This document shows, one piece after another, positions 1 to 64,000 of a stretch of 64,000 nucleotides of DNA (positions are counted from its first letter, which is position 1; the number at the start of each line of letters is the position of its first letter). The position numbers were made by a program, and so were the translations under genes. This DNA comes from Hyaloperonospora brassicae. Its lineage: Eukaryota > Oomycota > Peronosporomycetes > Peronosporales > Peronosporaceae. The DNA lies in contig CANTFL010001446.1 in NCBI GenBank assembly GCA_947650285.1, forward strand, positions 62,001 to 126,000, given 5' to 3'. Below the pieces are notes generated by a model. That model had not been told where the DNA came from. It ran no database searches and saw only the letters and a list, made by a program, of their open reading frames with translations.

Positions 1-20
1 AAGCAGTTTACGAATTTGAA

Positions 21-170
21 GTGTGGATTATGCCGCATCATGCAGGGGTGGACCTCATTCTCGGGATAGATTTCATGGTGCCAGCCGGTATCCGACTGGG
101 CTTGTTCAACGCGACAGCTAAACTGCCAGATGAGATCTCCATACCTTTATTAAGATCAACGAGAGATGTC
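21..170 (+). pseudogene. Retropepsin C-terminal remnant
   Basis: The first readable frame contains DLILGIDFM, the hydrophobic turn near the end of gypsy aspartic proteases (family pattern: ILG(M/I)DWL). The catalytic DSG motif would be left of the window. The frame ends at 281, but family resemblance fades after about residue 45. It is followed by poorly conserved linker sequence to about 1.3 kb with no long frame in which I recognise a domain. Confidence 0.55.
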
Positions 171-1319
171 GACGACACCTCATACGGTATGAGATCACGG
201 GAGGACCAGCAAGAGCATTGGATGTCGAGAGGTTGTCATATGGAGAGTTCCGCATGCAGCGGAATCAACCCAGTAATCTGACTCATGTGCTATGGATTCG
301 TCGCCTACCTACACTCGTGCCGAAGGTGATATACAATAAGAAAGGGATAGCTACGAGAGTAAGGCTGACGAAAGTCTCGACAAAGAGCACTTCGTGTCCA
401 GCGCACTACCCAATCGGGCTATGGTCACCACACGAAATTCTACCACGGGATGAAGGCTACGTAAGCCTGATCGCGACGAAGTATCACGACTGGCAGGTGT
501 TACAATATGATATTGTGATGGACGGATGGTTGCTGAAGAAAGAGCAGCAGAAGTATGCGGAGTGGCTGAGTCAACAACCACCTGCTGTCGAGCGGCGAGC
601 CTATACACATCCTACAAGAATTTAACGACGGGAGGATCACGTCCACCGTGACAAAACGACCACGTCTGACGAAGAAGTCGACACGCCCATAGGGCGCAAC
701 GATAATGAATTTACCCAGACCGGGATAGATTGTGAACACGATCTGAGGAACAATTTGGGATTGACAAAGGAAACAACCACCAGACGAAGCCTAGGAAACG
801 CTACTCCCGCGCGAAAGATGTGCTCAGTCACGTGCACGGGAAGTGATAGCGGTAGTATCGACGTATGCTGCTCAACCCAACCCGGCGAATCGAGCGCTGC
901 AAACGGACAAGTTGATACCAAACCAGTATCTGCCAGCCGACCCGACGACCTGCGAGACGATATGATGACAGGCTAGTACGAATCAGAGTTTGATGATCTA
1001 GATCGCCGATTCTTGTGTGCATTAAAGGCAGGCAATGCGACGAGCACGGGTGACCCATCGACACCTCCTCCGATCGAAGCACCAGAAGTTGAGCATATCG
1101 CGAACGACATCAGCCTGGTAGATTATGCTTAAGAAATTGCGTTCTGACCAGATCTCACGGAATTAGCGCCGAACAAACTGAACTACACCGGACATAATGT
1201 TGTATGCATGGATCACACGTAACCCAGCAATCAAAGTTGATTGGTGTGTTGCGAAACCACGAAGGGATCATGATCTCCACTGGTAACTCGCTACCGCCTC
1301 CAGCGTACGGGGCGGTATG

Positions 1320-2240
1320 CGATATCGACGTCCAAAGTCATATCCATCAAGCATTGGGCCAAACAAGTTCCATTGCGCTACCTATCGAAGCTTTACGAGC
1401 TGTTGAAGGGATTATTGGATGCAAGGTTAATATCGTTTTCCCGAAGTCCATGGGCGTCGCCCATCGTAATCGTCCCAAAGAAGAATGGAATCAACATACG
1501 GCTATGTATCGATTATAAACTGGTCAATGCAGTCACGGTAAGTATGGAATACACATTGCCCTTAGTCGAAGATCTGTTCAACGAACAAGACAGCTACCAG
1601 TGGTTTTGCTCACTCGATGCGGACAGCGGATTTTGGGCGGTAATGATGACGGAACGAGCGCGGCATGTGTCAGCGTTTGTATGCGCCTTGGGGCATTTTG
1701 AGTGGTGGTGTATGCCGTTTGGACAAAGCATGCTCCCATGATCTATCAACAACTTGTTGATAACGCGTCGTGGGGGTATGTTAGCCGAAAGGTGGTTGGC
1801 AATACTTCGCGGCTAAGATTAAAGTGGCCAAAGATGAACCAACGAGTAATAGTGCAACCTTAACCACATAGATTGACGAGTTAGGAACGGGAGGATCAGC
1901 TTTGACAAAGGTTGAATATGATTACCGAGTACTCGACGAGCCTGATCCGTTGAAACGTCTGGTAAATGATCCGGCGAGCAACATGTTTGCTACAGGCGAA
2001 TTTGATGTCTCTATTGCTGCCACGTGTTCTGTCAACGATCGTTTGTAGAAGATATATGTTTTGGAGGCAAAGGTTTCGACGAATGTTTAGCGACGCTCGA
2101 CCGATTACTGGCACGCTTTACGTAGTTTCGAATTAGCATTAGCTTTACAAAGAGCATCTATGTACAACCTCAAGTGTGATTCCTATCGCACAAGGTGACA
2201 GCACAGGGCATTGCAGCCGACCCGACCAAACTGGGTAAAC
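1320..2240 (+). pseudogene. Ty3/gypsy reverse transcriptase remnant
   Basis: The frame from 1373 to 1741 encodes the RT fingers and palm: ISFSRSPWASPIVIVPKKNG, then CIDYKLVNAVT, then SLDADSGFWAV and FEWWCMPFG. These correspond to the gypsy RT blocks S-P-x-x-S-P-(V/I)-V-V-K-K, R-(V/F)-C-(I/V)-D-Y-R, D-L-x-x-G-Y and P-F-G-L. The block with the catalytic Y-x-D-D should follow at once, but a stop and frame loss at 1741 remove it; I could not find it downstream. RT is not functional. Confidence 0.75.
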
Positions 2241-2275
2241 ACGCTGAGTGACCATTTTCAACGTCAAAAAAGGAT

Positions 2276-2690
2276 ATGCAAGCGTTTCTAGTCCCGATTA
2301 ACTGTTACAGCCGGTTCATCCAGAACATCGCGGTGCACGGAGCATTATTGTATCAACTCAAGGAAGAAGAATTCTTGTCAGAAGCAAACCTGGTCGGTGC
2401 ACGCGCATTCTTCACTATGTTGCAAGAACAAATTATCAAGGCTCCAGTTCTGCGTCAATTTGTTTTAACGGCCGACGTTCATGTTACGGTTTTTGCTAAT
2501 AATTGGGCGTAGCAGTACATTGATGCAAATGCACGACAAAACATTGCACCCCGTCCAGTTTTGGGGCCGAGTGTTGAAGGAAGGCGAGACTAAAAACCAC
2601 CCTGCGGAGCGCGAAGTGCTAGCTTTACTTCATTTGCTGAAGATTACGCATACTCTCCTCGCAGGAAAAGTCATCCACGTCTACACTTGA
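2276..2690 (+). pseudogene. Ty3/gypsy RNase H remnant
   Basis: Two overlapping frames together resemble the RT connection and RNase H of gypsy pol. The first has NCYSRFIQNIAVHGALLYQL, the usual block after RT (x-Y-R-R-F-I-x-x-(F/Y)-(A/S)). The second has LHPVQFWGRVLKEGETKNHP followed by AEREVLALL, matching the RNase H pattern P-(I/V)-x-(F/Y)-x-S-R-x-L-x-x-x-E-x-x-Y-x-x-x-E-(K/R)-E. The frames are offset by a frameshift near 2480-2510. Confidence 0.65.
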
Positions 2691-2936
2691 TTCTCGACGA
2701 TGGAACGGCTCTTCACGTCCAATACACTGTATGGAAGAGGCGTCAGCTTCGCTGTTTTAATCTCGCCGTATCATCTGAAGATCAAGAGAGTGAGATAAAA
2801 CGATGTGGATTTCGATCAGTTGTTACAAGCATACATCACACCATCTATAGAACTCGACGAGTCGCAACGAAACATTGCTCCACCGGCCAAACACTCAGCG
2901 AGTGTCAGACTAGATCCTGAACTCATCTATGCGCGC

Positions 2937-3403
2937 TTACCTTCCCCGTTTGCGGGTTTTGTGCTTTCGTTCGATGGGTACGCGAAAAAAGAGAAGCACG
3001 GAGGTTTTGGGAGCTCCTCGTGGATACTGTGGTAATTGCCCGAATGGAACATTATGATTGCGGCGAGTGCATGCCTGTCGGCTACGCCAGTAAACGTAGC
3101 ATATAACACAGGATGAATTTATGGAATGCAAGCGGCTCCAGAAATTAAAGTGCCCGACTTAATTATTGTGGGTGACTCCAGGCTCGCAATCCAGCAATGC
3201 ATGGGGGTGATTGCATGCAATAAATATTCGTTACAGGCGATATTAGCGCGTCACAACGAATCAGTCGCCCAGTTCAACTCGGTCCGGCATGTGCACGTTA
3301 TACGGTGCTACAACGCAGCGGCAGATACGCTGGCAACCGGAGCCTTACAAACTAAGTCGGGGCAAGTGGTGGAATACCCAGTACGATTGATCAAGCTGCA
3401 ATA
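2937..3403 (+). pseudogene. Second RNase H-like domain remnant
   Basis: The frame ending at 3035 carries FVLSFDGYAKKEKHGGFGSS, and the frame from 3126 carries LIIVGDSRLAIQQCMG and then RCYNAAADTLATGAL. These fit the D-G-x-x-x-x-x-x-(G)-G, (I/V)-x-G-D-S-(Q/R)-L and N-x-x-A-D-x-L-A blocks of the ribonuclease HI fold as used by plants and archaea. An extra RNase H between the first RNase H and integrase is known in several gypsy lineages. A stop at 3033-3035 separates the two pieces. Confidence 0.55.
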
Positions 3404-3804
3404 GCTTAATCGCATGCAAGAGAGGTTACTTGTTGATACTCCTTCGTCGTCAGAAGAGAAAGAGCTGCCAACGATGATATCAACTACGCGGATCCAAACT
3501 CGACGAGTCCTATTTGCTGATCAACCGACCCGAGAACAACTGGAAACACCAAGTCGCGCAAGAACACGCCTAATTAAGAGCGAACAAGTGCCAGAACGAT
3601 TCGGGGACGCAAAACATGCGGGGGGAATTCGAGAAGACCACTCGACGGTCCGAGAGTCGACAAGTACCAAAACACTCGATAGAAACGCCTAGACGCCGAG
3701 AATCACCGAGTATTTAAGATATTGATCCGTTAGTCGTACAAGACGAACACAGAAAAAGGATCTCGAAAACTCAAAATGAGGAAGAGAAGTGGGCAGGGCT
3801 CAAG

Positions 3805-4858
3805 ATGTTCCTTAGGGGCGAGCTCAATAGGCTGACCCATAGACAGGTTAGCTACGCCGAGAAAAACGGAGATCGTTTCGTACTGAGCGAGGATGGTATA
3901 CTTTATTACCTAGGCCGGCGTCGCGAGTCGAGAGAGTCGATGGACGAAGACCAAAAGTTACTATTGGTTGTCCCCACGACTCTGATCGATAAGGTTCTGC
4001 TAATCTGTCATGACTCCGTGGAAGGCGGACATCAAGGGATCGTGAGGACATTTCACCGAGTGGAGTCCGACTTATACTGGACTGGACTCTACGCAGATGT
4101 GTCAAAATACATACATGCATGTGAAGATTGCAGTACCAGCAAGAGGACACTCGCCAGGTAATGTCGTATCCAACCAACCTTTTAGGTGGTATCAATGGAC
4201 TTTGTCATCCCTTTACCGACAACCCGACGAGAAAATACGGCGCTGCTAATGTTTCAAGATCACTTCACCGGATTCGTGATTGCGAAAGCCATGAGTGCAA
4301 CAGGTGCTTTAGAAGTTGCGAAGGCTTTCGAAGAAAATGTTTTTCGTCGTTTTAGAGCTCCCAGCCTCATTCGCCCTTAGAAACTCGAGATTCATGAGTG
4401 AGGTGTTTCAAACGTTCGCCGAGAAGATGGGGTCTAAATGTAGAGCTACATTGAGTTACAGACTTCAAGCAAACGTACAACAAGAACGCAGCGTGAAGAC
4501 AATGATTCAGACAGTGCGAGTGTATGTGGAAGACCCCTTTCAAGCAGACTGGGGCGACATTGCCGAGCGATTGGTACACGCGATCAATAACTCCAGAGAC
4601 TGTACGAGAAAGGACACCCCTTGCTACCTAGTTCATAGTTGGGACGCAAACTCTACACTGAAGGCTATGACCGATCCGATACGGAGAACACCGGCTGGAG
4701 TGGACAAAGTGATAGACTCAGCAGACCCAGTCATGTGGAGACGCGAATGTAATCGCCAACGAGAGATTACGCTCAGGCTCGCGAAGGAATATCAAGTCAG
4801 CGCAAAAGCTCGACGTGCAAGAGATCATAATGAAAGGCTAAGCCCGGCGGAACGATGA
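3805..4858 (+). pseudogene. Ty3/gypsy integrase remnant
   Basis: Three frames cover an integrase. The zinc-binding part (3805-4161) has CHDSVEGGHQGIVRTFHRV and then CEDCSTSK, the HHCC pattern with H-D/H and C-x2-C. The catalytic core follows as VSMDFVIPLPTT and FQDHFTGF (first catalytic D in MDF; the usual second block is D-x-(F)-(S)-(G/K)-(F/Y)). The frame from 4316 continues as core and C-terminal sequence (FAEKMGSKCRATLSYRLQAN, where the family has a T-x-Y-x-P-x-x-x-G-x-x-E block; here the glutamate block reads QANVQQERSVKTM). Frameshifts lie near 4160 and 4330. Confidence 0.7.
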
Positions 4859-4971
4859 ACCCTCTCACGAACAGCGCAATCAGATCTTACTCAAGAATAA
4901 AAGCAATAAGATGAAGAAAGAGAGTCGCCAGACGAAAACAGGTCGAAGAAGGGGACCAAGTACGGCTATTC

Positions 4972-5450
4972 ATGAACAAAATCAAGCTTGGCCTGAAGAA
5001 GAAACTGGCTCATCGATGGCATAGGCCGTTCCGCATAAAGCGACGAGTGGAGGATTTTGCTTTCGAATTGGAGTTACCCGAAAAGAGTGGGTATCAATTC
5101 TATCCAATCGTGCATCTATCACGCTTGAAGAAGGTCAGAGACCATGGTGAACGTCCTATCAAAAGGTTGGTAATTGCACTCGTCGAGGCTGACCGTTTCT
5201 ATTTCGATGAAGAACTGTTATCAGAGGATACGTGGGAGCCAGGTGGAGCAAGCGGTAGATATGAAGTAGTAGCGATCTTGGTTGACGACTTACCACTCTC
5301 GACGAGCATCGGCAGGACTCAGTGACGGTTCCTGGTGAAGTGGAATATCTATGACACACCGACGTGGAAGCCGTTATCTAATCTGTCATGCGGAGGTCTG
5401 TTATACGATTACCTATGGCAGAAGAAGCGTGATAATCGGTTTAAGATGGT
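4972..5450 (+). pseudogene. Integrase tail and chromodomain remnant
   Basis: The frame 4972-5325 has HRWHRPFRIKRRVEDFAFEL, the GPF/Y-like integrase tail (family: (W/H)-x-G-P-(F/Y)-x-(I/V)), followed by PIVHLSRLKK, the usual V-(F/H)-(H/V)-V-S-x-L-(K/R) block. After a stop at 5323 another frame reads FLVKWNIYDTPTWKPL, which matches the chromodomain core (F/Y)-L-V-K-W-x-G-(Y/F)-x-x-x-x-x-T-W-E-P. The chromodomain therefore sits at the end of pol as in chromoviruses, but with a broken frame. Confidence 0.7.
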
Positions 5451-5600
5451 GCGGGTGGCAGACGAATGTTAGCCACGCACCACAGCCACCAATACCCTTA
5501 TCTCTGTAATGACGCGCAGGCAGAGATGAAGGGGTAAGCAACTGCGTCAATATCGTACAAGGTACATGGAAGAAATAGACTGAATTACTTAAACGAATCA

Positions 5601-5680
5601 CCTAAAGACTCGACGAGTCAACACTCGTCCAGTCAACCTTCGACGAGTCAAGACTCGACACCTCAAGACTCAGCGAGACA
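5601..5680. repeat. Short tandem array of a GACTCGACGAGTCAA-like unit
   Basis: Four imperfect units of about 15 bp, all built around GACTCGACGAGTCAA, stand just after the old gypsy pol. The core ACTCG-A-CGAGT is palindromic around one base. The same core occurs singly at about 1931, 2853, 3499, 6311, 6912 and 20520, and as a longer array at 15264-15480. Confidence 0.6.
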
Positions 5681-5782
5681 AGCTACCGGCTAGAATGAAT
5701 ACTATAAGTATAAGATGGCGACGTTATCCGCAAATTCGTCGGGTTGCGAAGTGGAACGCTAGGCGACCGAGGTGGCGAAAAT

Positions 5783-7113
5783 CTACGTATCACGACGTTT
5801 TTTCGGAACCGGGGCAACGGGGCTAACAGTAGGAGGATCGGGTTCGTTGGGATCAACGTCCTCGACGATACGAGACACCATATCACTCTCTACAACTATC
5901 GCGGGCAAAAATACTGGAAACTCAGGATGGCGTGGTCGGAACCAAGTGTTGTAAAGGTGCTCTTCCGGATGAGTCAACCACTAGACCCGCCATGGCTACA
6001 AATCATCCAACGACCCGATCTTGGGAAACCAGTCAGGACTTGAAGGAATCTACGCGTGACTCACGAGTGAGTAGTGGGGCACGGAAGGTTCAAAAAGAGC
6101 TCGGGATAGAGCTCAGGGGCCGGTCCGTCCGGCATCCGCACGGAGACAGCTTCATCGAGGATACGGTTGAAGGACTTTACAGCCAGTAGGAGAAGATCTC
6201 TACGACTCTTGCGAGCAGCGGAGTATTTCAACCAAAGTGCTAAAAGAGTTATCGCATAGGCAGTCGACCGGGCAGAGTCAAAGTCTAGGTACATACCCTT
6301 CAGGACGCTGGACTCGACGAGCCAATGTTTCCTCTCCCACAAAGCGACGTTCACCTTCGATCAAGAACTAACAGTTCCATCACCGTAGACTTTATGACGA
6401 AACATGCAGTACCGAAACCAAGCTTCACATACAGCGTCCAGCATAATGTTCGTCCGGTGATACCTTTTAGCATTCGAGAGTCTGGCCCAAGCATCATCAG
6501 GGCGAGCCGCCGCCAAAAACAGCGGTAAGTCCGGGAACAAACCGAGAGCATCATGACAGGGATGGGACAAGGACTGAACACGTCCGTAATCGCGCGAAGA
6601 GCAGCCTCTGACACGGGAGTAGCCGCTACGACAAACCTTCCATGGATATCTTCCATGCGAAGGGGCAACCGAGCGGCAGTAATATGGGCCTAACACCGAG
6701 CCGAGCCGGGGTGGTAAAACGTGATATCCGCACTTTGCCGCATCGCGAGAGTATCACAAGATTTACGTGCCGCAGCCTGAACCGCTCAAGTGCAAAACAC
6801 CGACAGGGGCACACACAACGAGAGAAGCAACCCCAACACCACCGATACGAAAAAGGAAGGTGCGACAGAATCCTCAGTCGTTTCAATGGCCGCAGCCGAC
6901 GAAATGCTTGATCGACGAGTCGACATTACACGAGGCGCCGCTACAGAGACGATGGAGATAGCCCCCGGTGTAGATACGTACCGGGAACTTTTGGTGGGAC
7001 GCTAACAGCTCCAAGAAGCGAGTCGATGGGAGGACTGGCGTTCCCCGGACCGACAGTACTAGAAGACAAGCTGGTCTGAAAGCGAAGAAGAGCATGAGAG
7101 CACCGTGGATCAC
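5783..7113 (-). pseudogene. Remains of a convergent minus-strand gene 3' of the old gypsy pol
   Basis: No known family was recognised. Several minus-strand frames read like a decayed protein: one (5783-5977) has HPEFPVFLPAIVVESDMV and ends in the basic tail PKKRR; another (6061-6354) is rich in leucine and arginine around ALWLKYSAARKSRRDLLLLA; further frames at 6361-6668 contain PLFLAAARPDDAWARLSNA. Stops and frameshifts separate them. The plus strand here offers only short unconvincing frames. Position and orientation match the antisense ORFs of the two younger gypsy copies: 3' of pol, transcribed toward it. Sequence similarity to those ORFs is at best weak by eye, so common origin is an inference. 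Confidence 0.4.
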
Positions 7114-7203
7114 GAGAATTCATGACGAAATGGAATGGAATGTGGGCGAGACAAAGCTCAACACCCACTATAACGCAAGCAGCGGAATCGACTGGACTAG
7201 ATG

Positions 7204-7208
7204 ACGTA
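7204..7208 (+). repeat. Target-site duplication of gypsy copy 1 (left)
   Basis: ACGTA stands directly before the TG of the 5' LTR and again directly after the CA of the 3' LTR (14972-14976). A 5-bp duplication is normal for Ty3/gypsy integrase. Confidence 0.9.
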
Positions 7209-7734
7209 TGTAACGGGGTCACACGTCGGCTGGTAGCCGACGATAGGTGTGGTGCACACACGAGAGGGGGGTATCCTATAAGGTAATATTAGAACACAGT
7301 GAGCGTATCAATTGTTGAAGACTGGTGTCTGTCATCAATTGATTGCAAGATCTTTTAAGAGGTTATTTAGGGCAGGTTAAATACGTTGTTCTAAGGTGTT
7401 CTTTTAGGTTAAATGAAGAAATAAAATTCAGTTCCCATTTTGATCAACATAAGACACGTGCCTTACGAGGCGTCTTTGATCGGGAGGACAGAAGCAACGC
7501 CTGTAAAGGTAGCTTGTCCTCGAGCACTCTGTGCTGTGATTCATTTGAATCGTTTGGTCCCTCTGGAACGGGGACCGTAAGCTCTCTGAGCTGTTGACTC
7601 TCTGAGTCGGGTTTTCTGAACCACCCTTTAAGCTCTCTGAGCTGTTGACTCTCTGAGTCGGGTTCTTTGAACCGAAGTTGCTCATTGAGCGTAAAGTATT
7701 CCTCTGAATTAAGGAGCTGTGTAGCTCCGCTACA
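7209..7734 (+). repeat. 5' LTR of gypsy copy 1
   Basis: 526 bp, TG...CA ends. Near the start it carries CGTCGGCT-GGT-AGCCGACG (7224-7242), an 8-bp hairpin. The second half is an array of very short hairpins: AGCAC-TCT-GTGCT (7523), GATTC-ATTT-GAATC (7538), AGCTC-TCT-GAGCT (7580 and 7631), GACTC-TCT-GAGTC (7596 and 7647), GGTTC-TTT-GAACC (7661) and GGAGCT-GTGT-AGCTCC (7713). A 51-bp unit (7580-7630) is tandemly repeated at 7631; the 3' LTR has this unit once. Confidence 0.95.
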
Positions 7735-7736
7735 CT

Positions 7737-7744
7737 TGGTAGCA
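7737..7744 (+). promoter_or_regulatory. Probable primer binding site, gypsy copy 1
   Basis: Two bases after the LTR comes TGGTAGCA, which could pair with the 3' end of a tRNA ending TGCTACCA, as in many initiator-Met tRNAs. Pairing beyond eight bases is not evident (CTAG follows). The matching site in copy 2 is at 24822-24829. Confidence 0.45.
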
Positions 7745-7793
7745 CTAGTAGTCAATCTACACCTGAGTCGGTAACGACTGATTCTCTGCGAGG

Positions 7794-8828
7794 ATGGAGC
7801 AATCCACACCCCTCTCTGAGGCTCAAAAGGTCGCGCTTGATAAGCTGACCGCGGCCGTAGGCCTAGAGTATGTGGAGTTTCTAGCTGCACAGGGTCCCGA
7901 TGTGCTCAATGCACGAGTCGAGGCCTTTATGCAGTATGAAACGGCCCTGTTGGGCCAGGTTCAAAACCAAGTAGCGTCGGCTATGCCGACACGCTACGTG
8001 GCTATGCCACCAGAAGAGGCTAATCCTCGTCCCCTTCGGGTGGACGTTAAATGTTACTCCGGGAAGGAGGGGGAAAACTTGACCCTCTGGATCCGTGAGA
8101 TTGAGATGGCCATGGACTCTGGTCTCATCTCACTAGAGAACCAGCGGGTCTCTTTGGCTATCTCTAAGCTCGATGGTAGAGCTAGAGAGTGGGCTTTGAC
8201 GTGTGGCACGTCGGTCGATTTGGCATTTCCCACGTGGAAATCGCTCAAGTTAGACCTCATGCGAGTTTTCTCGCCGCCTAACCAGGCATATCGCGTGCGA
8301 TCACGCTTCTTATCAACCCGTCAGGGTAAGAGCGAGTTAACGGACTATGTCCAAGAGTTGAGAACTCTAATGGCTGCTATGCAGTCTGACCCTCTCCCTG
8401 AGACTGTCTACGTGACAGTCTTCATGGAAGGTCTCCGCACTGGCGTGGCCAGAACCGAGGTTTTTCGGGTTCATCCCTCTACTTTTGAGGAAGCTGTGAG
8501 CGTCGCTCAAAATGCTGAGCACAACTTCAAGTCGGCCAGACTTGGTTGGAATGGGTACAACCCAAGCTTTGCGAGGGCGGCCTCTGCGAGGACTTCGGCT
8601 TACTGTAAGCAAGAACCGATGGATCTTAGCCATGCTGAAGATGAAGGCGAAGCGGAGCTTCATGTTGCGGAGCAACGACAGGATGTGAGACGCTGTTACA
8701 TGTGCGGAAGCACTAAACACTTGCGTCCCACTTGTCCTTTGCGTAAGCAACAACCGACTCCTATGAGTCGAAACCCCAGCCTCAACCAGAAACCTGGTAT
8801 GGCACGGGGAAATGTTGACCTTCAGTAG
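7794..8828 (+). CDS. gag: Gag polyprotein, gypsy copy 1 (intact)
   Basis: Structural protein that packages retrotransposon RNA into cytoplasmic particles. The 344-residue frame starts at ATG 7794 and runs to TAG 8826. The middle shows the retrotrans_gag pattern, with REWALTCG, WKSLKLDLMRVFSPPNQAYR and ELTDYVQELRTLMAAM at about residues 120-205. Near the end lies one zinc knuckle, CYMCGSTKHLRPTC (CX2CX4HX4C form, about residue 300), for RNA binding. The start is chosen because it is conserved in copy 2 and is the first ATG after the leader. Five bases after the stop is the ATG of pol, in the -1 frame. Copy 2 has a frameshift in this gene; here it is whole. Confidence 0.92.
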   Translation: MEQSTPLSEAQKVALDKLTAAVGLEYVEFLAAQGPDVLNARVEAFMQYETALLGQVQNQVASAMPTRYVAMPPEEANPRPLRVDVKCYSGKEGENLTLWIREIEMAMDSGLISLENQRVSLAISKLDGRAREWALTCGTSVDLAFPTWKSLKLDLMRVFSPPNQAYRVRSRFLSTRQGKSELTDYVQELRTLMAAMQSDPLPETVYVTVFMEGLRTGVARTEVFRVHPSTFEEAVSVAQNAEHNFKSARLGWNGYNPSFARAASARTSAYCKQEPMDLSHAEDEGEAELHVAEQRQDVRRCYMCGSTKHLRPTCPLRKQQPTPMSRNPSLNQKPGMARGNVDLQ

Positions 8829-8833
8829 ACGCG

Positions 8834-11800
8834 ATGTACCCTACCGGGGTAGAACTGAGTTCTGTTGCTTCTCTACGAGGTAGAGTAAAACAGGGCTTAT
8901 CCCCACCGAGCTATGTGCCCACCAGCACAGAGCGTGGATACAAGCCTGGCTTGTTAGTCGCCGAGGCGACAGTAAAAGGCTTTGAGAAGCCGTGGTCGAT
9001 TTTAATCGATTCAGGAGCATCATGTAACTATGCTCGACGTCGTTCCCTTGAGGGAAGTCAGCGATACGCTGAAGCGCTCAAAGCGCACGAAGGTGATTCG
9101 ATCACCGTTCGTTTAGCGACTGGTAGTCGCGTCACGGTGCCTAAAGTTCCGTTGAACATAGGTGTGAAGTTTTTGGACTTTGACAGCATTGAACGTTGTC
9201 TCGTCCTCGATTTGGATTCGAGATATGATCTCATCCTGGGTATGGCTTGGCTTGAACGCCATGAGCCATGGATTGATTGGAGGACTAAGACCTTAGGCGC
9301 CACGCGCAATGTTCCTAGCGAAGCTTTGGAGAGTCATGAACCATCCTTTGCTAGGCAACAAAAGCGCTATTGGCGCGAGCCATTGACGGAAGATGTCAAT
9401 GTGCAGGACATTGGTATGTCAGAGTTATTTAACTCGAATGTCGATGACATAAATATTGAGCGGAGCTCTTCTAATGCGTTTGGAGAGAGTTATACTCCGT
9501 TGAGTGATACTCGTTGTGATACTGAGTCACTGCATGCGTCAAGCATGGTTGGCCTAGGGCCGAAACATCAAGAATGTAATTCCTCTGATGTAAGTGCGGT
9601 GGCACGTGAAAATACACAGAGTGAGGACGGCCGAGGTGGCACCTCACTGAATGTCGGTAATGACATTGATGGCGAGAAGCCAGAGTGTTCAGGGCTAGGC
9701 CCTGATGCTATTAGTGCGGTGGCACGTGAAATTACACAGAGTGAGGGCGGCCGAGGTGGCACCTCACTGAATGTCGGTAATGACATTGTTGGCGAGAAGC
9801 CAGAGTGTTTAGGGCTAGGCCCGAATAATGTACGTGAAGTGGTACGTGTAAATCCACTGGGTGAAGTGTTCGAGTTACGTAACACTTCACCAGATGTCGC
9901 TCAAGACATGAGCTCTCGTATAGAGCGTGCTAAGATGAATAGCAACCATGGGGACTTTGCTGTCCCGGCCTCTAAGAGGCGTAAGGTTTCTTTGAGGAAA
10001 CAATCGAAGCGTAGGGTGGTGACTGTTAAGCGCCCAACGTTTAAGAAGTCACGAAGTGATAATAGTAATAATACGCTGTATACACTTGTCAATGGATTGA
10101 CTGGCCAGATCGATGGCAATATTAATCTTGAGACTCTTCCATCCGTGGATAAAATTTTTCGGCTAGACGAGATGTCTGACGGCGAATTTAGCCAAGCCTT
10201 GCAGGCAGGAGAATTCTCCGAGTTAGTGGTCATTCGGCCTGATATTGAGTTGAACTCATCCTCGTTATTGGACGAGTCTGTCCTTGAGGACACAAAGGCG
10301 GCATTGGATGCCCGTAGTGGATCGTAGATCCTTAAGGATCCTCTTGATCCGTTTTATCCTTTGCTAAAGTAATTTCAAGACGTGGTGTGTCACGACCCAC
10401 CGTCTGTATTACCTCCTGATAGAGGTGTGCGTCATGAAATTGACTTGGTTCCTGGAACTAAATACTGCGTAACACGGCAGTGGCCTTTGCCCAAGGAACA
10501 GTGTGACGTCATAGACGACTTCTTTCGTGCAAAGCACGCGGCGGGGATGGTTCGTGAGAGCAAATCTCCCCATTCCACACCGACCTTCTGTGTCAAAAAG
10601 CCCAACGGGAAGTGGCGCATTGTTCATGCTTACAATAAGCTTAATGTGGCCACCATCCCGGCTCAGACACCAATTCCGAGGAAGGATGTTATTCAGAACA
10701 ATATGGTGGGATGTACAATGTACAGTGTGCTCGACTTAGTCGATGGTTATTACCAGCTTCTCATGCGAGAAAGCGATATTCCGCTGACAGCGGTCAGCAC
10801 TCCAAGCGGTATGCTCTGGGAGTGGCTCGTTATGCCGCAAGGGCTATCAAATGCCCCGGATACATTCAACCGTCTTGTGACACAATTGTTTAGACCTCAC
10901 AGAGGTTATGCACAGACGTACTTTGATGACATCTTTGTCCATAGTCGTGCTATGAACGGTCGGTCAGATGTGGATAATCACATTGACCATTTACGAGCGG
11001 TGCTCGAGTGGATGCGCACGAATAAGTTGTACGCCAACGCGTCTAAGTGCATTTTTGGTGCAGAAGAGATTCCCTTTTTAGGGTGCTTTATTGGTAAGCA
11101 AGGCCTTAGAGCGGATCCCGCCAAGGTAAAAGCCATAGTTGATTGGCAGGTTCCAAAGAACCAAAAGGACTTACGTAAGTGGCTTGGCCTCGCCAATTAC
11201 TTACACAAGTACAGTGCGAATTACGCAGACATGGCTCGGCCATTAACCAATCTCCTTAAAAAGGATGTAGAATGGTGCTGGACTAGCACTGAGCATGATG
11301 CTTTTCAAGCAGTCAAGGAGAGTCTCCTACATGCGCCCATATTGGCTTTGCCTGATCCTGAGCGATCTTTCAGTGTCGTCTGTGACGCATCTGACTTTGC
11401 CATAGGCAGAGCTCTGTTGCAAACAGATGATGATGGGCGGGAACGCGTTATTGCGTTTGAGTCCCGACAGCTAAAAGCTGCGGAGAAGAACTATCCTGTT
11501 CATGACAAAGAGCTACTTGCAATGAAGTATGCTCTCGTCAAATTCAGAGTTCATCTTCTTGGCTCTAAGCCGTTTGTGATCTATACAGATCATGCGTCAC
11601 TACGCACTGCGACCCAGTCGCCTCACCTCTCTCAGAGAATGGCTCGTTGGCTTTACTTCTTTGCCGAGTACAACTTCGAGGTGAAGTATAAGCCGGGCAA
11701 GCAAAATGCTTTGGCGGATGCGTTGTCACGCAGGCCTGACTATGAGCTTGCTCATGTTACGACTCTGTCGTCACCGGTCACTGACCTAATCCGCACGGCA

Positions 11801-13567
11801 TATGTCAAGGATGAACATTGTGTAGCCCTGCTACGTGCTCTAGGGAGCGAGGAGTTTAAAGACTCGTACATAAAATTGTCGGCACGGTTACGTGCGAGGT
11901 TACATCGATATTCCATCGATCAAGGCCTGTTGTGCTATAGCACGGATGTGGAGGATACCCCTCGCATCGTTGTCCCTCATGATGAGGAGTTGAAGCATCG
12001 GATCCTCTATGAGGCACATGATACTGCGTTGAGTGGTCATCTCGGTCGTGAAAAGACCTACGGCTCTGTGAGCCAATTCTATTGGTGGCCCAAACTATAC
12101 AAATGGGTGAGCACCTATGTACGTACGTGTGAAACGTGTCAACGGGTGAAACCCTCACCACATGCGGCAGCGCCGCTGGCTAGTTTGCCTATACCCAAAG
12201 GGTGTTGGGAGTCCATCAGTATGGACTTCCTGTTCGGTTTACCGACGGATTCGTATGGAAATACGGGTATTGTGGTCTTTGTTGACCGTTTGAGCAAGAT
12301 GGCTCATTTAGCGGCGGTGCCAGACACCATTGATGGTGAAGGTACAGCGACGCTGTTTATCGATCGCGTGTTTCGACAACACGGTCTGCCGTTAGCAATT
12401 GTCTCTGATATAGATCCTCGCTTCACTGGGAAGTTTTGGAATTCAATCTTCAAGGTGCTCGGCACACGTTTGGACATGTCCACAGCGGATCATCCGCAGA
12501 GCGATGGTCAAACCGAGCGCGTTAATCGCATCATCGGTGACATCTTGCGCAGTGTTTGCGCTGAAACACCTAAGCGTTGGAGCTCGATGCTCCCTGTCGT
12601 TGAGTTTGCGTTGAATAACGCTGTGCATGCCTCCACCGGCTTTACCCCGTTCTACGTGAACGGTCTCACACACCCTCGCGTTCCGTTAACGCTACCACTA
12701 CGTGGTTCAGGGCTTGGTGGGGGAGGAGTTGCCGATCGGCTTGCTGATATCAGCCCTGCTACTGTTCAAAAACAGGTAAGCGAGTTTCTCGCAACGCGAT
12801 TGAATGTCTTACGACATGTGCGTGACGCACTGGCTGATAGCCAAGATAAGCAGAAGGAACAAGCAGATGCCAAAGGCAGAGGTTGTATTGAACGTTATAA
12901 GGTCGGAGACCAAGTTCTACTCAATGCTAAAAACCTACCTACAAATGTAGTATCCGCCGTCTTCAAGACGAAGTTGCGCCCGCGCTTCATTGGACCCTTT
13001 ACGGTCGTCGCCAAGAAGGGACTTGCGTATACGCTCAACCTTCCGCGCAAACTGCGCACAAACCCCGTGTTCTACGTTGGCATGCTTAAGCCGTATCGGG
13101 ATCCGTCCCACGTGAACTTGGAGGCGCTTGCGCCGGGTAGGTTGGCTTTGCCATCGGTTGCTGAATCCGTATCAGGAGGTCAAGCTGAGCCTCCATCCGG
13201 GCTTTACCCAACTCCAACGCCCGAACACGGGCTCGCATTGCGTCGAACGCACTCTGGGTCTGACCCAACGTCTCACGGAGACCACTCAGCTCGAGAAGCA
13301 CCTTCTCGTGCTCCTCCTTCGGTATACCGACCACCTCCGACGCTGCTCGATGAGCAAGGGAACCGCCAGTTCCATGTGGAACGACTCCTGAAACGACGTC
13401 GTCGTCAGGGTCAATACCAGTATCTGGTAAAGTGGCGAGGGTACCCGGAGTCGGAGAACTCGTGGGAATTTGAGTTACCCCTTCGGCAGGATTGCCCGTA
13501 CGCCGTTGATGTTTTTGAACATCGTGGCAGGGGTCATCCTTCGACCGATATCGCTTCCCACCAATAG
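8834..13567 (+). pseudogene. pol: Pol polyprotein, gypsy copy 1 (two in-frame stops)
   Basis: The frame from ATG 8834 encodes a protease with [11 protein letters not shown], then a long variable linker. TAG at 10325 and TAA at 10370 interrupt it, after which the same frame stays open from 10382 to 13567: RT with TYFDDIFVH, RNase H with [11 protein letters not shown] and YTDHASL, integrase with HDTALSGHL...CETC, MDF, SDIDPRF and QTERVNR, a GPF module ([11 protein letters not shown]) and a chromodomain ([20 protein letters not shown]). Copy 2 has GGATC-TTC-GATCC where the first stop lies (here GTA), and GAG where the second lies. The whole frame is 1578 codons against 1538 in copy 2; the 40-codon excess is the duplication at 9591-9830, so no other net length change exists. 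Catalytic residues remain, but no full-length product is possible without readthrough. Confidence 0.93.
9591..9830 (+). repeat. 120-bp in-frame tandem duplication in the pol linker
   Basis: Two copies of a 120-bp unit beginning AGTGCGGTGGCACGTGAA, at 9591 and 9711, encode a 40-residue repeat containing [12 protein letters not shown] and GEKPEC. Copy 2 has one unit. The site is the poorly conserved stretch between protease and RT, where length change is probably tolerated. Confidence 0.9.
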
Positions 13568-14390
13568 TGGTGGAAGCAGGTGGGTCGTTTGGTTCCGCTT
13601 GACCAACTCCCACTTCCATCGGCACAGCCGGAGCATAGCGGGTGCGAAATCGCAATTGGCCTCTGGCCTTAAGCTTGGCATAGTCATACCGAAGCTTTCG
13701 TTCGAGACGAACATCTGCCACATTGGCACTTGCTCTGAGAGATAGCATGCTGCTGAGGTGACGTTTCCGGTGCACCCCCCAGCGCACAAAAGTGTTGTCC
13801 TCCTCCTCCGGAGATTCGCCTGCGAATAAGAGGATGGGTATACCCCTCATCGGTGGCACCGGTGCACCCCGTGCTTGCGTGTCAAGTCGCAACTTGTATT
13901 GACTTAGAGTCGTCAAGTGGGGTTGCAGGTACCTCTCACGAAGTGCCTGTCGGCTCGCCACTTCATCAGAAGATGTAGGCTCAGCGCCAATGGCCCACGT
14001 TGCCAGGGAACGACCTGTCGTTTGGCGTATACGCTCTTCCACATTTAGTGGCGTGAACTGATAGCCACGACGACCCTCAAGGTCTGCAGCAAACTGCATA
14101 CGGCGCTGAGCGCTCTCCTCTTGTTGGATTACCAACTCTTGTTGCTCATCGAGCGGGTTGGTGATGATGTGTTCACCTGCATCTGTTGCATGATGCTGCG
14201 TTTCTAACGCGGTGGTCTCACTACGCTCGGCAAATGGGTTTGGTGCAGTATGAGGCGATGCCTCTTGCACTGGTGAGTTGGACATTGTCCGTTCTTCACC
14301 ACGGACATCAGTATCACTACCATAGTCCTCCTCCACATTAATGCCGAGGTAAGAAGAGAGAGTCGGGGACTCGTAAGGTGGCGATGCCAT
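13086..14390 (-). CDS. Antisense accessory ORF, gypsy copy 1 (434 aa, unknown family)
   Basis: A minus-strand ORF begins at ATG 14390 in the context ACACCATGG, close to the Kozak optimum, and stops at 13086. The ATG is preferred over one 15 codons upstream because identity with copy 2 begins here. I recognise no family. Visible parts: an acidic, variable N-terminus (about 1-100); a conserved core (about 105-250) with [20 protein letters not shown] and basic stretches such as VHRKRHLSS and [17 protein letters not shown]; a Pro/Asp-rich stretch; and a C-terminal coiled coil ([20 protein letters not shown] onward). The last 160 codons overlap pol antisense, covering its linker and chromodomain. 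Copy 2 has the same ORF with one whole-codon length difference. Extra antisense ORFs between pol and the 3' LTR are known in some plant gypsy elements; relation to those is untested. Confidence 0.72.
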   Translation of the reverse strand: MASPPYESPTLSSYLGINVEEDYGSDTDVRGEERTMSNSPVQEASPHTAPNPFAERSETTALETQHHATDAGEHIITNPLDEQQELVIQQEESAQRRMQFAADLEGRRGYQFTPLNVEERIRQTTGRSLATWAIGAEPTSSDEVASRQALRERYLQPHLTTLSQYKLRLDTQARGAPVPPMRGIPILLFAGESPEEEDNTFVRWGVHRKRHLSSMLSLRASANVADVRLERKLRYDYAKLKARGQLRFRTRYAPAVPMEVGVGQAEPNDPPASTTIGGKRYRSKDDPCHDVQKHQRRTGNPAEGVTQIPTSSPTPGTLATLPDTGIDPDDDVVSGVVPHGTGGSLAHRAASEVVGIPKEEHEKVLLELSGLRETLGQTQSAFDAMRARVRALELGKARMEAQLDLLIRIQQPMAKPTYPAQAPPSSRGTDPDTA

Positions 14391-14458
14391 GGTGTTTCGT
14401 GCTTTAAAAATCGTGAGGTTAGAGCGCACACACACCGTCCTCTTCGAGGAAAAGTTCG

Positions 14459-14480
14459 ATTGACGTTTTGTGGTAACGTC
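14459..14480. promoter_or_regulatory. Short inverted repeat between the antisense ORF and the polypurine tract
   Basis: GACGTT-TTGTGGT-AACGTC is a perfect 6-bp stem with a 7-base loop, unchanged in copy 2 (about 31424-31443). It lies in the leader of any antisense transcript and just before the polypurine tract. Its role is unknown. Confidence 0.5.
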
Positions 14481-14485
14481 AGTCT

Positions 14486-14497
14486 GGTGGGGGAGGG
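14486..14497 (+). promoter_or_regulatory. Polypurine tract, gypsy copy 1
   Basis: GGTGGGGGAGGG ends at the base before the 3' LTR, the normal place for priming plus-strand DNA. Identical in copy 2 (31449-31460). Confidence 0.85.
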
Positions 14498-14971
14498 TGT
14501 AACGGGGTTACACGTCGGCTGGTAGCCGACGATAGGTGTGGTGCACACACGAGAGGGGGGTATCCTATAAGGTAATATTAGAACACAGTGAGCGTATCAA
14601 TTGTTGAAGACTGGTGTCTGTCATCAATTGATTGCAAGATCTTTTAAGAGGTTATTTAGGGCAGGTTAAATACGTTGTTCTAAGGTGTTCTTTTAGGTTA
14701 AATGAAGAAATAAAATTCAGTTCCCATTTTGATCAACATAAGACACGTGCCTTACGAGGCGTCTTTGATCGGGAGGACAGAAGCAACGCCTGTAAAGGTA
14801 GCTTGTCCTCGAGCACTCTGTGCTGTGATTCATTTGAATCGTTTGGTCCCTCTGGAACGGGGACCGTAAGCTCTCTGAGCTGTTGACTCTCTGAGTCGGG
14901 TTCTTTGAACCGAAGTTGCTCATGAGCGTAAAGTCTTCTTCTGACAAAAGGAGCTGTGTAGCTCCGCTACA
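14498..14971 (+). repeat. 3' LTR of gypsy copy 1
   Basis: 474 bp, TGTAACGGGG...GCTACA. It matches the 5' LTR apart from one missing 51-bp unit, a one-base deletion in the GCTCAT(T)GAGC hairpin and a few substitutions, mostly near the end. It is followed by the target duplication ACGTA at 14972-14976. Confidence 0.95.
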
Positions 14972-14976
14972 ACGTA

Positions 14977-16860
14977 TCCAGTGACTGAGGCTGAGTAGAA
15001 CAATACATTGCATAAAGGCACGACGCCAATTCAGCTAAAGGTTTGAGAGCAAGAATGACAAGTCGCAGCGTACATTGGGTCGACTAAAGAGAGAAGAGTA
15101 AGCTCAATCTGGACGATTTGTGGAGAGAGATCGACACTGGTCGAGACACTCGCCAGTTTGGTTTGTGTCACGACCGGGCAGTTGTGGTGTGTAGAATTGC
15201 CAAACGATTTGCTCGATACTCTTGACTTGATTATAGTAGGGGTGACCCCGACGAAAGGTACCGGAGCGCGTCGACGAGTGAAGGCTCGACGAACAAAGAC
15301 TCGACGAGTGAAGAATCGACGAGTGAAGAATCGACGAGTGAAGAATCGACGAGCAAAAACTTGACGGGAGAAAACTTGACGAGTAAAAAATTGACGAGTG
15401 AAGACTTGACGAGTAAAGACTCGAAGAGAGAAGACTCAATGAGGGAAGACTCTACGAGTGAAGACATGACGTGAGAAGATATGAGAGTGAGATAAGGAAT
15501 GATCTAAAATACTAGGCATTAGTATAGGTTGATAAGGGGGACGAAGGGGAGCCAATTTAGAGTCCTTTCGCGGTCAGGAAGAGGAAAAGAGATAATCAAT
15601 ACAGTGCAGAATTTTCTAAGTCCAAGACACGCGTGCACCTACGGTCCCTGCGTGGGCTACATTATGCCTGCCGTCGAACCTCGAGAGGAATAGCTTGTAG
15701 AGGTATCGACTGGTAGAGCCAATAGTGTAGGAAGGCCCGGGTTGGGCAGCACTCGCCACTAGCGAAAGAAGGAGTCTCGTTGTCGAAGAGCCGGTAAACC
15801 TTGTGATGGGACCGTTGTTAGACTTGTCAAGTAACAAGCCAGTGACCCAATAGACGGCACCGTTGAACATCTTGTCGAACGACAAGCCGATGGGCCTCAG
15901 CCGAGGGTACCGAAAATCTTCTAGTCGGGCATACACTGCGCTCGATGACCTGTCAAAACGCGTAAGCGTCGGCTTCCATCCTTTGGTGTGAAGTCACAAG
16001 AAGAGGTTTGGAGGCTGCTGAGCTCAGGCAGGACTCTGGAGGAAGTGGTTGTAAGGAATCGGTTAGGCGAGAGCCACAACTAAACCCGAAGGGACGAACC
16101 ACTTAACCTTTTCCCAAACGTACCAGCCCGTGTCGCCGACTTAACTCGGCGATTGTTGTGTTTGTACGTTGATACTGTTTTATAACAGAATTAACTAACT
16201 ACTATACCACATTAGTCTATATTAGACGACTAAATGTTGGCGAAACAAATTGCCAACTAACTGTTTGGCATGAAGATAGCGCGTCATTCTATTGCTATCT
16301 AATTTACAATACGAAAGTTTTTGCAAGTCTTGGGTGAACGAATGCAGAGTTCTTGTCGGACAATGGGGTGACAAGCAATATTCAAGTGGTGTTAGTACAA
16401 ATTTTTACATACCGGTGAGCTAAATGTGAAAGAAAGCGAAGTATTGTATCGATTTTGACCGCAGAGGATCAGTTTACAGGAGACTGAGTTATAAATTGAG
16501 TAGCTTTCAGCCATTTTTGACATGTTACGAGGGTTAAATTGGATTGATATTAAAAAGTGATGCCGCTCTGAGTAGTTTACATATAGTGTCTGTGTATCTG
16601 CTTCACATTCAGATTGCATTAGCTGAGGTCATTCATATTGAGATTTTATGAGCCAACAGTTTATTCAAGTAAAGGATCGGGCCAGATTATGGCCGACGAC
16701 CAGTTTGGTCGATTATCGGCAGTGGCCAATAAAATGACAGAGCTGACAACTCTGAGCGATCTAATTGGATTGTTTTACGAATAAGTCAGTTTATGGCCGT
16801 CCACACGCGTCAAACGCAGGCTAATCACATACTGCGACGACGCACAATTAAGTAGAGAAA
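14977..16860. other. Right flank of gypsy copy 1, no gene recognised
   Basis: Apart from the minisatellite at 15264-15480 nothing here matches a family I know. A 106-codon minus frame (15616-15936) is unsupported. The stretch may be the rest of the old gypsy element, whose left side ends at 7208, because the CTCGACGAG motif typical of that element recurs here. Small inverted repeats stand at about 16211 (GTCTA-TAT-TAGAC) and 16706 (CGACCA-GTT-TGGTCG). Confidence 0.4.
15264..15480. repeat. 15-bp minisatellite, unit about GACTCGACGAGTGAA
   Basis: About 14 head-to-tail units of 15 bp; three central ones (AATCGACGAGTGAAG) are identical and the outer ones diverge, as expected for an array decaying from its edges. 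Because 15 is divisible by three, it creates repetitive frames on both strands (KNRRV on plus, SSILH on minus); these are by-products rather than genes. Confidence 0.9.
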
Positions 16861-16996
16861 GGTCTCTAGCCAAGACGATATCGCGAGGGCTGTCAGTTTT
16901 CGTGAACATGGTATATCGTGGGACACCGTTCTCGATTTATTTCCCGCAACCACAGAAAGAACTACCTGCCGCCTCACAACCCAACATCTCTCTGGT

Positions 16997-18097
16997 GTGA
17001 CAATAAGAAGACCCGGACCATCGAACGTTCTTTTCGAAGATATTGAAGACGACCTCCGGACGTGGATCGTAGGGATGCAGCGAGAAGGTCTCCCCGTTAC
17101 GCGTCATATGGTACTTAGCAAAACGCGAACGAGGCGCACCATGTGCTTTACAGTCCCGAGCGATCGGCTGCCATCATGGTCGACGGATACGTAATGCGAT
17201 TATTTTCCCGTCCCCTTCAACTTTCACTCAGAGTCTAGCAAGTGATTTCTCGCGCGCTCAACCAAGTCGATCAAGAGAACCTCGATAATCTTCTGAATAA
17301 GCTGGTTAAGCACTCGATCGAGCGCAAACTAACCAACGGCCGCGTTTTTTAATATGGAAGAGACGGTATTCGCTCAGAAATCGAAGTCAAGGAAAGATAT
17401 CGTTGTGTGTGGGTCGAAGAATGTTTGGGCAAAGTGTATTGACATGAGCTTCCACCTGACGCTATTCGCCTGTGTCAGTGCCTCCGCATCAAGTCTACCG
17501 CCACTATTTCTGCTTCCAGGCCAACCTTTATATAGTGGCATCCTGAGTGTGTGCTCCGTCCCTGGTGCTACAGTTGCCGTCGCTCTGAAGGCGTTCATTA
17601 ACCAATCTAACTTTATCAAGCGGTTGAAGCCCTTTGCAGAAAGATTACCCAGCAGCTTCATTCGTGTAATGACGATCATCTACGACGGTTGCACAAGCCA
17701 TTACAGCAAGATAATCGTTGAAAAGGTAATCGAGATGAAGATTATAGAAATTCTGCTTCCTCCAGACTACAAACACATATTTCATCCTCTAGACGTCTCT
17801 GTTTTTAAGCCCTTCAATACCAGCCTGCGTCGATACATATACCGCTCCATGATCGATGAATCTGTGTCGAGCTTGACAAAAAAACAGGTGATCTCATAAT
17901 TTTTAAGCGCGTGGCAGAATAGTGTGTTTCTCAAGCCAGATAAAGTGATTTATGTCTTTGCCAGCGCTGGACTTTGGCAAATTTCAGCACCCAAAATGCG
18001 TGCACGTAGAGCATTATACGCCGATGGAGGTGTTAAGAACGTAAGCGTACCAAGCAACTTGGTGTTGATCAAAGTACAACAAGAGCTCCGTACGTAG
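16997..18097 (+). pseudogene. Pogo-like (DDE_1) transposase, broken
   Basis: The 16997-17194 frame has a CENP-B/Tc5-type DNA-binding part (DIEDDLRTWIVGMQREGLPV). The 17354-17899 frame has the DDE_1 core: LPPLFLLPGQP, then LIK-type block before IIYDGCTSHYS (second catalytic D), then LLPPDYKHIFHPLDVSVFKP, the signature of pogo/jerky transposases. An in-frame TAA at 17897 is followed by more matching sequence (SAWQNSVFLKPDKVIYVFAS, AGLWQIS) to TAG 18095. The domains are in different frames and the region near the first catalytic D is short or lost. No convincing terminal inverted repeats were found. A relic of a cut-and-paste DNA transposon. Confidence 0.8.
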
Positions 18098-19255
18098 GTA
18101 CTCTTCCTTACCAAGCCGTCAACGAAATGCAAAGGAAAGCGCAAGACAGTTAACATGCTTCTTCGCATCATGACTCAAGAACACTTGAAATCGATCGAGT
18201 AATATATCTATGTTATGGATTTGATTTGTAAAAGCCATAAACTGACCCATTCGTGAAAAAGCCACTAGTTTTGCCTTTTTGATGTGCCCCAAAACTTTCT
18301 TATATATATTATAAGAAACATGGTTTGCTGCAACGGGCAGCCACGGTCTTCTTATTTCTTTTAAGCGATTTAGAATCAAAATAAACGAAAAGCGAAGTCA
18401 GCATTTCGTATTAGCTTGAGTATACAAAAAATATGCCATAAACCGGTCTCATACCTTAGGTTTATATGGGTAATTTGAAAATATTAAGACCGTGAGAATC
18501 GATGCATGTGGGCATGTGATTAAATGCATGAAATGCACTTAGATTGACCGGGTTAAGCCAAGTAAGTCGTGAAAAAAATAATCGATTGTGATCGAGTATT
18601 GGTCAGGTGTTTTGTTAGGGACTATGTCGGCAGGAGTGAGGGAACAAAGATAAATTAATTAGGATATAACAATAAATTGGAAAGGTTTTCCGATTTGGTC
18701 ATCGTGTATGCGCTGAACTAGGGTTATATCATTGTGATTTTAGACCTGCCACGAGGATCAAATGTTTCACAGCTGTGTTGGAAATTTTGAGGTGTGTTGT
18801 ATACATAGCCGACAGCACCTGTTTTAGCAAGTCAATGAGCTTAATCAGTGAGTCAACTGTCTCTGACGAACATTTACTGAGCAGACAAAATGTAGGATGA
18901 CGTACGTGGTAATGCCACAAAACTACGTTAAAGAGGATCGTATTGTGATTGATGGTATTACAGTAAAGTGTCCGTAATTTGCAATTCTCTTATGTATTAA
19001 TCTCCCTTACTTATCAAAATTGAGTCCCATGTTGGGCCCAGGCCAAATATTAAAAAAACCTTAATTTGTAATATTAAAGCCAAAAAATATTTTGCCATAC
19101 AAATATTGAACTACTGCCGAGAGACCGCTACCAAAAATTATCCGGAGTTTGTTGCTTAAGGGATTTTTGCTAGCGCTTTCCAAACTGATCCTGCATCTTC
19201 TAAGTCATTTCTAAAACTCCTCTATAGTCTCCATCTAGGTAATGTGTTTCCAACA
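18098..19255. other. AT-rich stretch without recognised gene
   Basis: Frames are all below 90 codons and match nothing I know. Some of this may be the 3' end of the pogo element. Confidence 0.5.
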
Positions 19256-19430
19256 AACACCCACACGTACCTTAAGTGGGGGACGTCACTGGCAGAACAG
19301 TGCTGGTGAACACCGGCACACCAAAAACCGAAGGCTTTAACTTTTTACTGCAGTCGCCGGATATCAAACCGGTGACCTCTCTCTTGGTTCTGCCACACCA
19401 AACCACTTGAGATACAAGCTAATGGGCGAG
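19256..19430 (-). mobile_element. tRNA-derived SINE, minus strand
   Basis: On the minus strand TATCTCAAGTGG (19414-19403) resembles an A box and GGTTTGATATCC (19370-19359) a B box of an RNA polymerase III promoter, about 32 bases apart as in tRNA genes. A non-tRNA body follows. No full cloverleaf can be folded, so this is a SINE head rather than a tRNA gene. The target duplication was not identified. Confidence 0.6.
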
Positions 19431-19591
19431 GATCATCTCGACGCGCCTTTTTCACAACATGTAGCACCCTTCGATTCAATTCTACCCCCTAACTCTGCTA
19501 ATTAATTATTCGCTTCTTTGATCAAAATCTGGCCGTCCCAGCTATGCTAAAAAGCAAGACACTACTGCGTGGAAATTTGTTTTGCTTAGTA

Positions 19592-21547
19592 CTCCTTCCG
19601 TGTTAACATGTTTGTCCCTTTAACAACAAAAACAAAAATGAGCATTTTATATAGCCTAATTGGCTAATGCACCTCAAAATAAAACCCATTTAAAACAATT
19701 TTAGTCAGAGTTGTTCGTGTATTCATCCAGTAACTAAAAGTTGAAACCAGCACGTCAAAATCCATCCTTTTTGAAGGGTTTTGCACCAACGCTGATTACG
19801 GGGCTTGCAGACCACCAATTGTCACTCTTGACAATTTTAATAAAAGCTTAGAAAAGTCAAAAACCTCTATCTATGCTCGGAAAGCTTAATCGCCTTTGAT
19901 ATATAGCAATAGACGCCTAAACAAGACGCCTCTTTTGGCCGATTTCACGCAAATTTGCCTCTATAATTTTGGCTTTGTTTTACATTGGATTTAATTGCAT
20001 GCATCGGTTTGAACAGTAAACATCATTGCCTGCTTGCTGGTATTGCTGTCATAGTCGAAGATGAACACCAAACCCAAACTCCGCTCGAAGAACCTCACAG
20101 ACCTCGAACACACTGGTTTAATGTGTACGCTGCTTCAGTCTACTGGTGCAAACATGAAGGTCAACCGTACTAATTCTGAGTCAGTGGCGCTAACATAAAC
20201 GTGTTCTGCGAAGTCAATAATGAGGGTATGGAAGCGCGGTCACGACACCATGGCCCCCTCATTGGACCTTTTATATGTTATATCCAAATTTAAGGGTGAT
20301 AAAGGCACAGAAAGAAGAGATTCGTATGCAGTTCACGAGAAAATCGAGGCTGCGCCGTATCGTAAGCAATACACACTATGCTCTTTGGGACATGTTACGG
20401 GAATATCGGCCTCTACGCTTTGCACCAGCGCAATGACATCATGGAGACAACCAACGCTGTCAAGCCCCTGCTGACGTAGGAGAACAACCGCGCGATAATT
20501 GCTATCATCTTCCGTTTTGCCGACGAGTCGACACTCCTCTACACCCTACTGTACGATGTAATTCATATCGATGAGAAATGGTTTTACATGACACACGCGT
20601 CCCAGTGGATTTAACTGTCTCTTAACGAGCCGGCGCCACTCCGGTATGTACGTTGTCTATTCAATATTTTAAACTGGTGTGTAGTGCTAATACGAGTGAC
20701 CTAATGTGTAATGTTTTAAACGATGCAAAAGCAAGCGATTTATTTGTAAGGTGATGTTTTTAGCAGCAGTCGCCAAGGCCGAGAAAGGACACTGCCAGTG
20801 GTACTTGGTTTGATGGGAAGTTGGTCAGATGGCCTTTCGTGGAGCGGACGGTCGTGCACCGGACCAGCAAGAATCGACTAGTCGTAACTGTTGAACTCAA
20901 GCCAGTATCTACCGTGAGGAGAGCGGAGTACGTCGACATGTTGCTGGACAACGTCATCCCTGCGATCACCGCCAAGTTTTTGGCGTCGCAGCCAACGCGG
21001 AGCTTTTTACTTACAACAGTACATGGCGCGACGTCACGTGAAAGAAGATGGCCCGCTCGTGAGTGAGGATGGCCGCCAGTTGAGCCTTGACCTACGCGTA
21101 TTGTGTCAGCCTCCTAATATCCCGGACTTCAATGTGCTGCTTAGGCTATTTTCGATCGATCCAGACACTACAGCACGAAGTGGCGCCTCGTAGCTACGAC
21201 GAGTAGGTAGAAGCAGTCCAAGAATCGTCTATGAATCGTAAGATAGAAAAACTAGAAAACGTATTTCTTTCGCTGCAGTCGTGTATGACTGCAGCACTAA
21301 AAGACGATGGTGGCAATGCCTATGAGCTACCACATTCGGTGAAGGCCACTCTTCGTCGACATGGAGACTTGCCTCGGTCGCCTAGTTGCCCTCGAGCTTG
21401 TACGACATGGCACGTAATCTCTTAACCAAATCGAAGTAATACATGTCATTTATCTTTTCCCTTTATAAATTGATATTGACGAAATGGACAAACATTGTAA
21501 AACAAAACATCGATCGATTTGGGACAAAGACCATGCCACAGAGGGAG
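19592..21547 (+). mobile_element. Tc1/mariner-type transposon relic with terminal inverted repeats
   Basis: Left end CTCCTTCCGTGTTAACATG and right end (complement) CTCCCTCTGTGGCATGGT are imperfect inverted repeats of about 30 bases that share TTTGTCCC further in. Each is flanked by TA (19590-19591 and 21548-21549), the target duplication of this superfamily. The inside carries a broken transposase (20220-21425). Length 1956 bp. Confidence 0.75.
20220..21425 (+). pseudogene. Tc1/mariner transposase, broken
   Basis: Fragments in several frames follow the order of oomycete Tc1/mariner transposases: a helix-turn-helix piece (LGHVTGISASTLC, about 20390), DVIHIDEKWFYMT (20555-20593) with the first catalytic D, KLVRWPFVERTVV and VVTVELKPVSTVRRAEYVD (20815-20940), VIPAITAKF, a degraded PPNIPDFNVL (third acidic block) and a C-terminal piece FLSLQSCMTAAL...NAYELPHSVKATL. 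The block expected to hold the second catalytic D (family: Q-Q-D-N-A-x-x-H) is not recognisable, and stops occur at 20613 and 21064. Not functional. Confidence 0.8.
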
Positions 21548-21965
21548 TAAATGATGAAGGACTATTGAGGGTAGTGATTGGCAATACTCACTCATTGGTG
21601 GATAGAGGCCATGAAATCAATCTACAAAAATAGCAATTGCTGCAAGACGCGGCAATGAATGGTGAGAAAACGGGTGTGTTCCATATTTGCAGTTTGCCAT
21701 AGTTACATTAGGATAAGAAAAAAACTTTAAAGGTCGCTTTATGTACTGAAAATAACATACATATACTTTATCTTTTACGAAGCAACTTCGTTCTGTCAAT
21801 AACCATTTCTTCGGACGGATGTGTACGTGGAGCTTTGGGCACCTACATTTACACTGTGGTGAATGTAGGTAGCTTGTGCTTTGTCTGTAACAGCATTTGG
21901 TGCATTTTTATAGCATGACACAGAGATTCGGTTGGTGTTGTCCATAAGGCAAATTCAGTAAAATG

Positions 21966-22045
21966 ACGAAGTAGAAGAAGAAGAAGAAAAGAAAGAAGAT
22001 GAAAAAGAAGAAGAAGAAGAAGAAAAAGAAGGAGGAGAAGAGACA
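21966..22045. repeat. (GAA)n-rich microsatellite, purine tract
   Basis: Eighty bases of almost only A and G, mostly GAA triplets with GAAAA and GGA interruptions, about 490 bp beyond the end of the eL19 gene. Long GAA tracts can form triplex DNA, but no function is shown here. Confidence 0.9.
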
Positions 22046-22535
22046 GTCGTAGTACGCTCGTTCATCGTGGACGTAAGTCACAGTGCGTACTTCACACGAT
22101 AGGGCTGTTCATGCAGGCATGAATACTGTATCACAAAGTCAAGATGCATGCTATGATTATGACAGACTTGGGACAGAGATGGACGTAGCTGCTTGATCAC
22201 GACTTGAAAGGGGTTCTCTCATCGCGCAACCTTCGCGCACAATTGAACAAACCACTTCGTTCAATCGTGAAGATTGAGATACAGCCAGTGTATACACACG
22301 GAGCAAAGGGAGACCAATGCACATTGAGACAAAAACCAAATCCCACCAAAAAGCTCGCCAGATAGAGGAGATAGAAAAACATTTACATACTCAGAGGACA
22401 ACCGATGCACTGCATCGCTCAAAAACGACTCCATTCCGCTTTACACGGGTAGTAACCCACTTGCGGCCATGCAAGCAGTCACTCTATCCCACCTCGTCGC
22501 ACCACTCCCGTGCCGCACTCAGCCAACCGACGTGT

Positions 22536-23231
22536 CTACTCTGCCTTCGCCACGGCCGACGCCACCGACACCGCCGCTGCCGTCGTCTTCTTCGCCTTGC
22601 GCTCCCGCGCCGACTTGGCCTTTTCCTTGCGGGCGTCCGACTGCTCTTTCAGCGTCTTCTCGCGATGACGCTCCGCCTTCATCTTGTGGATCGTCTCCAT
22701 GAGCACGCGCTTGTTCTTGAACTGGTTGCCCTTGCTGCGCATGTAGAGCTCGTGGTAGATGTGCTTGTCGATCTTCTTGGCCTCGCGGTACTTGCGCAGG
22801 AGGCGACGGAGCACGCGAATGCGCCGCATCCAAATCACTTTGAACGGCAGACGCGCGTTGGCTGTACCGTGGCGCTTGCCAATGCCCGTGTGGCGGCCCT
22901 TGCGCTTCGCTTCATTGCGCTTCGTGAACCGCGCGCGCGAGTGGATCACCTGCGGCTTCTTGATCACAAACCCGTCCTTCACGAGCTTGCGGATGTTCTG
23001 GCGCGAGTTGGCCAGCGCGATCTCGTTCGACTCGTTCGGGTCGAGCCAGATCTTGCGCTTGCCGCACTTGAGCACGGACGCCGCCAGACTAGCACACAGA
23101 TAGAAAGCGAGAGAGAGAGAGAGAGAACAAGTGGGTACAAGTGTCAGGCAACGGCGTCAAGAGGTCGTTGCAATAACGTGAACGACGCGCTTCGTCTAAA
23201 CGTACCGCTTCTGGAGTTTCAACGACACCAT
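22536..23231 (-). CDS. RPL19: 60S ribosomal protein L19 (eL19), two exons
   Basis: eL19 is a protein of the large cytosolic ribosomal subunit with a long C-terminal helix that helps bridge the subunits. Exon 1 (23231-23206) encodes MVSLKLQK and two bases of an Arg codon; exon 2 (23088-22536) completes it and continues [18 protein letters not shown], the family signature. Further landmarks are [16 protein letters not shown] and [20 protein letters not shown], and a Lys/Arg/Ala-rich tail ending KAE. The spliced protein is 192 residues, normal for the family. A frame starting at GTG 23075 alone would miss the conserved N-terminus. This is the only clear housekeeping gene in the window, and it lies between transposons. 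Confidence 0.96.
23089..23205 (-). other. Intron of eL19 (117 bp, phase 2)
   Basis: GTACGT at the 5' end and TGTGTGCTAG at the 3' end, preceded by a (CT)n pyrimidine run (GAGA repeats on the plus strand at 23112-23127). Splicing joins CG and T into an Arg codon and restores the eL19 N-terminus, which is strong support. Confidence 0.93.
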
Positions 23232-24285
23232 CGGGGGGTTCTGCTCTGCACGTTGGCCCAATGAGGAGAGAGAAGTGAGGAGCTCCGAGCGCTCGGCGAC
23301 GGGTGGAGGCGACAGCCATACAAACGACAAGCGAGTTGACCGCTGGCATACAAACGGCAAGAGAACGACCAGCTCCGGTTCGAACCGACGCAAGAGGAAT
23401 GTGTGGCGAAGAGACCGCGACCGCACCGGTTCATTGATGGTCCCGAACAGTGACACGAGCGGATAGTGACGAAGAGATGCGGTGCGCCACGACCGTTTGT
23501 CGCCATGGAGGTTCACATTCTCATGCGACAGACGGCTTCTTGGCGAGAGTGACACAAAAGGACGACCACTTGTTTCAGTACTTTTCAACATGCGCATTGA
23601 TGAAATAGGCAAGCACAGTGGAGCGGTTTCGCACCACTGCACATCGTCGGGTAATTGCCGAGGTACTTGCACAGCTTTGTATGCATCGCGTCAACCGTAG
23701 CTGCCAGCACAACGAGACACGAATTATCCTAGACGGCATACTCGTAGTCAGCTGGGATCACCGTTACCGCGAGTGCACCTTGATGGTAGACATAGCAGCT
23801 TTCGTTGCAGTGAACACCAGGCGATTGCCAAGGCGACATACTTCGAGCTTGCTTGTCATGTCCGCCTAGTGCAAGCGAGCATGGACCACAATGTTACCGA
23901 TTACAAGAGACGTCTCGATAAGGTTACAACGTACAAAACCATTTGTCGACGGCGAACGACCGCTTCTAAAGTTGTCTGTCCCATAAGAATTTCATCATGT
24001 CGGGGAACAGCAGATGACGAGCAGCAGCGACGCGGCCCGTAAATTGTTGGTCGGCCGTCGCATCTATATGCACCTCTCGTTTATAAACTCACCAGACCGA
24101 ATAAGTTTCGATACCCTGCATGATCGAGACGCTTACAAATCCCATCTAAATATGTGCAGCTTGTCCTGGTCATCTCCACAACTTTGAGGCCGTGTGCTTC
24201 GTAGGGCTTATGAATCGGATAGAAGCAGCACACCGAATGAAGCAGACTGATATCAATTCCGCAAAACAATCTGATCCGGACACGA
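23232..24285. other. Upstream region of eL19, no gene recognised
   Basis: This must contain the eL19 promoter. No plus or minus frame resembles a known family. Two copies of CATACAAACG-CAAG stand at about 23317 and 23347. The right part up to the 5' LTR of gypsy copy 2 has only short frames. Confidence 0.5.
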
Positions 24286-24819
24286 TGTAACGGGGTTACA
24301 CGTCGACTGGTAGTCGACAATAGGTGTGGTGCACACAAGGGATGGGATCCCCTTTAAAGTAATATTAGAACACAAGTATCAATTGTTGAAGACTGATGTC
24401 TGTCAACCATTGATTACGAGATCTTTTAAGAGGTTTATTTAGGACATAAGTGAGTAGGTTATTTACTTTGTTCTAAGGTGTTCTTTTAGGTTAAAAGAAG
24501 AAATAAAATTCAGTTCCCATTTTGATCAACAAAAGACACGTGCCTCTCTGAGGCGTCTTGCGATCGTAAGGAGCTAGCAACGCCTTGTTAAGGCAGCTAC
24601 TCCTTGTGCACTCTGTGCGTTTGATTCTCTTGAATCGTTTGGTCCCCCTGGAACAGGGACCGTAAGCTCTCTGAGCTTGTTGACTCTTTGAGTCGGGTTC
24701 TTTGAACCAAACCTTAGCTCTCGGAGCTGTTGACTCTTTGAGTCGGGTTCGTAGAACCAAAGTTGCTCATAGAGCGTTAAGTCTTCCTCTGACTTAAGGA
24801 GCTGTGTAGCTCCGCTACA
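24286..24819 (+). repeat. 5' LTR of gypsy copy 2
   Basis: 534 bp. The start hairpin reads GTCGACT-GGT-AGTCGAC (24302-24318), a compensated variant of the copy 1 hairpin. The 51-bp hairpin-rich unit is present twice, with loop changes (AGCTC-TCG-GAGCT, GACTC-TTT-GAGTC, GGTTC-GTA-GAACC). Confidence 0.95.
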
Positions 24820-24821
24820 CT

Positions 24822-24829
24822 TGGTAGCA
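24822..24829 (+). promoter_or_regulatory. Probable primer binding site, gypsy copy 2
   Basis: TGGTAGCA two bases after the LTR, as in copy 1; pairing with an initiator-Met-like tRNA is inferred. Confidence 0.45.
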
Positions 24830-24878
24830 CTTGTAGTCAATCTACGCCTGAGTCGGTAACGACTGATCCTCTGTGAGG

Positions 24879-25912
24879 ATGGAGCAATCCACACCCCTCT
24901 CTGAGGCCCAAAAGGTCGCGCTTGATAAGCTGACCGCGGCCGTAGGCCCTGAGTATGTGGAGTTTCTAGCTGCACAAGGTCCCGATGTGCTCAATGCACG
25001 AGTCGAGACCTTCATGCAGTATGAAACGGCCCTTTTAGGGCAGGTTCAAAACCAAGTAGCGTCGGCTATGCCAACACGCTACGTGGCGATGCCACCAGAA
25101 GAGGCTAAGCCTCGTCCCCTTAGGGTGGACGTTAAACATTACTCCGGGAAGGAGGGGGAAACCTGACCCTCTGGATCCGTGAGATTGAGATGGCCATGAG
25201 CTCTGGCCTTATCTCACTGGAGTACCAGCGGGTCTCGCTGGCTATCTCCAAGCTCGATGGAAGAGCTAGAGAGTGGGCTCTGACGTGTGGCACGTCGGTC
25301 GACTTGGCGTTTCCCACATGGGATTCGCTCAAGTTAGACCTTTTGCGAGTTTTCTCGCCGCCTAACCAGGCCTATCGCGTGCGCTCACGCTTCTTGTCTA
25401 CCCGTCAGGGTAAGAATGAGCTAACGGACTATGTCCAAGAGTTGAGAACTCTGATGGCTGCTATGCAGTCTGACCCTCTCCCTGAGACAGTCTATGTGAC
25501 TGTCTTCATGGAAGGTCTTCGTAATGGCGTTGCCAGGACCGAGGTGTTTCGGGTCCATCCCTCTACTTTTGAGGAGGCTGTTAGCATCGCTCAAAATGCT
25601 GAGCACAACTTCAAGTCGGCCAGACTTGGTTGGAATGGGTACAACCCAAGCTTTGCGAGGGCAACCTCTGCGAGCACCTCGGCTTACTGTAAGCCAGAAC
25701 CGATGGATCTCAGCCATGCTGAAGATGAAGGTGAAGCGGAGCTTCATGTTGCAGAGCAACGACAGGAAGTGAGACGCTGTTATATGTGCGGAAGCACTAA
25801 ACACTTGCGTCCCACTTGTCCTTTGCGTAAGCAACAACCGACTCCTATGGGTCGAAACCCCAGCCACAACCAGAAACCTGGTATGGCACGGGGAAACGTC
25901 GACACCCAGTAG
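24879..25912 (+). pseudogene. gag: Gag, gypsy copy 2 (one-base deletion)
   Basis: The ATG at 24879 and the first 95 codons match copy 1 closely. At about 25160 copy 2 has GGGGGAAACC where copy 1 has GGGGGAAAACT; the loss of one base brings TGA at 25164 into frame. The rest of gag, including the zinc knuckle CYMCGSTKHLRPTC, continues in the other frame to TAG at 25910. The deletion is in a run of A, a common slippage site, so a sequencing or assembly error should be excluded. If real, copy 2 cannot make particles by itself. Confidence 0.88.
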
Positions 25913-25917
25913 GCGCG

Positions 25918-28900
25918 GGGCGCCCTACTGGGGTAGAACTGAGTTCTGTTGCTTCTCTACGAGGTAGAGTGAAACAGGGCTTAGCCCCACCGAGCTATGT
26001 GCCCGCCAGCACAGAGCGTGGATACAAGCCTGGCTTGTTAGTCGCCGAGGCGAAGATTAAAGGCTTTGAGAAGCATTGGTCGATCCTAATCGACTCCGGA
26101 GCATCATGCAATTATGCTCGACGTCGTTCCCTTGAGGGAAGTCAGCGATACGCTGAAGCGCTCAAAGCGCATGAGGGTGATTCAATCACCGTTCGTTTAG
26201 CGACTGGTAGTCGCGTCACGGTGCCTAAAGTTCCGTTGAACTTAGGTGTGAAGTTTTTGGACTTTGACAGCATTGAACGCTGTCTTGTCCTCGATTTGGA
26301 TTCGAGATATGATCTCATCCTGGGTATGGCTTGGCTTGAACGCCATGAGCCATGGATTGATTGGAGGTCTAAGACCTTAGGCGCCACGCGCAATGTTCCT
26401 AGCGAAGCTTTGGAGAGTCATGAACCCACCTTTGCTAGGCAACAAAAGCGCTATTGGCGCGAGCCATTGACGGAAGATGTCAATGTGCTGGACATTGGTA
26501 TGTCAGAGTTAATTAACTCCAATGTCAATGACATCAATATTGAGCGGAGCTCTTTCACCGTATGTGAAGGGAGTTATACTCCGTTGAGTGATACTCGTTG
26601 TGATACTGAGTCACTGCATGCTGCAGGCATGGTTGGCCTAGGGCCGAGACATCAAGAATGTAATTCCTCTGATGTGAGTGGGGTGGCACGTGAAATTCCA
26701 CCGAGTGAGGGCGGCCGAGGTGGCACCTCACTGAATGTCGGTAATGACATTGATGGCGAGAAGCCAGAGTGTTCAGGGCTAGGCCCGGATGCTGTACGTG
26801 AAGTGGTACGTGTAAATCCACTGGGTGAAGTGTTCGAGTTACGTAACACTTCACCAGATGTCGTTCAAGACATGAGCTCTCGTATAGAGCGTGCTAAGAT
26901 GAATAGCAACCACGGGGACCCTACTGTCCCGGCCTCTAGGAGGCGTAAGGTTTCTTTGAGGAAACAATCTCAGCGTAGGGTGGCAACTGTTAAGCGCCCA
27001 ACGTCTAAGAAGTCACGAAGTGATAATAGTAATAATACACTATATACACTTGTCAATGGGTTGACTGGCCAGATTGATGGCAATATTAGTCTTGAGACTC
27101 TTCCATCCTTGGATACTCTCTTTGAACTAGACGAAATGTCTGACGGCGAATTTAGCCAAGCCTTACAGGCAGGAGAATTATCCGAGTTAGTGGTCATTCG
27201 GCCGGATATTGAGTTGAACTCATCCTCGTTATTGGACGAGTCTGTCCTTGAGGACACAAAGGCGGCATTGGATGCCCGTAGTGGATCTTCGATCCTTAAG
27301 GATCCTCTTGATCCGTTCTATCCTTTGGTAAAGGAGTTTCAGGACGTGGTGTGTCACAACCCACCGTCCGTCTTGCCTCCCGATAGAGGTGTACGTCATG
27401 AAATTGACTTGGTTCCTGGAACTAAATACTGCGTAACACGGCAGTGGCCTTTACCGAAGGAACAGTGTGACGTCATTGACGACTTCTTTCGTGCAAAGCA
27501 CGCGGCAGGAATGGTACGTGAGAGCAAATCTCCCCATTCCACACCGACCTTCTGTGTCAAAAAGCCCAATGGGAAGTGGCGCATTGTTCATGCTTACAAT
27601 AAGCTTAATGCGGCCACCATCCCGGCTCAGACACCAATTCCGAGGAAGGATGTTCTTCAGAACAATATGGTGGGATGTACAATGTACAGTGCGCTCGACT
27701 TAGTCGATGGTTATTACCAGCTGCTCATGCGAGAAAGCGATATTCCGCTGACAGCGGTCAGCACTCCAAGCGGTATGCTCTGGGAGTGGCTTGTTATGCC
27801 GCAAGGGTTATCAAATGCCCCGGCTACATTCAATCGTCTTGTGACACAATTGTTCAGACCTCACAGAGGTTATGCACAGACGTACTTTGATGACATCTTT
27901 GTCCATAGTCGTGCTATGAACGGTCGGTCAGATGTGGACAATCACATTGACCATTTACGAGCGGTGCTCGAGTGCATGCGCACGAATAAGTTGTACGCCA
28001 ACGCGTCTAAGTGCATCTTTGGTGCAGAAGAGATTCCCTTTTTAGGGTGCTTTATTGGTAAGCGAGGCCTTAGAGCGGATCCCGCTAAGGTAAAAGCCAT
28101 AGTTGATTGGCCGGTTCCAAAGAACCAAAAGGACTTACGTAAGTGGCTTGGCCTTGCCAATTACTTGCACAAGTACAGTGCGAATTACGCAGACATGGCT
28201 CGGCCATTATCCAATCTCCTTAAAAAGGATGTGGAATGGTGCTGGACTAGCACCGAGCATGATGCTTTTCAAGCAGTAAAGGAGAGTCTCCTTCATGCGC
28301 CAATCTTGGCTTTGCCTGATCCTGATCGATCTTTCAGTGTCGTCTGTGACGCATCTGACTTTGCCATAGGCAGCGCTCTGTTACAGACAGATTATGATGG
28401 ACGGGAACGCGTCATTGCGTTTGAGTCCCGGCAGCTGAAGGCTGCAGAAAAGAACTATCCTGTTCATGACAAAGAGCTACTTGCAATGAAGTATGCTCTC
28501 GTCAAATTCAGAGTTCATCTTCTTGGCTCTAAGCCGTTTGTGATCTATACAGATCATGCGTCACTACGCACTGCGACCCAGTCGCCTCACCTCTCTCAGA
28601 GAATGGCTCGTTGGCTTTCCTTCTTTGCCGAGTACAACTTCGAGGTGAAGTATAAGCCGGGCAAGCAGAATGCTTTGGCTGATGCGTTGTCACGCAGGCC
28701 TGACTATGAGCTTGCTCATGTTACGACTCTGTCGTCGTCGGTCACTGACCTAATCCGTACGGCATATGCCAAGGATGAACACTGTGTAGCTCTGCTACGT
28801 GCTCTAGGGAGCGAGGAGTTTAAGGACTCGGACATAGAATTGTCGGCACGATTACGTGCGAGGTTACATCGATATTCTATCGATCAAGGCCTGTTGTGCT

Positions 28901-30531
28901 ATAGCACGGATGTGGAGGATACCCCTCGCATCGTTGTCCCTCATGATGAGGAGTTGAAGTATCGGATCCTCTATGAGGCACATGATACTGCGTTGAGTGG
29001 TCATCTCGGTCGTGAGAAGACCTATGGCTCAGTTAGCCAATGCTATTGGTGGCCCAAACTATACAAATGGGTGAGCACATATGTGCGTACGTGTGAAACG
29101 TGTCAACGGGTGAAACCCTCACCTCACGCGGCCGCGCCGCTGGCTAGTTTGCCTATACCCAAAGGGTGTTGGGAGTCCATCAGTATGGACTTCCTGTTCG
29201 GTTTACCGAAGGATTCGTATGGAAATACGGGTATTGTGGTCTTTGTTGACCGTTTGAGCAAGATGGCTCATTTAGCAGCGGTGCCAGATACCATTGATGG
29301 TGAAGGTACAGCTACGCTGTTTATCGATCGAGTGTTTCGACAACACGGTTTGCCGTTGGCAATTGTCTCTGATAGAGATCCTCGCTTCACTGGGAAGTTT
29401 TGGAAGTCCATCTTCAAGGTGCTCGGCACACGTTTGGACATGTCCACAGCGGATCATCCGCAGACTGATGGTCAAACCGAGCGAGTGAATCGCATCATCG
29501 GTGACATCTTGCGCAGTGTTTGCGCTGAAACGCCTAAGCGTTGGAGTTCGATGCTCCCTGTCGTTGAGTTTGCGTTGAATAACGCCGTGCATGCCTCCAC
29601 CGGCTACACACCGTTTTATGTGAATGGTCTCACACACCCTCGCGTTCCGTTAACGCTACCACTGCGTGGTTCAGGGCTTGGTGGGGGAGGAGTTGCCGAT
29701 CGGCTTGCTGATATCAGCCCTGCTACTGTTCAAAAACAGGTAAGCGAGTTTCTCGCAACGCGATTGAATGTCTTACGACATGTGCGTGACGCACTGGCTG
29801 ATAGCCAAGACAAGCAGAAGGAACAAGCTGATGCTAAAGGCAGAGGTTGTATTGAACGTTATGAGGTCGGAGACCAAGTTCTACTCAATGCTAAAAACCT
29901 ACCTACAAATGTAGTGTCTGCTGTCTTCAAGACAAAGTTGCGCCCGCGCTTCATTGGACCATTCACGGTCGTCGCCAAGAAGGGACTTGCGTATACGCTC
30001 AACCTTCCGCGCAAACTGCGCACACACCCCGTGTTCTACGTTGGTTTGCTTAAGCCGTATCGGGATCCGTCCCACGTGAACTTGGAGGCGCTTGCGCCGG
30101 GTAGGTTGGCCTTGCCATCGGTTGCTGAATCCGTATCAGGAGGTCAAGCTGAGCCTCCATCCGGGCTTGGCCCAACTCCAACGCCTGGACACGGGCTCGC
30201 ATCGCGTCAAACGCACTCTGGGTCTTACCCAATGTCTCACGGAGACCACTCATCTCGAGAAGCATCTTCTCATGCTCCTCCTTCGGTATACCGACCACCT
30301 CCGACGCTGCTCGATGAGCAAGGGAACCGCCAGTTCCATGTGGAGCGACTCCTGAAACGACGTCGTCGTCAGGGTCAATACCAGTATCTGGTGAAGTGGC
30401 GAGGGTACCCGGAGTCGGAGAACTCGTGGGAGTTTGAGACACCCCTTCGGCAGGATTGCCCATACGCCGTTGATGTTTTTGAACATCGTGGCAAGGGTCA
30501 TCCCTCGACCGAGAGCGCTTCTCACCAATAG
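25918..30531 (+). CDS. pol: Pol polyprotein, gypsy copy 2 (open throughout)
   Basis: A 1537-residue frame numbered from GGG 25918, the codon aligned with the pol ATG of copy 1; copy 2 has no ATG there, and the first GTG is at 25969, so the true start is unclear. Domains: protease with DSG (about D59); RT with [14 protein letters not shown] and YFDD at about 656-659; RNase H with [22 protein letters not shown] and YTDHAS; integrase with H1022 and a CETC zinc motif, and catalytic D1091 (MDF), D1152 (SDRD) and E1188 (QTE), giving D,D-35-E; GPF module; chromodomain ([20 protein letters not shown]), which binds modified histones in chromoviruses. All key residues are present. The frame lies -1 to gag, so frameshifting or reinitiation would be needed. 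The last 482 bp overlap the antisense ORF. Confidence 0.93.
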
Positions 30532-31351
30532 TGGTGGAGGCAGGTGGGTAGTTGGGTACCGCTTGACCAACACCCACATCAGTCGGCACAGCCGGAGCAT
30601 AGCGTGTGCGAGTTCGCAACTGGCCTCTGGCCTTAAGCTTGGCGTAATCATACCGAAGCTTTCGTTCTAGACGAACATCTGCCACATCGGCACTTGCTCT
30701 GAGAGCTAACACGCTGCTGAGGTGTCGTTTCCGATGCACCCAGCGAACAAAAGCGTTGTCTTCTTCCTCCTGAGATTCGCCTGCGAATAAGAGGATGGGT
30801 ATACCCTTCATCGGTGGAACCGGTGCACCCCGTGCTTGCGTGTCAAGTCGCAACTTGTATTGACTTTGAGTCGTCAAGTGAGGTTGCAGGTACCTCTCGC
30901 AAAGTACCTGTCGACTCGCCACCTCATCAGAAGATGTTGGCTCAGCGCCAATGGCCCACGTTGCCAAAGAACGACCTGTCGTTTGGCGTATACGCTCTTC
31001 CACATTGAGTGGTGTGAACAGATAGCCACGACGACCCTCAAGGGTTGCAGCAAGCTGCATACGGCGCTGAGCGCTCTCCTCTCGTTGGATAGCCAACTGT
31101 TGTTGCTCATCGAGCGGATTAGTGATGATGGCATCGCCCACGATGGGTGTTTGATGCGGCGCCGATGGCGCGTTGGCTTCGCCACGCTCGGCAAATGGGT
31201 TTGGTGCAGTATGAGGCGGTGCCTCTTGCACTGGTGCGTCGGACATTGTCCTCTCTTCACCATGGATATCGGTATCGCTACCATAATCCACATCCACATC
31301 GATGCCGAGGTAAGACGAGAGAGTCGAGGACTCATGGGGTGGCGATGCCAT
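30050..31351 (-). CDS. Antisense accessory ORF, gypsy copy 2 (433 aa, unknown family)
   Basis: Counterpart of the antisense ORF of copy 1. It starts at ATG 31351 in the same ACACCATGG context and ends at the same place in pol. Order: variable acidic N-terminus ([16 protein letters not shown]), conserved core ([20 protein letters not shown] and [11 protein letters not shown]), basic stretch ([16 protein letters not shown]), a Pro/Asp-rich linker ([14 protein letters not shown]) and a coiled coil (RALELG region here [20 protein letters not shown]). It lacks one glycine found in copy 1, caused by three fewer C in a C-run. The product is probably cytoplasmic or nuclear, since no signal peptide or membrane segment is visible. 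Function unknown; a particle, silencing or regulatory role is speculation. Confidence 0.72.
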
Positions 31352-31448
31352 GGTGTTTTGTGTTTTGCCAACCGTGAAGGTTGAAGCGCACACACACCGT
31401 CCTCTTCGAGGAAAGAATTCGATTGACGTTTTGTGGTAACGTCAGTCT

Positions 31449-31460
31449 GGTGGGGGAGGG
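31449..31460 (+). promoter_or_regulatory. Polypurine tract, gypsy copy 2
   Basis: GGTGGGGGAGGG directly before the 3' LTR, identical to copy 1. Confidence 0.85.
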
Positions 31461-31992
31461 TGTAACGGGGTTACACGTCGACTGGTAGTCGACAATAGGT
31501 GTGGTGCACACAAGGGATGGGATCCCCTTTAAAGTAATATTAGAACACAAGTATCAATTGTTGAAGACTGATGTCTGTCAACCATTGATTACGAGATCTT
31601 TTAATAGGTTTATTTAGGACATAAGTGAGTAGGTTATTTACTTTGTTCTACGGTGTTCTTTTAGGTTAAAAGAAGAAATAAAATTCAGTTCCCATTTTGA
31701 TCAACATAAGACACGTGCCTCTCTGAGGCGTCTTGGATCGGAAGAGCTAGCAACGCCTTGTTAAGGTAGCTGCTCCTTGTGCACTCTGTGCGTGTGATTC
31801 TCTTGAATCGTTTGGTCCCCCTGGAACAGGGACCGTAAGCTCTCTGAGCTTGTTGACTCTCTGAGTCGGGTTCTTAGAACCAAACGTTAGCTCGTCAGAG
31901 CTGTTGACTCTTTGAGTCGGGTTCGTTGAACCAAAGTTGCTCATTGAGCGTTAAGTCTTCCTCTGACTTAAGGAGCTGTGTAGCTCCGCTAC
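31461..31992 (+). repeat. 3' LTR of gypsy copy 2
   Basis: 532 bp, very like the 5' LTR of this copy, with both 51-bp units. It ends GCTAC and lacks the terminal A, and the expected CACGA duplication does not follow. Confidence 0.93.
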
Positions 31993-32617
31993 TCATGAGC
32001 TCACAGAGACCGAAGCCAATGGCATTCTGACCTGCCAACCGGCACAGCAGACTTCGAGTCGTCGTCCTAGTACTGGTAACCAGCAGAAGACACAAGTAGG
32101 ACAACGTAGGACTGTACGGACGTCCGCCTAAGCTACTTATGAGATACAAGATATGCCAAACACGGATGCCACCGCAACGTCAGCAGAAAGTTGCACTGCA
32201 CTCCTCGCAATGGTTTGTAGAAACGTTTGTGTTCTGTCACTTTAGGTCCACGTTGTCACTACCGAGTTTGCTTAGTGTATACGTCACGTTTAGTTTGATT
32301 CGTGCCTTGACCGACGCTGCCGGTGTCCAAAAGCGGCGCAGCATCTGCTCAACGCTCTCGACCTGATACTCGAAACACACGGAATGAACGGACACTCACA
32401 CGTTGCTGATCTGTCGTCGACCACTTCGGCTGATATGGCCGCAATGGCGCTGTGACGAATTGACTTGAACTAAAGCGTCTTGAAGTATAAGTTATGTGGT
32501 GTGGCTTTCGATCAAATTGGTTGCTGTTTGAAGGGGATTTTTATGACGCAGAACGATGCAGAACTTTGACATATGTTTGCCGGCGCGATATCAGACCTCA
32601 TGGCCGTTCGTAGCGTA
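31993..32617. other. Spacer between gypsy copy 2 and the copia element; possible gene tail
   Basis: A plus-strand frame ending in TGA at 32452 reads HLLNALDLILETHGMNGHSH, then VADLSSTTSADMAAMAL, which looks more like real coding sequence than random translation. Nothing upstream extends it convincingly. It could be the 3' end of a host gene cut off by gypsy copy 2, but no family is recognised. Confidence 0.25.
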
Positions 32618-32622
32618 TGTAT
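32618..32622 (+). repeat. Target-site duplication of the copia element
   Basis: TGTAT before the element is repeated directly after it at 38257-38261. Confidence 0.85.
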
Positions 32623-32990
32623 TGTTAGACGTAGGTGCACTTGTGCAGTAGAAGTAGGAAGTAAACGTAAAATATGTCGTGTGTTGACTGCCCTTCGTTG
32701 TTAACTCCATTGTATGCAGTTGATGACCACCACTGCAGCTTGACCTGGTCAAGTTGCACCTGGCATACGTCCAGCGTGTCCATCGCCGTGTGCCATCCCT
32801 GGTCCCATATGACGTCCGTATGTCAATGTCTCTCCCGCTGTCTTCAGGTGTCAGTATGACATGGCGATCGTCTTCCTCCGTCGCATATGTTAACTTGTCA
32901 GCCAATCAGGTGAGGTTGCCCAAAACCTGTAATAGTTCTTGCAGTAACAATCACGCTAACGTGACCTGTCAGAAACAATTTCTCCTAACA
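32623..32990 (-). repeat. 3' LTR of the copia element
   Basis: 368 bp. On the minus strand it starts TGTTAGGAGAAATTG and ends GTCTAACA. It shares nearly all positions with the LTR at 37889, but the last eight bases differ (GTCTAACA against CTCGGACA). Confidence 0.92.
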
Positions 32991-32996
32991 GTATTC

Positions 32997-35900
32997 CTGG
33001 ACGTCAGAGTGAGTCGCTTTAAGTTAAACATCTTGCGCAGCTCCTCCAGTCTCGGCGCTGGTAACGACTTCGGCAGGATATTCGCCAACATGTTATCGGA
33101 CTTGACGTATTGAGGCACCACAGTTCCTTCACGCGCGTAGTGACAGGTGAACTTGAATCCGATGTCTACGTGTTTCGCGCTTGTCCTGCTCTTCTCTGCT
33201 TCGAGTTGATTAATAGCTGCTTGATTGTCCATCCACATGGGCATAGGATCACACGCTTGCAGCTTCAGCTCCAGCAATAACTCTCTTATATCCAGCAGCT
33301 CGCGTCCTGCTTGAGAGGCGGATATGAAGTCCGCTTCCATCGTGCTCAGCGATACACCTGACTGCTTCTTGCACGACCACATAACAACATAACCGTCCAT
33401 TGTTAGCCCACACCCAGACATCGACTTACGGTCCGCCTTGTCGGCAGCAAATTCTACGTCACTCCAGCACTCGATCTTGACATCCTGTTCGGTCGATCAG
33501 CTGCCGTTTAGGTGCAGCTTCAAACTCTTCGTCGTCTTCAAGTATCTCGTGATACGCTTCGCAGTCTTTCAATCCGTAATGGTCGGCTTTTGCGATTGAT
33601 CAGTTGCCTTGTGCACTGCAAAGTGATATCGGGCCCCATGCACCTTGCGATCCATAGCAAACTCCCAACCAAAGATTGAGAGGCGCTCGAACTCAATTCT
33701 CCACTTAAACCTCTCACGGGTAGGTAGTATTCATTGTCGTTGTCATCCTCATTTCATTCGTCTCCAATTTCTATTCGCCCACCGCTCGCGGACTCTAACT
33801 TAAAATCCCTGAGCAGCGTGTCAATCATGACCTCTTGAACCATAGCATATTCTTGAGTATCGTCCAAAGAAATTCTGAGTCCCAGAAACTTCCGGACGAT
33901 ACCAAGATCCTTGATGGACAGTGTCTTCATCCCCACAAAAAAACGCATCAATCGCGCACTGCGTGGTTCCCGTGACCAGAAGACCATCCACGTACACTCC
34001 GACGATGGTCCATTTCTTTCCCTCGTGCTTGTAGTAGAGGCACATGTCCGTTGTGCACTGTTTGTAACCAATCTCGGAGTGCGAAAAATTTCTCCAGAGG
34101 CGTCTTGCATGCCTCAATCCGTATAGCGATTTCTTCAACATCAAAGTAACTACACCAGGAGACTGCGCATCGAAACCTTGAAGTTCCTACTTGGTAATTT
34201 GCATGCCTCTTGTTCATTTCATGAATATGTACAGGTTCTTCTCCTGTTTTGCCTTTAAGTAGGCGTTCGGAACATCCCCATGACGTGCGGGAACGTTCCA
34301 TCGCCTGGAGAGCACCAAAATGAACTTGACGGTCACCAAATCCATGACGGCCGCAAACGTGATATTGTGGTCAATGCCGAAGACTTGTTCGTTCGCGCAA
34401 ACCACTAGTCGAGCTTTGTATCACTCGATGTCTCCGTTCGCTTCGGTCTTCGTCTTGTAGCCCCACATGTTGTGCAAGATATGTGCATTGTTTTGGCGGC
34501 ACAACGATCTCCCAGACGTCTTTGCTTTGAGTGCGTCCAGTTCTTCGGTCATGGCCACGAGCCATTGGTCGCGATGCTTACTGTTCATCGCCTTTCCGTA
34601 GTGGTTTGGATCTTGCTCGGTGACTGCATTCACGATGTCGCAACTGTCCACCAGAGAATCGGCTTCGCCCACTTTTCCTCAAGTTAACATTGTCGACCTT
34701 GTGTCATGGTGCTTTCTGGTCCATGTCGTACCTTTTCGAACCTTCTTTGCGCGCCTCACACCATCTCGACGATCTTCTTTATCCTCTTGATGATCCCGTC
34801 TTGGCTCTCCCTGACGTCGTACCGTGGAAGGATAAGTCTTTCTTCCATCTTGGTCATCCTGCGGTGCTTCAACGCTTTGAACGTGTTGTGTCATCACGAC
34901 CACCTTATCCACTGGGGTGTACGCTTTGTATTCCTTCGTTATGCTGCCTCGCCCAATGATGATGCCCGCCTTCCCTCGCTCACCGATTACTTTGCTCTTC
35001 GGGTATCTGTGCACATAACGTGTCGACCCAACAACCACGATGTCTGGCAGCACGGGAGCCCTGTTCGTCAGGATATTCATGGGCGATGCACCTCCAGGGT
35101 TGGACTTGGTATTGCTTCGTTTCCGTATGTACGAAGCGTACTCTGATGCTACGCACCATGTTCATGATGGTGCGGTGCATCTTATCAGCCTTGCCGTTGC
35201 TCGCTTAATTTCTCGCCTCACCTACTTGACGTGAGATGCCTTCCGATGAGCAGAAAATGTCGAGCGTCTGTTAATCGCCACCTCCATCGGTGCGTAAGAC
35301 GTGAGTCTTGCATATAAACTCGCACTCGAAGCTTGACATGAAGAGCTTGAAATTCAACGCGGCTGCATCTTTTGAATCGGCCAAGAACACCCGACAGTAT
35401 TTTACGGTGGTCAATGAAATTGACCAAGTACTGATTTCCCAAACGATCTCGGGGATCATGGGACCCTTGGGGTCCGGACAAATGACATTATCGACCACGT
35501 CGATTGGCAAATTCATGCCCATGTCTCTCTTTGACTGAACCTCCTTAGTCTGCTCCCCCTTGGTACAGGCCAGACACTTTTGACGCGACGAATCGGTCAA
35601 TGGTATACCAGATGGCGGGTTTTTTGCCATCTTGACGATCGTGTCAAAACGAAGATGTCCTAGACGCCGACGAAAGTCCATCAAGGTACCACAATGAACG
35701 TCCGTGACGGATTTATGTTCAGGTAAATTGATGACAGTCATCATTGTCTCTCGTGGTGGCTTGGGATTACGATCCGTGCGATTTGTCACAGCGACAATCA
35801 AAACGTTGGTGCAACATTCCGCATCCATGATGGACGTTCCTACTATACCAGATGGTAACACGCGCCTCCCTCCTCGATATTCGAGTACACAACCTTTGGC

Positions 35901-36340
35901 CTCAAGCAATCCATAGGAAGGATGTTACGGTCGAGGTTCTCCGCGTATTGTACATAGAGGGGTCTTACTGTGTTTACGAATTCAAGTGCAGCAACTTGGA
36001 TGTCCACATTACCTTGCAGGTTTATCCGCTGTACACTGTCATCTGTGGCTGCCGTCATGCACTTACTGCGACAATCTGTCGGGTCGGTGAGTAGACTCGG
36101 ATAATTGACCAAATGTCTGCTCGAACCGATGTCGAGTATTAATTGAACAGGCAAACGATTCGAACCATGGACAACCGCAACAACAAAGTTCGCACCCGAG
36201 GTTTTCTTCTTCGATGTCGGGCACTGCGACCGAATGTGTTCCACTTCTTTACATCTGAAGCAAACCCGGGAATCGGTGCGTGGTGGCGATGATCTTGGTT
36301 TGGACTTGTCCTTAAATTCCTTCCCAGACTCGACAGCGTT
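32997..36340 (-). pseudogene. Copia pol remnants: zinc knuckle, protease, integrase, RT, RNase H
   Basis: Reading from right to left: CFRCKEVEHIRSQC knuckle and protease LILDIGSSRHLV, where the family has LDSGAS, so the catalytic DSG is DIG (35843-36343); pre-integrase RRRLGHLRFDTI and CLACTKGEQ, then integrase core PDPKGPM and LRTDGGGD (35271-35909); integrase tail (34679-35180); RT with ITFAAVMDLVTVKFIL, DVPNAYLKAK, LKKSLYGLRHARRLW and VYVDGLLVTG, where YVDD has become YVDG (33754-34405); RNase H with MSGCGLTMDGYVVMWSCKKQ, LSTMEADFIS and WMDNQAAI (32969-33421). Frames shift repeatedly, and two catalytic motifs are mutated. Confidence 0.88.
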
Positions 36341-36676
36341 CACACATCGCGCCCAAAATTCTTCGAGTGAGTGTCTGCCTCGGTCTATTGAACGAATTTC
36401 GCCAACTCTTCTGCTTGACGCATGTAGCCAGTGCGATGGATGTCCAATCCGAACAACGTCGCCGTTCGCAAGTAAAGGTCAGCACATTGAACGATGTTGT
36501 CCAGCACAAGACTGTCTGCACCCCCACAGGCATCACTGACGGCCGTCAAAACAGGAAATGTTCCGTCCAATTTCGATGAGTTGCCTTGGGTGCCGTGAAA
36601 ACTTCATGAAATGTGCCGGTGAGATCTTTGTCGTGAAGGTCTACATCAGTCTCTGTATCGCGTGCTCTAGGGTTTG

Positions 36677-37109
36677 TGTAACGGGGTACTGGTGACTACT
36701 TACTGGTTGACCAGTACGGAGTTCACTTTCACTGACAACAGTGATAGTAAGTGCCCTGCTAAGTGTTGAACCAACACAGAGGAAGGAAAGTGGACTAGTG
36801 AACACGCTAATCCCTGGTAAAAGTAAACCTTAACTTAATATAATTAAGTCCTATGAATCTTAAGTCTCTGTTTATCTTGACTTTATTATATTAATCTAAC
36901 TAAACGTATGATGACGTCCACTCACCACCCATTGCGCACGCCTAGCAGCGACTGGTGGGTTGATATCATCACGATATCAACCAATAAGTAGACCATTCGG
37001 TTATCTTCAACGATATCATCATGCTCTGTGGTATTGGTGAAAGAATAGTCAACGTAATATTCTTTATTGTCACTTTATCCTTCGTGAAAATATCATGTAA
37101 CGGGCTACA
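36677..37109 (+). mobile_element. Solo LTR inserted in the copia gag
   Basis: 433 bp, begins TGTAACGGGGTACTGG and ends GTAACGGGCTACA. The start and end recall the gypsy LTRs of copies 1 and 2, but the middle differs, so it is a related family. It splits the copia gag reading. GTTT flanks both ends within one base (GTTTG before, TGTTTC after), probably the target duplication. Near the start GTACTGGT pairs with ACCAGTAC, a hairpin in the same place as in the other gypsy LTRs. A solo LTR arises by recombination between the two LTRs of one element. Confidence 0.7.
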
Positions 37110-37800
37110 TGTTTCAGTTTGGCTTTCAAAACAACATGTTTCTACCTGACGACGATAGTAGGTCTGCTCTTTTCCAGCTAGATGATGACTTAGGACATCA
37201 ACCTTGATGTCCTTCGGCCACATAAAGCCACATGCACGCTCTGCAAACCCGACTTGTCGAACAAATTCTTTTCCCCACTCCATGAATTCACAGTTAAGGC
37301 CGTGATAGAGCTCCTTTCCACCGAAAGGTTGCAACGCAGGATTCCGCAGTTGTGTGTCTGGCATGTCGTTTCTCGGATGCCCGGAGTACACATACCCTCG
37401 GTTGGGAATACCCATGCCATGATGGTATCCCGCAGATAAACCCGCCTTGTATACACCGGGGTCGGGTGCCTGACTCATGTTGACTTCCGGGCCTGCATAT
37501 CTTGCAGGGGGTATCTCAACACCTGCCTGTTGCTGTCGTCGAACACCAAAGTAGGTAGCTGGCGACACATTCGGAGGTCCCTTGGGAGGGGTATGCTCCA
37601 GGGTTCGGAGATTCAACCCTGTTTCGACAACTCTCTTGCGACTGACGACTACTCGGCTCGGGTGAGTCCTCCCAATGCTTGCAGGCTTGCTCTTTGTGGA
37701 AGACCTCCATCTGATTCATTCTTTCGGAGATGTCCCCAAGCTTAACCAGCATTTGGTTTATCGCCGCCAATGGCACTGCCGACTTTTCTTCCAAGTGGCC
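37110..37800 (-). pseudogene. Copia gag remnant
   Basis: The minus frame 37616 down to the solo LTR is rich in Pro and Gly (GYHHGMGIPNRGYVYSGHPR) and then reads YHGLNCEFMEWGKEFVRQVG and RRQVETCCFESQT, like the capsid part of copia gag. It breaks at the solo LTR, and the rest lies left of 36677. The N-terminal part is in another frame (37516-38049). No complete product. Confidence 0.6.
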
Positions 37801-37888
37801 GTCGCTGGCCTTGTCTTGACTGTCGACCACCACGACGGGTGAAGTTCTTTTAGCTGCACCATCGTCACGTTTAGTTTGGCTTATAACC

Positions 37889-38256
37889 TGTCCGAGGTAG
37901 GTGCACTTGTGCAGTAGAAGTAGGAAGTAAACGTAAAATATGTCGTGTGTTGACTGCCCTTCGTTGTTAACTCCATTGTATGCAGTTGATGACCACCACT
38001 GCAGCTTGACCTGGTCAAGTTGCACCTGGCATACGTCCAGCGTGTCCATCGCCGTGTGCCATCCCTGGTCCCATATGACGTCCGTATGTCAATGTCTCTC
38101 CCGCTGTCTTCAGGTGTCAGTATGACATGGCGATCGTCTTCCTCCGTCGCATATGTTAACTTGTCAGCCAATCAGGTGAGGTTGCCCAAAACCTGTAACA
38201 GTTCTTGCAGTAACACTCACGCTAACGTAACCTGTCAGAAACTATTTCTTCTATCA
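37889..38256 (-). repeat. 5' LTR of the copia element
   Basis: 368 bp, minus strand, starts TGATAGAAGAAATAG and ends CTCGGACA. Followed on the plus strand by the duplication TGTAT (38257-38261). Confidence 0.92.
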
Positions 38257-38261
38257 TGTAT

Positions 38262-38863
38262 GCCGTCAGTGCTACAACAGTCTCGCCGAGGCACCACCGT
38301 GTCTACTGCCTTGTCACCCTTTTCTTTCTCACGGTCTTTTGGCTCTGAAAAGGAGCACCAGCAACTAGTGATGGTCGTTTGAGGATGCATGTGCTCTGAC
38401 ATACTGACGCTTTGCTCAAGTTTTGCCGGATAGGTTTGCGTCATATGTTCGCATTTTTGTTAACAATGGAGTAGCCTCTTGTTTCCAAGGCATTGTCAAG
38501 TGTTTGGTTGCTGTAGAGCTACAGAGCACCAAAGCAACGTTGACATGCATCAGATGTAGGGATAACGACGTGCGAATGCGCGCTCGTAAAGAGCGATATT
38601 ATACGTCTAGTGAACAGCAGGAGGGCTCCGACAGTAGTGAACCCTATCGAATAGCGTATGAGACCGTCACAGTGTGGTTAGCTTCGCTATCACATGCCAC
38701 TGTGTCGACGTTACGGATGCTACTACACTGCAATTCGATAAAGCTGAGGATCCGCTTGGGTCTTAATATTCCGTCTTCTGCGTAGTGTAGCTTACAGAAG
38801 AAAACACTGTCAGCAAACGAGACTACCACGGATAGACAAAACAGAAGTAGAGAAGGGTGGAGG
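38262..38863. other. Stretch between copia and MULE, no recognised gene
   Basis: A 120-codon plus frame (38423-38785) has CIRCRDNDVRMRARKERYY but matches no family I know. The stretch ends with GGGTGGAGG (38855-38863), the left copy of the MULE target duplication. Confidence 0.4.
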
Positions 38864-39042
38864 GAGGAATCGTAAAAAAACACCAGTGTTCGCCTAAAAA
38901 AACACCGTTACGATGATACTATCCATTAACCTTATTTAATATATGCACAAAAGGGTAGAAAAAATACCCCTTTTGATTGAACTTTGTTAGAAACGTTTCT
39001 AAGATAAGTCGGACACTCCACTTTATAAACGGACTGCAGTCT
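38864..39042 (+). repeat. Left terminal inverted repeat of the MULE
   Basis: Pairs with 41005-41183. Contains CACCAGTGTTCGCCTAAAAA and AGAAACGTTTCT (a palindrome). Confidence 0.85.
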
Positions 39043-40519
39043 TTAATTTCGTGACGACGGCTCAGGGCTCGCCCTTGCACACGCTCAGCAATCGCTGCAC
39101 GTGCATGCCGTCTCGTCGACTGTGTCACGGCGCATTCCTCGATATTGCTCCTGTACTTCTCTTTCCCGGCCGTTTCTCCCGCCGTCTCTTAAGATCGCCG
39201 CCAATCGTCTGAGTAGACAATAATAGGATACGAGGGACGGGCTTTTATAGTTTGTGGACTCATAGCCAAAGCAATGCAAGAAAGAGAGAGAAATTGTGCT
39301 TTTTCGACGTGGCTGATGACTGAGTGACTAACAAACTAAACCACATTTTGTTGTGTATATTGCTTTTGCTGGTATTTTCTTATGTAGTGTTGTTATTGAT
39401 GTTGAGCAGATCCACGCTGGTGTCGCGTTCTGGGAGTTTATCAACTTTTCGGATGGTGCAAACTCTTTACTAGTAGTAAAATCCAGGTACGTGGGTGTGA
39501 GTAAAAAAATGAGGTTTGATAAGTGACTGCTGGTTTGATAATGTTGTGTCGATGGCTGCAGGGGGCCTGGAGCGATCATGGTCTAATGTTCGACTTAATA
39601 CTAAGGTTGTTGAACGTGTCGATGTGACTTACGGTGTCCGCGACCAACCAGGCGTTGTTTGGTTCGTAAATTGGCGCAACTCATCAGGTACTTGCGATGC
39701 CGTGTGAAATACTAACCATCGATATTTAAGCTAAATGATCTGTGTTGTTAAGGAGACTGCAGTATATGGCACCGGTCTACTTGAATTCACGCTGGCACAA
39801 GCCTTCCTATTTCTCATCGACGTTTATTGCAGCATCATAACATGGTTATACTTATTCTTCTCTTGAATAGTAATAGCAGGTTGATAATGCTGCTGCTGAC
39901 AGGTTGTGCAACAGGGCTAACTAGCGTCGCGTGTGTGTTTTAGATTTAATATGGCACGACCGATCACACCATATAACAAAATGGCGTGGGTTGGTCTACT
40001 TTCTGCTTGCACGAGATATCTTTTGCGCAAAGCCATCGTTGGATTACTTTTTGTTGACTCCCATAGATGATGTCGAGAAGACATGTTTTTGCCGACGTAA
40101 TGCTAAGGAAAGCGTCAATAGTCCTAATTAATAACTTATGGGTGTGTAAAAATGTAAATGCTGTTGGACATACCGCCACCATCATACCTTTCGCTCTAAC
40201 AGCGACGACGCAGCCAATCCCGCCGCTGCAAAGACTGTCTCGTCCGAGGCCGCTTATGTTTCAACAGCAGCAAGCTCCACCGGTTCAGAAATCGTCGCTG
40301 CAGATGTTGCCGTCACGCCCTTGGCTTGTACCTGCGCCGTTGCAGGAGCCGTCGTTTCGCAAGTGAAGACTGCAGTCCGGTGATCAGAGAGAGGGGAACA
40401 GATTGTCTATAATACGAAATTATGGTGTACAAGACGTCTGGAAAGACCTAAGCCAGGATAGCAACGCCAGTGTCGAATGATCCGGTGGTTGGACGAGTCT
40501 CACCGCTGTGTGCGGAGCT

Positions 40520-41030
40520 CTATATGGGGCCGTGGTGATCAGCCCAATGCATTGCATTAGACGAGTTCCGGCCACCTGGGTGTGTAGCTTCCCTACACTC
40601 CCGCATCGCTAGTGCGTGTAATTGCCGAAAACTTTGAACTATGTATTCGTATATACATCCCGCCAAAGTGACGGAAAGACCTTCGTGAGCGCCCCGATCG
40701 CGCTGAGCCCATATAATCGTGATACATAATAAACATAATGCCCCCACCACATCCGCTTCCATTGACACACATAAGCCTCCATTGAATGTCCAAACGCGCT
40801 CAGCTTTCGCCGTGAAATGATGGGATTCAACGGCGGGGACGTCCGTGACATGCAAAAACTCGCATGAAGCTGCATACTGGTCGGAGTTTCCCGTGCATCC
40901 GGTCCAGTAGGTTATGTGTGTAAGCCAGCAACCCTGGGCGGTTGGACAACCCCAAAAAATCAGATCCAAAGTCTCTCTTTTGCCCGCGATAGACCGAAGG
41001 TGTTCGACCGCATTCCGGTCAAAAAGCGGA
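40520..41030 (-). pseudogene. LINE-type reverse transcriptase C-terminal fragment
   Basis: The 149-codon minus frame starts in or next to the right inverted repeat and reads KRETLDLIFWGCPTAQGCW, followed by HITYWTG. This resembles the zf-RVT domain found after RT in non-LTR elements, with an E-T-x-x-H-(L/I)-F-W-x-C-x-x-A-x-x-x-W pattern. A later block CITIIWAQRDRGAH fits the usual (I)-x-x-x-W-x-x-R-N ending. The RT itself is absent. It appears to be a captured piece of a LINE. Confidence 0.6.
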
Positions 41031-41183
41031 GGGTCCGACTTATCTTAGAAACGTTTCTAGCGAAGTTCAATCGAAAGCGGTATTTTCTCTACCCTTTTGA
41101 GTATATATTAAACAAGGTTAATGGATAGTCTCATCGCAACGGTGTTTTTTTAGGCGAACACTGGTGTTTTTTTACGATTCCCC
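41005..41183 (-). repeat. Right terminal inverted repeat of the MULE
   Basis: Complement of 38864-39042 with scattered substitutions; followed by GGGTGGAGG at 41184-41192. Confidence 0.85.
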
Positions 41184-41366
41184 GGGTGGAGGCGCATTTG
41201 CTGGGAACCATCCAACCAGTTCTTTTTGTGCGTGCGAGCATGGGACCCGATCCGCTTTGTAAGGTACTACTCACTGCGAACGCAACACACGGGAACTGGT
41301 GACGCACGGCTACCCCATCGTCCAAGAATAAGATTCCGCGAACGCGGATGCCGGCCGTATCATGAT

Positions 41367-41414
41367 CACGTATTGCGAAAAGTGCACATGAAGGCGCACT
41401 GTTCGCAATACGTG
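41367..41414. repeat. Perfect 13-bp inverted repeat with inner 5-bp stem
   Basis: CACGTATTGCGAA (41367-41379) pairs with TTCGCAATACGTG (41402-41414); inside, AGTGC (41381-41385) pairs with GCACT (41396-41400) around a 10-base loop. It could form one long hairpin of 18 pairs. Confidence 0.85.
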
Positions 41415-42024
41415 GTCGACGCTCTCGCGTGCAAGTGTGTGCGTTGCCGTGGTCACAAAACACAGGTAATACCTACGGTGGCTGTCGCGCTCGGCAAGTC
41501 TGAACGATTTTTGAAAAGAGACGTTGCACGTCGGAGTTTTGTGCCTGGACGATTTGCATGCTCTGGCCTTCTTTCTGGAGAGTCAGGCGCTTCTAATATG
41601 CAGCTGCTCAATTCAATGGAATATCCCTGTAGCGAGCTATCACTTGCTTTGCGAACCGGAGCTTTGTGAAACTGCGCGGAAAGCGCATATTCAAGATAGA
41701 TGAGCACATCGAACGCGGTGCCTAGGAGTGATGCCGCTACACTGACATTCGGCTGGCACTGGAAGGCAGTCATTCCCCTGACAACAATTGATTACGACAT
41801 GTATCAGCCTCTTCCACTTTGGTGCTCCAAGACCTTCCTGGCGGCCGATGTATTCTTGCATCTTAGCTTACGATACCTTTTACAATCGAGCAAGAGGAGC
41901 CCAGAGGAAGCATGGAAAGGATGGAGCGTAGAGGTAGCTCGCCACTGCTTTGCACATTGCCTGTATGGATCCACGGCAGTCGGCTGATGTCGGCGGTAGG
42001 GCGAAGAGTGCGTTGGTCTCACAC

Positions 42025-42089
42025 GTCATTTGTTGTGGACAAATCATATTTTTCTGATCATACAGGCAAAGCTGCTTACAACAAATGAC
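42025..42089. repeat. 12-bp inverted repeat upstream of the effector
   Basis: GTCATTTGTTGT (42025-42036) and ACAACAAATGAC (42078-42089) are perfect complements 41 bases apart. It may be a tiny transposon remnant or a regulatory dyad; no target duplication is evident. Confidence 0.7.
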
Positions 42090-42444
42090 ACCAATTGTCG
42101 CGTGCAGACTCATGTCATCCCCCCTTGCCTTTCTTTGGCAAGACCTCGAACACCTCGGTCCGAGCAGCTGGTGAGTGACATAAACCTTTCACTCAACGAG
42201 TGGTGGGCTAAATCAGCTGGTCTGGGCGTCATTGTAGATCGCAACGCGACATTCGACACACTACACGATTTGAGCTCTGCGGCTTACGGCAACACGCGAA
42301 GTCGCACAGGCTCGAGCCCGCAAGCGATCTCACGCATCGTTTAAGCTTGCGTCATTGGCAGCCTGCTTGAAGCTTTGCTGGACACGAGCATCTGTCGTCT
42401 CACTATCCGCGCCTCTCCGCCACATTGACCGACCCCCCCCGCCG

Positions 42445-43422
42445 ATGCGCGTCTACGTCACCGGCCCCTTGGCTGTAGCAGTCATCCTTACTGGCATCAA
42501 GAGTGCCCCGGGAGCTATTGGCTTCGCTACCATAGACGTCGCTCGCTCGGCTTCGGCTCCCGCCGCCAATATCAGGGACACCATGCTCGACAAAAATGTC
42601 GACGGTGAAGATAGGGCGTGGACCTTTGCGCCTTTTGATTGTGTAGGTGAACTACTGGATGTGATCTTTGGCAGAGTTCGCTCATCGGAGCCTGTTGCTA
42701 GCCGAATCGGAAAGCTATACACGATGATTAAATGGGATACAATGTACGGTTACAATCCAGATTTCCCCTCGAAAGAGCGCGTGAGTATAGTGGACGGAAT
42801 AAAAACGTTTATGAAGAATGGAGCATCGCCCTCAGAAGAACAAGCTAGAATCTTCGCGACGAGCTATACAACAATGGAGGTGCTGAGACAGGCAGATCGA
42901 CTCGGGTCCTCCTCAGTAGAATTTGATGCTGAATGTGGACGTAGAATGCTTGAACTGTTACCGCAGGTCTGGTTAAAGGCAAGAAAAAGTGTCGACGATG
43001 TCTTCAAGGAACTGTACTTTAGCTGTAACAGTCTCAACTACAAGAAATTGGAGCTGCTTGAGACCTTTATCGAGCTCCACAATGAAATGAATGGCTGTGA
43101 AGACACGTTGGTGGAGACGCTGGTTAGATTCTATGGCGACTACGAGCTGCTCAAATTCCTGACTCGCGATGCAGAGAAGAAAGAGGAGAACAGTGCTCAG
43201 GCACAAGCATTGCGAAAGAAGTTGATTGAGGACTGGACGGTCAGGGAAATCACCGTCAAACAATTCAAGTCACTGATGGCACCACCAGGTGGATGGACGG
43301 CGACGGATGCTCACGATCCGATAGAAGACGAAGCTATAATGATTTGGGATCTATACCGAAAGCTGCTAAAAGACATTGAGCTACGGACGGAGAGGCTACA
43401 CAAGAAAGAGCTTATCGAATAG
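42445..43422 (+). CDS. Candidate secreted RXLR-like/WY-type effector (325 aa)
   Basis: A single-exon gene from ATG 42445, the first ATG of its frame, to TAG 43420. The N-terminus (MRVYVTGPLAVAVILTGIKS) is a plausible signal peptide. No R-x-L-R is present at the usual place, but NVDGEDRAW at about 51-59 resembles the acidic EER motif that follows it. The rest is helical, with stretches of WY-effector type: WLKARKSVDDVFKELYF (176-192), LVETLVRFYGDYELLKFL (222-239) and a final segment with W301 and LYRKLLKD (303-310). Effectors of this class are secreted from infection structures and act inside plant cells; here that is inferred from sequence form alone. It could instead be another secreted helical protein. 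Single-copy in this window, between a MULE and the AT-rich region. Confidence 0.65.
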   Translation: MRVYVTGPLAVAVILTGIKSAPGAIGFATIDVARSASAPAANIRDTMLDKNVDGEDRAWTFAPFDCVGELLDVIFGRVRSSEPVASRIGKLYTMIKWDTMYGYNPDFPSKERVSIVDGIKTFMKNGASPSEEQARIFATSYTTMEVLRQADRLGSSSVEFDAECGRRMLELLPQVWLKARKSVDDVFKELYFSCNSLNYKKLELLETFIELHNEMNGCEDTLVETLVRFYGDYELLKFLTRDAEKKEENSAQAQALRKKLIEDWTVREITVKQFKSLMAPPGGWTATDAHDPIEDEAIMIWDLYRKLLKDIELRTERLHKKELIE

Positions 43423-43987
43423 CTGTCCGACAAACAACTTCTCCGTAAAGCGAAGATCTTGGTGGCGCAGATAAGCTTGCAAAACACTTGTTCGAATAAG
43501 CACCTCGTAGCACACATTGCCTGAATGCCACGTTGTCTCAGGGCGCGTTGCTACTGCGTGGGAACATGAGGAAGGTACGTCTGTGTATCTGCTTTACCAC
43601 TAGAAGTGTGCGCTTGGTTTGTAGGGATATTATCGGTGTGCGCCATTATGTTAACTGTCTTTGCGCTACATCCACGGGTGCAGGGTTGACTAAGCAACGT
43701 TGTCGTAGGGCCTATGGGGTATATTGCCACGACCACGGCACCTAAGTAGCATACGATATAACGCTTCATACATAAGAATTTGTTTATGCATCTAAAACGC
43801 ATTGTATACCTAAGAACCCAATGTGTCATAGTGTTGACTACAATTTTCTTCCAAATGCGACATCGCAGCTGCAACAGTCAACTGATCTTCATTAATCCTC
43901 ACAATCTTAGCTTGTACTAGATCACCCTCTGCTTGTACTGACCACAGAGCAATCTACCTACACAACCACATTATAGGCAACTTCCTC
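43423..43987. other. Effector 3' flank, no gene recognised
   Basis: Short frames only. The composition becomes AT-rich from about here on. Confidence 0.5.
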
Positions 43988-44328
43988 AAATCCTCATGTA
44001 ATTGATCCCAGTGGTCAAGTGGTTACGCACTGAAACTGGGACCGGGAGGTTCTTGGATCGGTACCCGCGGTAAGCGAGTTCGGTTCAGGCGCAGGGGGAT
44101 AGGTCAACATGTAGACGAGCAACCTCTTAATGGGTGACCGCCCTGCCAGCCCGCACAATAGGTATGTGATAGTTAGGTGGGCTGGAGGCCCTACTGGCCG
44201 AAACGCTTCATTGTGTAATGAAGGTTGTTGGTACTATAAGGAGTTGAAACAGTGTTACTGTACTCTCAGACCACCCCAGGGTGATCTGAAGATCTACGCG
44301 GCTTAAAACCAATCTAAATCCTCATGTA
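43988..44328 (+). mobile_element. tRNA-related SINE with 13-bp target duplication
   Basis: The body (44001-44315) is flanked by AAATCCTCATGTA at 43988-44000 and 44316-44328. TGGTCAAGTGG (44012-44022) resembles an A box and GGTTCTTGGATC (44048-44059) a B box, with normal spacing. Long target duplications of this kind come from LINE-type integration. It sits at the edge of an LTR-like repeat: the minus copy at 46943-47322 reads through the same AAAT-CTCATGTAC site without the insert. Confidence 0.72.
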
Positions 44329-44683
44329 CACAATACTTTTAGAGAAAGGCGAAGTATTGTAAATGATCACGTTTGGAAGAAGGAAAAGGTAGAGCTTTAT
44401 TTGATGTGGTTAAATCTGAAATACAATCCGTTCATATCTTACTTCGATTACTTGTATGACAAGCTTCAAAGCAGCTACCCTTTTACCACCCGTTGCGCGC
44501 GTCTAGCAACGACTGACGGATCAGTTGGTTGAGATAGTTCCGTATAGTAATCAGCAATTGGAGCACTGCCGAACATTCCATTTGACGGTAATATGCCTTC
44601 TTCAATTACCCATCAAGGTACACAATGAAGAGTAATGTCATTTAAATATAATCGAAATTGACCCGATTTGGTGTCAATGACAT
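44329..44683 (+). repeat. LTR-like repeat, plus copy of an inverted pair
   Basis: More than 95 percent alike, by eye, to the complement of 46943-47312. It contains CCACCCGTTGCGCGCGTCTA; a similar CACCCATTGCGCACGCCTAG is in the solo LTR at 36677. It ends near ATGTAAACGGCTC, comparable to the LTR end ATGTAACGGGCTACA. So it is probably a solo LTR or LTR fragment of that family. Confidence 0.65.
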
Positions 44684-46088
44684 GTAAACGGCTCGTTCAA
44701 CTAATTAAAAGTCCAGAATGGTCGCTTCTTTAAAATTGCTGCAGTGGATATGACTTCGCTAGCCGTCTTATAATTAGCTAAGCTATCCCCAATACCTTAG
44801 TTTTTTAGTGTCGTGTAGCATAATATAGTCATAAACGCCCGAGTAATGACCTGTGACCTGAACAAATTGAACTAGCCCAGGATAAAAAGAGAATATGTAC
44901 CGAAGGTCTACAGATCATTATATTAATTTAGATGCATCCATGACTTTTTCGTTTCCTCTGGCCAAATAATTGGATTTGAAAATTAGCTAGATCAGAAATA
45001 AGCTGCTTATTTGGGTGCATGAAAAAATCAATATAAAAGAATTTGCGCGTCTTCTCGAAAACAGCGTCTCGAGTGTGAGAGTAACGTGCATCGTTAGAAC
45101 AACAAATTTAAGTGAATGAAATTTGCTTCTTCTTTCTCCACTTTATTAAATAATCTGTCATGGCGATGGACCTCTCATAATATTATGTACCTTCTCTTTC
45201 TTAGTCAGTTGATTGCTGCCTTTTTCATGCTCGCATTAGCCTTCACGATAGTATATCTTGTCGGCGCTACTTTCTGTTACAAAAATTGCATGGTGAGTAC
45301 ATAATTTTTTTACTTGTAGTGTTAGATAATGGATTCGCGGTCAGAGTAGAGAAGGTTCATCTGTCGTCGCATTACTTACAAAAATAGGTTGTGGTCGAAA
45401 GCAGAATACCACCGTTGTGGCGGAGGTACAATATATCGCGTCGCCATGAGAATGCTAAATAAAAAGACAGCTCTTTTTCGACATATACTCGTCTTATGTA
45501 ATTTGCTACTTAGATGAACAAGAAGCCTTATCGTCAACGGGTCCCCAAACAACGACTCAAGAGTCAGCAAACTTCAAAACATCAAGCGGTTTTAAAGAAG
45601 CGGAAACTGGCTTAAATTTTTGGGAATAATGAGTTAAAAATGAATCGCGCAATGCCCAAGAGTGCGATTAAACAAGACACCTGAAAATAGATTAGAGGGC
45701 TTTTTGGCAAGAAATCTGTCATTATCGATTAATATGGATAAATGTACATATTTGCTGATGCTGTAGGAGAATAAATGCCGTCTATGTACTTACTCGTAGC
45801 ATCATCTCTATTTAGAAGTAGAACATGATAGTTATCTTTCCGTGTGGCAAACACGCGTCAGATCCCATGCCTGATCTTCGTACGATACTGACTTTTGTAA
45901 TCAATACACCACAAGGTACACGCAATCATACCATTTATCTTGAATTTAAGTTATGCAACCGGTTCAATTTGCGTTGTAAGCAATGGCGTGACGAGTAGAT
46001 TGAATATTTATAAATATAGTGAATAAAAAATAATGCCTGCAAAATGAGTTTTGATATTTTTATCGAGGTCCACCAATCCTACTTTTAA
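44684..46088. other. AT-rich stretch, no recognised gene
   Basis: The longest frames are about 60 codons. One (45116-45304) has a long hydrophobic run (LIAAFFMLALAFTIVYLVGA) but no other support. Confidence 0.5.
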
Positions 46089-46167
46089 TCCTTGGGCGAT
46101 CTTTGGTGCCTCAGGATACACCCACTGCTTAAACCAACTGGTGCCGGTTCAAATCCTCCTAAGGACA
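46089..46167 (+). mobile_element. tRNA-like SINE head or tRNA pseudogene
   Basis: GGTTCAAATCC (46146-46156) is a near-perfect B box. TCCTTGGG at 46089 can pair, with one mismatch, with CCTAAGGA near 46158-46165, at acceptor-stem distance. D and T stems do not fold properly, so this is not a working tRNA gene. Confidence 0.45.
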
Positions 46168-46942
46168 CAAATTCTTACGAATGACTAAGATTCTAGAAAA
46201 ATGTGTGATACACATCCATCCTCATCACTATCATCTTGTAAACCCTGAAGTCATCGAGAATCGACTCTCGGAGAAGCACATACTCCTAAAGCAATTAGTT
46301 GGTGATATTTTTATTGGATGACACCTAGTGTATTCAAATAAGTCTTCTGTCGCGTGGCGCTTAAGTCACGGCAATTTAGAGGTGCAGGCCCTGACCGAAA
46401 AGGCAGCAATAGATAATGATACTACAATATAAACCGACCGACCCTACCAAATTTGAAGGTAGTTTTGCTTTCGCGGCGAAAATTTATTGATTAGTAGATG
46501 CTCTACAAGAAGACGATATCCTAAAAGGATTTACGCCGTATAAGCACAAACCTTCTTAAGATTATAGGGTAATTGTTTGATTAGCTAACGTGAATGGGAA
46601 CGAATTTAAAAAACTGTAATCTTCTATCTCAACAATTATGGAGATAGACTTCAATGAAGCTTTTGGTTCAAAAAAAGGATGCATAGAAGTGTACGTTATC
46701 CAGATATCGATTTTGTTTTATAAATACGCGAACTGACTTACCAGCCGACAAACCATATACTGCTAATATCCAAAACGTAGGGCAGAGAGAGCGATACATT
46801 GTGCAATTTTTTGTCGAAGGTTTCATTTATTTGGCATCGTTATCTATCAACAATACCCTGGTTAAATAAAGAATGCAATATCGAATGCAAAAAACTCTGC
46901 GATGCAAATTATGTACCATTGTGCAGATAATGTATCCAAGGA

Positions 46943-47322
46943 ATAGCCCGTAACATCTCATTGACGCCAAATCGGGTCAATTTTGATTATATTTAAATGA
47001 CATTACTCTTCATTGTGTACCTTGATGGGTAATTGAAGAAGGCATATTACCGTCAAATGGAATGTTCGGCAGTGCTCCAATTGCTGATTACTATACGGAA
47101 CTATCTCAACCAACTGATCCGTCAGTCGTTGCTAGACGCGCGCAACGGGTGGTAAAAGGGTAGCTGCTTTGAAGCTTGTCATACAAATACTCGAAGTAAG
47201 ATACGAAGGGATTGTATTTCAGATTTAACCACATCAAATAAAGCTCTACCTTTACCTTCTTCCAAACGTGGTCATTTACAATACTTCGCCTTTCTCTAAA
47301 AGTATTTTGTACATGAGAATTT
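46943..47322 (-). repeat. LTR-like repeat, minus copy of the inverted pair
   Basis: Complement of 44329-44683, extended at its start by AAATTCTCATGTAC. It ends (minus strand) GAGATGTTACGGGCTA. About 2.26 kb separates the two arms. Confidence 0.65.
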
Positions 47323-48629
47323 AAGGCAACTGCGTATACTCTGGCTATCTTGATGGAATGCACTGTATCAGCAAAAGCGGATAGTTTTCTCGATAAAACT
47401 AATAGATATTCGACGTTCTTTCAACGATACCATACATGATATTTTGCATAATTTGATAAAATAGAAAGAAAAAAATTGGATTAACGCGTATGATACTCGC
47501 GGTCTGAGTCAAATGTATAGTCTGCTGGTATTGGTGTATTTCCGACTGTTAGCGGACATTCCATTAGTGCCATGGCTTTTAAGCTATGTTGAAATAATCG
47601 CATGCAGTGATTTTCCAGTACTTATAGCATAAACTTGATGCGGGTAAAGTCGTAAAAACCTTGCTGGATTAGCAAAGTTTTTATATTTTATAGATGATGA
47701 AACAACTAAGGGATTGCGGCAACTCGAATAGCTGGAATAGCATAATATGAGGTAGATAATATTCGGCGGACGCACGCACGTCGACCCGAAATCGTATAAA
47801 CATATATCTTCAAGCACAAAAGATTCGATTAATATTTTTGCCGGGATATTTCAGCAGGCTGACGACTCCATAAAGGCTCGTCGCATTATCGTCCAATAGC
47901 TGAAGGTAACATTGCATCAGTTAAAATTTGAAAGATGTGCAATGATTTGAATCACCATGCTAGACCTTTTATAGTTTACGCGTTCGGGTCTTTGCTGGTT
48001 AGAAACTGTATCAAATGGAAGATTGAACCGCCAAACACATATTTCCCGCTCGATCAAATCTTAAAACGCAATCAGGGTAAGAGAGACGAGCACGATTACG
48101 CTTAGCCCACGCGCTAATTGCTAGCTGTATAAAGTACAACCCGATTCGTGTATTCACTATAACTACGTTGTATATACATGGCCTTATAGCTTGTGCCGAC
48201 AAGACCCAAATGTTTCGCCAAATAATAGATAATCTAGCACAAGCAATATCTATGGTCGAACAAGAAGACGTAAGTCTAAACGCGACCGTTCATAGATGTA
48301 TTCATATTTATCTCGAAATGACCAGAGTTCGAAAATCCAAACCTAGAAATATTTGTGACGTAAACACCGCAAAAAATTCTGTTCCGCGATACAAGCAATT
48401 ACATGCATATTTAACCAACGTTATAAAAAAAAGATCCACGCTTAAAAATGTTGCCCCCGAATTTAGTGTTACGTGCTATAGTACGTATCAAACTTCTAGG
48501 TCGGCGTAGGAGATATCAAGACGGGGATCTAACTATGTCGAAAAGCCGAAAAAATGTGGCGGATTACAGTGGAACCTATATTGTTTTTATTCCATAACAA
48601 AATAATATCTTTTTTAGAGAAATTACATA
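47323..48629. other. AT-rich stretch, no recognised gene
   Basis: A 113-codon plus frame (48168-48509) has no recognisable family. At about 48571 CAGTGGAACCTATATTG resembles the start of pogo/Tigger inverted repeats, but no partner was found. Confidence 0.45.
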
Positions 48630-48705
48630 GAATAAGACACTTTTTATCGAAAATTCGAGGAATAGGACACTTTTTATTTATTCACAAGATAGGACACTTT
48701 TAGTC
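48630..48705. repeat. Three copies of a roughly 30-bp unit with GAATAGGACACTTTTT
   Basis: GAATAAGACACTTTTT (48630), GAATAGGACACTTTTT (48660) and GATAGGACACTTTT (48688) recur every 28-30 bases, shortly before the MULE transposase relic. Confidence 0.65.
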
Positions 48706-48856
48706 TTTTTGGTCTGAGCCTCGCAAGCGACGCAAGGGATTCCCCTTAAGTTTCCCCTCGCAGTCTCGAAATATCATCTCCGAGACATCATTCCTTAAGA
48801 TCACTAATCCCATCGCTCCAAACCTGTTTCTTGTACAGGATCCTCAACCAACCGTC

Positions 48857-50689
48857 ATGCCACCTACCATCACTCCCGACGTCCCAGCTTTAAAAGGACT
48901 ATCATTCGCTACTATGGATGAAGCGATGATGGCCATTCGATCACAGGCAGCAAAAGATCACGTCAGCTACAAAGTCTTCGACAGAAACAAGACCAGAGCT
49001 TACCTCAAGTGTTCAGGTGACGATTGTACTGCATAAGCCCGCATATCATTCCACAAAATACCCGAACAATTTCGTATCAGTCAGGTGCAAGATCAGCATT
49101 CATGCCAAGAATCGCATAAGGAAAATTCGGGGGTCCCAGCGTGAGCACACATTTTTGGTAAAGCAGCTTTGCTAAGACATGACAGTGAGCAGCAAGGCTC
49201 CTATTAAGGATGTTCAGCAGTTTCTAAAAAAAACTTGGTGTCGACATTCCGTATACTACCGCTCACAAAGCAAAGGAAACAGTGTGTGCTGAGACAATCA
49301 ATGCGCAACGAGGCAGTTTAATCTGGTGGAAGGCTATGTTCAATATCTACTTCGTGAGGATCCCGAAAATATTGTGAAACTCATAACACAACAAGATTCA
49401 AGCGGAAACGGCATGGAAAAACGATTCCATAGCCTATTCATCGCTTCGGGTGCAACGAGATACGCTTTTTAACACATTCGCTGCTTTGGGACTGTTGGTG
49501 GGACCTTTCCAAAAACCCGCTTTGTCCAGATCCTTCTTTTGGCTGTGTCAATGGATGTTCAGGATGAACTGGCGATTTTGGGAAGGTCGGTTGTTCCAAC
49601 TGAATTTGAGAAGAAGTGGGGTTAAATTTGACTAGCTTGGGGAAAGCGCATCCTGGGATCAACGAACGTGGAAGTGTAGTGGTAAATGACCGTGAAAAGG
49701 GCTGATAAACTCAGTGGCAAAAATTCTTCCGAACGCTCTTAATGCCTTTTGTTGCTATCACATTGCTGCAAACGTTCAGACTAAACAAGAAATTGTCATC
49801 AAAAGGTATGTACTATCCGAGTCGAGCTGTTAGGGAATGATGGAAAGTCATGATTGACACTGATCCGTATGTTTTTGCTAGATTAGGCTCTTCTGGAAAT
49901 GCGTCTACGCCGATAACAAAGCTGATTTCGACAAGTTTATCGATCAAATCTGTAAAATCAAGCCTCTTGCTGCCGATTACATAATGGAAATCCCACACAT
50001 TCAGTGGGCAACATACGCTTGTGACGTTCACTGTTTTGGACATGTCACTTCAAAGTTAGCAGAGATCGCATACTCTTTTCTATAGCAGATGAGGGAATTA
50101 CCTTTTCTTCAGATGCTTGACGCTTTGCATCGCCACCAAGTGGAGAAGTTTCATAAACGGGCGCAGTCCGCAATTGGTTGGGTTGAACCGTTGGTGTCGT
50201 TGGCGGTGAAGAGATTTGGTGAGGAGTTGAATGCTGCTAAGATGTACACCGTCTTCCCGGCGGAGCAAACATGTGGAACGTTCGTAGGTGGATCAAATCA
50301 CCAATATGTGAACAACCTTCCAACTCCGGATCGTCCGATTGGTAGTTGCACCTGTGGAAGGTACCATAATTTCCTTATGCCTTGCCGCCACGGTTGCGCG
50401 TTTGCATTGAAAGTGAAGGTGGCCCCAATCACACTAGTCGACAAATTCTACACCGTTGACACCTATCGCGCAACATTCAACCTTCTATACGTTCAGTCTT
50501 AGTTGTAAATCTCTCTCTGTCACCACTTTTACCACCAAAGGTTTCTCGGCCCCCATGGAACGACCTGATAAGAGACGCAAGGAAAGCGGTTCTCAGCAGA
50601 AAGAGATGAATAGGAAACCTTGCAAGACATGTGGACATCTTGGGCACAATAAGAGAACTTGTAGGGAGGCTCATATGCGATCATGTTAG
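48857..50689 (+). pseudogene. MULE transposase with SWIM finger and zinc knuckle, broken
   Basis: The N-terminal part from ATG 48857 has AYLKCSGDDCTA and, after an in-frame TAA, QDQHSCQESH, a FAR1/WRKY-GCM1-like CCHC finger. Middle pieces include REDPENIVKLITQQDSSGNG, FEKKWG and LNAFCCYHIAANVQ, the last being the block near the second catalytic acid of MULE transposases. The frame 50089-50502 has a SWIM zinc finger, CTCGRYHNFLMPCRH (CxCxnCxH), and the frame ending at 50689 has a knuckle CKTCGHLGHNKRTC. Stops and shifts occur throughout. I found no terminal inverted repeats. It is unrelated by sequence to the MULE ends at 38864, so it cannot be assumed to have mobilised that element. Confidence 0.82.
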
Positions 50690-50782
50690 GAGAAGAGAGG
50701 ACGGAGAGGAATTACAAAGAAGAAGTCGGGCGAGAATCTGTATGGTAATTGTTTACTTCTCCTCTTAATGGTTGTTATGATG

Positions 50783-50806
50783 CAGAATTTGTTTACACAA
50801 ATTCTG
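50783..50806. repeat. Perfect 10-bp hairpin downstream of the MULE relic
   Basis: CAGAATTTGT-TTAC-ACAAATTCTG, a 10-bp perfect stem with a four-base loop, 94 bases after the transposase stop. No T run follows, and eukaryotic genes do not use such terminators. Confidence 0.75.
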
Positions 50807-51899
50807 TAGCAACGGGTAGCGGCCGATTAAGTCCATAGCTTCCGTTGCTTACACGTGTCAGTACTTGGCGTCCCTTCTCCTTATTTTGTCTCGTCAAAGT
50901 AGTGAACAAGGACTATGTTCTTGTTTGAATCTCTAATGTAATATATCCCCCAATGAAACGTCTACAAGCAAATCATTAGAAACGGCAAAACAGTAATATA
51001 TAAAAGTCGTCCATAAAACCCCTTCAATTTGTACTGCAAAAAAAACACCAACTTATGGAAATCTCTGCAGAATGCACATAACTGTCTAAGATGATGACCT
51101 CTCGGCTGATCAGCAGATTTTATCGGTCCTCACGAACCTGCGATTTTGACACACCAAGTCGGGCGTCGACATGACATAACAGTCACCAAGCACGTGTCAG
51201 GACCACTCAAGAACCATCTCCGCTACCTCCCACTCTTATATTTGCGCTTCTGCCAGTGACAACCATATTATTTGTAGTCTGAGACCTCTAGTGCGTTATA
51301 AAACAATATCGTGCCACCCTGGTCACGCATAAGTAGGGCAACATAAATTTCCGTCAGTCGATCTCTGATAAGGATTAAATTTCCTAAAACAGCTCCTCGT
51401 TTTCAGTTAAACAATGAGAGACGTACCTGGTGGTCGAAACTGCACCGAGCGCAGCAGCGAGACTCTTTCCAGCTTGAAGTGCAGCAAGAGAAACACCAGC
51501 TCGTATTTGGAGAGCAATCGCCTGATCGCTTTGTTACGCAGAAAGGCTGCGCGCGCTTGGTTTATTCGCCGTCTTGCATTCCTCTTATAGCTGGTAAAAC
51601 AAAGTGTCCTTTTATGTGTATCTCCTCATTATTTCATAACATATGTTATCCACCGATATTGTAACTATACAAGTACTAAATACTCTATATTTCCTAATAT
51701 TGAATATTAAAAAACTCAATATTGATATATGGATAGAGCATTGTGTATGTAGTACATATGAAATTATTAACATACTGTTACTAAAGAGCTTTTTTAGGTA
51801 TGACCTGAGATCTTCTTGAACCTTTCTTTTGTCTTGGTCAATCCTAGCTTTACATTGAAAAGATCGAAGCTTAGTGATATGTTGGATGATAGCAACAGG
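50807..51899. other. No recognised gene
   Basis: Frames are short and unmatched. It may include the 3' end of the MULE or of the next pogo element. Confidence 0.45.
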
Positions 51900-53515
51900 G
51901 TCCTCAGCAAGTTTCATGATCATCAAGCGCAGGGCAGACAGGGAAATATCAGCAATAAAAATCTGCGTTGTATCCTCCTCATCGCTACCCTCGCTTTCTG
52001 CATCACTTATTTATTCAGCCATGCGGAGCAGCTCCTCACCCGTGAATTCTCCATGAATCTTATCTATATTGATAGGATTGAGGAGAAATATAATGTCAAT
52101 GGGGTCACGTGCGCGGAGCATGGCCATTTTATAGTGGAGCTGCTTGTCGAGGTCATCTTCAACCTTTTCACCCATGGATGTGGCACTGCCATCGCTGCCA
52201 GCACTGCCTCTACCCATGGGGTCCAACTCCACTGGTCATCCATCCGTCTCCCTCAGGCTAAGGATCCCGCAGTGTTTCCACCAGTTTGCAACGGACCGCT
52301 CCTCGATGTGTTGCCAGGCCTGGACTGACCACTGCATGCCCTGCAGATGGTTAGATTTATATATGTCCTTCTCTATGACTTCGTCCCGCGACATTGCGTC
52401 TTCCAGCTGAAAATTCCGATATCGACGCTTAAAGGCTGCAATGATTCCAGCATTCATTGGTTGAACCTTAGATGTTGTGTTGGGAGGCAAAAACATCACA
52501 GTCATATGTTTAAGGAAAAAATTCTCCTTTAAATGAGAAGGAGTCTTACCCAGGTGCAGCGGGATCTTCTACCCTCGTTTTGCTGTCCTCTTTTATAACT
52601 TTTAAAGCCATTCCTGAATGAAAATACCAATCATCCAGGTCTTCTTGTTGCTACGATAATAATATCCAAGGTGCTCACCAGTCTTCTTGCCAAAACATCG
52701 GGTCTTGTTGGTATGCCCGATGAAAAAAAGCGGCAGCTTGCCACTTCCATCTGTGTTGCAGGTTAAAAATAGTGATGGGCGTTTTGTCTTTCATAAGGCC
52801 TTCCAATATTTTAGCCGCAATAGTCTTATCGGTTGCCTTTGCGTAGAACAGGCCAGTCTCATCCATGTTCTAGATATCACGAAGAACGAACTTATCTGTG
52901 TTAGCTCGCAACTCGGGCAGGGCTTCTTGAAAAGCAATAAGATTTGCGGATTAACTTTCTCCATGTGAGCGGAATCAGCGGAAGCCATGCCTTTTCTTGA
53001 ATTTCTCCAGCCAAACATCCGAGAATTCAGGCTGTTGAAGATCTGAAAAATATGTTGCAGCTCACATAGCTTTCGCGCTTTAGATTGTATCAATAAGCCG
53101 GTCAACGCGACGCCTCGTGCCTAGTACTGTAGGACACAGTTGGATATTGCGGTCTCGACATATGGAAAGCGTAGCTGCACGTGTAGCTTTGTAGCCTTTC
53201 CTGTCAAGGTGCTTATTTCCATGAGTTCCCTCTTCCTCTTGAGAATTTTGGAGATGGTGGGATGGGTTGGGGATTTTGCGAGATTGAGGTGGAGTTTCGC
53301 TCATTCTGCCAATTGCTTTTGCGTCATGTTAAGATTACGTTTTTTTTCTCGCAGATGCGCTGTTTCTTTAGAACGGTTAAGGGCCCGTAAGACCCCGAAG
53401 AACAGGACAAGAGAATTGCAGAAATGACGGGCTGAGACAGTTCGACGCTAAACTTCTTGTTAGCCCTCATTGCGAGATCTATCTGCCTCATTCCTGGATT
53501 CTCCCTCTGCTTCAT
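51900..53515 (-). pseudogene. Pogo/Tigger-like transposase, broken, second lineage
   Basis: From right to left: an N-terminal helix-turn-helix piece (MRQIDLAMRANKKFSVELSQ, 53324-53515), linker frames, FGWRNSRKGMASA (CENP-B-type region), MDETGLFYAKATDKTIAAKI (52675-52866) with the first catalytic D, KDKTPITIFN, then MTVMFLPPNTTSKVQPMNAG and IIAAFKRRYR (52236-52505), the block after the second D and around the third acidic residue. Frames change at least four times. The protein differs from the pogo relic at 17 kb, so they are separate lineages. At 54330-54352 the complement reads CAGTAAGCCCTCGGTTATG, which may be its 5' terminal repeat; the 3' end was not found. Confidence 0.78.
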
Positions 53516-53619
53516 CGCGATCTCGTCACGCTGATCTTTTGTGATCTTAGCACTGCGTTGTCAAAATTTTTCTTCTTGCACATCCTGTTCTTTATCAACA
53601 CCAGTAACCTGTTCTTTCA

Positions 53620-53940
53620 TCAAGCACAACTCGTTTGTAGAACACCAACTTTGCTGCCCGAATCCTTCCCTATCATCCTTGTATGCTCTGTCACACGTAG
53701 CGTGAACAGGTCGCCGACAATCGGGGCATCTATTTCAAAAAAATGACGTACTATTGGTTTGTAGTTTTTCTGCCTCCGAAAATATAATATGTGCTTCAAC
53801 AGCATATTGTACCTGTGGGCGCTCGGGTGGGCCTCTTCGTTACAGATAGCGCAGGTGTGAGAGTCTGGATGTGGAGCGGCAAAGTATCGCTCGCTTTTAG
53901 AGCACAAGCGGCAAAAATGGGGGTCGCAGGGGAAGACATG
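53620..53940 (-). pseudogene. Zinc-finger-like fragment next to the pogo relic
   Basis: The minus frame reads FCRLCSKSERYF, then HTCAICNEEAHPSAHRYNML, with two C-x2-C pairs and several His, like a BED-type or other DNA-binding finger, followed by about 55 residues without features. It could be the N-terminal finger of the pogo-like protein whose core follows, or a captured host piece. Confidence 0.35.
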
Positions 53941-54359
53941 ACAAAGGAAAGATAAGACAAGTAGAGATGAGAGAGATAAAGAGATAGAGATAGTAAATGA
54001 GAAGTGCGGCGTTGCGAGGATTTTGTTGTCGCTCTTATCGTGTAGCCGCCGTGATTGACTGGTGAATCATTGCCACAATCCCCAAAAAAATCGCATAAAT
54101 GTCTAAATGGATGAGGTATTCTAAGCTCCAATAATCCCATCTATATATTGGGTTAGGGCTTAGGGCGATGTCCACAAGGAAACAAGGAAAAGGGTGAGGG
54201 AAGCAAATGACCCCCTAAATGGAACATCTCTTTTATATAAACTTTTCATGTCCACCACTGATACGGATTTATAAACAAATTCCATTGTATTTTATTCTCT
54301 TATATATTTTATACGTCTTGCTTCCACCACTGTTATCACATAACCGAGGGCTTACTGTA

Positions 54360-55587
54360 CATGCGAACGATAAAGGTCAGATGGGGCGGAGCGCTCAGCT
54401 AATTTCGCTACGTTATGATAATTATCAGGTCTCCAAAAACAGGTCTGTTTATAACACACAGTTTCTGTCTATTGCCGCTACTTGACGGTGCGGTATAGAT
54501 CATCACCTTGATGACCACGGGACAAAGTAAACGTCGCTTAGGCTTCTGATTGAATTTGTAGCGTCAAAAATAATACATTTGATAAAATGAATAAAACAGT
54601 CGTACGCTCTATTACACCAAGCTTGAAACCCTTCAAACGAGGATAAAAAGCGCATTTTAGGGCGCACTCGATACATATTATGTAGAATTCACAACACTTC
54701 CCCATCATAAAAGTAGAATAGATATAATGAAGAAGATTGGGACGCGACTAATGACTAAGATTGGGACGCGAGCCGACCTTTATTTAATATTTAATCGTGT
54801 AAAAAAGGCACAATTGGACCGATGATTAATTCATAAGACTTCAATATGGGTCAGCATTTCACTACGAGTAAGCTCGGTTCACTATGATCATTGACGACGC
54901 TACGCATAAAGATGTGTGGATTCAAATGAAAGAAAGATGAATTGTATCATGGTTTGATTAAACAATTTACGTTTTAAGATGTATGTAATGGCGAAATTAA
55001 AATCGAATTCACGATTGTAATTGGCTTCCGATTTAAATAGACATAAGCCTTCACCAATGTGAAATGCAACGAGTGGGCATACATATAGCTGCGTTCGAGA
55101 CAAGGAGATATCACAATAAATATTCTTTAGGTAGTTTCACAGATGTGAAGCGATTGTAAGCTTAAAATTTGTGTAGACCGAGCATATGATTTGGAAACAA
55201 TAGCAAAGTATCAAATTTATTGGTTTCGAACATGGCAAAACGGCTCACAGGATCCATAATAAAGATAATAGCGTTTGCATGTTCGTTATTTTCTGGTTGG
55301 TATGTGGGATGTGTACGCTTATCACATGGGAATACATTAAAGGTTTATGACAGCATGTAAACGAAAACAGTGGTATATACCTCAGGGTCGGCGTCATTAA
55401 TCCATTTTATAGAAATTATAATAGAGAAGGTTAAAATAAGTACTTTTTTGACGTTAATATGGCGAATTAAAAAATAATGTGATAGAATTTTGAATTGGCG
55501 CCACAAAATTGCCGTAAGTAGATTAATCTCTATATACGAAATATTTGATCGAAACATGTATTCCAAATATACTTAGGGAAACGTTAG
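54360..55587. other. AT-rich stretch, no recognised gene
   Basis: No frame above about 75 codons looks coding. AAGATTGGGACGCGA is repeated at about 54731 and 54758. Confidence 0.5.
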
Positions 55588-56355
55588 CCCCCTAGGTTTT
55601 CATTTACAACCCCATAGGTTTTCGTTAACCACCCCCACCCCTATATAATACCGTAATTTATATACTTTCCATGTATTTTATTGAAGCGCTCAGTGAACCA
55701 TCCTCGTTGATGCCGGGATCACTGCTTTCATGTTGATAGGCTAACCAGTAACTTGACTGCATTATGCACAACGAAGATGAGGAGTGGGCGTCAATACTGC
55801 GTTCGACCTCTATTTGAATCGAAACGAAGTCAATTGAAGCTCCCAGTGGATGAAGACTGCCTATTCACTAATCGTTATAGAGGAAATCTCAGTCTGCTCT
55901 TGTCAGACGCCACGTTGAGCCACTTCCATCATCAAATTGCACGTTAGTCTGGTTTGTCGATTAAACAGGTATTACAAAGGTTTAGTACACCTCTTGGTAG
56001 ACCTCTGCGGATGGCTCGAAGTCATTTTGAATATAGTATTGCTGGATGCCTTTGTCACAGTGTTCATTCAGGATAATCGCTACAAGCCCAAATTGTTCCA
56101 GAATAGCTCGTATAGAAGTCTCTTTTTGACCGAGCCATTACTCGGTCGAATGAAGTAGCTGATATTAAATTACTACACGTGGCCCATAAAGACATGCATA
56201 GATTGTTCGGATTTTGTATTTTATCATTCGCAAATAAGATGGTAAATTACTTCTGAGACCGGTAATATTCTCAATCCCATCGATCAGGAGAGTAAATCGA
56301 GTAGATTACGGTAATATATGGGGGTGGGGGGGGTTAACAAAAACCTTGGGGGTAG
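55588..56355. mobile_element. piggyBac-like element relic
   Basis: The ends are inverted repeats: TAGGTTTTCGTTAACCACC with CACCCCTATATAATACCGTA on the left, and AAGGTTTTTGTTAACCCCC with CACCCCCATATATTACCGTA as complement on the right. The right flank is TTAA and the left TTAG, consistent with a mutated TTAA target. A plus frame (55937-56158) includes RYYKGLVHLLVDL and IVLLDAFVTVF, faintly like the YYK-x-L-(F)-x-x-x-(L)-D-x-(A/L)-x-x-N-A-(Y/F) end of piggyBac transposases. Length 768 bp, so it is truncated. Confidence 0.5.
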
Positions 56356-56359
56356 TTAA

Positions 56360-58076
56360 AATTCACCCTATATTTAAAAATAATAGTTCTGGGTTTTTGG
56401 ATATACTCTGAAAAAATTGAGAAAAAGTTATAACAAGAAATTTAATATATATGTAATATAAACCATTTCGTATACTTGGCGTCAAGATTGGAGTACATGT
56501 CAGGAGGATTTGACTCGTGTCTCAGGACGCGAATTGGTACAAACGTGAGATCGGTTCGTAGGGTCCCTCGAGAAAGTAAAATAAACACTTTGAAGGATTA
56601 TATAGCAGTTTGGCTATTTTAAATTAGTGTCCATCACTCTTTCTTTTATCAAAATTTCTATCTGGTGCCCATCTCGTGTGGTGTTTGCTTGCACCTACCT
56701 GAGCTCATCGCAACGACTCGTATAAATATAGACATAGCTAAGATAGCGCTTGACTCGTGGGATAACTGGGCAAAATCTTCATACAGCGATCTTTAATAAG
56801 CGATTTTATTTTGATATTGGCCTATCTTCTTCCAACCATATTAGAACCCACGTGGCCTTATCTTTTATCGAAAAAAAACAAAATTTCGACCACTTGACCC
56901 GTGTCTATTAGACCTTAGGTGGGCTTGTCATGATTCGACCTAGTCCAATATTTCGATAGTTCGAACCATGCCACACTCTTGAATCTTCGATATCGTTGAT
57001 TCATTCTCGTTCAATTATCTGATAGGTCTTTCTAACTGACCATATTGACGCATGTGCTCTCGAATTATATTACGAAACCAACTAATTCATTTCCTTTGCT
57101 ATGCATTATATCTTTAAAAAAATATAAAAATAAGTGTAGGCGAGTTCGGTCTCGTTGACGTAGATTGTCCTGGTCTGGTATCTGTGTTCAATTCAAGCTC
57201 GACAATACTAGGTAAGGGCAATATATAAATGCCGGCAAATAACTTTTCCGAGGCTAGATTCTTCTTGCAGCTTAATGGAGTACTCTCAATTGCCCATATA
57301 ATATATATATATTTTGCCGAGGAGAAACGAGCGTTTCGGTTATGGAAGCGACTAAGTATTTTATCTCACAAATAACTTTTGACATATTGATATTGTGGTG
57401 GAGTGGGGTCTCAATACCGTGTGACGAGCCCCCAGATTACTCACTGTGCCAGAATGACAATTTAAGGAGGGGTTACCCCGAAGCTACGTTCGGACCTTGA
57501 ATCACCTTGTGTTGGATGGCGGGTGCGCTCTTCGTAAAAGTTTGTGAGGATGTAGAGGTCGGGATTAAAAGAGGGAGGCATGGGACAGACCCTAGTGGAT
57601 GTGCTTCACTCGGTGGGCCAGTATGTGGCCACTAATAATTCTAATTTTCTCGAGTGAACGTATAACCAGATTTTATGGGTAGCTTGTCCATACCGGCTTT
57701 TCACTGATTCTATCGGAGGTGCTAAGCTCCTGGCCCATCATTTAGTCTCTAATCACTAAGATAGAATGACCGCTTTCGATAGTGGGTTATAGGGTGTTTA
57801 CTCCTCAACGAAAACATACGTCCAATACTTCTCGGGGATATAGTAGCGCTGTTATTTCGGTGTGATTGTCTTCAACACGGGGGACAAAGTATATATGAAC
57901 TCCCGGAAAAGGCGGGCAGACTCTTAATGTTCGTTTGGCATAACGAATTATCTTCAGGCAGATCGAAATATGGGTAGTATTTAATATCGTCCTACCCTTC
58001 AACCCCTTGACTAAATCGTTGCCTTATGCTATAATTCTGATATGACATGTCAGAATTACCCTGACCTCGAGGGACG
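56360..58076. other. AT-rich stretch, no recognised gene
   Basis: A more GC-rich patch at about 57400-57640 begins near TGTGACGAGCCCCC, which recalls an LTR start, but no matching second copy exists in the window. Confidence 0.4.
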
Positions 58077-58240
58077 ACGAAATCTACCCAATGGGAAACG
58101 AGGTCTATTTGAGTGACAAGAGGTCTACCTTGTAATATCAGGGTCCTATTTAAGGGAACTTGGTCTACCTTTAGAGATCCGAGGCCCACCTTCAGAGACC
58201 GGATCCACCATGAGTGATCGTTGTCTATTTCTTTTAAACT
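58077..58240. repeat. Degenerate 20-bp minisatellite, unit about GAGGTCTACCTTTAGAGACC
   Basis: Eight consecutive units of 19-21 bp share a GGTCTAYYT core: starts at about 58079, 58100, 58120, 58141, 58161, 58181, 58201 and 58220. Units are well diverged. Confidence 0.75.
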
Positions 58241-59458
58241 TTCTCATCTGATACACTCGCCAAGATCCGTCCGTTATTTGTTGCCGTGGATTTCGCTTCT
58301 CCACCGAATTTCTCGTCTCCGGTATCATCTTTTTCCCTACATCCTTTTCCTGATGCATCGTCCCTTATTTCTCAACTCGTCGGCCTTTTGGTCTCCATTT
58401 TCCACTTTTCACTTCACCATAAATGCTATATATATCCTGCATTAAATGCCCTGATATACTGCGGCATTTTATATACGATCATTCTATAACTGGCGCATTT
58501 TTAGAATATAGCGTTTGTTAATAACTTGACGTACGCTCGTGTCTCGTGTTCCATGATGCGCACTAATGATCACAAAGTTTTGAAATGTCAAGTGCGTAAT
58601 TTCGTACATTTTATGTGTCCGTATACTGTGCTCACTTCATATGTTTTAAGCAAGTTTATTAAGTCATTCTGACGACTTCAACTGGCTCTTATACAGAAGT
58701 TTTTAATTAATTTTCCGTATTATCGACAGGGCACGTATTGAAAGATCGATTGGTTAAACTCCTATTCATCTCCAATATCATGACAGGTAGATACTGAAAT
58801 TTAGGACGACGTATTGGGGCTACGTCGATTTTTTAACAAGTAATTGTTATTCAGCCGAAAATGTATTGCCCATTAGTCATACCAATCATTAATCCACGCC
58901 ATACATTTACGCAGATAAATCATGAACTACGGTCTTGCGGCCGTAAATGTACACAATTTATCGCCAGTGCTCATATTTCTATATCGGTCTTATTTATCCT
59001 ACCCCTTTTCACATAACATCATTGTGTCTTATTATTTCATTACTGAAATCGTCACTAAGACACAATTACGCAAGTATCGTGACCCAATTAGAGCTTTTGT
59101 GGCATACTTGCGAAGTCCGACTTGACACCTCCACATAAAAGCCAGCCTGATTTAATCATTGATTTTAATTTTCGTAGTTGGGGATTCTCTCTGTATATCT
59201 AACATGTACGTCCTATCTTAAATTTTCACACCTTGAACTATTTATTGGAAAATAACCGATTGACCCCACGCATGTCCTTAGCTCGGCATATTTACTCCCA
59301 ACTTTTCAGGCTTTGCTGAATATGCCTATATATTGTCACAGGAACGACTTGTATTTACCCAATCCACATCTCAGATCGAATGAACTCTAGATATCGTGTC
59401 GGATATTTATAAATCATACGATTATGTATTACTAATGTTTAAATTCACCATTGTTCCC
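58241..59458. other. AT-rich stretch, no recognised gene
   Basis: Only frames of 60-75 codons with hydrophobic composition expected of AT-rich DNA. Confidence 0.5.
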
Positions 59459-59578
59459 TTCAAATATTTACCTGTTTACCAAATTACAACCTCACGATTG
59501 TCTTCTAAGCTTCTTCAAGTCTCTAATATATCAAGACAAACGTGAGATGGTAATTTGGTGAACAAGTAAATATTTGAA
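59459..59578. repeat. Fold-back element: 46-bp arms, 28-base loop
   Basis: 59459-59504 starts TTCAAATATTTACCTGTTTA; the complement of 59533-59578 starts TTCAAATATTTACTTGTTCA. I count 41 of 46 matching positions, and several mismatches are C/T, which would pair as G-U in RNA. It could be a small MITE, or a hairpin RNA source if transcribed. Confidence 0.85.
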
Positions 59579-62500
59579 CGGATCTGACGTGAATTTAAAT
59601 ACGAGTGATATATTATCGTACCCTTTATATCAATATCCGACACCATATCTGGAATCCATTGGATCTGAAATAACGCTACGTTAAGTATAAATCTTTTGTG
59701 CTGATATAACGGGATTCACGCGTAACAGTGTGACTTTACTTACATGAGTACCATAAATTAATTACCTTAATATGTAATAGAGAATTTCTACGAATATTGA
59801 TCTAGTAAACGGAACTGTCAGGCAGTTGCGTGATGAATAGCGCAAAGTACGACCGCTGAGTCTCAAAGCTTATGCATTTTTATCACATTGTGCATAAATT
59901 GTGACAATTTCTATGATCAAAAGGGTACTGGGATAAAGATTAGAGTGGAAAAATTGCCATGTTTAGGACTAAACGATTCCTATACAAAAGATACTAATTG
60001 AATGGCGGACCTCGCGTTTCGTCTGCTAGACTGGTGTTAAATTGCGAGTAAGTAGGGACCTATGAATTTAAATGTGATCAGTTTCACGGCAAAGACATAC
60101 ATGAAACTTGCAAAGCCAATTTTTTAAAAATGAACTGTGGCTTTCCGAGTCGCTTGTATTACATCACGCCACCATAATATAATGTATATCGGCACTAACG
60201 ATGGGTTAAAAATGGATGGATGAGATGAAATGGTCGGTGATGTCGTCTCATCATTTGGCAAGACTCGGACGATATCAACTATGGAATGGCTCGCCATCTA
60301 CAGCATGATCTAAAACCACTAAAGATAGGAAAACAAGTAATTTTTGTCTTTGGTTGTGAGTATCGATGATAGGAGCGGTTTTTTGAGATAAACCATATCG
60401 TTATTGCTCATGATATACTCAAAAGGCGATTCACCATGATGTGTAAAGAATAATTTTTGTCTCAGATAAGGGGTATTATATTATATATGTACGTATAGAA
60501 TTTCGAATGTATTACCCTTTTTGCTCGGTCACGGAATCAAAAATGAGCCCAGTGCATGGAATAATATTAATGGTTTTTCTGTAGTAAAACTTCAATGAAA
60601 GGGCATCACTTTAACGGACGACACAACGCTACAACTGATAAAGGCATAGTACGTAACTAATCACGATGAAAGGGTTTTCTGCACTGCAACCCCACTTTTA
60701 ATAAAAAATCGAAACATTATATATGCCGTCGCTCTTTGACGCTATGCGGGTTATACAATATTAGCATAAATAAGATGTTGCCCTTATGTGGAGGATAAAA
60801 AGGATGGGACGATCAGGCAGAGCAGCTGAACTGTGCTTGACTGCATTTTTCTAAGTGCGCTTGAGGTACGTAGAGATGATTTTGACAAGGTTATAATAGA
60901 AATAGCTACCTCGACATAAATGGTCAATCCTTCCGAGTGCAATTGATTATCACACACGCAGCTTTTCAAGCTATTTCTGTACCATCATCAACTAGGATAC
61001 TTGTCCTATTGTTACATTACGAGCCCGTCCGAGGATCTGATCTAAAAATTATTTGATTAATGGTGGGCATCATATTAATGTGTCATTGGCTTTCAATGCA
61101 TGATAACTTGGGCTTATCGCCGTAGAAAGGCTGCTATGACAATTTGACAATGTTGAAGATCGGACGAAGTATGTCTTGTGACCCGATGGGACCATTCCTA
61201 CCCTATAAAAGAGAAGAGATTATTGAATGATCGATTGGATCTTTTTCTTTTCATTCAGCTCAAATTTTCATTCTACCTCACAAACTCTAAATGTTGACAG
61301 TAGTTGAATCAATTCTCTGTTTTTTAAATAACCCGTCAAATCGCAATATTATAAACTTTAAATTTCAAAAGCGCGTTATTCAGCTCACTGCATCAGTGTA
61401 ATCCAGTTGCAATCATTTATAATTCCACTTCAGCTCTATAATATCAGATCCATTTATTTCAACCCTATCGAAGCTTTTGAGACGCACTATCCACTATTCG
61501 ATATAGTCTTGTTCATGATCACCGGTGTAACACTTATGCCATTGGAGCACATTTTATAAAAACATGAAAGCACATGCTTCAACGCTAATCAGCTATATCG
61601 AAGTGATGCGTTAATCGAAAGAGTGTGTCTTGAACGATTGACAATATGAAAATTCGACTAGTACGTAGTGCATTGGTTCATTTAGGACCTGACCTTGTGT
61701 GTGTCTTTTTTTCAGCGCGTACAGTGTACGCTAGAAACAAGGGAACTGGTTCAAAATGCAGTCTATGCCAGTTTGATATGAACAGTTGTCAGTGCGTAAA
61801 CCCCAGTGCCACAACAGTCATTTCGAATCGTTACGTGTTATATATGCCGTATGTCAATACGGACCCTATTGGCCGATTGGATAAGCACTGGCACCGGGAC
61901 CGGGAGGTAAGTGGATCAATACCCGCGCAAGGGCGGTACGATTACACATCGACGGAGAATCACCTAAAACGCTGGCTCTTGTGTGTCGAACGCGTAGAAG
62001 AATATATCTCAAACCTTCTCTCTATCTCGAATGTCAATATCGGCGTATAAATTTCAGTTACTGATACGACATAGGATCAAAAAAGGTTTTGGTTGCAGTG
62101 ACAACGATCCTAATGCGTCACCAAACTTCATCGTGATAGGAATAATCGAGAGTCTTAGAATTTGTCTCGAACAATTGTAGGAATACGTTTTGGTAGTATA
62201 AGGTTTTATATATAGGTGAATTCAAACCATGGCTCTATTCATCACAAATGTATGAGCTTTTCATCTCAACACATAATTTTACCTCCGAGCCAACGGACTG
62301 TATTATAACACCTAATTATCTAATATTGATACGATAGCATATACGCTGACGTCTACAAAATACCCTTTGCGCGCGTCTAACAGTAATTAATAAGTTGATA
62401 TATTGGTATATAAACCTATGAGTGACCCCTTGGGTGCCGCAACTACATTACTTAACTTTGCGGTGTTCATTGATAATATAGACTAAATTATATTAATCGT

Positions 62501-64000
62501 TATATTGCAAAAATGCTAGAATTACAAACAGGCTCACCCCGGTACTAAAGTGGTCTTAGGTCAAACCGAAGCCCAATTTACTATATTTTTCTGTCAATAT
62601 CTTTCCAAATATTTAAATTTAATAGGTTATTTTAAGGATCTAATGTTATTGTCCCATTGTATCTATATACTATGTATCAGCACTTATAAATTATCTGAAA
62701 AAGCTAAATGGAACAAGCGACAAAAAAGGTGATTTGTAGGGTCTTACAAGTAAAGACTCTCAGAACCATCTGCTCGGATTTGTAAAGTAATATAGCATTG
62801 AAGCTAAATTCGGCATTCTGACAATCTTTTTACAATGTAATGTTACGTCTTATATCATAAGAAATGGGATGACACAGTATACTTACAACAATCCAAGATA
62901 ATATATAAAAGGCTGTATAAACTGAATGAAAATATCGCAAATGTTATATATTCATATCTTTGGGCTTACATAATTTGATTATATCAGCATTCTGTAGCAA
63001 AACAGTATGCTTCGTGCCTCCATATACATTTTGATGCGATAAAAATAAAACGATCAAATGTGATGCATCCGATGCCATACAAGGTATTTTGATAGTAAGA
63101 ACATCTGAAATTTTTTTAAATATATGAGATGATAGATTTGTGCATCGTTAAAACTATTTTTTGCTTGTGTGATATGGACCATAGCCATTTAGTTGTCCGA
63201 TGTTAATGACGCCTACGATTTCTACCGCGCACCCTAAAATATTTAGAGGAGCCCTGTATATATTCCATTATATTCCCGATGTGGAGTAACCACACCAAAA
63301 TTTATAATATTGTTATTAATCTACATGCACAAGATAAATCGTGCGACACTCCAAGATTTACTCATAAGAATTATATAAATGGTAAGATCGCAATAGTTGT
63401 TTAAGAGACTGCAATCGATTCAAATTGAATATATATTTTATATATCCATCATCGTCTGATTCTTGTGATGCATCAATCCGTACCACAAATATTATTTTCG
63501 TTTTATTATCTAGTATAATTCCTCATTTGATATGTGTACAGTTTTTTGGTTAAATAATATATAGGGCAACAATGAACCCATCAACTTATAAGAACATGAA
63601 AGGCGATTCGGCGCCTATAATTTAACATACAGAAAACTAAATTTTTGAGTGATTCTTGAGATATCCAGCTATACATTCATGACATTACCAAGTCAGTACA
63701 TATGAGTAGTATTGTGGGTGAGTGTATGCGTGCGGTTACAAGGTTAATTGCTTTAAATACGTAATGCCACCAAAGTTTATCATATTCACCGCATTCTGTC
63801 ATTGTTTATTTTTCGATGAAGATTCACTAATATTCTGGTATCATGTATTCATAAAAAAATATTGATCTACCATGTGCTTTAATTTGTATGCAAGAAGGTT
63901 TTGCTTGAACCATCATGCAATCTGTATTCTTCAAAGCCAGTAGTCGCTTTTTCAATCATATTTAAATACATTCTCTGAACCCTTCAGTACATATTTTCGA
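59579..64000. other. AT-rich gene desert
   Basis: No frame longer than 134 codons, and none recognised. Within it, 61861-61945 carries a SINE-like piece (listed separately), and 62370-62420 has CCTTTGCGCGCGTCTAACAG, a short trace of the LTR-like repeat found at 44.5 and 47.1 kb. Confidence 0.5.
61861..61945 (+). mobile_element. Second copy of the 44-kb SINE family (fragment)
   Basis: GGGACCGGGAGGTAAGTGGATC followed by ATACCCGCG aligns with GGGACCGGGAGGTTCTTGGATC-GGTACCCGCG of the SINE at 44001. The A-box region (TTGGATAAGCACTGG) is also similar. Boundaries are not clear. A 134-codon frame (61646-62050) runs through it and is not taken as a gene. Confidence 0.45.

Follow-up and report, generated by a model that had tools for sequence, protein, structure and literature searches.

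Genomic context and gene content

Two copies of one Ty3/Gypsy retrotransposon were found in the window, which is the whole stretch of 64,000 nucleotides analysed here (Hyaloperonospora brassicae, assembly GCA_947650285.1 of 100.56 Mb, contig CANTFL010001446.1, positions 62,001-126,000 of the forward strand). Copy 1 occupies positions 7209-14971 and is flanked by the direct repeat ACGTA, as read from the sequence; copy 2 extends from 24286 to approximately 31992. A Pfam search revealed the presence of gag, protease, reverse transcriptase (RT), RNase H, and integrase domains, an SH3-type domain, and a C-terminal chromodomain. The element belongs to the chromodomain-bearing Ty3/Gypsy group, as RT and RNase H precede the integrase, the chromodomain follows it, and LTRs and a polypurine tract are present. 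The LTRs adjoining both polypurine tracts start with TGTAAC. Gag or pol is broken in each copy, as had been stated in the original prediction: pol of copy 1 is split into two open reading frames (ORFs), and gag of copy 2 encodes 240 instead of 344 amino acids. The parts of the element are as follows.

7209..7734, + strand: 5' LTR, copy 1 (repeat comparison)
7794..8828, + strand: gag ORF, copy 1 (Retrotrans_gag), 344 aa (ORF and domain match)
8834..10327, + strand: protease-bearing portion of the broken pol, copy 1 (ORF and domain match)
10382..13567, + strand: RT - RNase H - integrase - SH3 - chromodomain portion of pol, copy 1 (ORF and domain match)
14486..14497, + strand: polypurine tract, copy 1 (sequence)
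14498..14971, + strand: 3' LTR, copy 1 (repeat comparison)
24286..24819, + strand: 5' LTR, copy 2 (repeat comparison)
25190..25912, + strand: gag ORF, copy 2, 240 aa, shorter than that of copy 1 (ORF and domain match)
25969..30531, + strand: pol, copy 2, 1520 aa, with C-terminal chromodomain (ORF and domain match)
31449..31460, + strand: polypurine tract, copy 2 (sequence)
31461..31992, + strand: 3' LTR, copy 2, end approximate (repeat comparison)

Between pol and the 3' LTR, both copies carry an open ORF on the minus strand, further referred to as the antisense ORF (aORF).

13086..14390, - strand: aORF, copy 1, 434 aa (ORF; selection tests)
30050..31351, - strand: aORF, copy 2, 433 aa (ORF; protein comparison)
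13086..13567, both strands: two-strand coding in copy 1, pol C-terminus with chromodomain (+) and aORF codons 275-434 (-)
30050..30531, both strands: two-strand coding in copy 2, pol C-terminus (+) and aORF (-)
13569..14303, - strand: aORF-only part, copy 1, codons 30-274, with a divergence between subfamilies A and D far above that of pol or LTR
30533..31264, - strand: aORF-only part, copy 2

The description of this ORF given earlier could be reproduced in detail, namely its length of 434 and 433 codons and its position, an identical start context (ACACCATGG) in both copies, a difference of one codon caused by three extra bases in a C-run of the plus strand (codon 205 of copy 1), and exactly seven nucleotide differences over the 37 codons of positions 13947-14057, all of them silent in the minus frame. 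The two encoded proteins are 86% identical. The last 160 codons of the aORF lie opposite the pol C-terminus, including the chromodomain, and approximately 820 bases lie outside pol. In copy 1, the stop codon of pol is separated from the 3' LTR by 930 bases and the ATG of the aORF by 107 bases.

Copies of the element in the genome

With the aORF of copy 1 as query, at least 97 places were scored, starting from 1586 first-look candidates. Four subfamilies were distinguished among the copies read and named for this analysis: A, which includes copy 1, B, which includes copy 2, C, and D. When two subfamily D proteins of H. brassicae were used as queries, scoring of 150 and 120 candidates yielded at least 203 and at least 258 matches, respectively, these counts including several pieces of single copies. 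In total, 61 copies were read, consisting of 60 loci, one of which is copy 1, and the two window copies. They comprised the best 51 of the 97 places (L001-L050 and window copy 2) plus two lower ones (L059 and L060), and L051-L060 were picked among the matches listed without a stop. The dN/dS set, counted by copy, contained 59 sequences, with L001 and two partial copies (L044 and L046) left out; for the counts of singletons and fixed differences, L039 was also left out of subfamily A, giving 41 A copies. Chosen copies were used for the promoter motifs (17), the region identities (12), the bootstrapped dN/dS values (11 pairs), and the trees (20). The arrangement seen in the window recurred throughout. 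Indeed, the pol frame was located downstream on the opposite strand in all 61 copies examined, an LTR/polypurine junction was found by pattern at most 200 bases upstream of the aORF in 57 of them, and the start context ACACCATGG was present in 57 as well (exceptions L008, L020, L048, and L053; L001, being copy 1, counted once).

Among the 44 copies of subfamily A, the aORF was free of stops in 27 and contained a stop in 17, and the examined 3' part of pol was stop-free in 24. Frequent stops in otherwise intact elements had been named beforehand as an argument against a gene. Such cases do occur, as 11 of the 44 copies combine a stop in the aORF with an open 3' part of pol, but the reverse was found in 14 of the 44, and the stops per codon were similar (0.0010 in the aORF versus 0.0014 in pol). 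We read the stops in both frames as ordinary decay after insertion, which alone speaks neither for nor against a function. All eight D copies read were open, which reflects the choice of L051-L060 from stop-free matches and does not represent a rate.

Selection on the antisense frame

The original prediction had proposed to compute dN/dS over several copies outside the pol overlap. For codons 30-274, this ratio amounted to 0.22-0.28 in seven pairs that oppose subfamilies A, B, or C to D, with bootstrap limits within 0.13-0.39. Shallower pairs gave 0.40 [0.25-0.62] for A-B, 0.53 [0.35-0.80] for W1-L059, and 0.35 [0.22-0.58] for L051-L057. Within subfamilies, five pairs had ratios of 0.98, 0.83, 1.48, 0.70, and 0.33 (codons 1-274), and two B-C pairs had ratios of 1.03 and 0.51 (codons 1-274). 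As these last ratios are mostly high, the signal of selection rests on the diverged pairs.

Mutations acquired after insertion, visible as singletons, served as an internal neutral control. Of the singletons in the 41 A copies, 96 were replacements, 47 were silent, and 13 created a stop, which is close to the random expectation. The fixed differences between A and D consisted of 85 replacement and 90 silent changes, versus 109:47 for the singletons (Fisher 9.2e-5); counted by minus codon position 1/2/3, the fixed A-D differences were distributed as 47/45/115. The fixed A-B and A-C counts differed from the singletons in the same direction, each without significance (Fisher 0.13 and 0.10). One sense frame had a low ratio too (0.29-0.39 in three pairs), yet contained 8 to 12 stops per sequence, and we therefore take this low ratio to mirror the antisense codons. 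Over codons 30-274 of three pairs, the aORF was the only stop-free frame of the six, the other five having 3 to 13 stops per sequence. Furthermore, neutral simulation at the divergence of A and D resulted in a mean of 6.9 stops, and only 1 of 1000 runs remained free of stops, confirming that the openness of the aORF is more than chance. Taken with the low ratios between subfamilies, the singleton control supports purifying selection on the encoded protein, and the claim of a real, conserved antisense protein gene was borne out; its coding status is regarded as shown, with very little room for doubt.

Two-strand coding in the pol overlap

Changes silent in both frames had an expected share of 0.000 in the overlap. 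Since no single-base change is silent on both strands, the overlap represents a clean natural test of two-strand coding. Fixed A-D changes in this region were silent in the aORF only in 20 cases, silent in pol only in 11, and altered both proteins in 14, whereas the corresponding numbers for the singletons were 18, 26, and 38; for the two silent classes, fixed versus singletons, Fisher's test gave p = 0.061. Scored in the aORF frame alone, replacement and silent changes were 25:20 among the fixed differences versus 64:18 among the singletons (Fisher 0.014). In the pol linker before the chromodomain, 11 fixed changes were silent in the aORF only versus 4 in pol only, against 9 and 10 singletons, which hints at the antisense protein as the more constrained partner in this linker. 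All classes of change were low in the chromodomain part. The plain ratios were 0.51-0.64 in the aORF frame (A/B/C-D pairs) and 0.65-1.01 in the pol frame, versus 0.10-0.25 elsewhere in pol, but those of the overlap resist the usual reading because two frames share one stretch. Altogether, coding by both strands over 160 codons is supported.

Mosaic history of the aORF-only segment

In four pairs of an A or B copy with a D copy, the LTR and leader were 85-96% identical and pol beyond the overlap 82-98%, versus 53-78% for the aORF-only part from base 90 onwards. Similarly, dS in seven A/B/C-D pairs amounted to 1.1-1.5 in the aORF-only part versus 0.30-0.38 in the neighbouring pol, with disjoint bootstrap limits; the non-coding distance of four A/B-D pairs was 0.084-0.152. 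The shallower pairs had dS values (aORF-only/pol) of 0.217/0.148 for A-B, 0.243/0.196 for W1-L059, and 0.196/0.182 for L051-L057, all with overlapping limits. The trees of the three regions, built with FastTree from 20 copies (19 in the case of pol) and midpoint rooted, conflicted. In the LTR tree, D formed no clade and A fell inside it; in the aORF tree, D stood apart on a branch of 0.46. Copy L060, in which an aORF and LTR of the B/C type are joined to a pol of the D type, changed sides between the trees.

The simplest reading of these data is that the aORF-only segment was swapped between element lineages by recombination. Alternatively, the segment may not have been exchanged and may merely evolve faster than pol and LTR, since the latter are constrained, possibly even at the synonymous sites of pol; the mild excess of dS in the A-B pair is in line with this. 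This alternative is nevertheless unlikely, as dS was similar in both regions in the three shallower pairs, the LTR and aORF trees disagree, and L060 switches sides.

Homologues in other species

A protein search yielded 86 homologues of the aORF product, with identities of 42-96%, and a profile search yielded 135 matches; the organisms named among the 120 matches listed all belong to Hyaloperonospora or Peronospora. Homologues from these two genera align along the full length of the aORF. The finding bears on genome annotation, as the databases list such homologues as uncharacterised proteins from Hyaloperonospora and Peronospora. An alignment of 18 homologues contained 20 invariant columns, 15 of which fall within residues 210-252, outside the pol overlap. 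No relative was found in the viral contigs scanned.

An antisense arrangement relative to pol was also sought in other families, from the proteins alone and using only the frame relation that the window copies show. Joint encoding by one DNA was possible at 154 of 155 junctions for the pol/aORF combination P0125/P0007 and at 158 of 158 for P0126/P0036 (maximum of shuffles 49), and the place of the aORF relative to the pol end agrees within three codons. The members of each fitting pair come from different database entries, and the fit suggests that they belong to one element. Pol proteins of Phytophthora were combined with known aORF proteins too, giving 81/167 (P0128/P0064), 69/124 (P0128/P0006), 70/151 (P0130), and 72/151 (P0134) junctions. 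Although these scores are higher than any reached by shuffled proteins (maxima 44-56), the best windows fall on the conserved chromodomain, so that joint encoding was not taken as evidence of a gene, and the three Phytophthora pol proteins were not accepted as carriers of an aORF.

Properties of the protein and its leader

Besides the candidate leader, two features of the predicted protein could be placed on copy 1.

13500..13556, - strand: bipartite NLS-like motif, codons 279-297 (pattern, present here in 9 of 13 homologues)
13167..13331, - strand: probable coiled coil, codons ~354-408 (heptad test and weak PDB matches)
14391..14485, - strand: leader from aORF start to polypurine tract, candidate promoter or 5' UTR

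The N-terminus is acidic, residues 1-100 having a net charge of -10 to -16 in 13 homologues. Shuffling of the sequences also produces the NLS pattern, at a rate of 7-39% that varies between proteins. The heptad contrast of the probable coiled coil was matched by at most 36 of 1000 shuffles in nine of 11 homologues (106 and 215 of 1000 in the other two), and a PDB search gave weak profile matches, mostly to solved coiled coils (best E 0.028). Pfam contained no family for the copy-1 protein, and weak matches among the 18 homologues were sporadic, each being limited to one or two of them; a known DNA-binding domain was found neither in the copy-1 protein nor in the 18 homologues. Over windows of 19 residues, hydropathy peaked at 0.47-0.99 in 12 of the 13 homologues, which have no membrane-type stretch, and at 1.61 in P0036; with the maximum below 1 in these 12, the transmembrane segment of an Env-like protein was not found.

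The leader of copy 1 contains an inverted TGACGT pair at 14461-14481. None of 17 copies had the oomycete initiator YCAYTYY within 125 bases upstream of the aORF start; close to the start, an FPR-like match was seen only in the four A copies among these, at -64. Such core-promoter motifs (initiator, FPR) are missing from many oomycete promoters (PMC3599244).

Comparison with known antisense genes

Antisense genes at this position of an element are already known from plants. In Ty3/Gypsy elements of the plant Retand lineage (Grande, RIRE2, Retand), antisense ORFs encode Transposase_28 proteins, for which a DNA-related role has been proposed (PMC11963269). Like these, the present element has its antisense gene in the interval from pol to the 3' LTR, and the gene is conserved over species (PMC11963269). 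The comparison with plant antisense ORFs made in the original prediction thus holds for the position (PMC11963269) but not for the protein family, as Transposase_28 was detected in none of the 18 homologues. A relation to this family (PF04195) was rejected, it being absent among matches with E up to 10, a search in which filters drop most matches above approximately 0.1. Moreover, Retand-type elements are described as non-chromoviruses with 2,933-6,566 bases between pol and LTR (PMC11963269), whereas the present element carries a chromodomain and 930 bases, and its aORF, unlike theirs, overlaps pol by approximately 160 codons.

A second comparison concerns the deltaretroviruses, whose minus-strand genes HBZ and APH-2 also lie on the 3' LTR side, a likeness in way of working only (PMC10186651). 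HBZ combines an N-terminal activation domain with a C-terminal bZIP domain and lowers expression from the 5' LTR (PMC10186651). Unlike HBZ, the copy-1 protein and the 18 homologues gave no bZIP match. Within the oomycetes, Chronos is likewise a Ty3/Gypsy element with a C-terminal chromodomain (PMC5348765). Its additional RNase H of the archaeal/plant type (PMC5348765) was not found here, where only two RT_RNaseH families matched with E up to 1, and the word antisense is absent from the main text of the paper describing it (PMC5348765). Further, Sola1-1 of the brown alga Ectocarpus is a stramenopile mobile element with an accessory gene opposite its main gene (PMC12477816). In contrast to the present element, it is a DNA transposon, and its protein of 1104 amino acids carries DNA-binding and DNA-methyltransferase domains (PMC12477816), none of which were found here.

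No description of an antisense gene in an oomycete LTR retrotransposon was found in a literature search that covered few subscription journals, in agreement with the original prediction. What sets the present case apart is that the element is an oomycete one with a chromodomain, that its antisense protein belongs to no known family, that the gene overlaps pol over a long stretch, and that the cassette is a mosaic. As far as this search shows, the present gene would be the first antisense gene for a protein to be reported from an LTR retrotransposon of an oomycete, its protein family having no known domain, and antisense accessory genes of LTR elements would not be confined, among the cases found described, to plant elements and retroviruses.

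Possible function of the antisense protein

We lean slightly towards a real accessory antisense gene of downy-mildew chromodomain Ty3/Gypsy elements that acts as a nuclear regulator. Judging from the anatomy of the element, the 95-base leader, the 3' LTR, or both would hold a promoter that drives leftward transcription of the aORF, separately from that of gag and pol. Its product may enter the nucleus and pair via the C-terminal coiled coil, and the conserved core (codons ~205-252) may act on element or host DNA or on chromatin factors. In this way, the protein could tune the transcription or copy number of its own element, as some retroviral antisense proteins tune the LTR. The acidic N-terminus, the NLS-like motif, and the probable coiled coil suggest a nuclear coiled-coil regulator, a reading given about even chances by analogy with retroviral antisense proteins (PMC10186651) and with the DNA-related role proposed for the plant antisense ORFs (PMC11963269).

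Several other explanations were considered. The frame may be unused, being open by accident with the help of the antisense of the conserved pol C-terminus, its RNA at most feeding silencing. Constraint on pol would partly keep the overlap open, 17 of the 44 A copies contain a stop, and small RNAs of both orientations have been reported for Gypsy elements of Phytophthora infestans (PMC3522703). This explanation is largely refuted and highly improbable, as approximately 820 bases outside pol have a dN/dS of 0.22-0.28 with all compared sequences stop-free, the fixed changes in the linker favour silence in the aORF (11 versus 4, singletons 9 versus 10), and full-length homologues occur in two named genera. 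It is doubtful that the protein, instead of being a nuclear regulator, is an accessory factor for structure or packaging that resembles Env or assists Gag. Env-like genes of other elements do sit between pol and the 3' LTR, and the charged conserved core could be a module for self-assembly or RNA binding, but an antisense gene would not be readable from genomic RNA, and 12 of 13 homologues lack a membrane-type stretch.

The protein may also be directed against other element lineages or against host defence, as a self/non-self or silencing-suppressor factor. Such a role would explain the exchange of the aORF-only segment between lineages, as seen in its dS of 1.1-1.5 versus 0.30-0.38 in pol and in the mosaic copy L060. 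However, plain recombination without any function can give this exchange, and the ratios between subfamilies are below 1, without sign of diversifying selection, making this role improbable. Equally improbable is the idea that the exchangeable antisense cassette, which shares two-strand coding with the pol chromodomain, may give each lineage its own trans-acting control (of copy number, targeting, or immunity to relatives) and be swapped through recombination like a specificity module. The mosaic segment makes the role of Gypsy antisense ORFs testable through comparison of lineages inside one genome.

Repeats in and around the two elements

Within copy 1, the first of the two chromodomain-bearing Ty3/Gypsy elements of the window, a tandem duplication of approximately 120 bases was present at positions 9585-9822, a short way upstream of the frame break in pol. 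A further tandem repeat, of approximately 60 bases, lay immediately to the right of this element (15271-15471). The leader between the start of the antisense gene and the polypurine tract contained inverted TGACGT half-sites adjoining that tract, at 14461-14481 in copy 1 and at 31424-31444 in copy 2, the letters of which were identical between both copies. Adjoining copy 2, minus-strand ORFs bracketed by a direct repeat of 368 bases (97.8% identity) were found at 32628-38261, and this region is probably a further LTR element. Two inverted-repeat pairs, at 44315-47323 (371 bases, 97%) and 38866-41181 (176 bases, 90%), may represent DNA transposon ends or inverted solo repeats.

Copies elsewhere

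In the genome assembly holding the window, several similar copies occurred as inverted pairs on the same contig, approximately 4-14 kb apart (contigs C843, C821, C876, C384, and C894), and may be either inverted duplications or fold-back assembly artefacts. One family copy, L060, was recombinant: its pol was of the D subfamily type, and both its LTR and its antisense gene were B/C-type. Another copy, L043, was identical across the stretch compared (codons 101-274) to a database protein (P0004) that is filed under Peronospora destructor and originates from a contig of 6124 bases; this identity could indicate recent horizontal transfer or assembly contamination.
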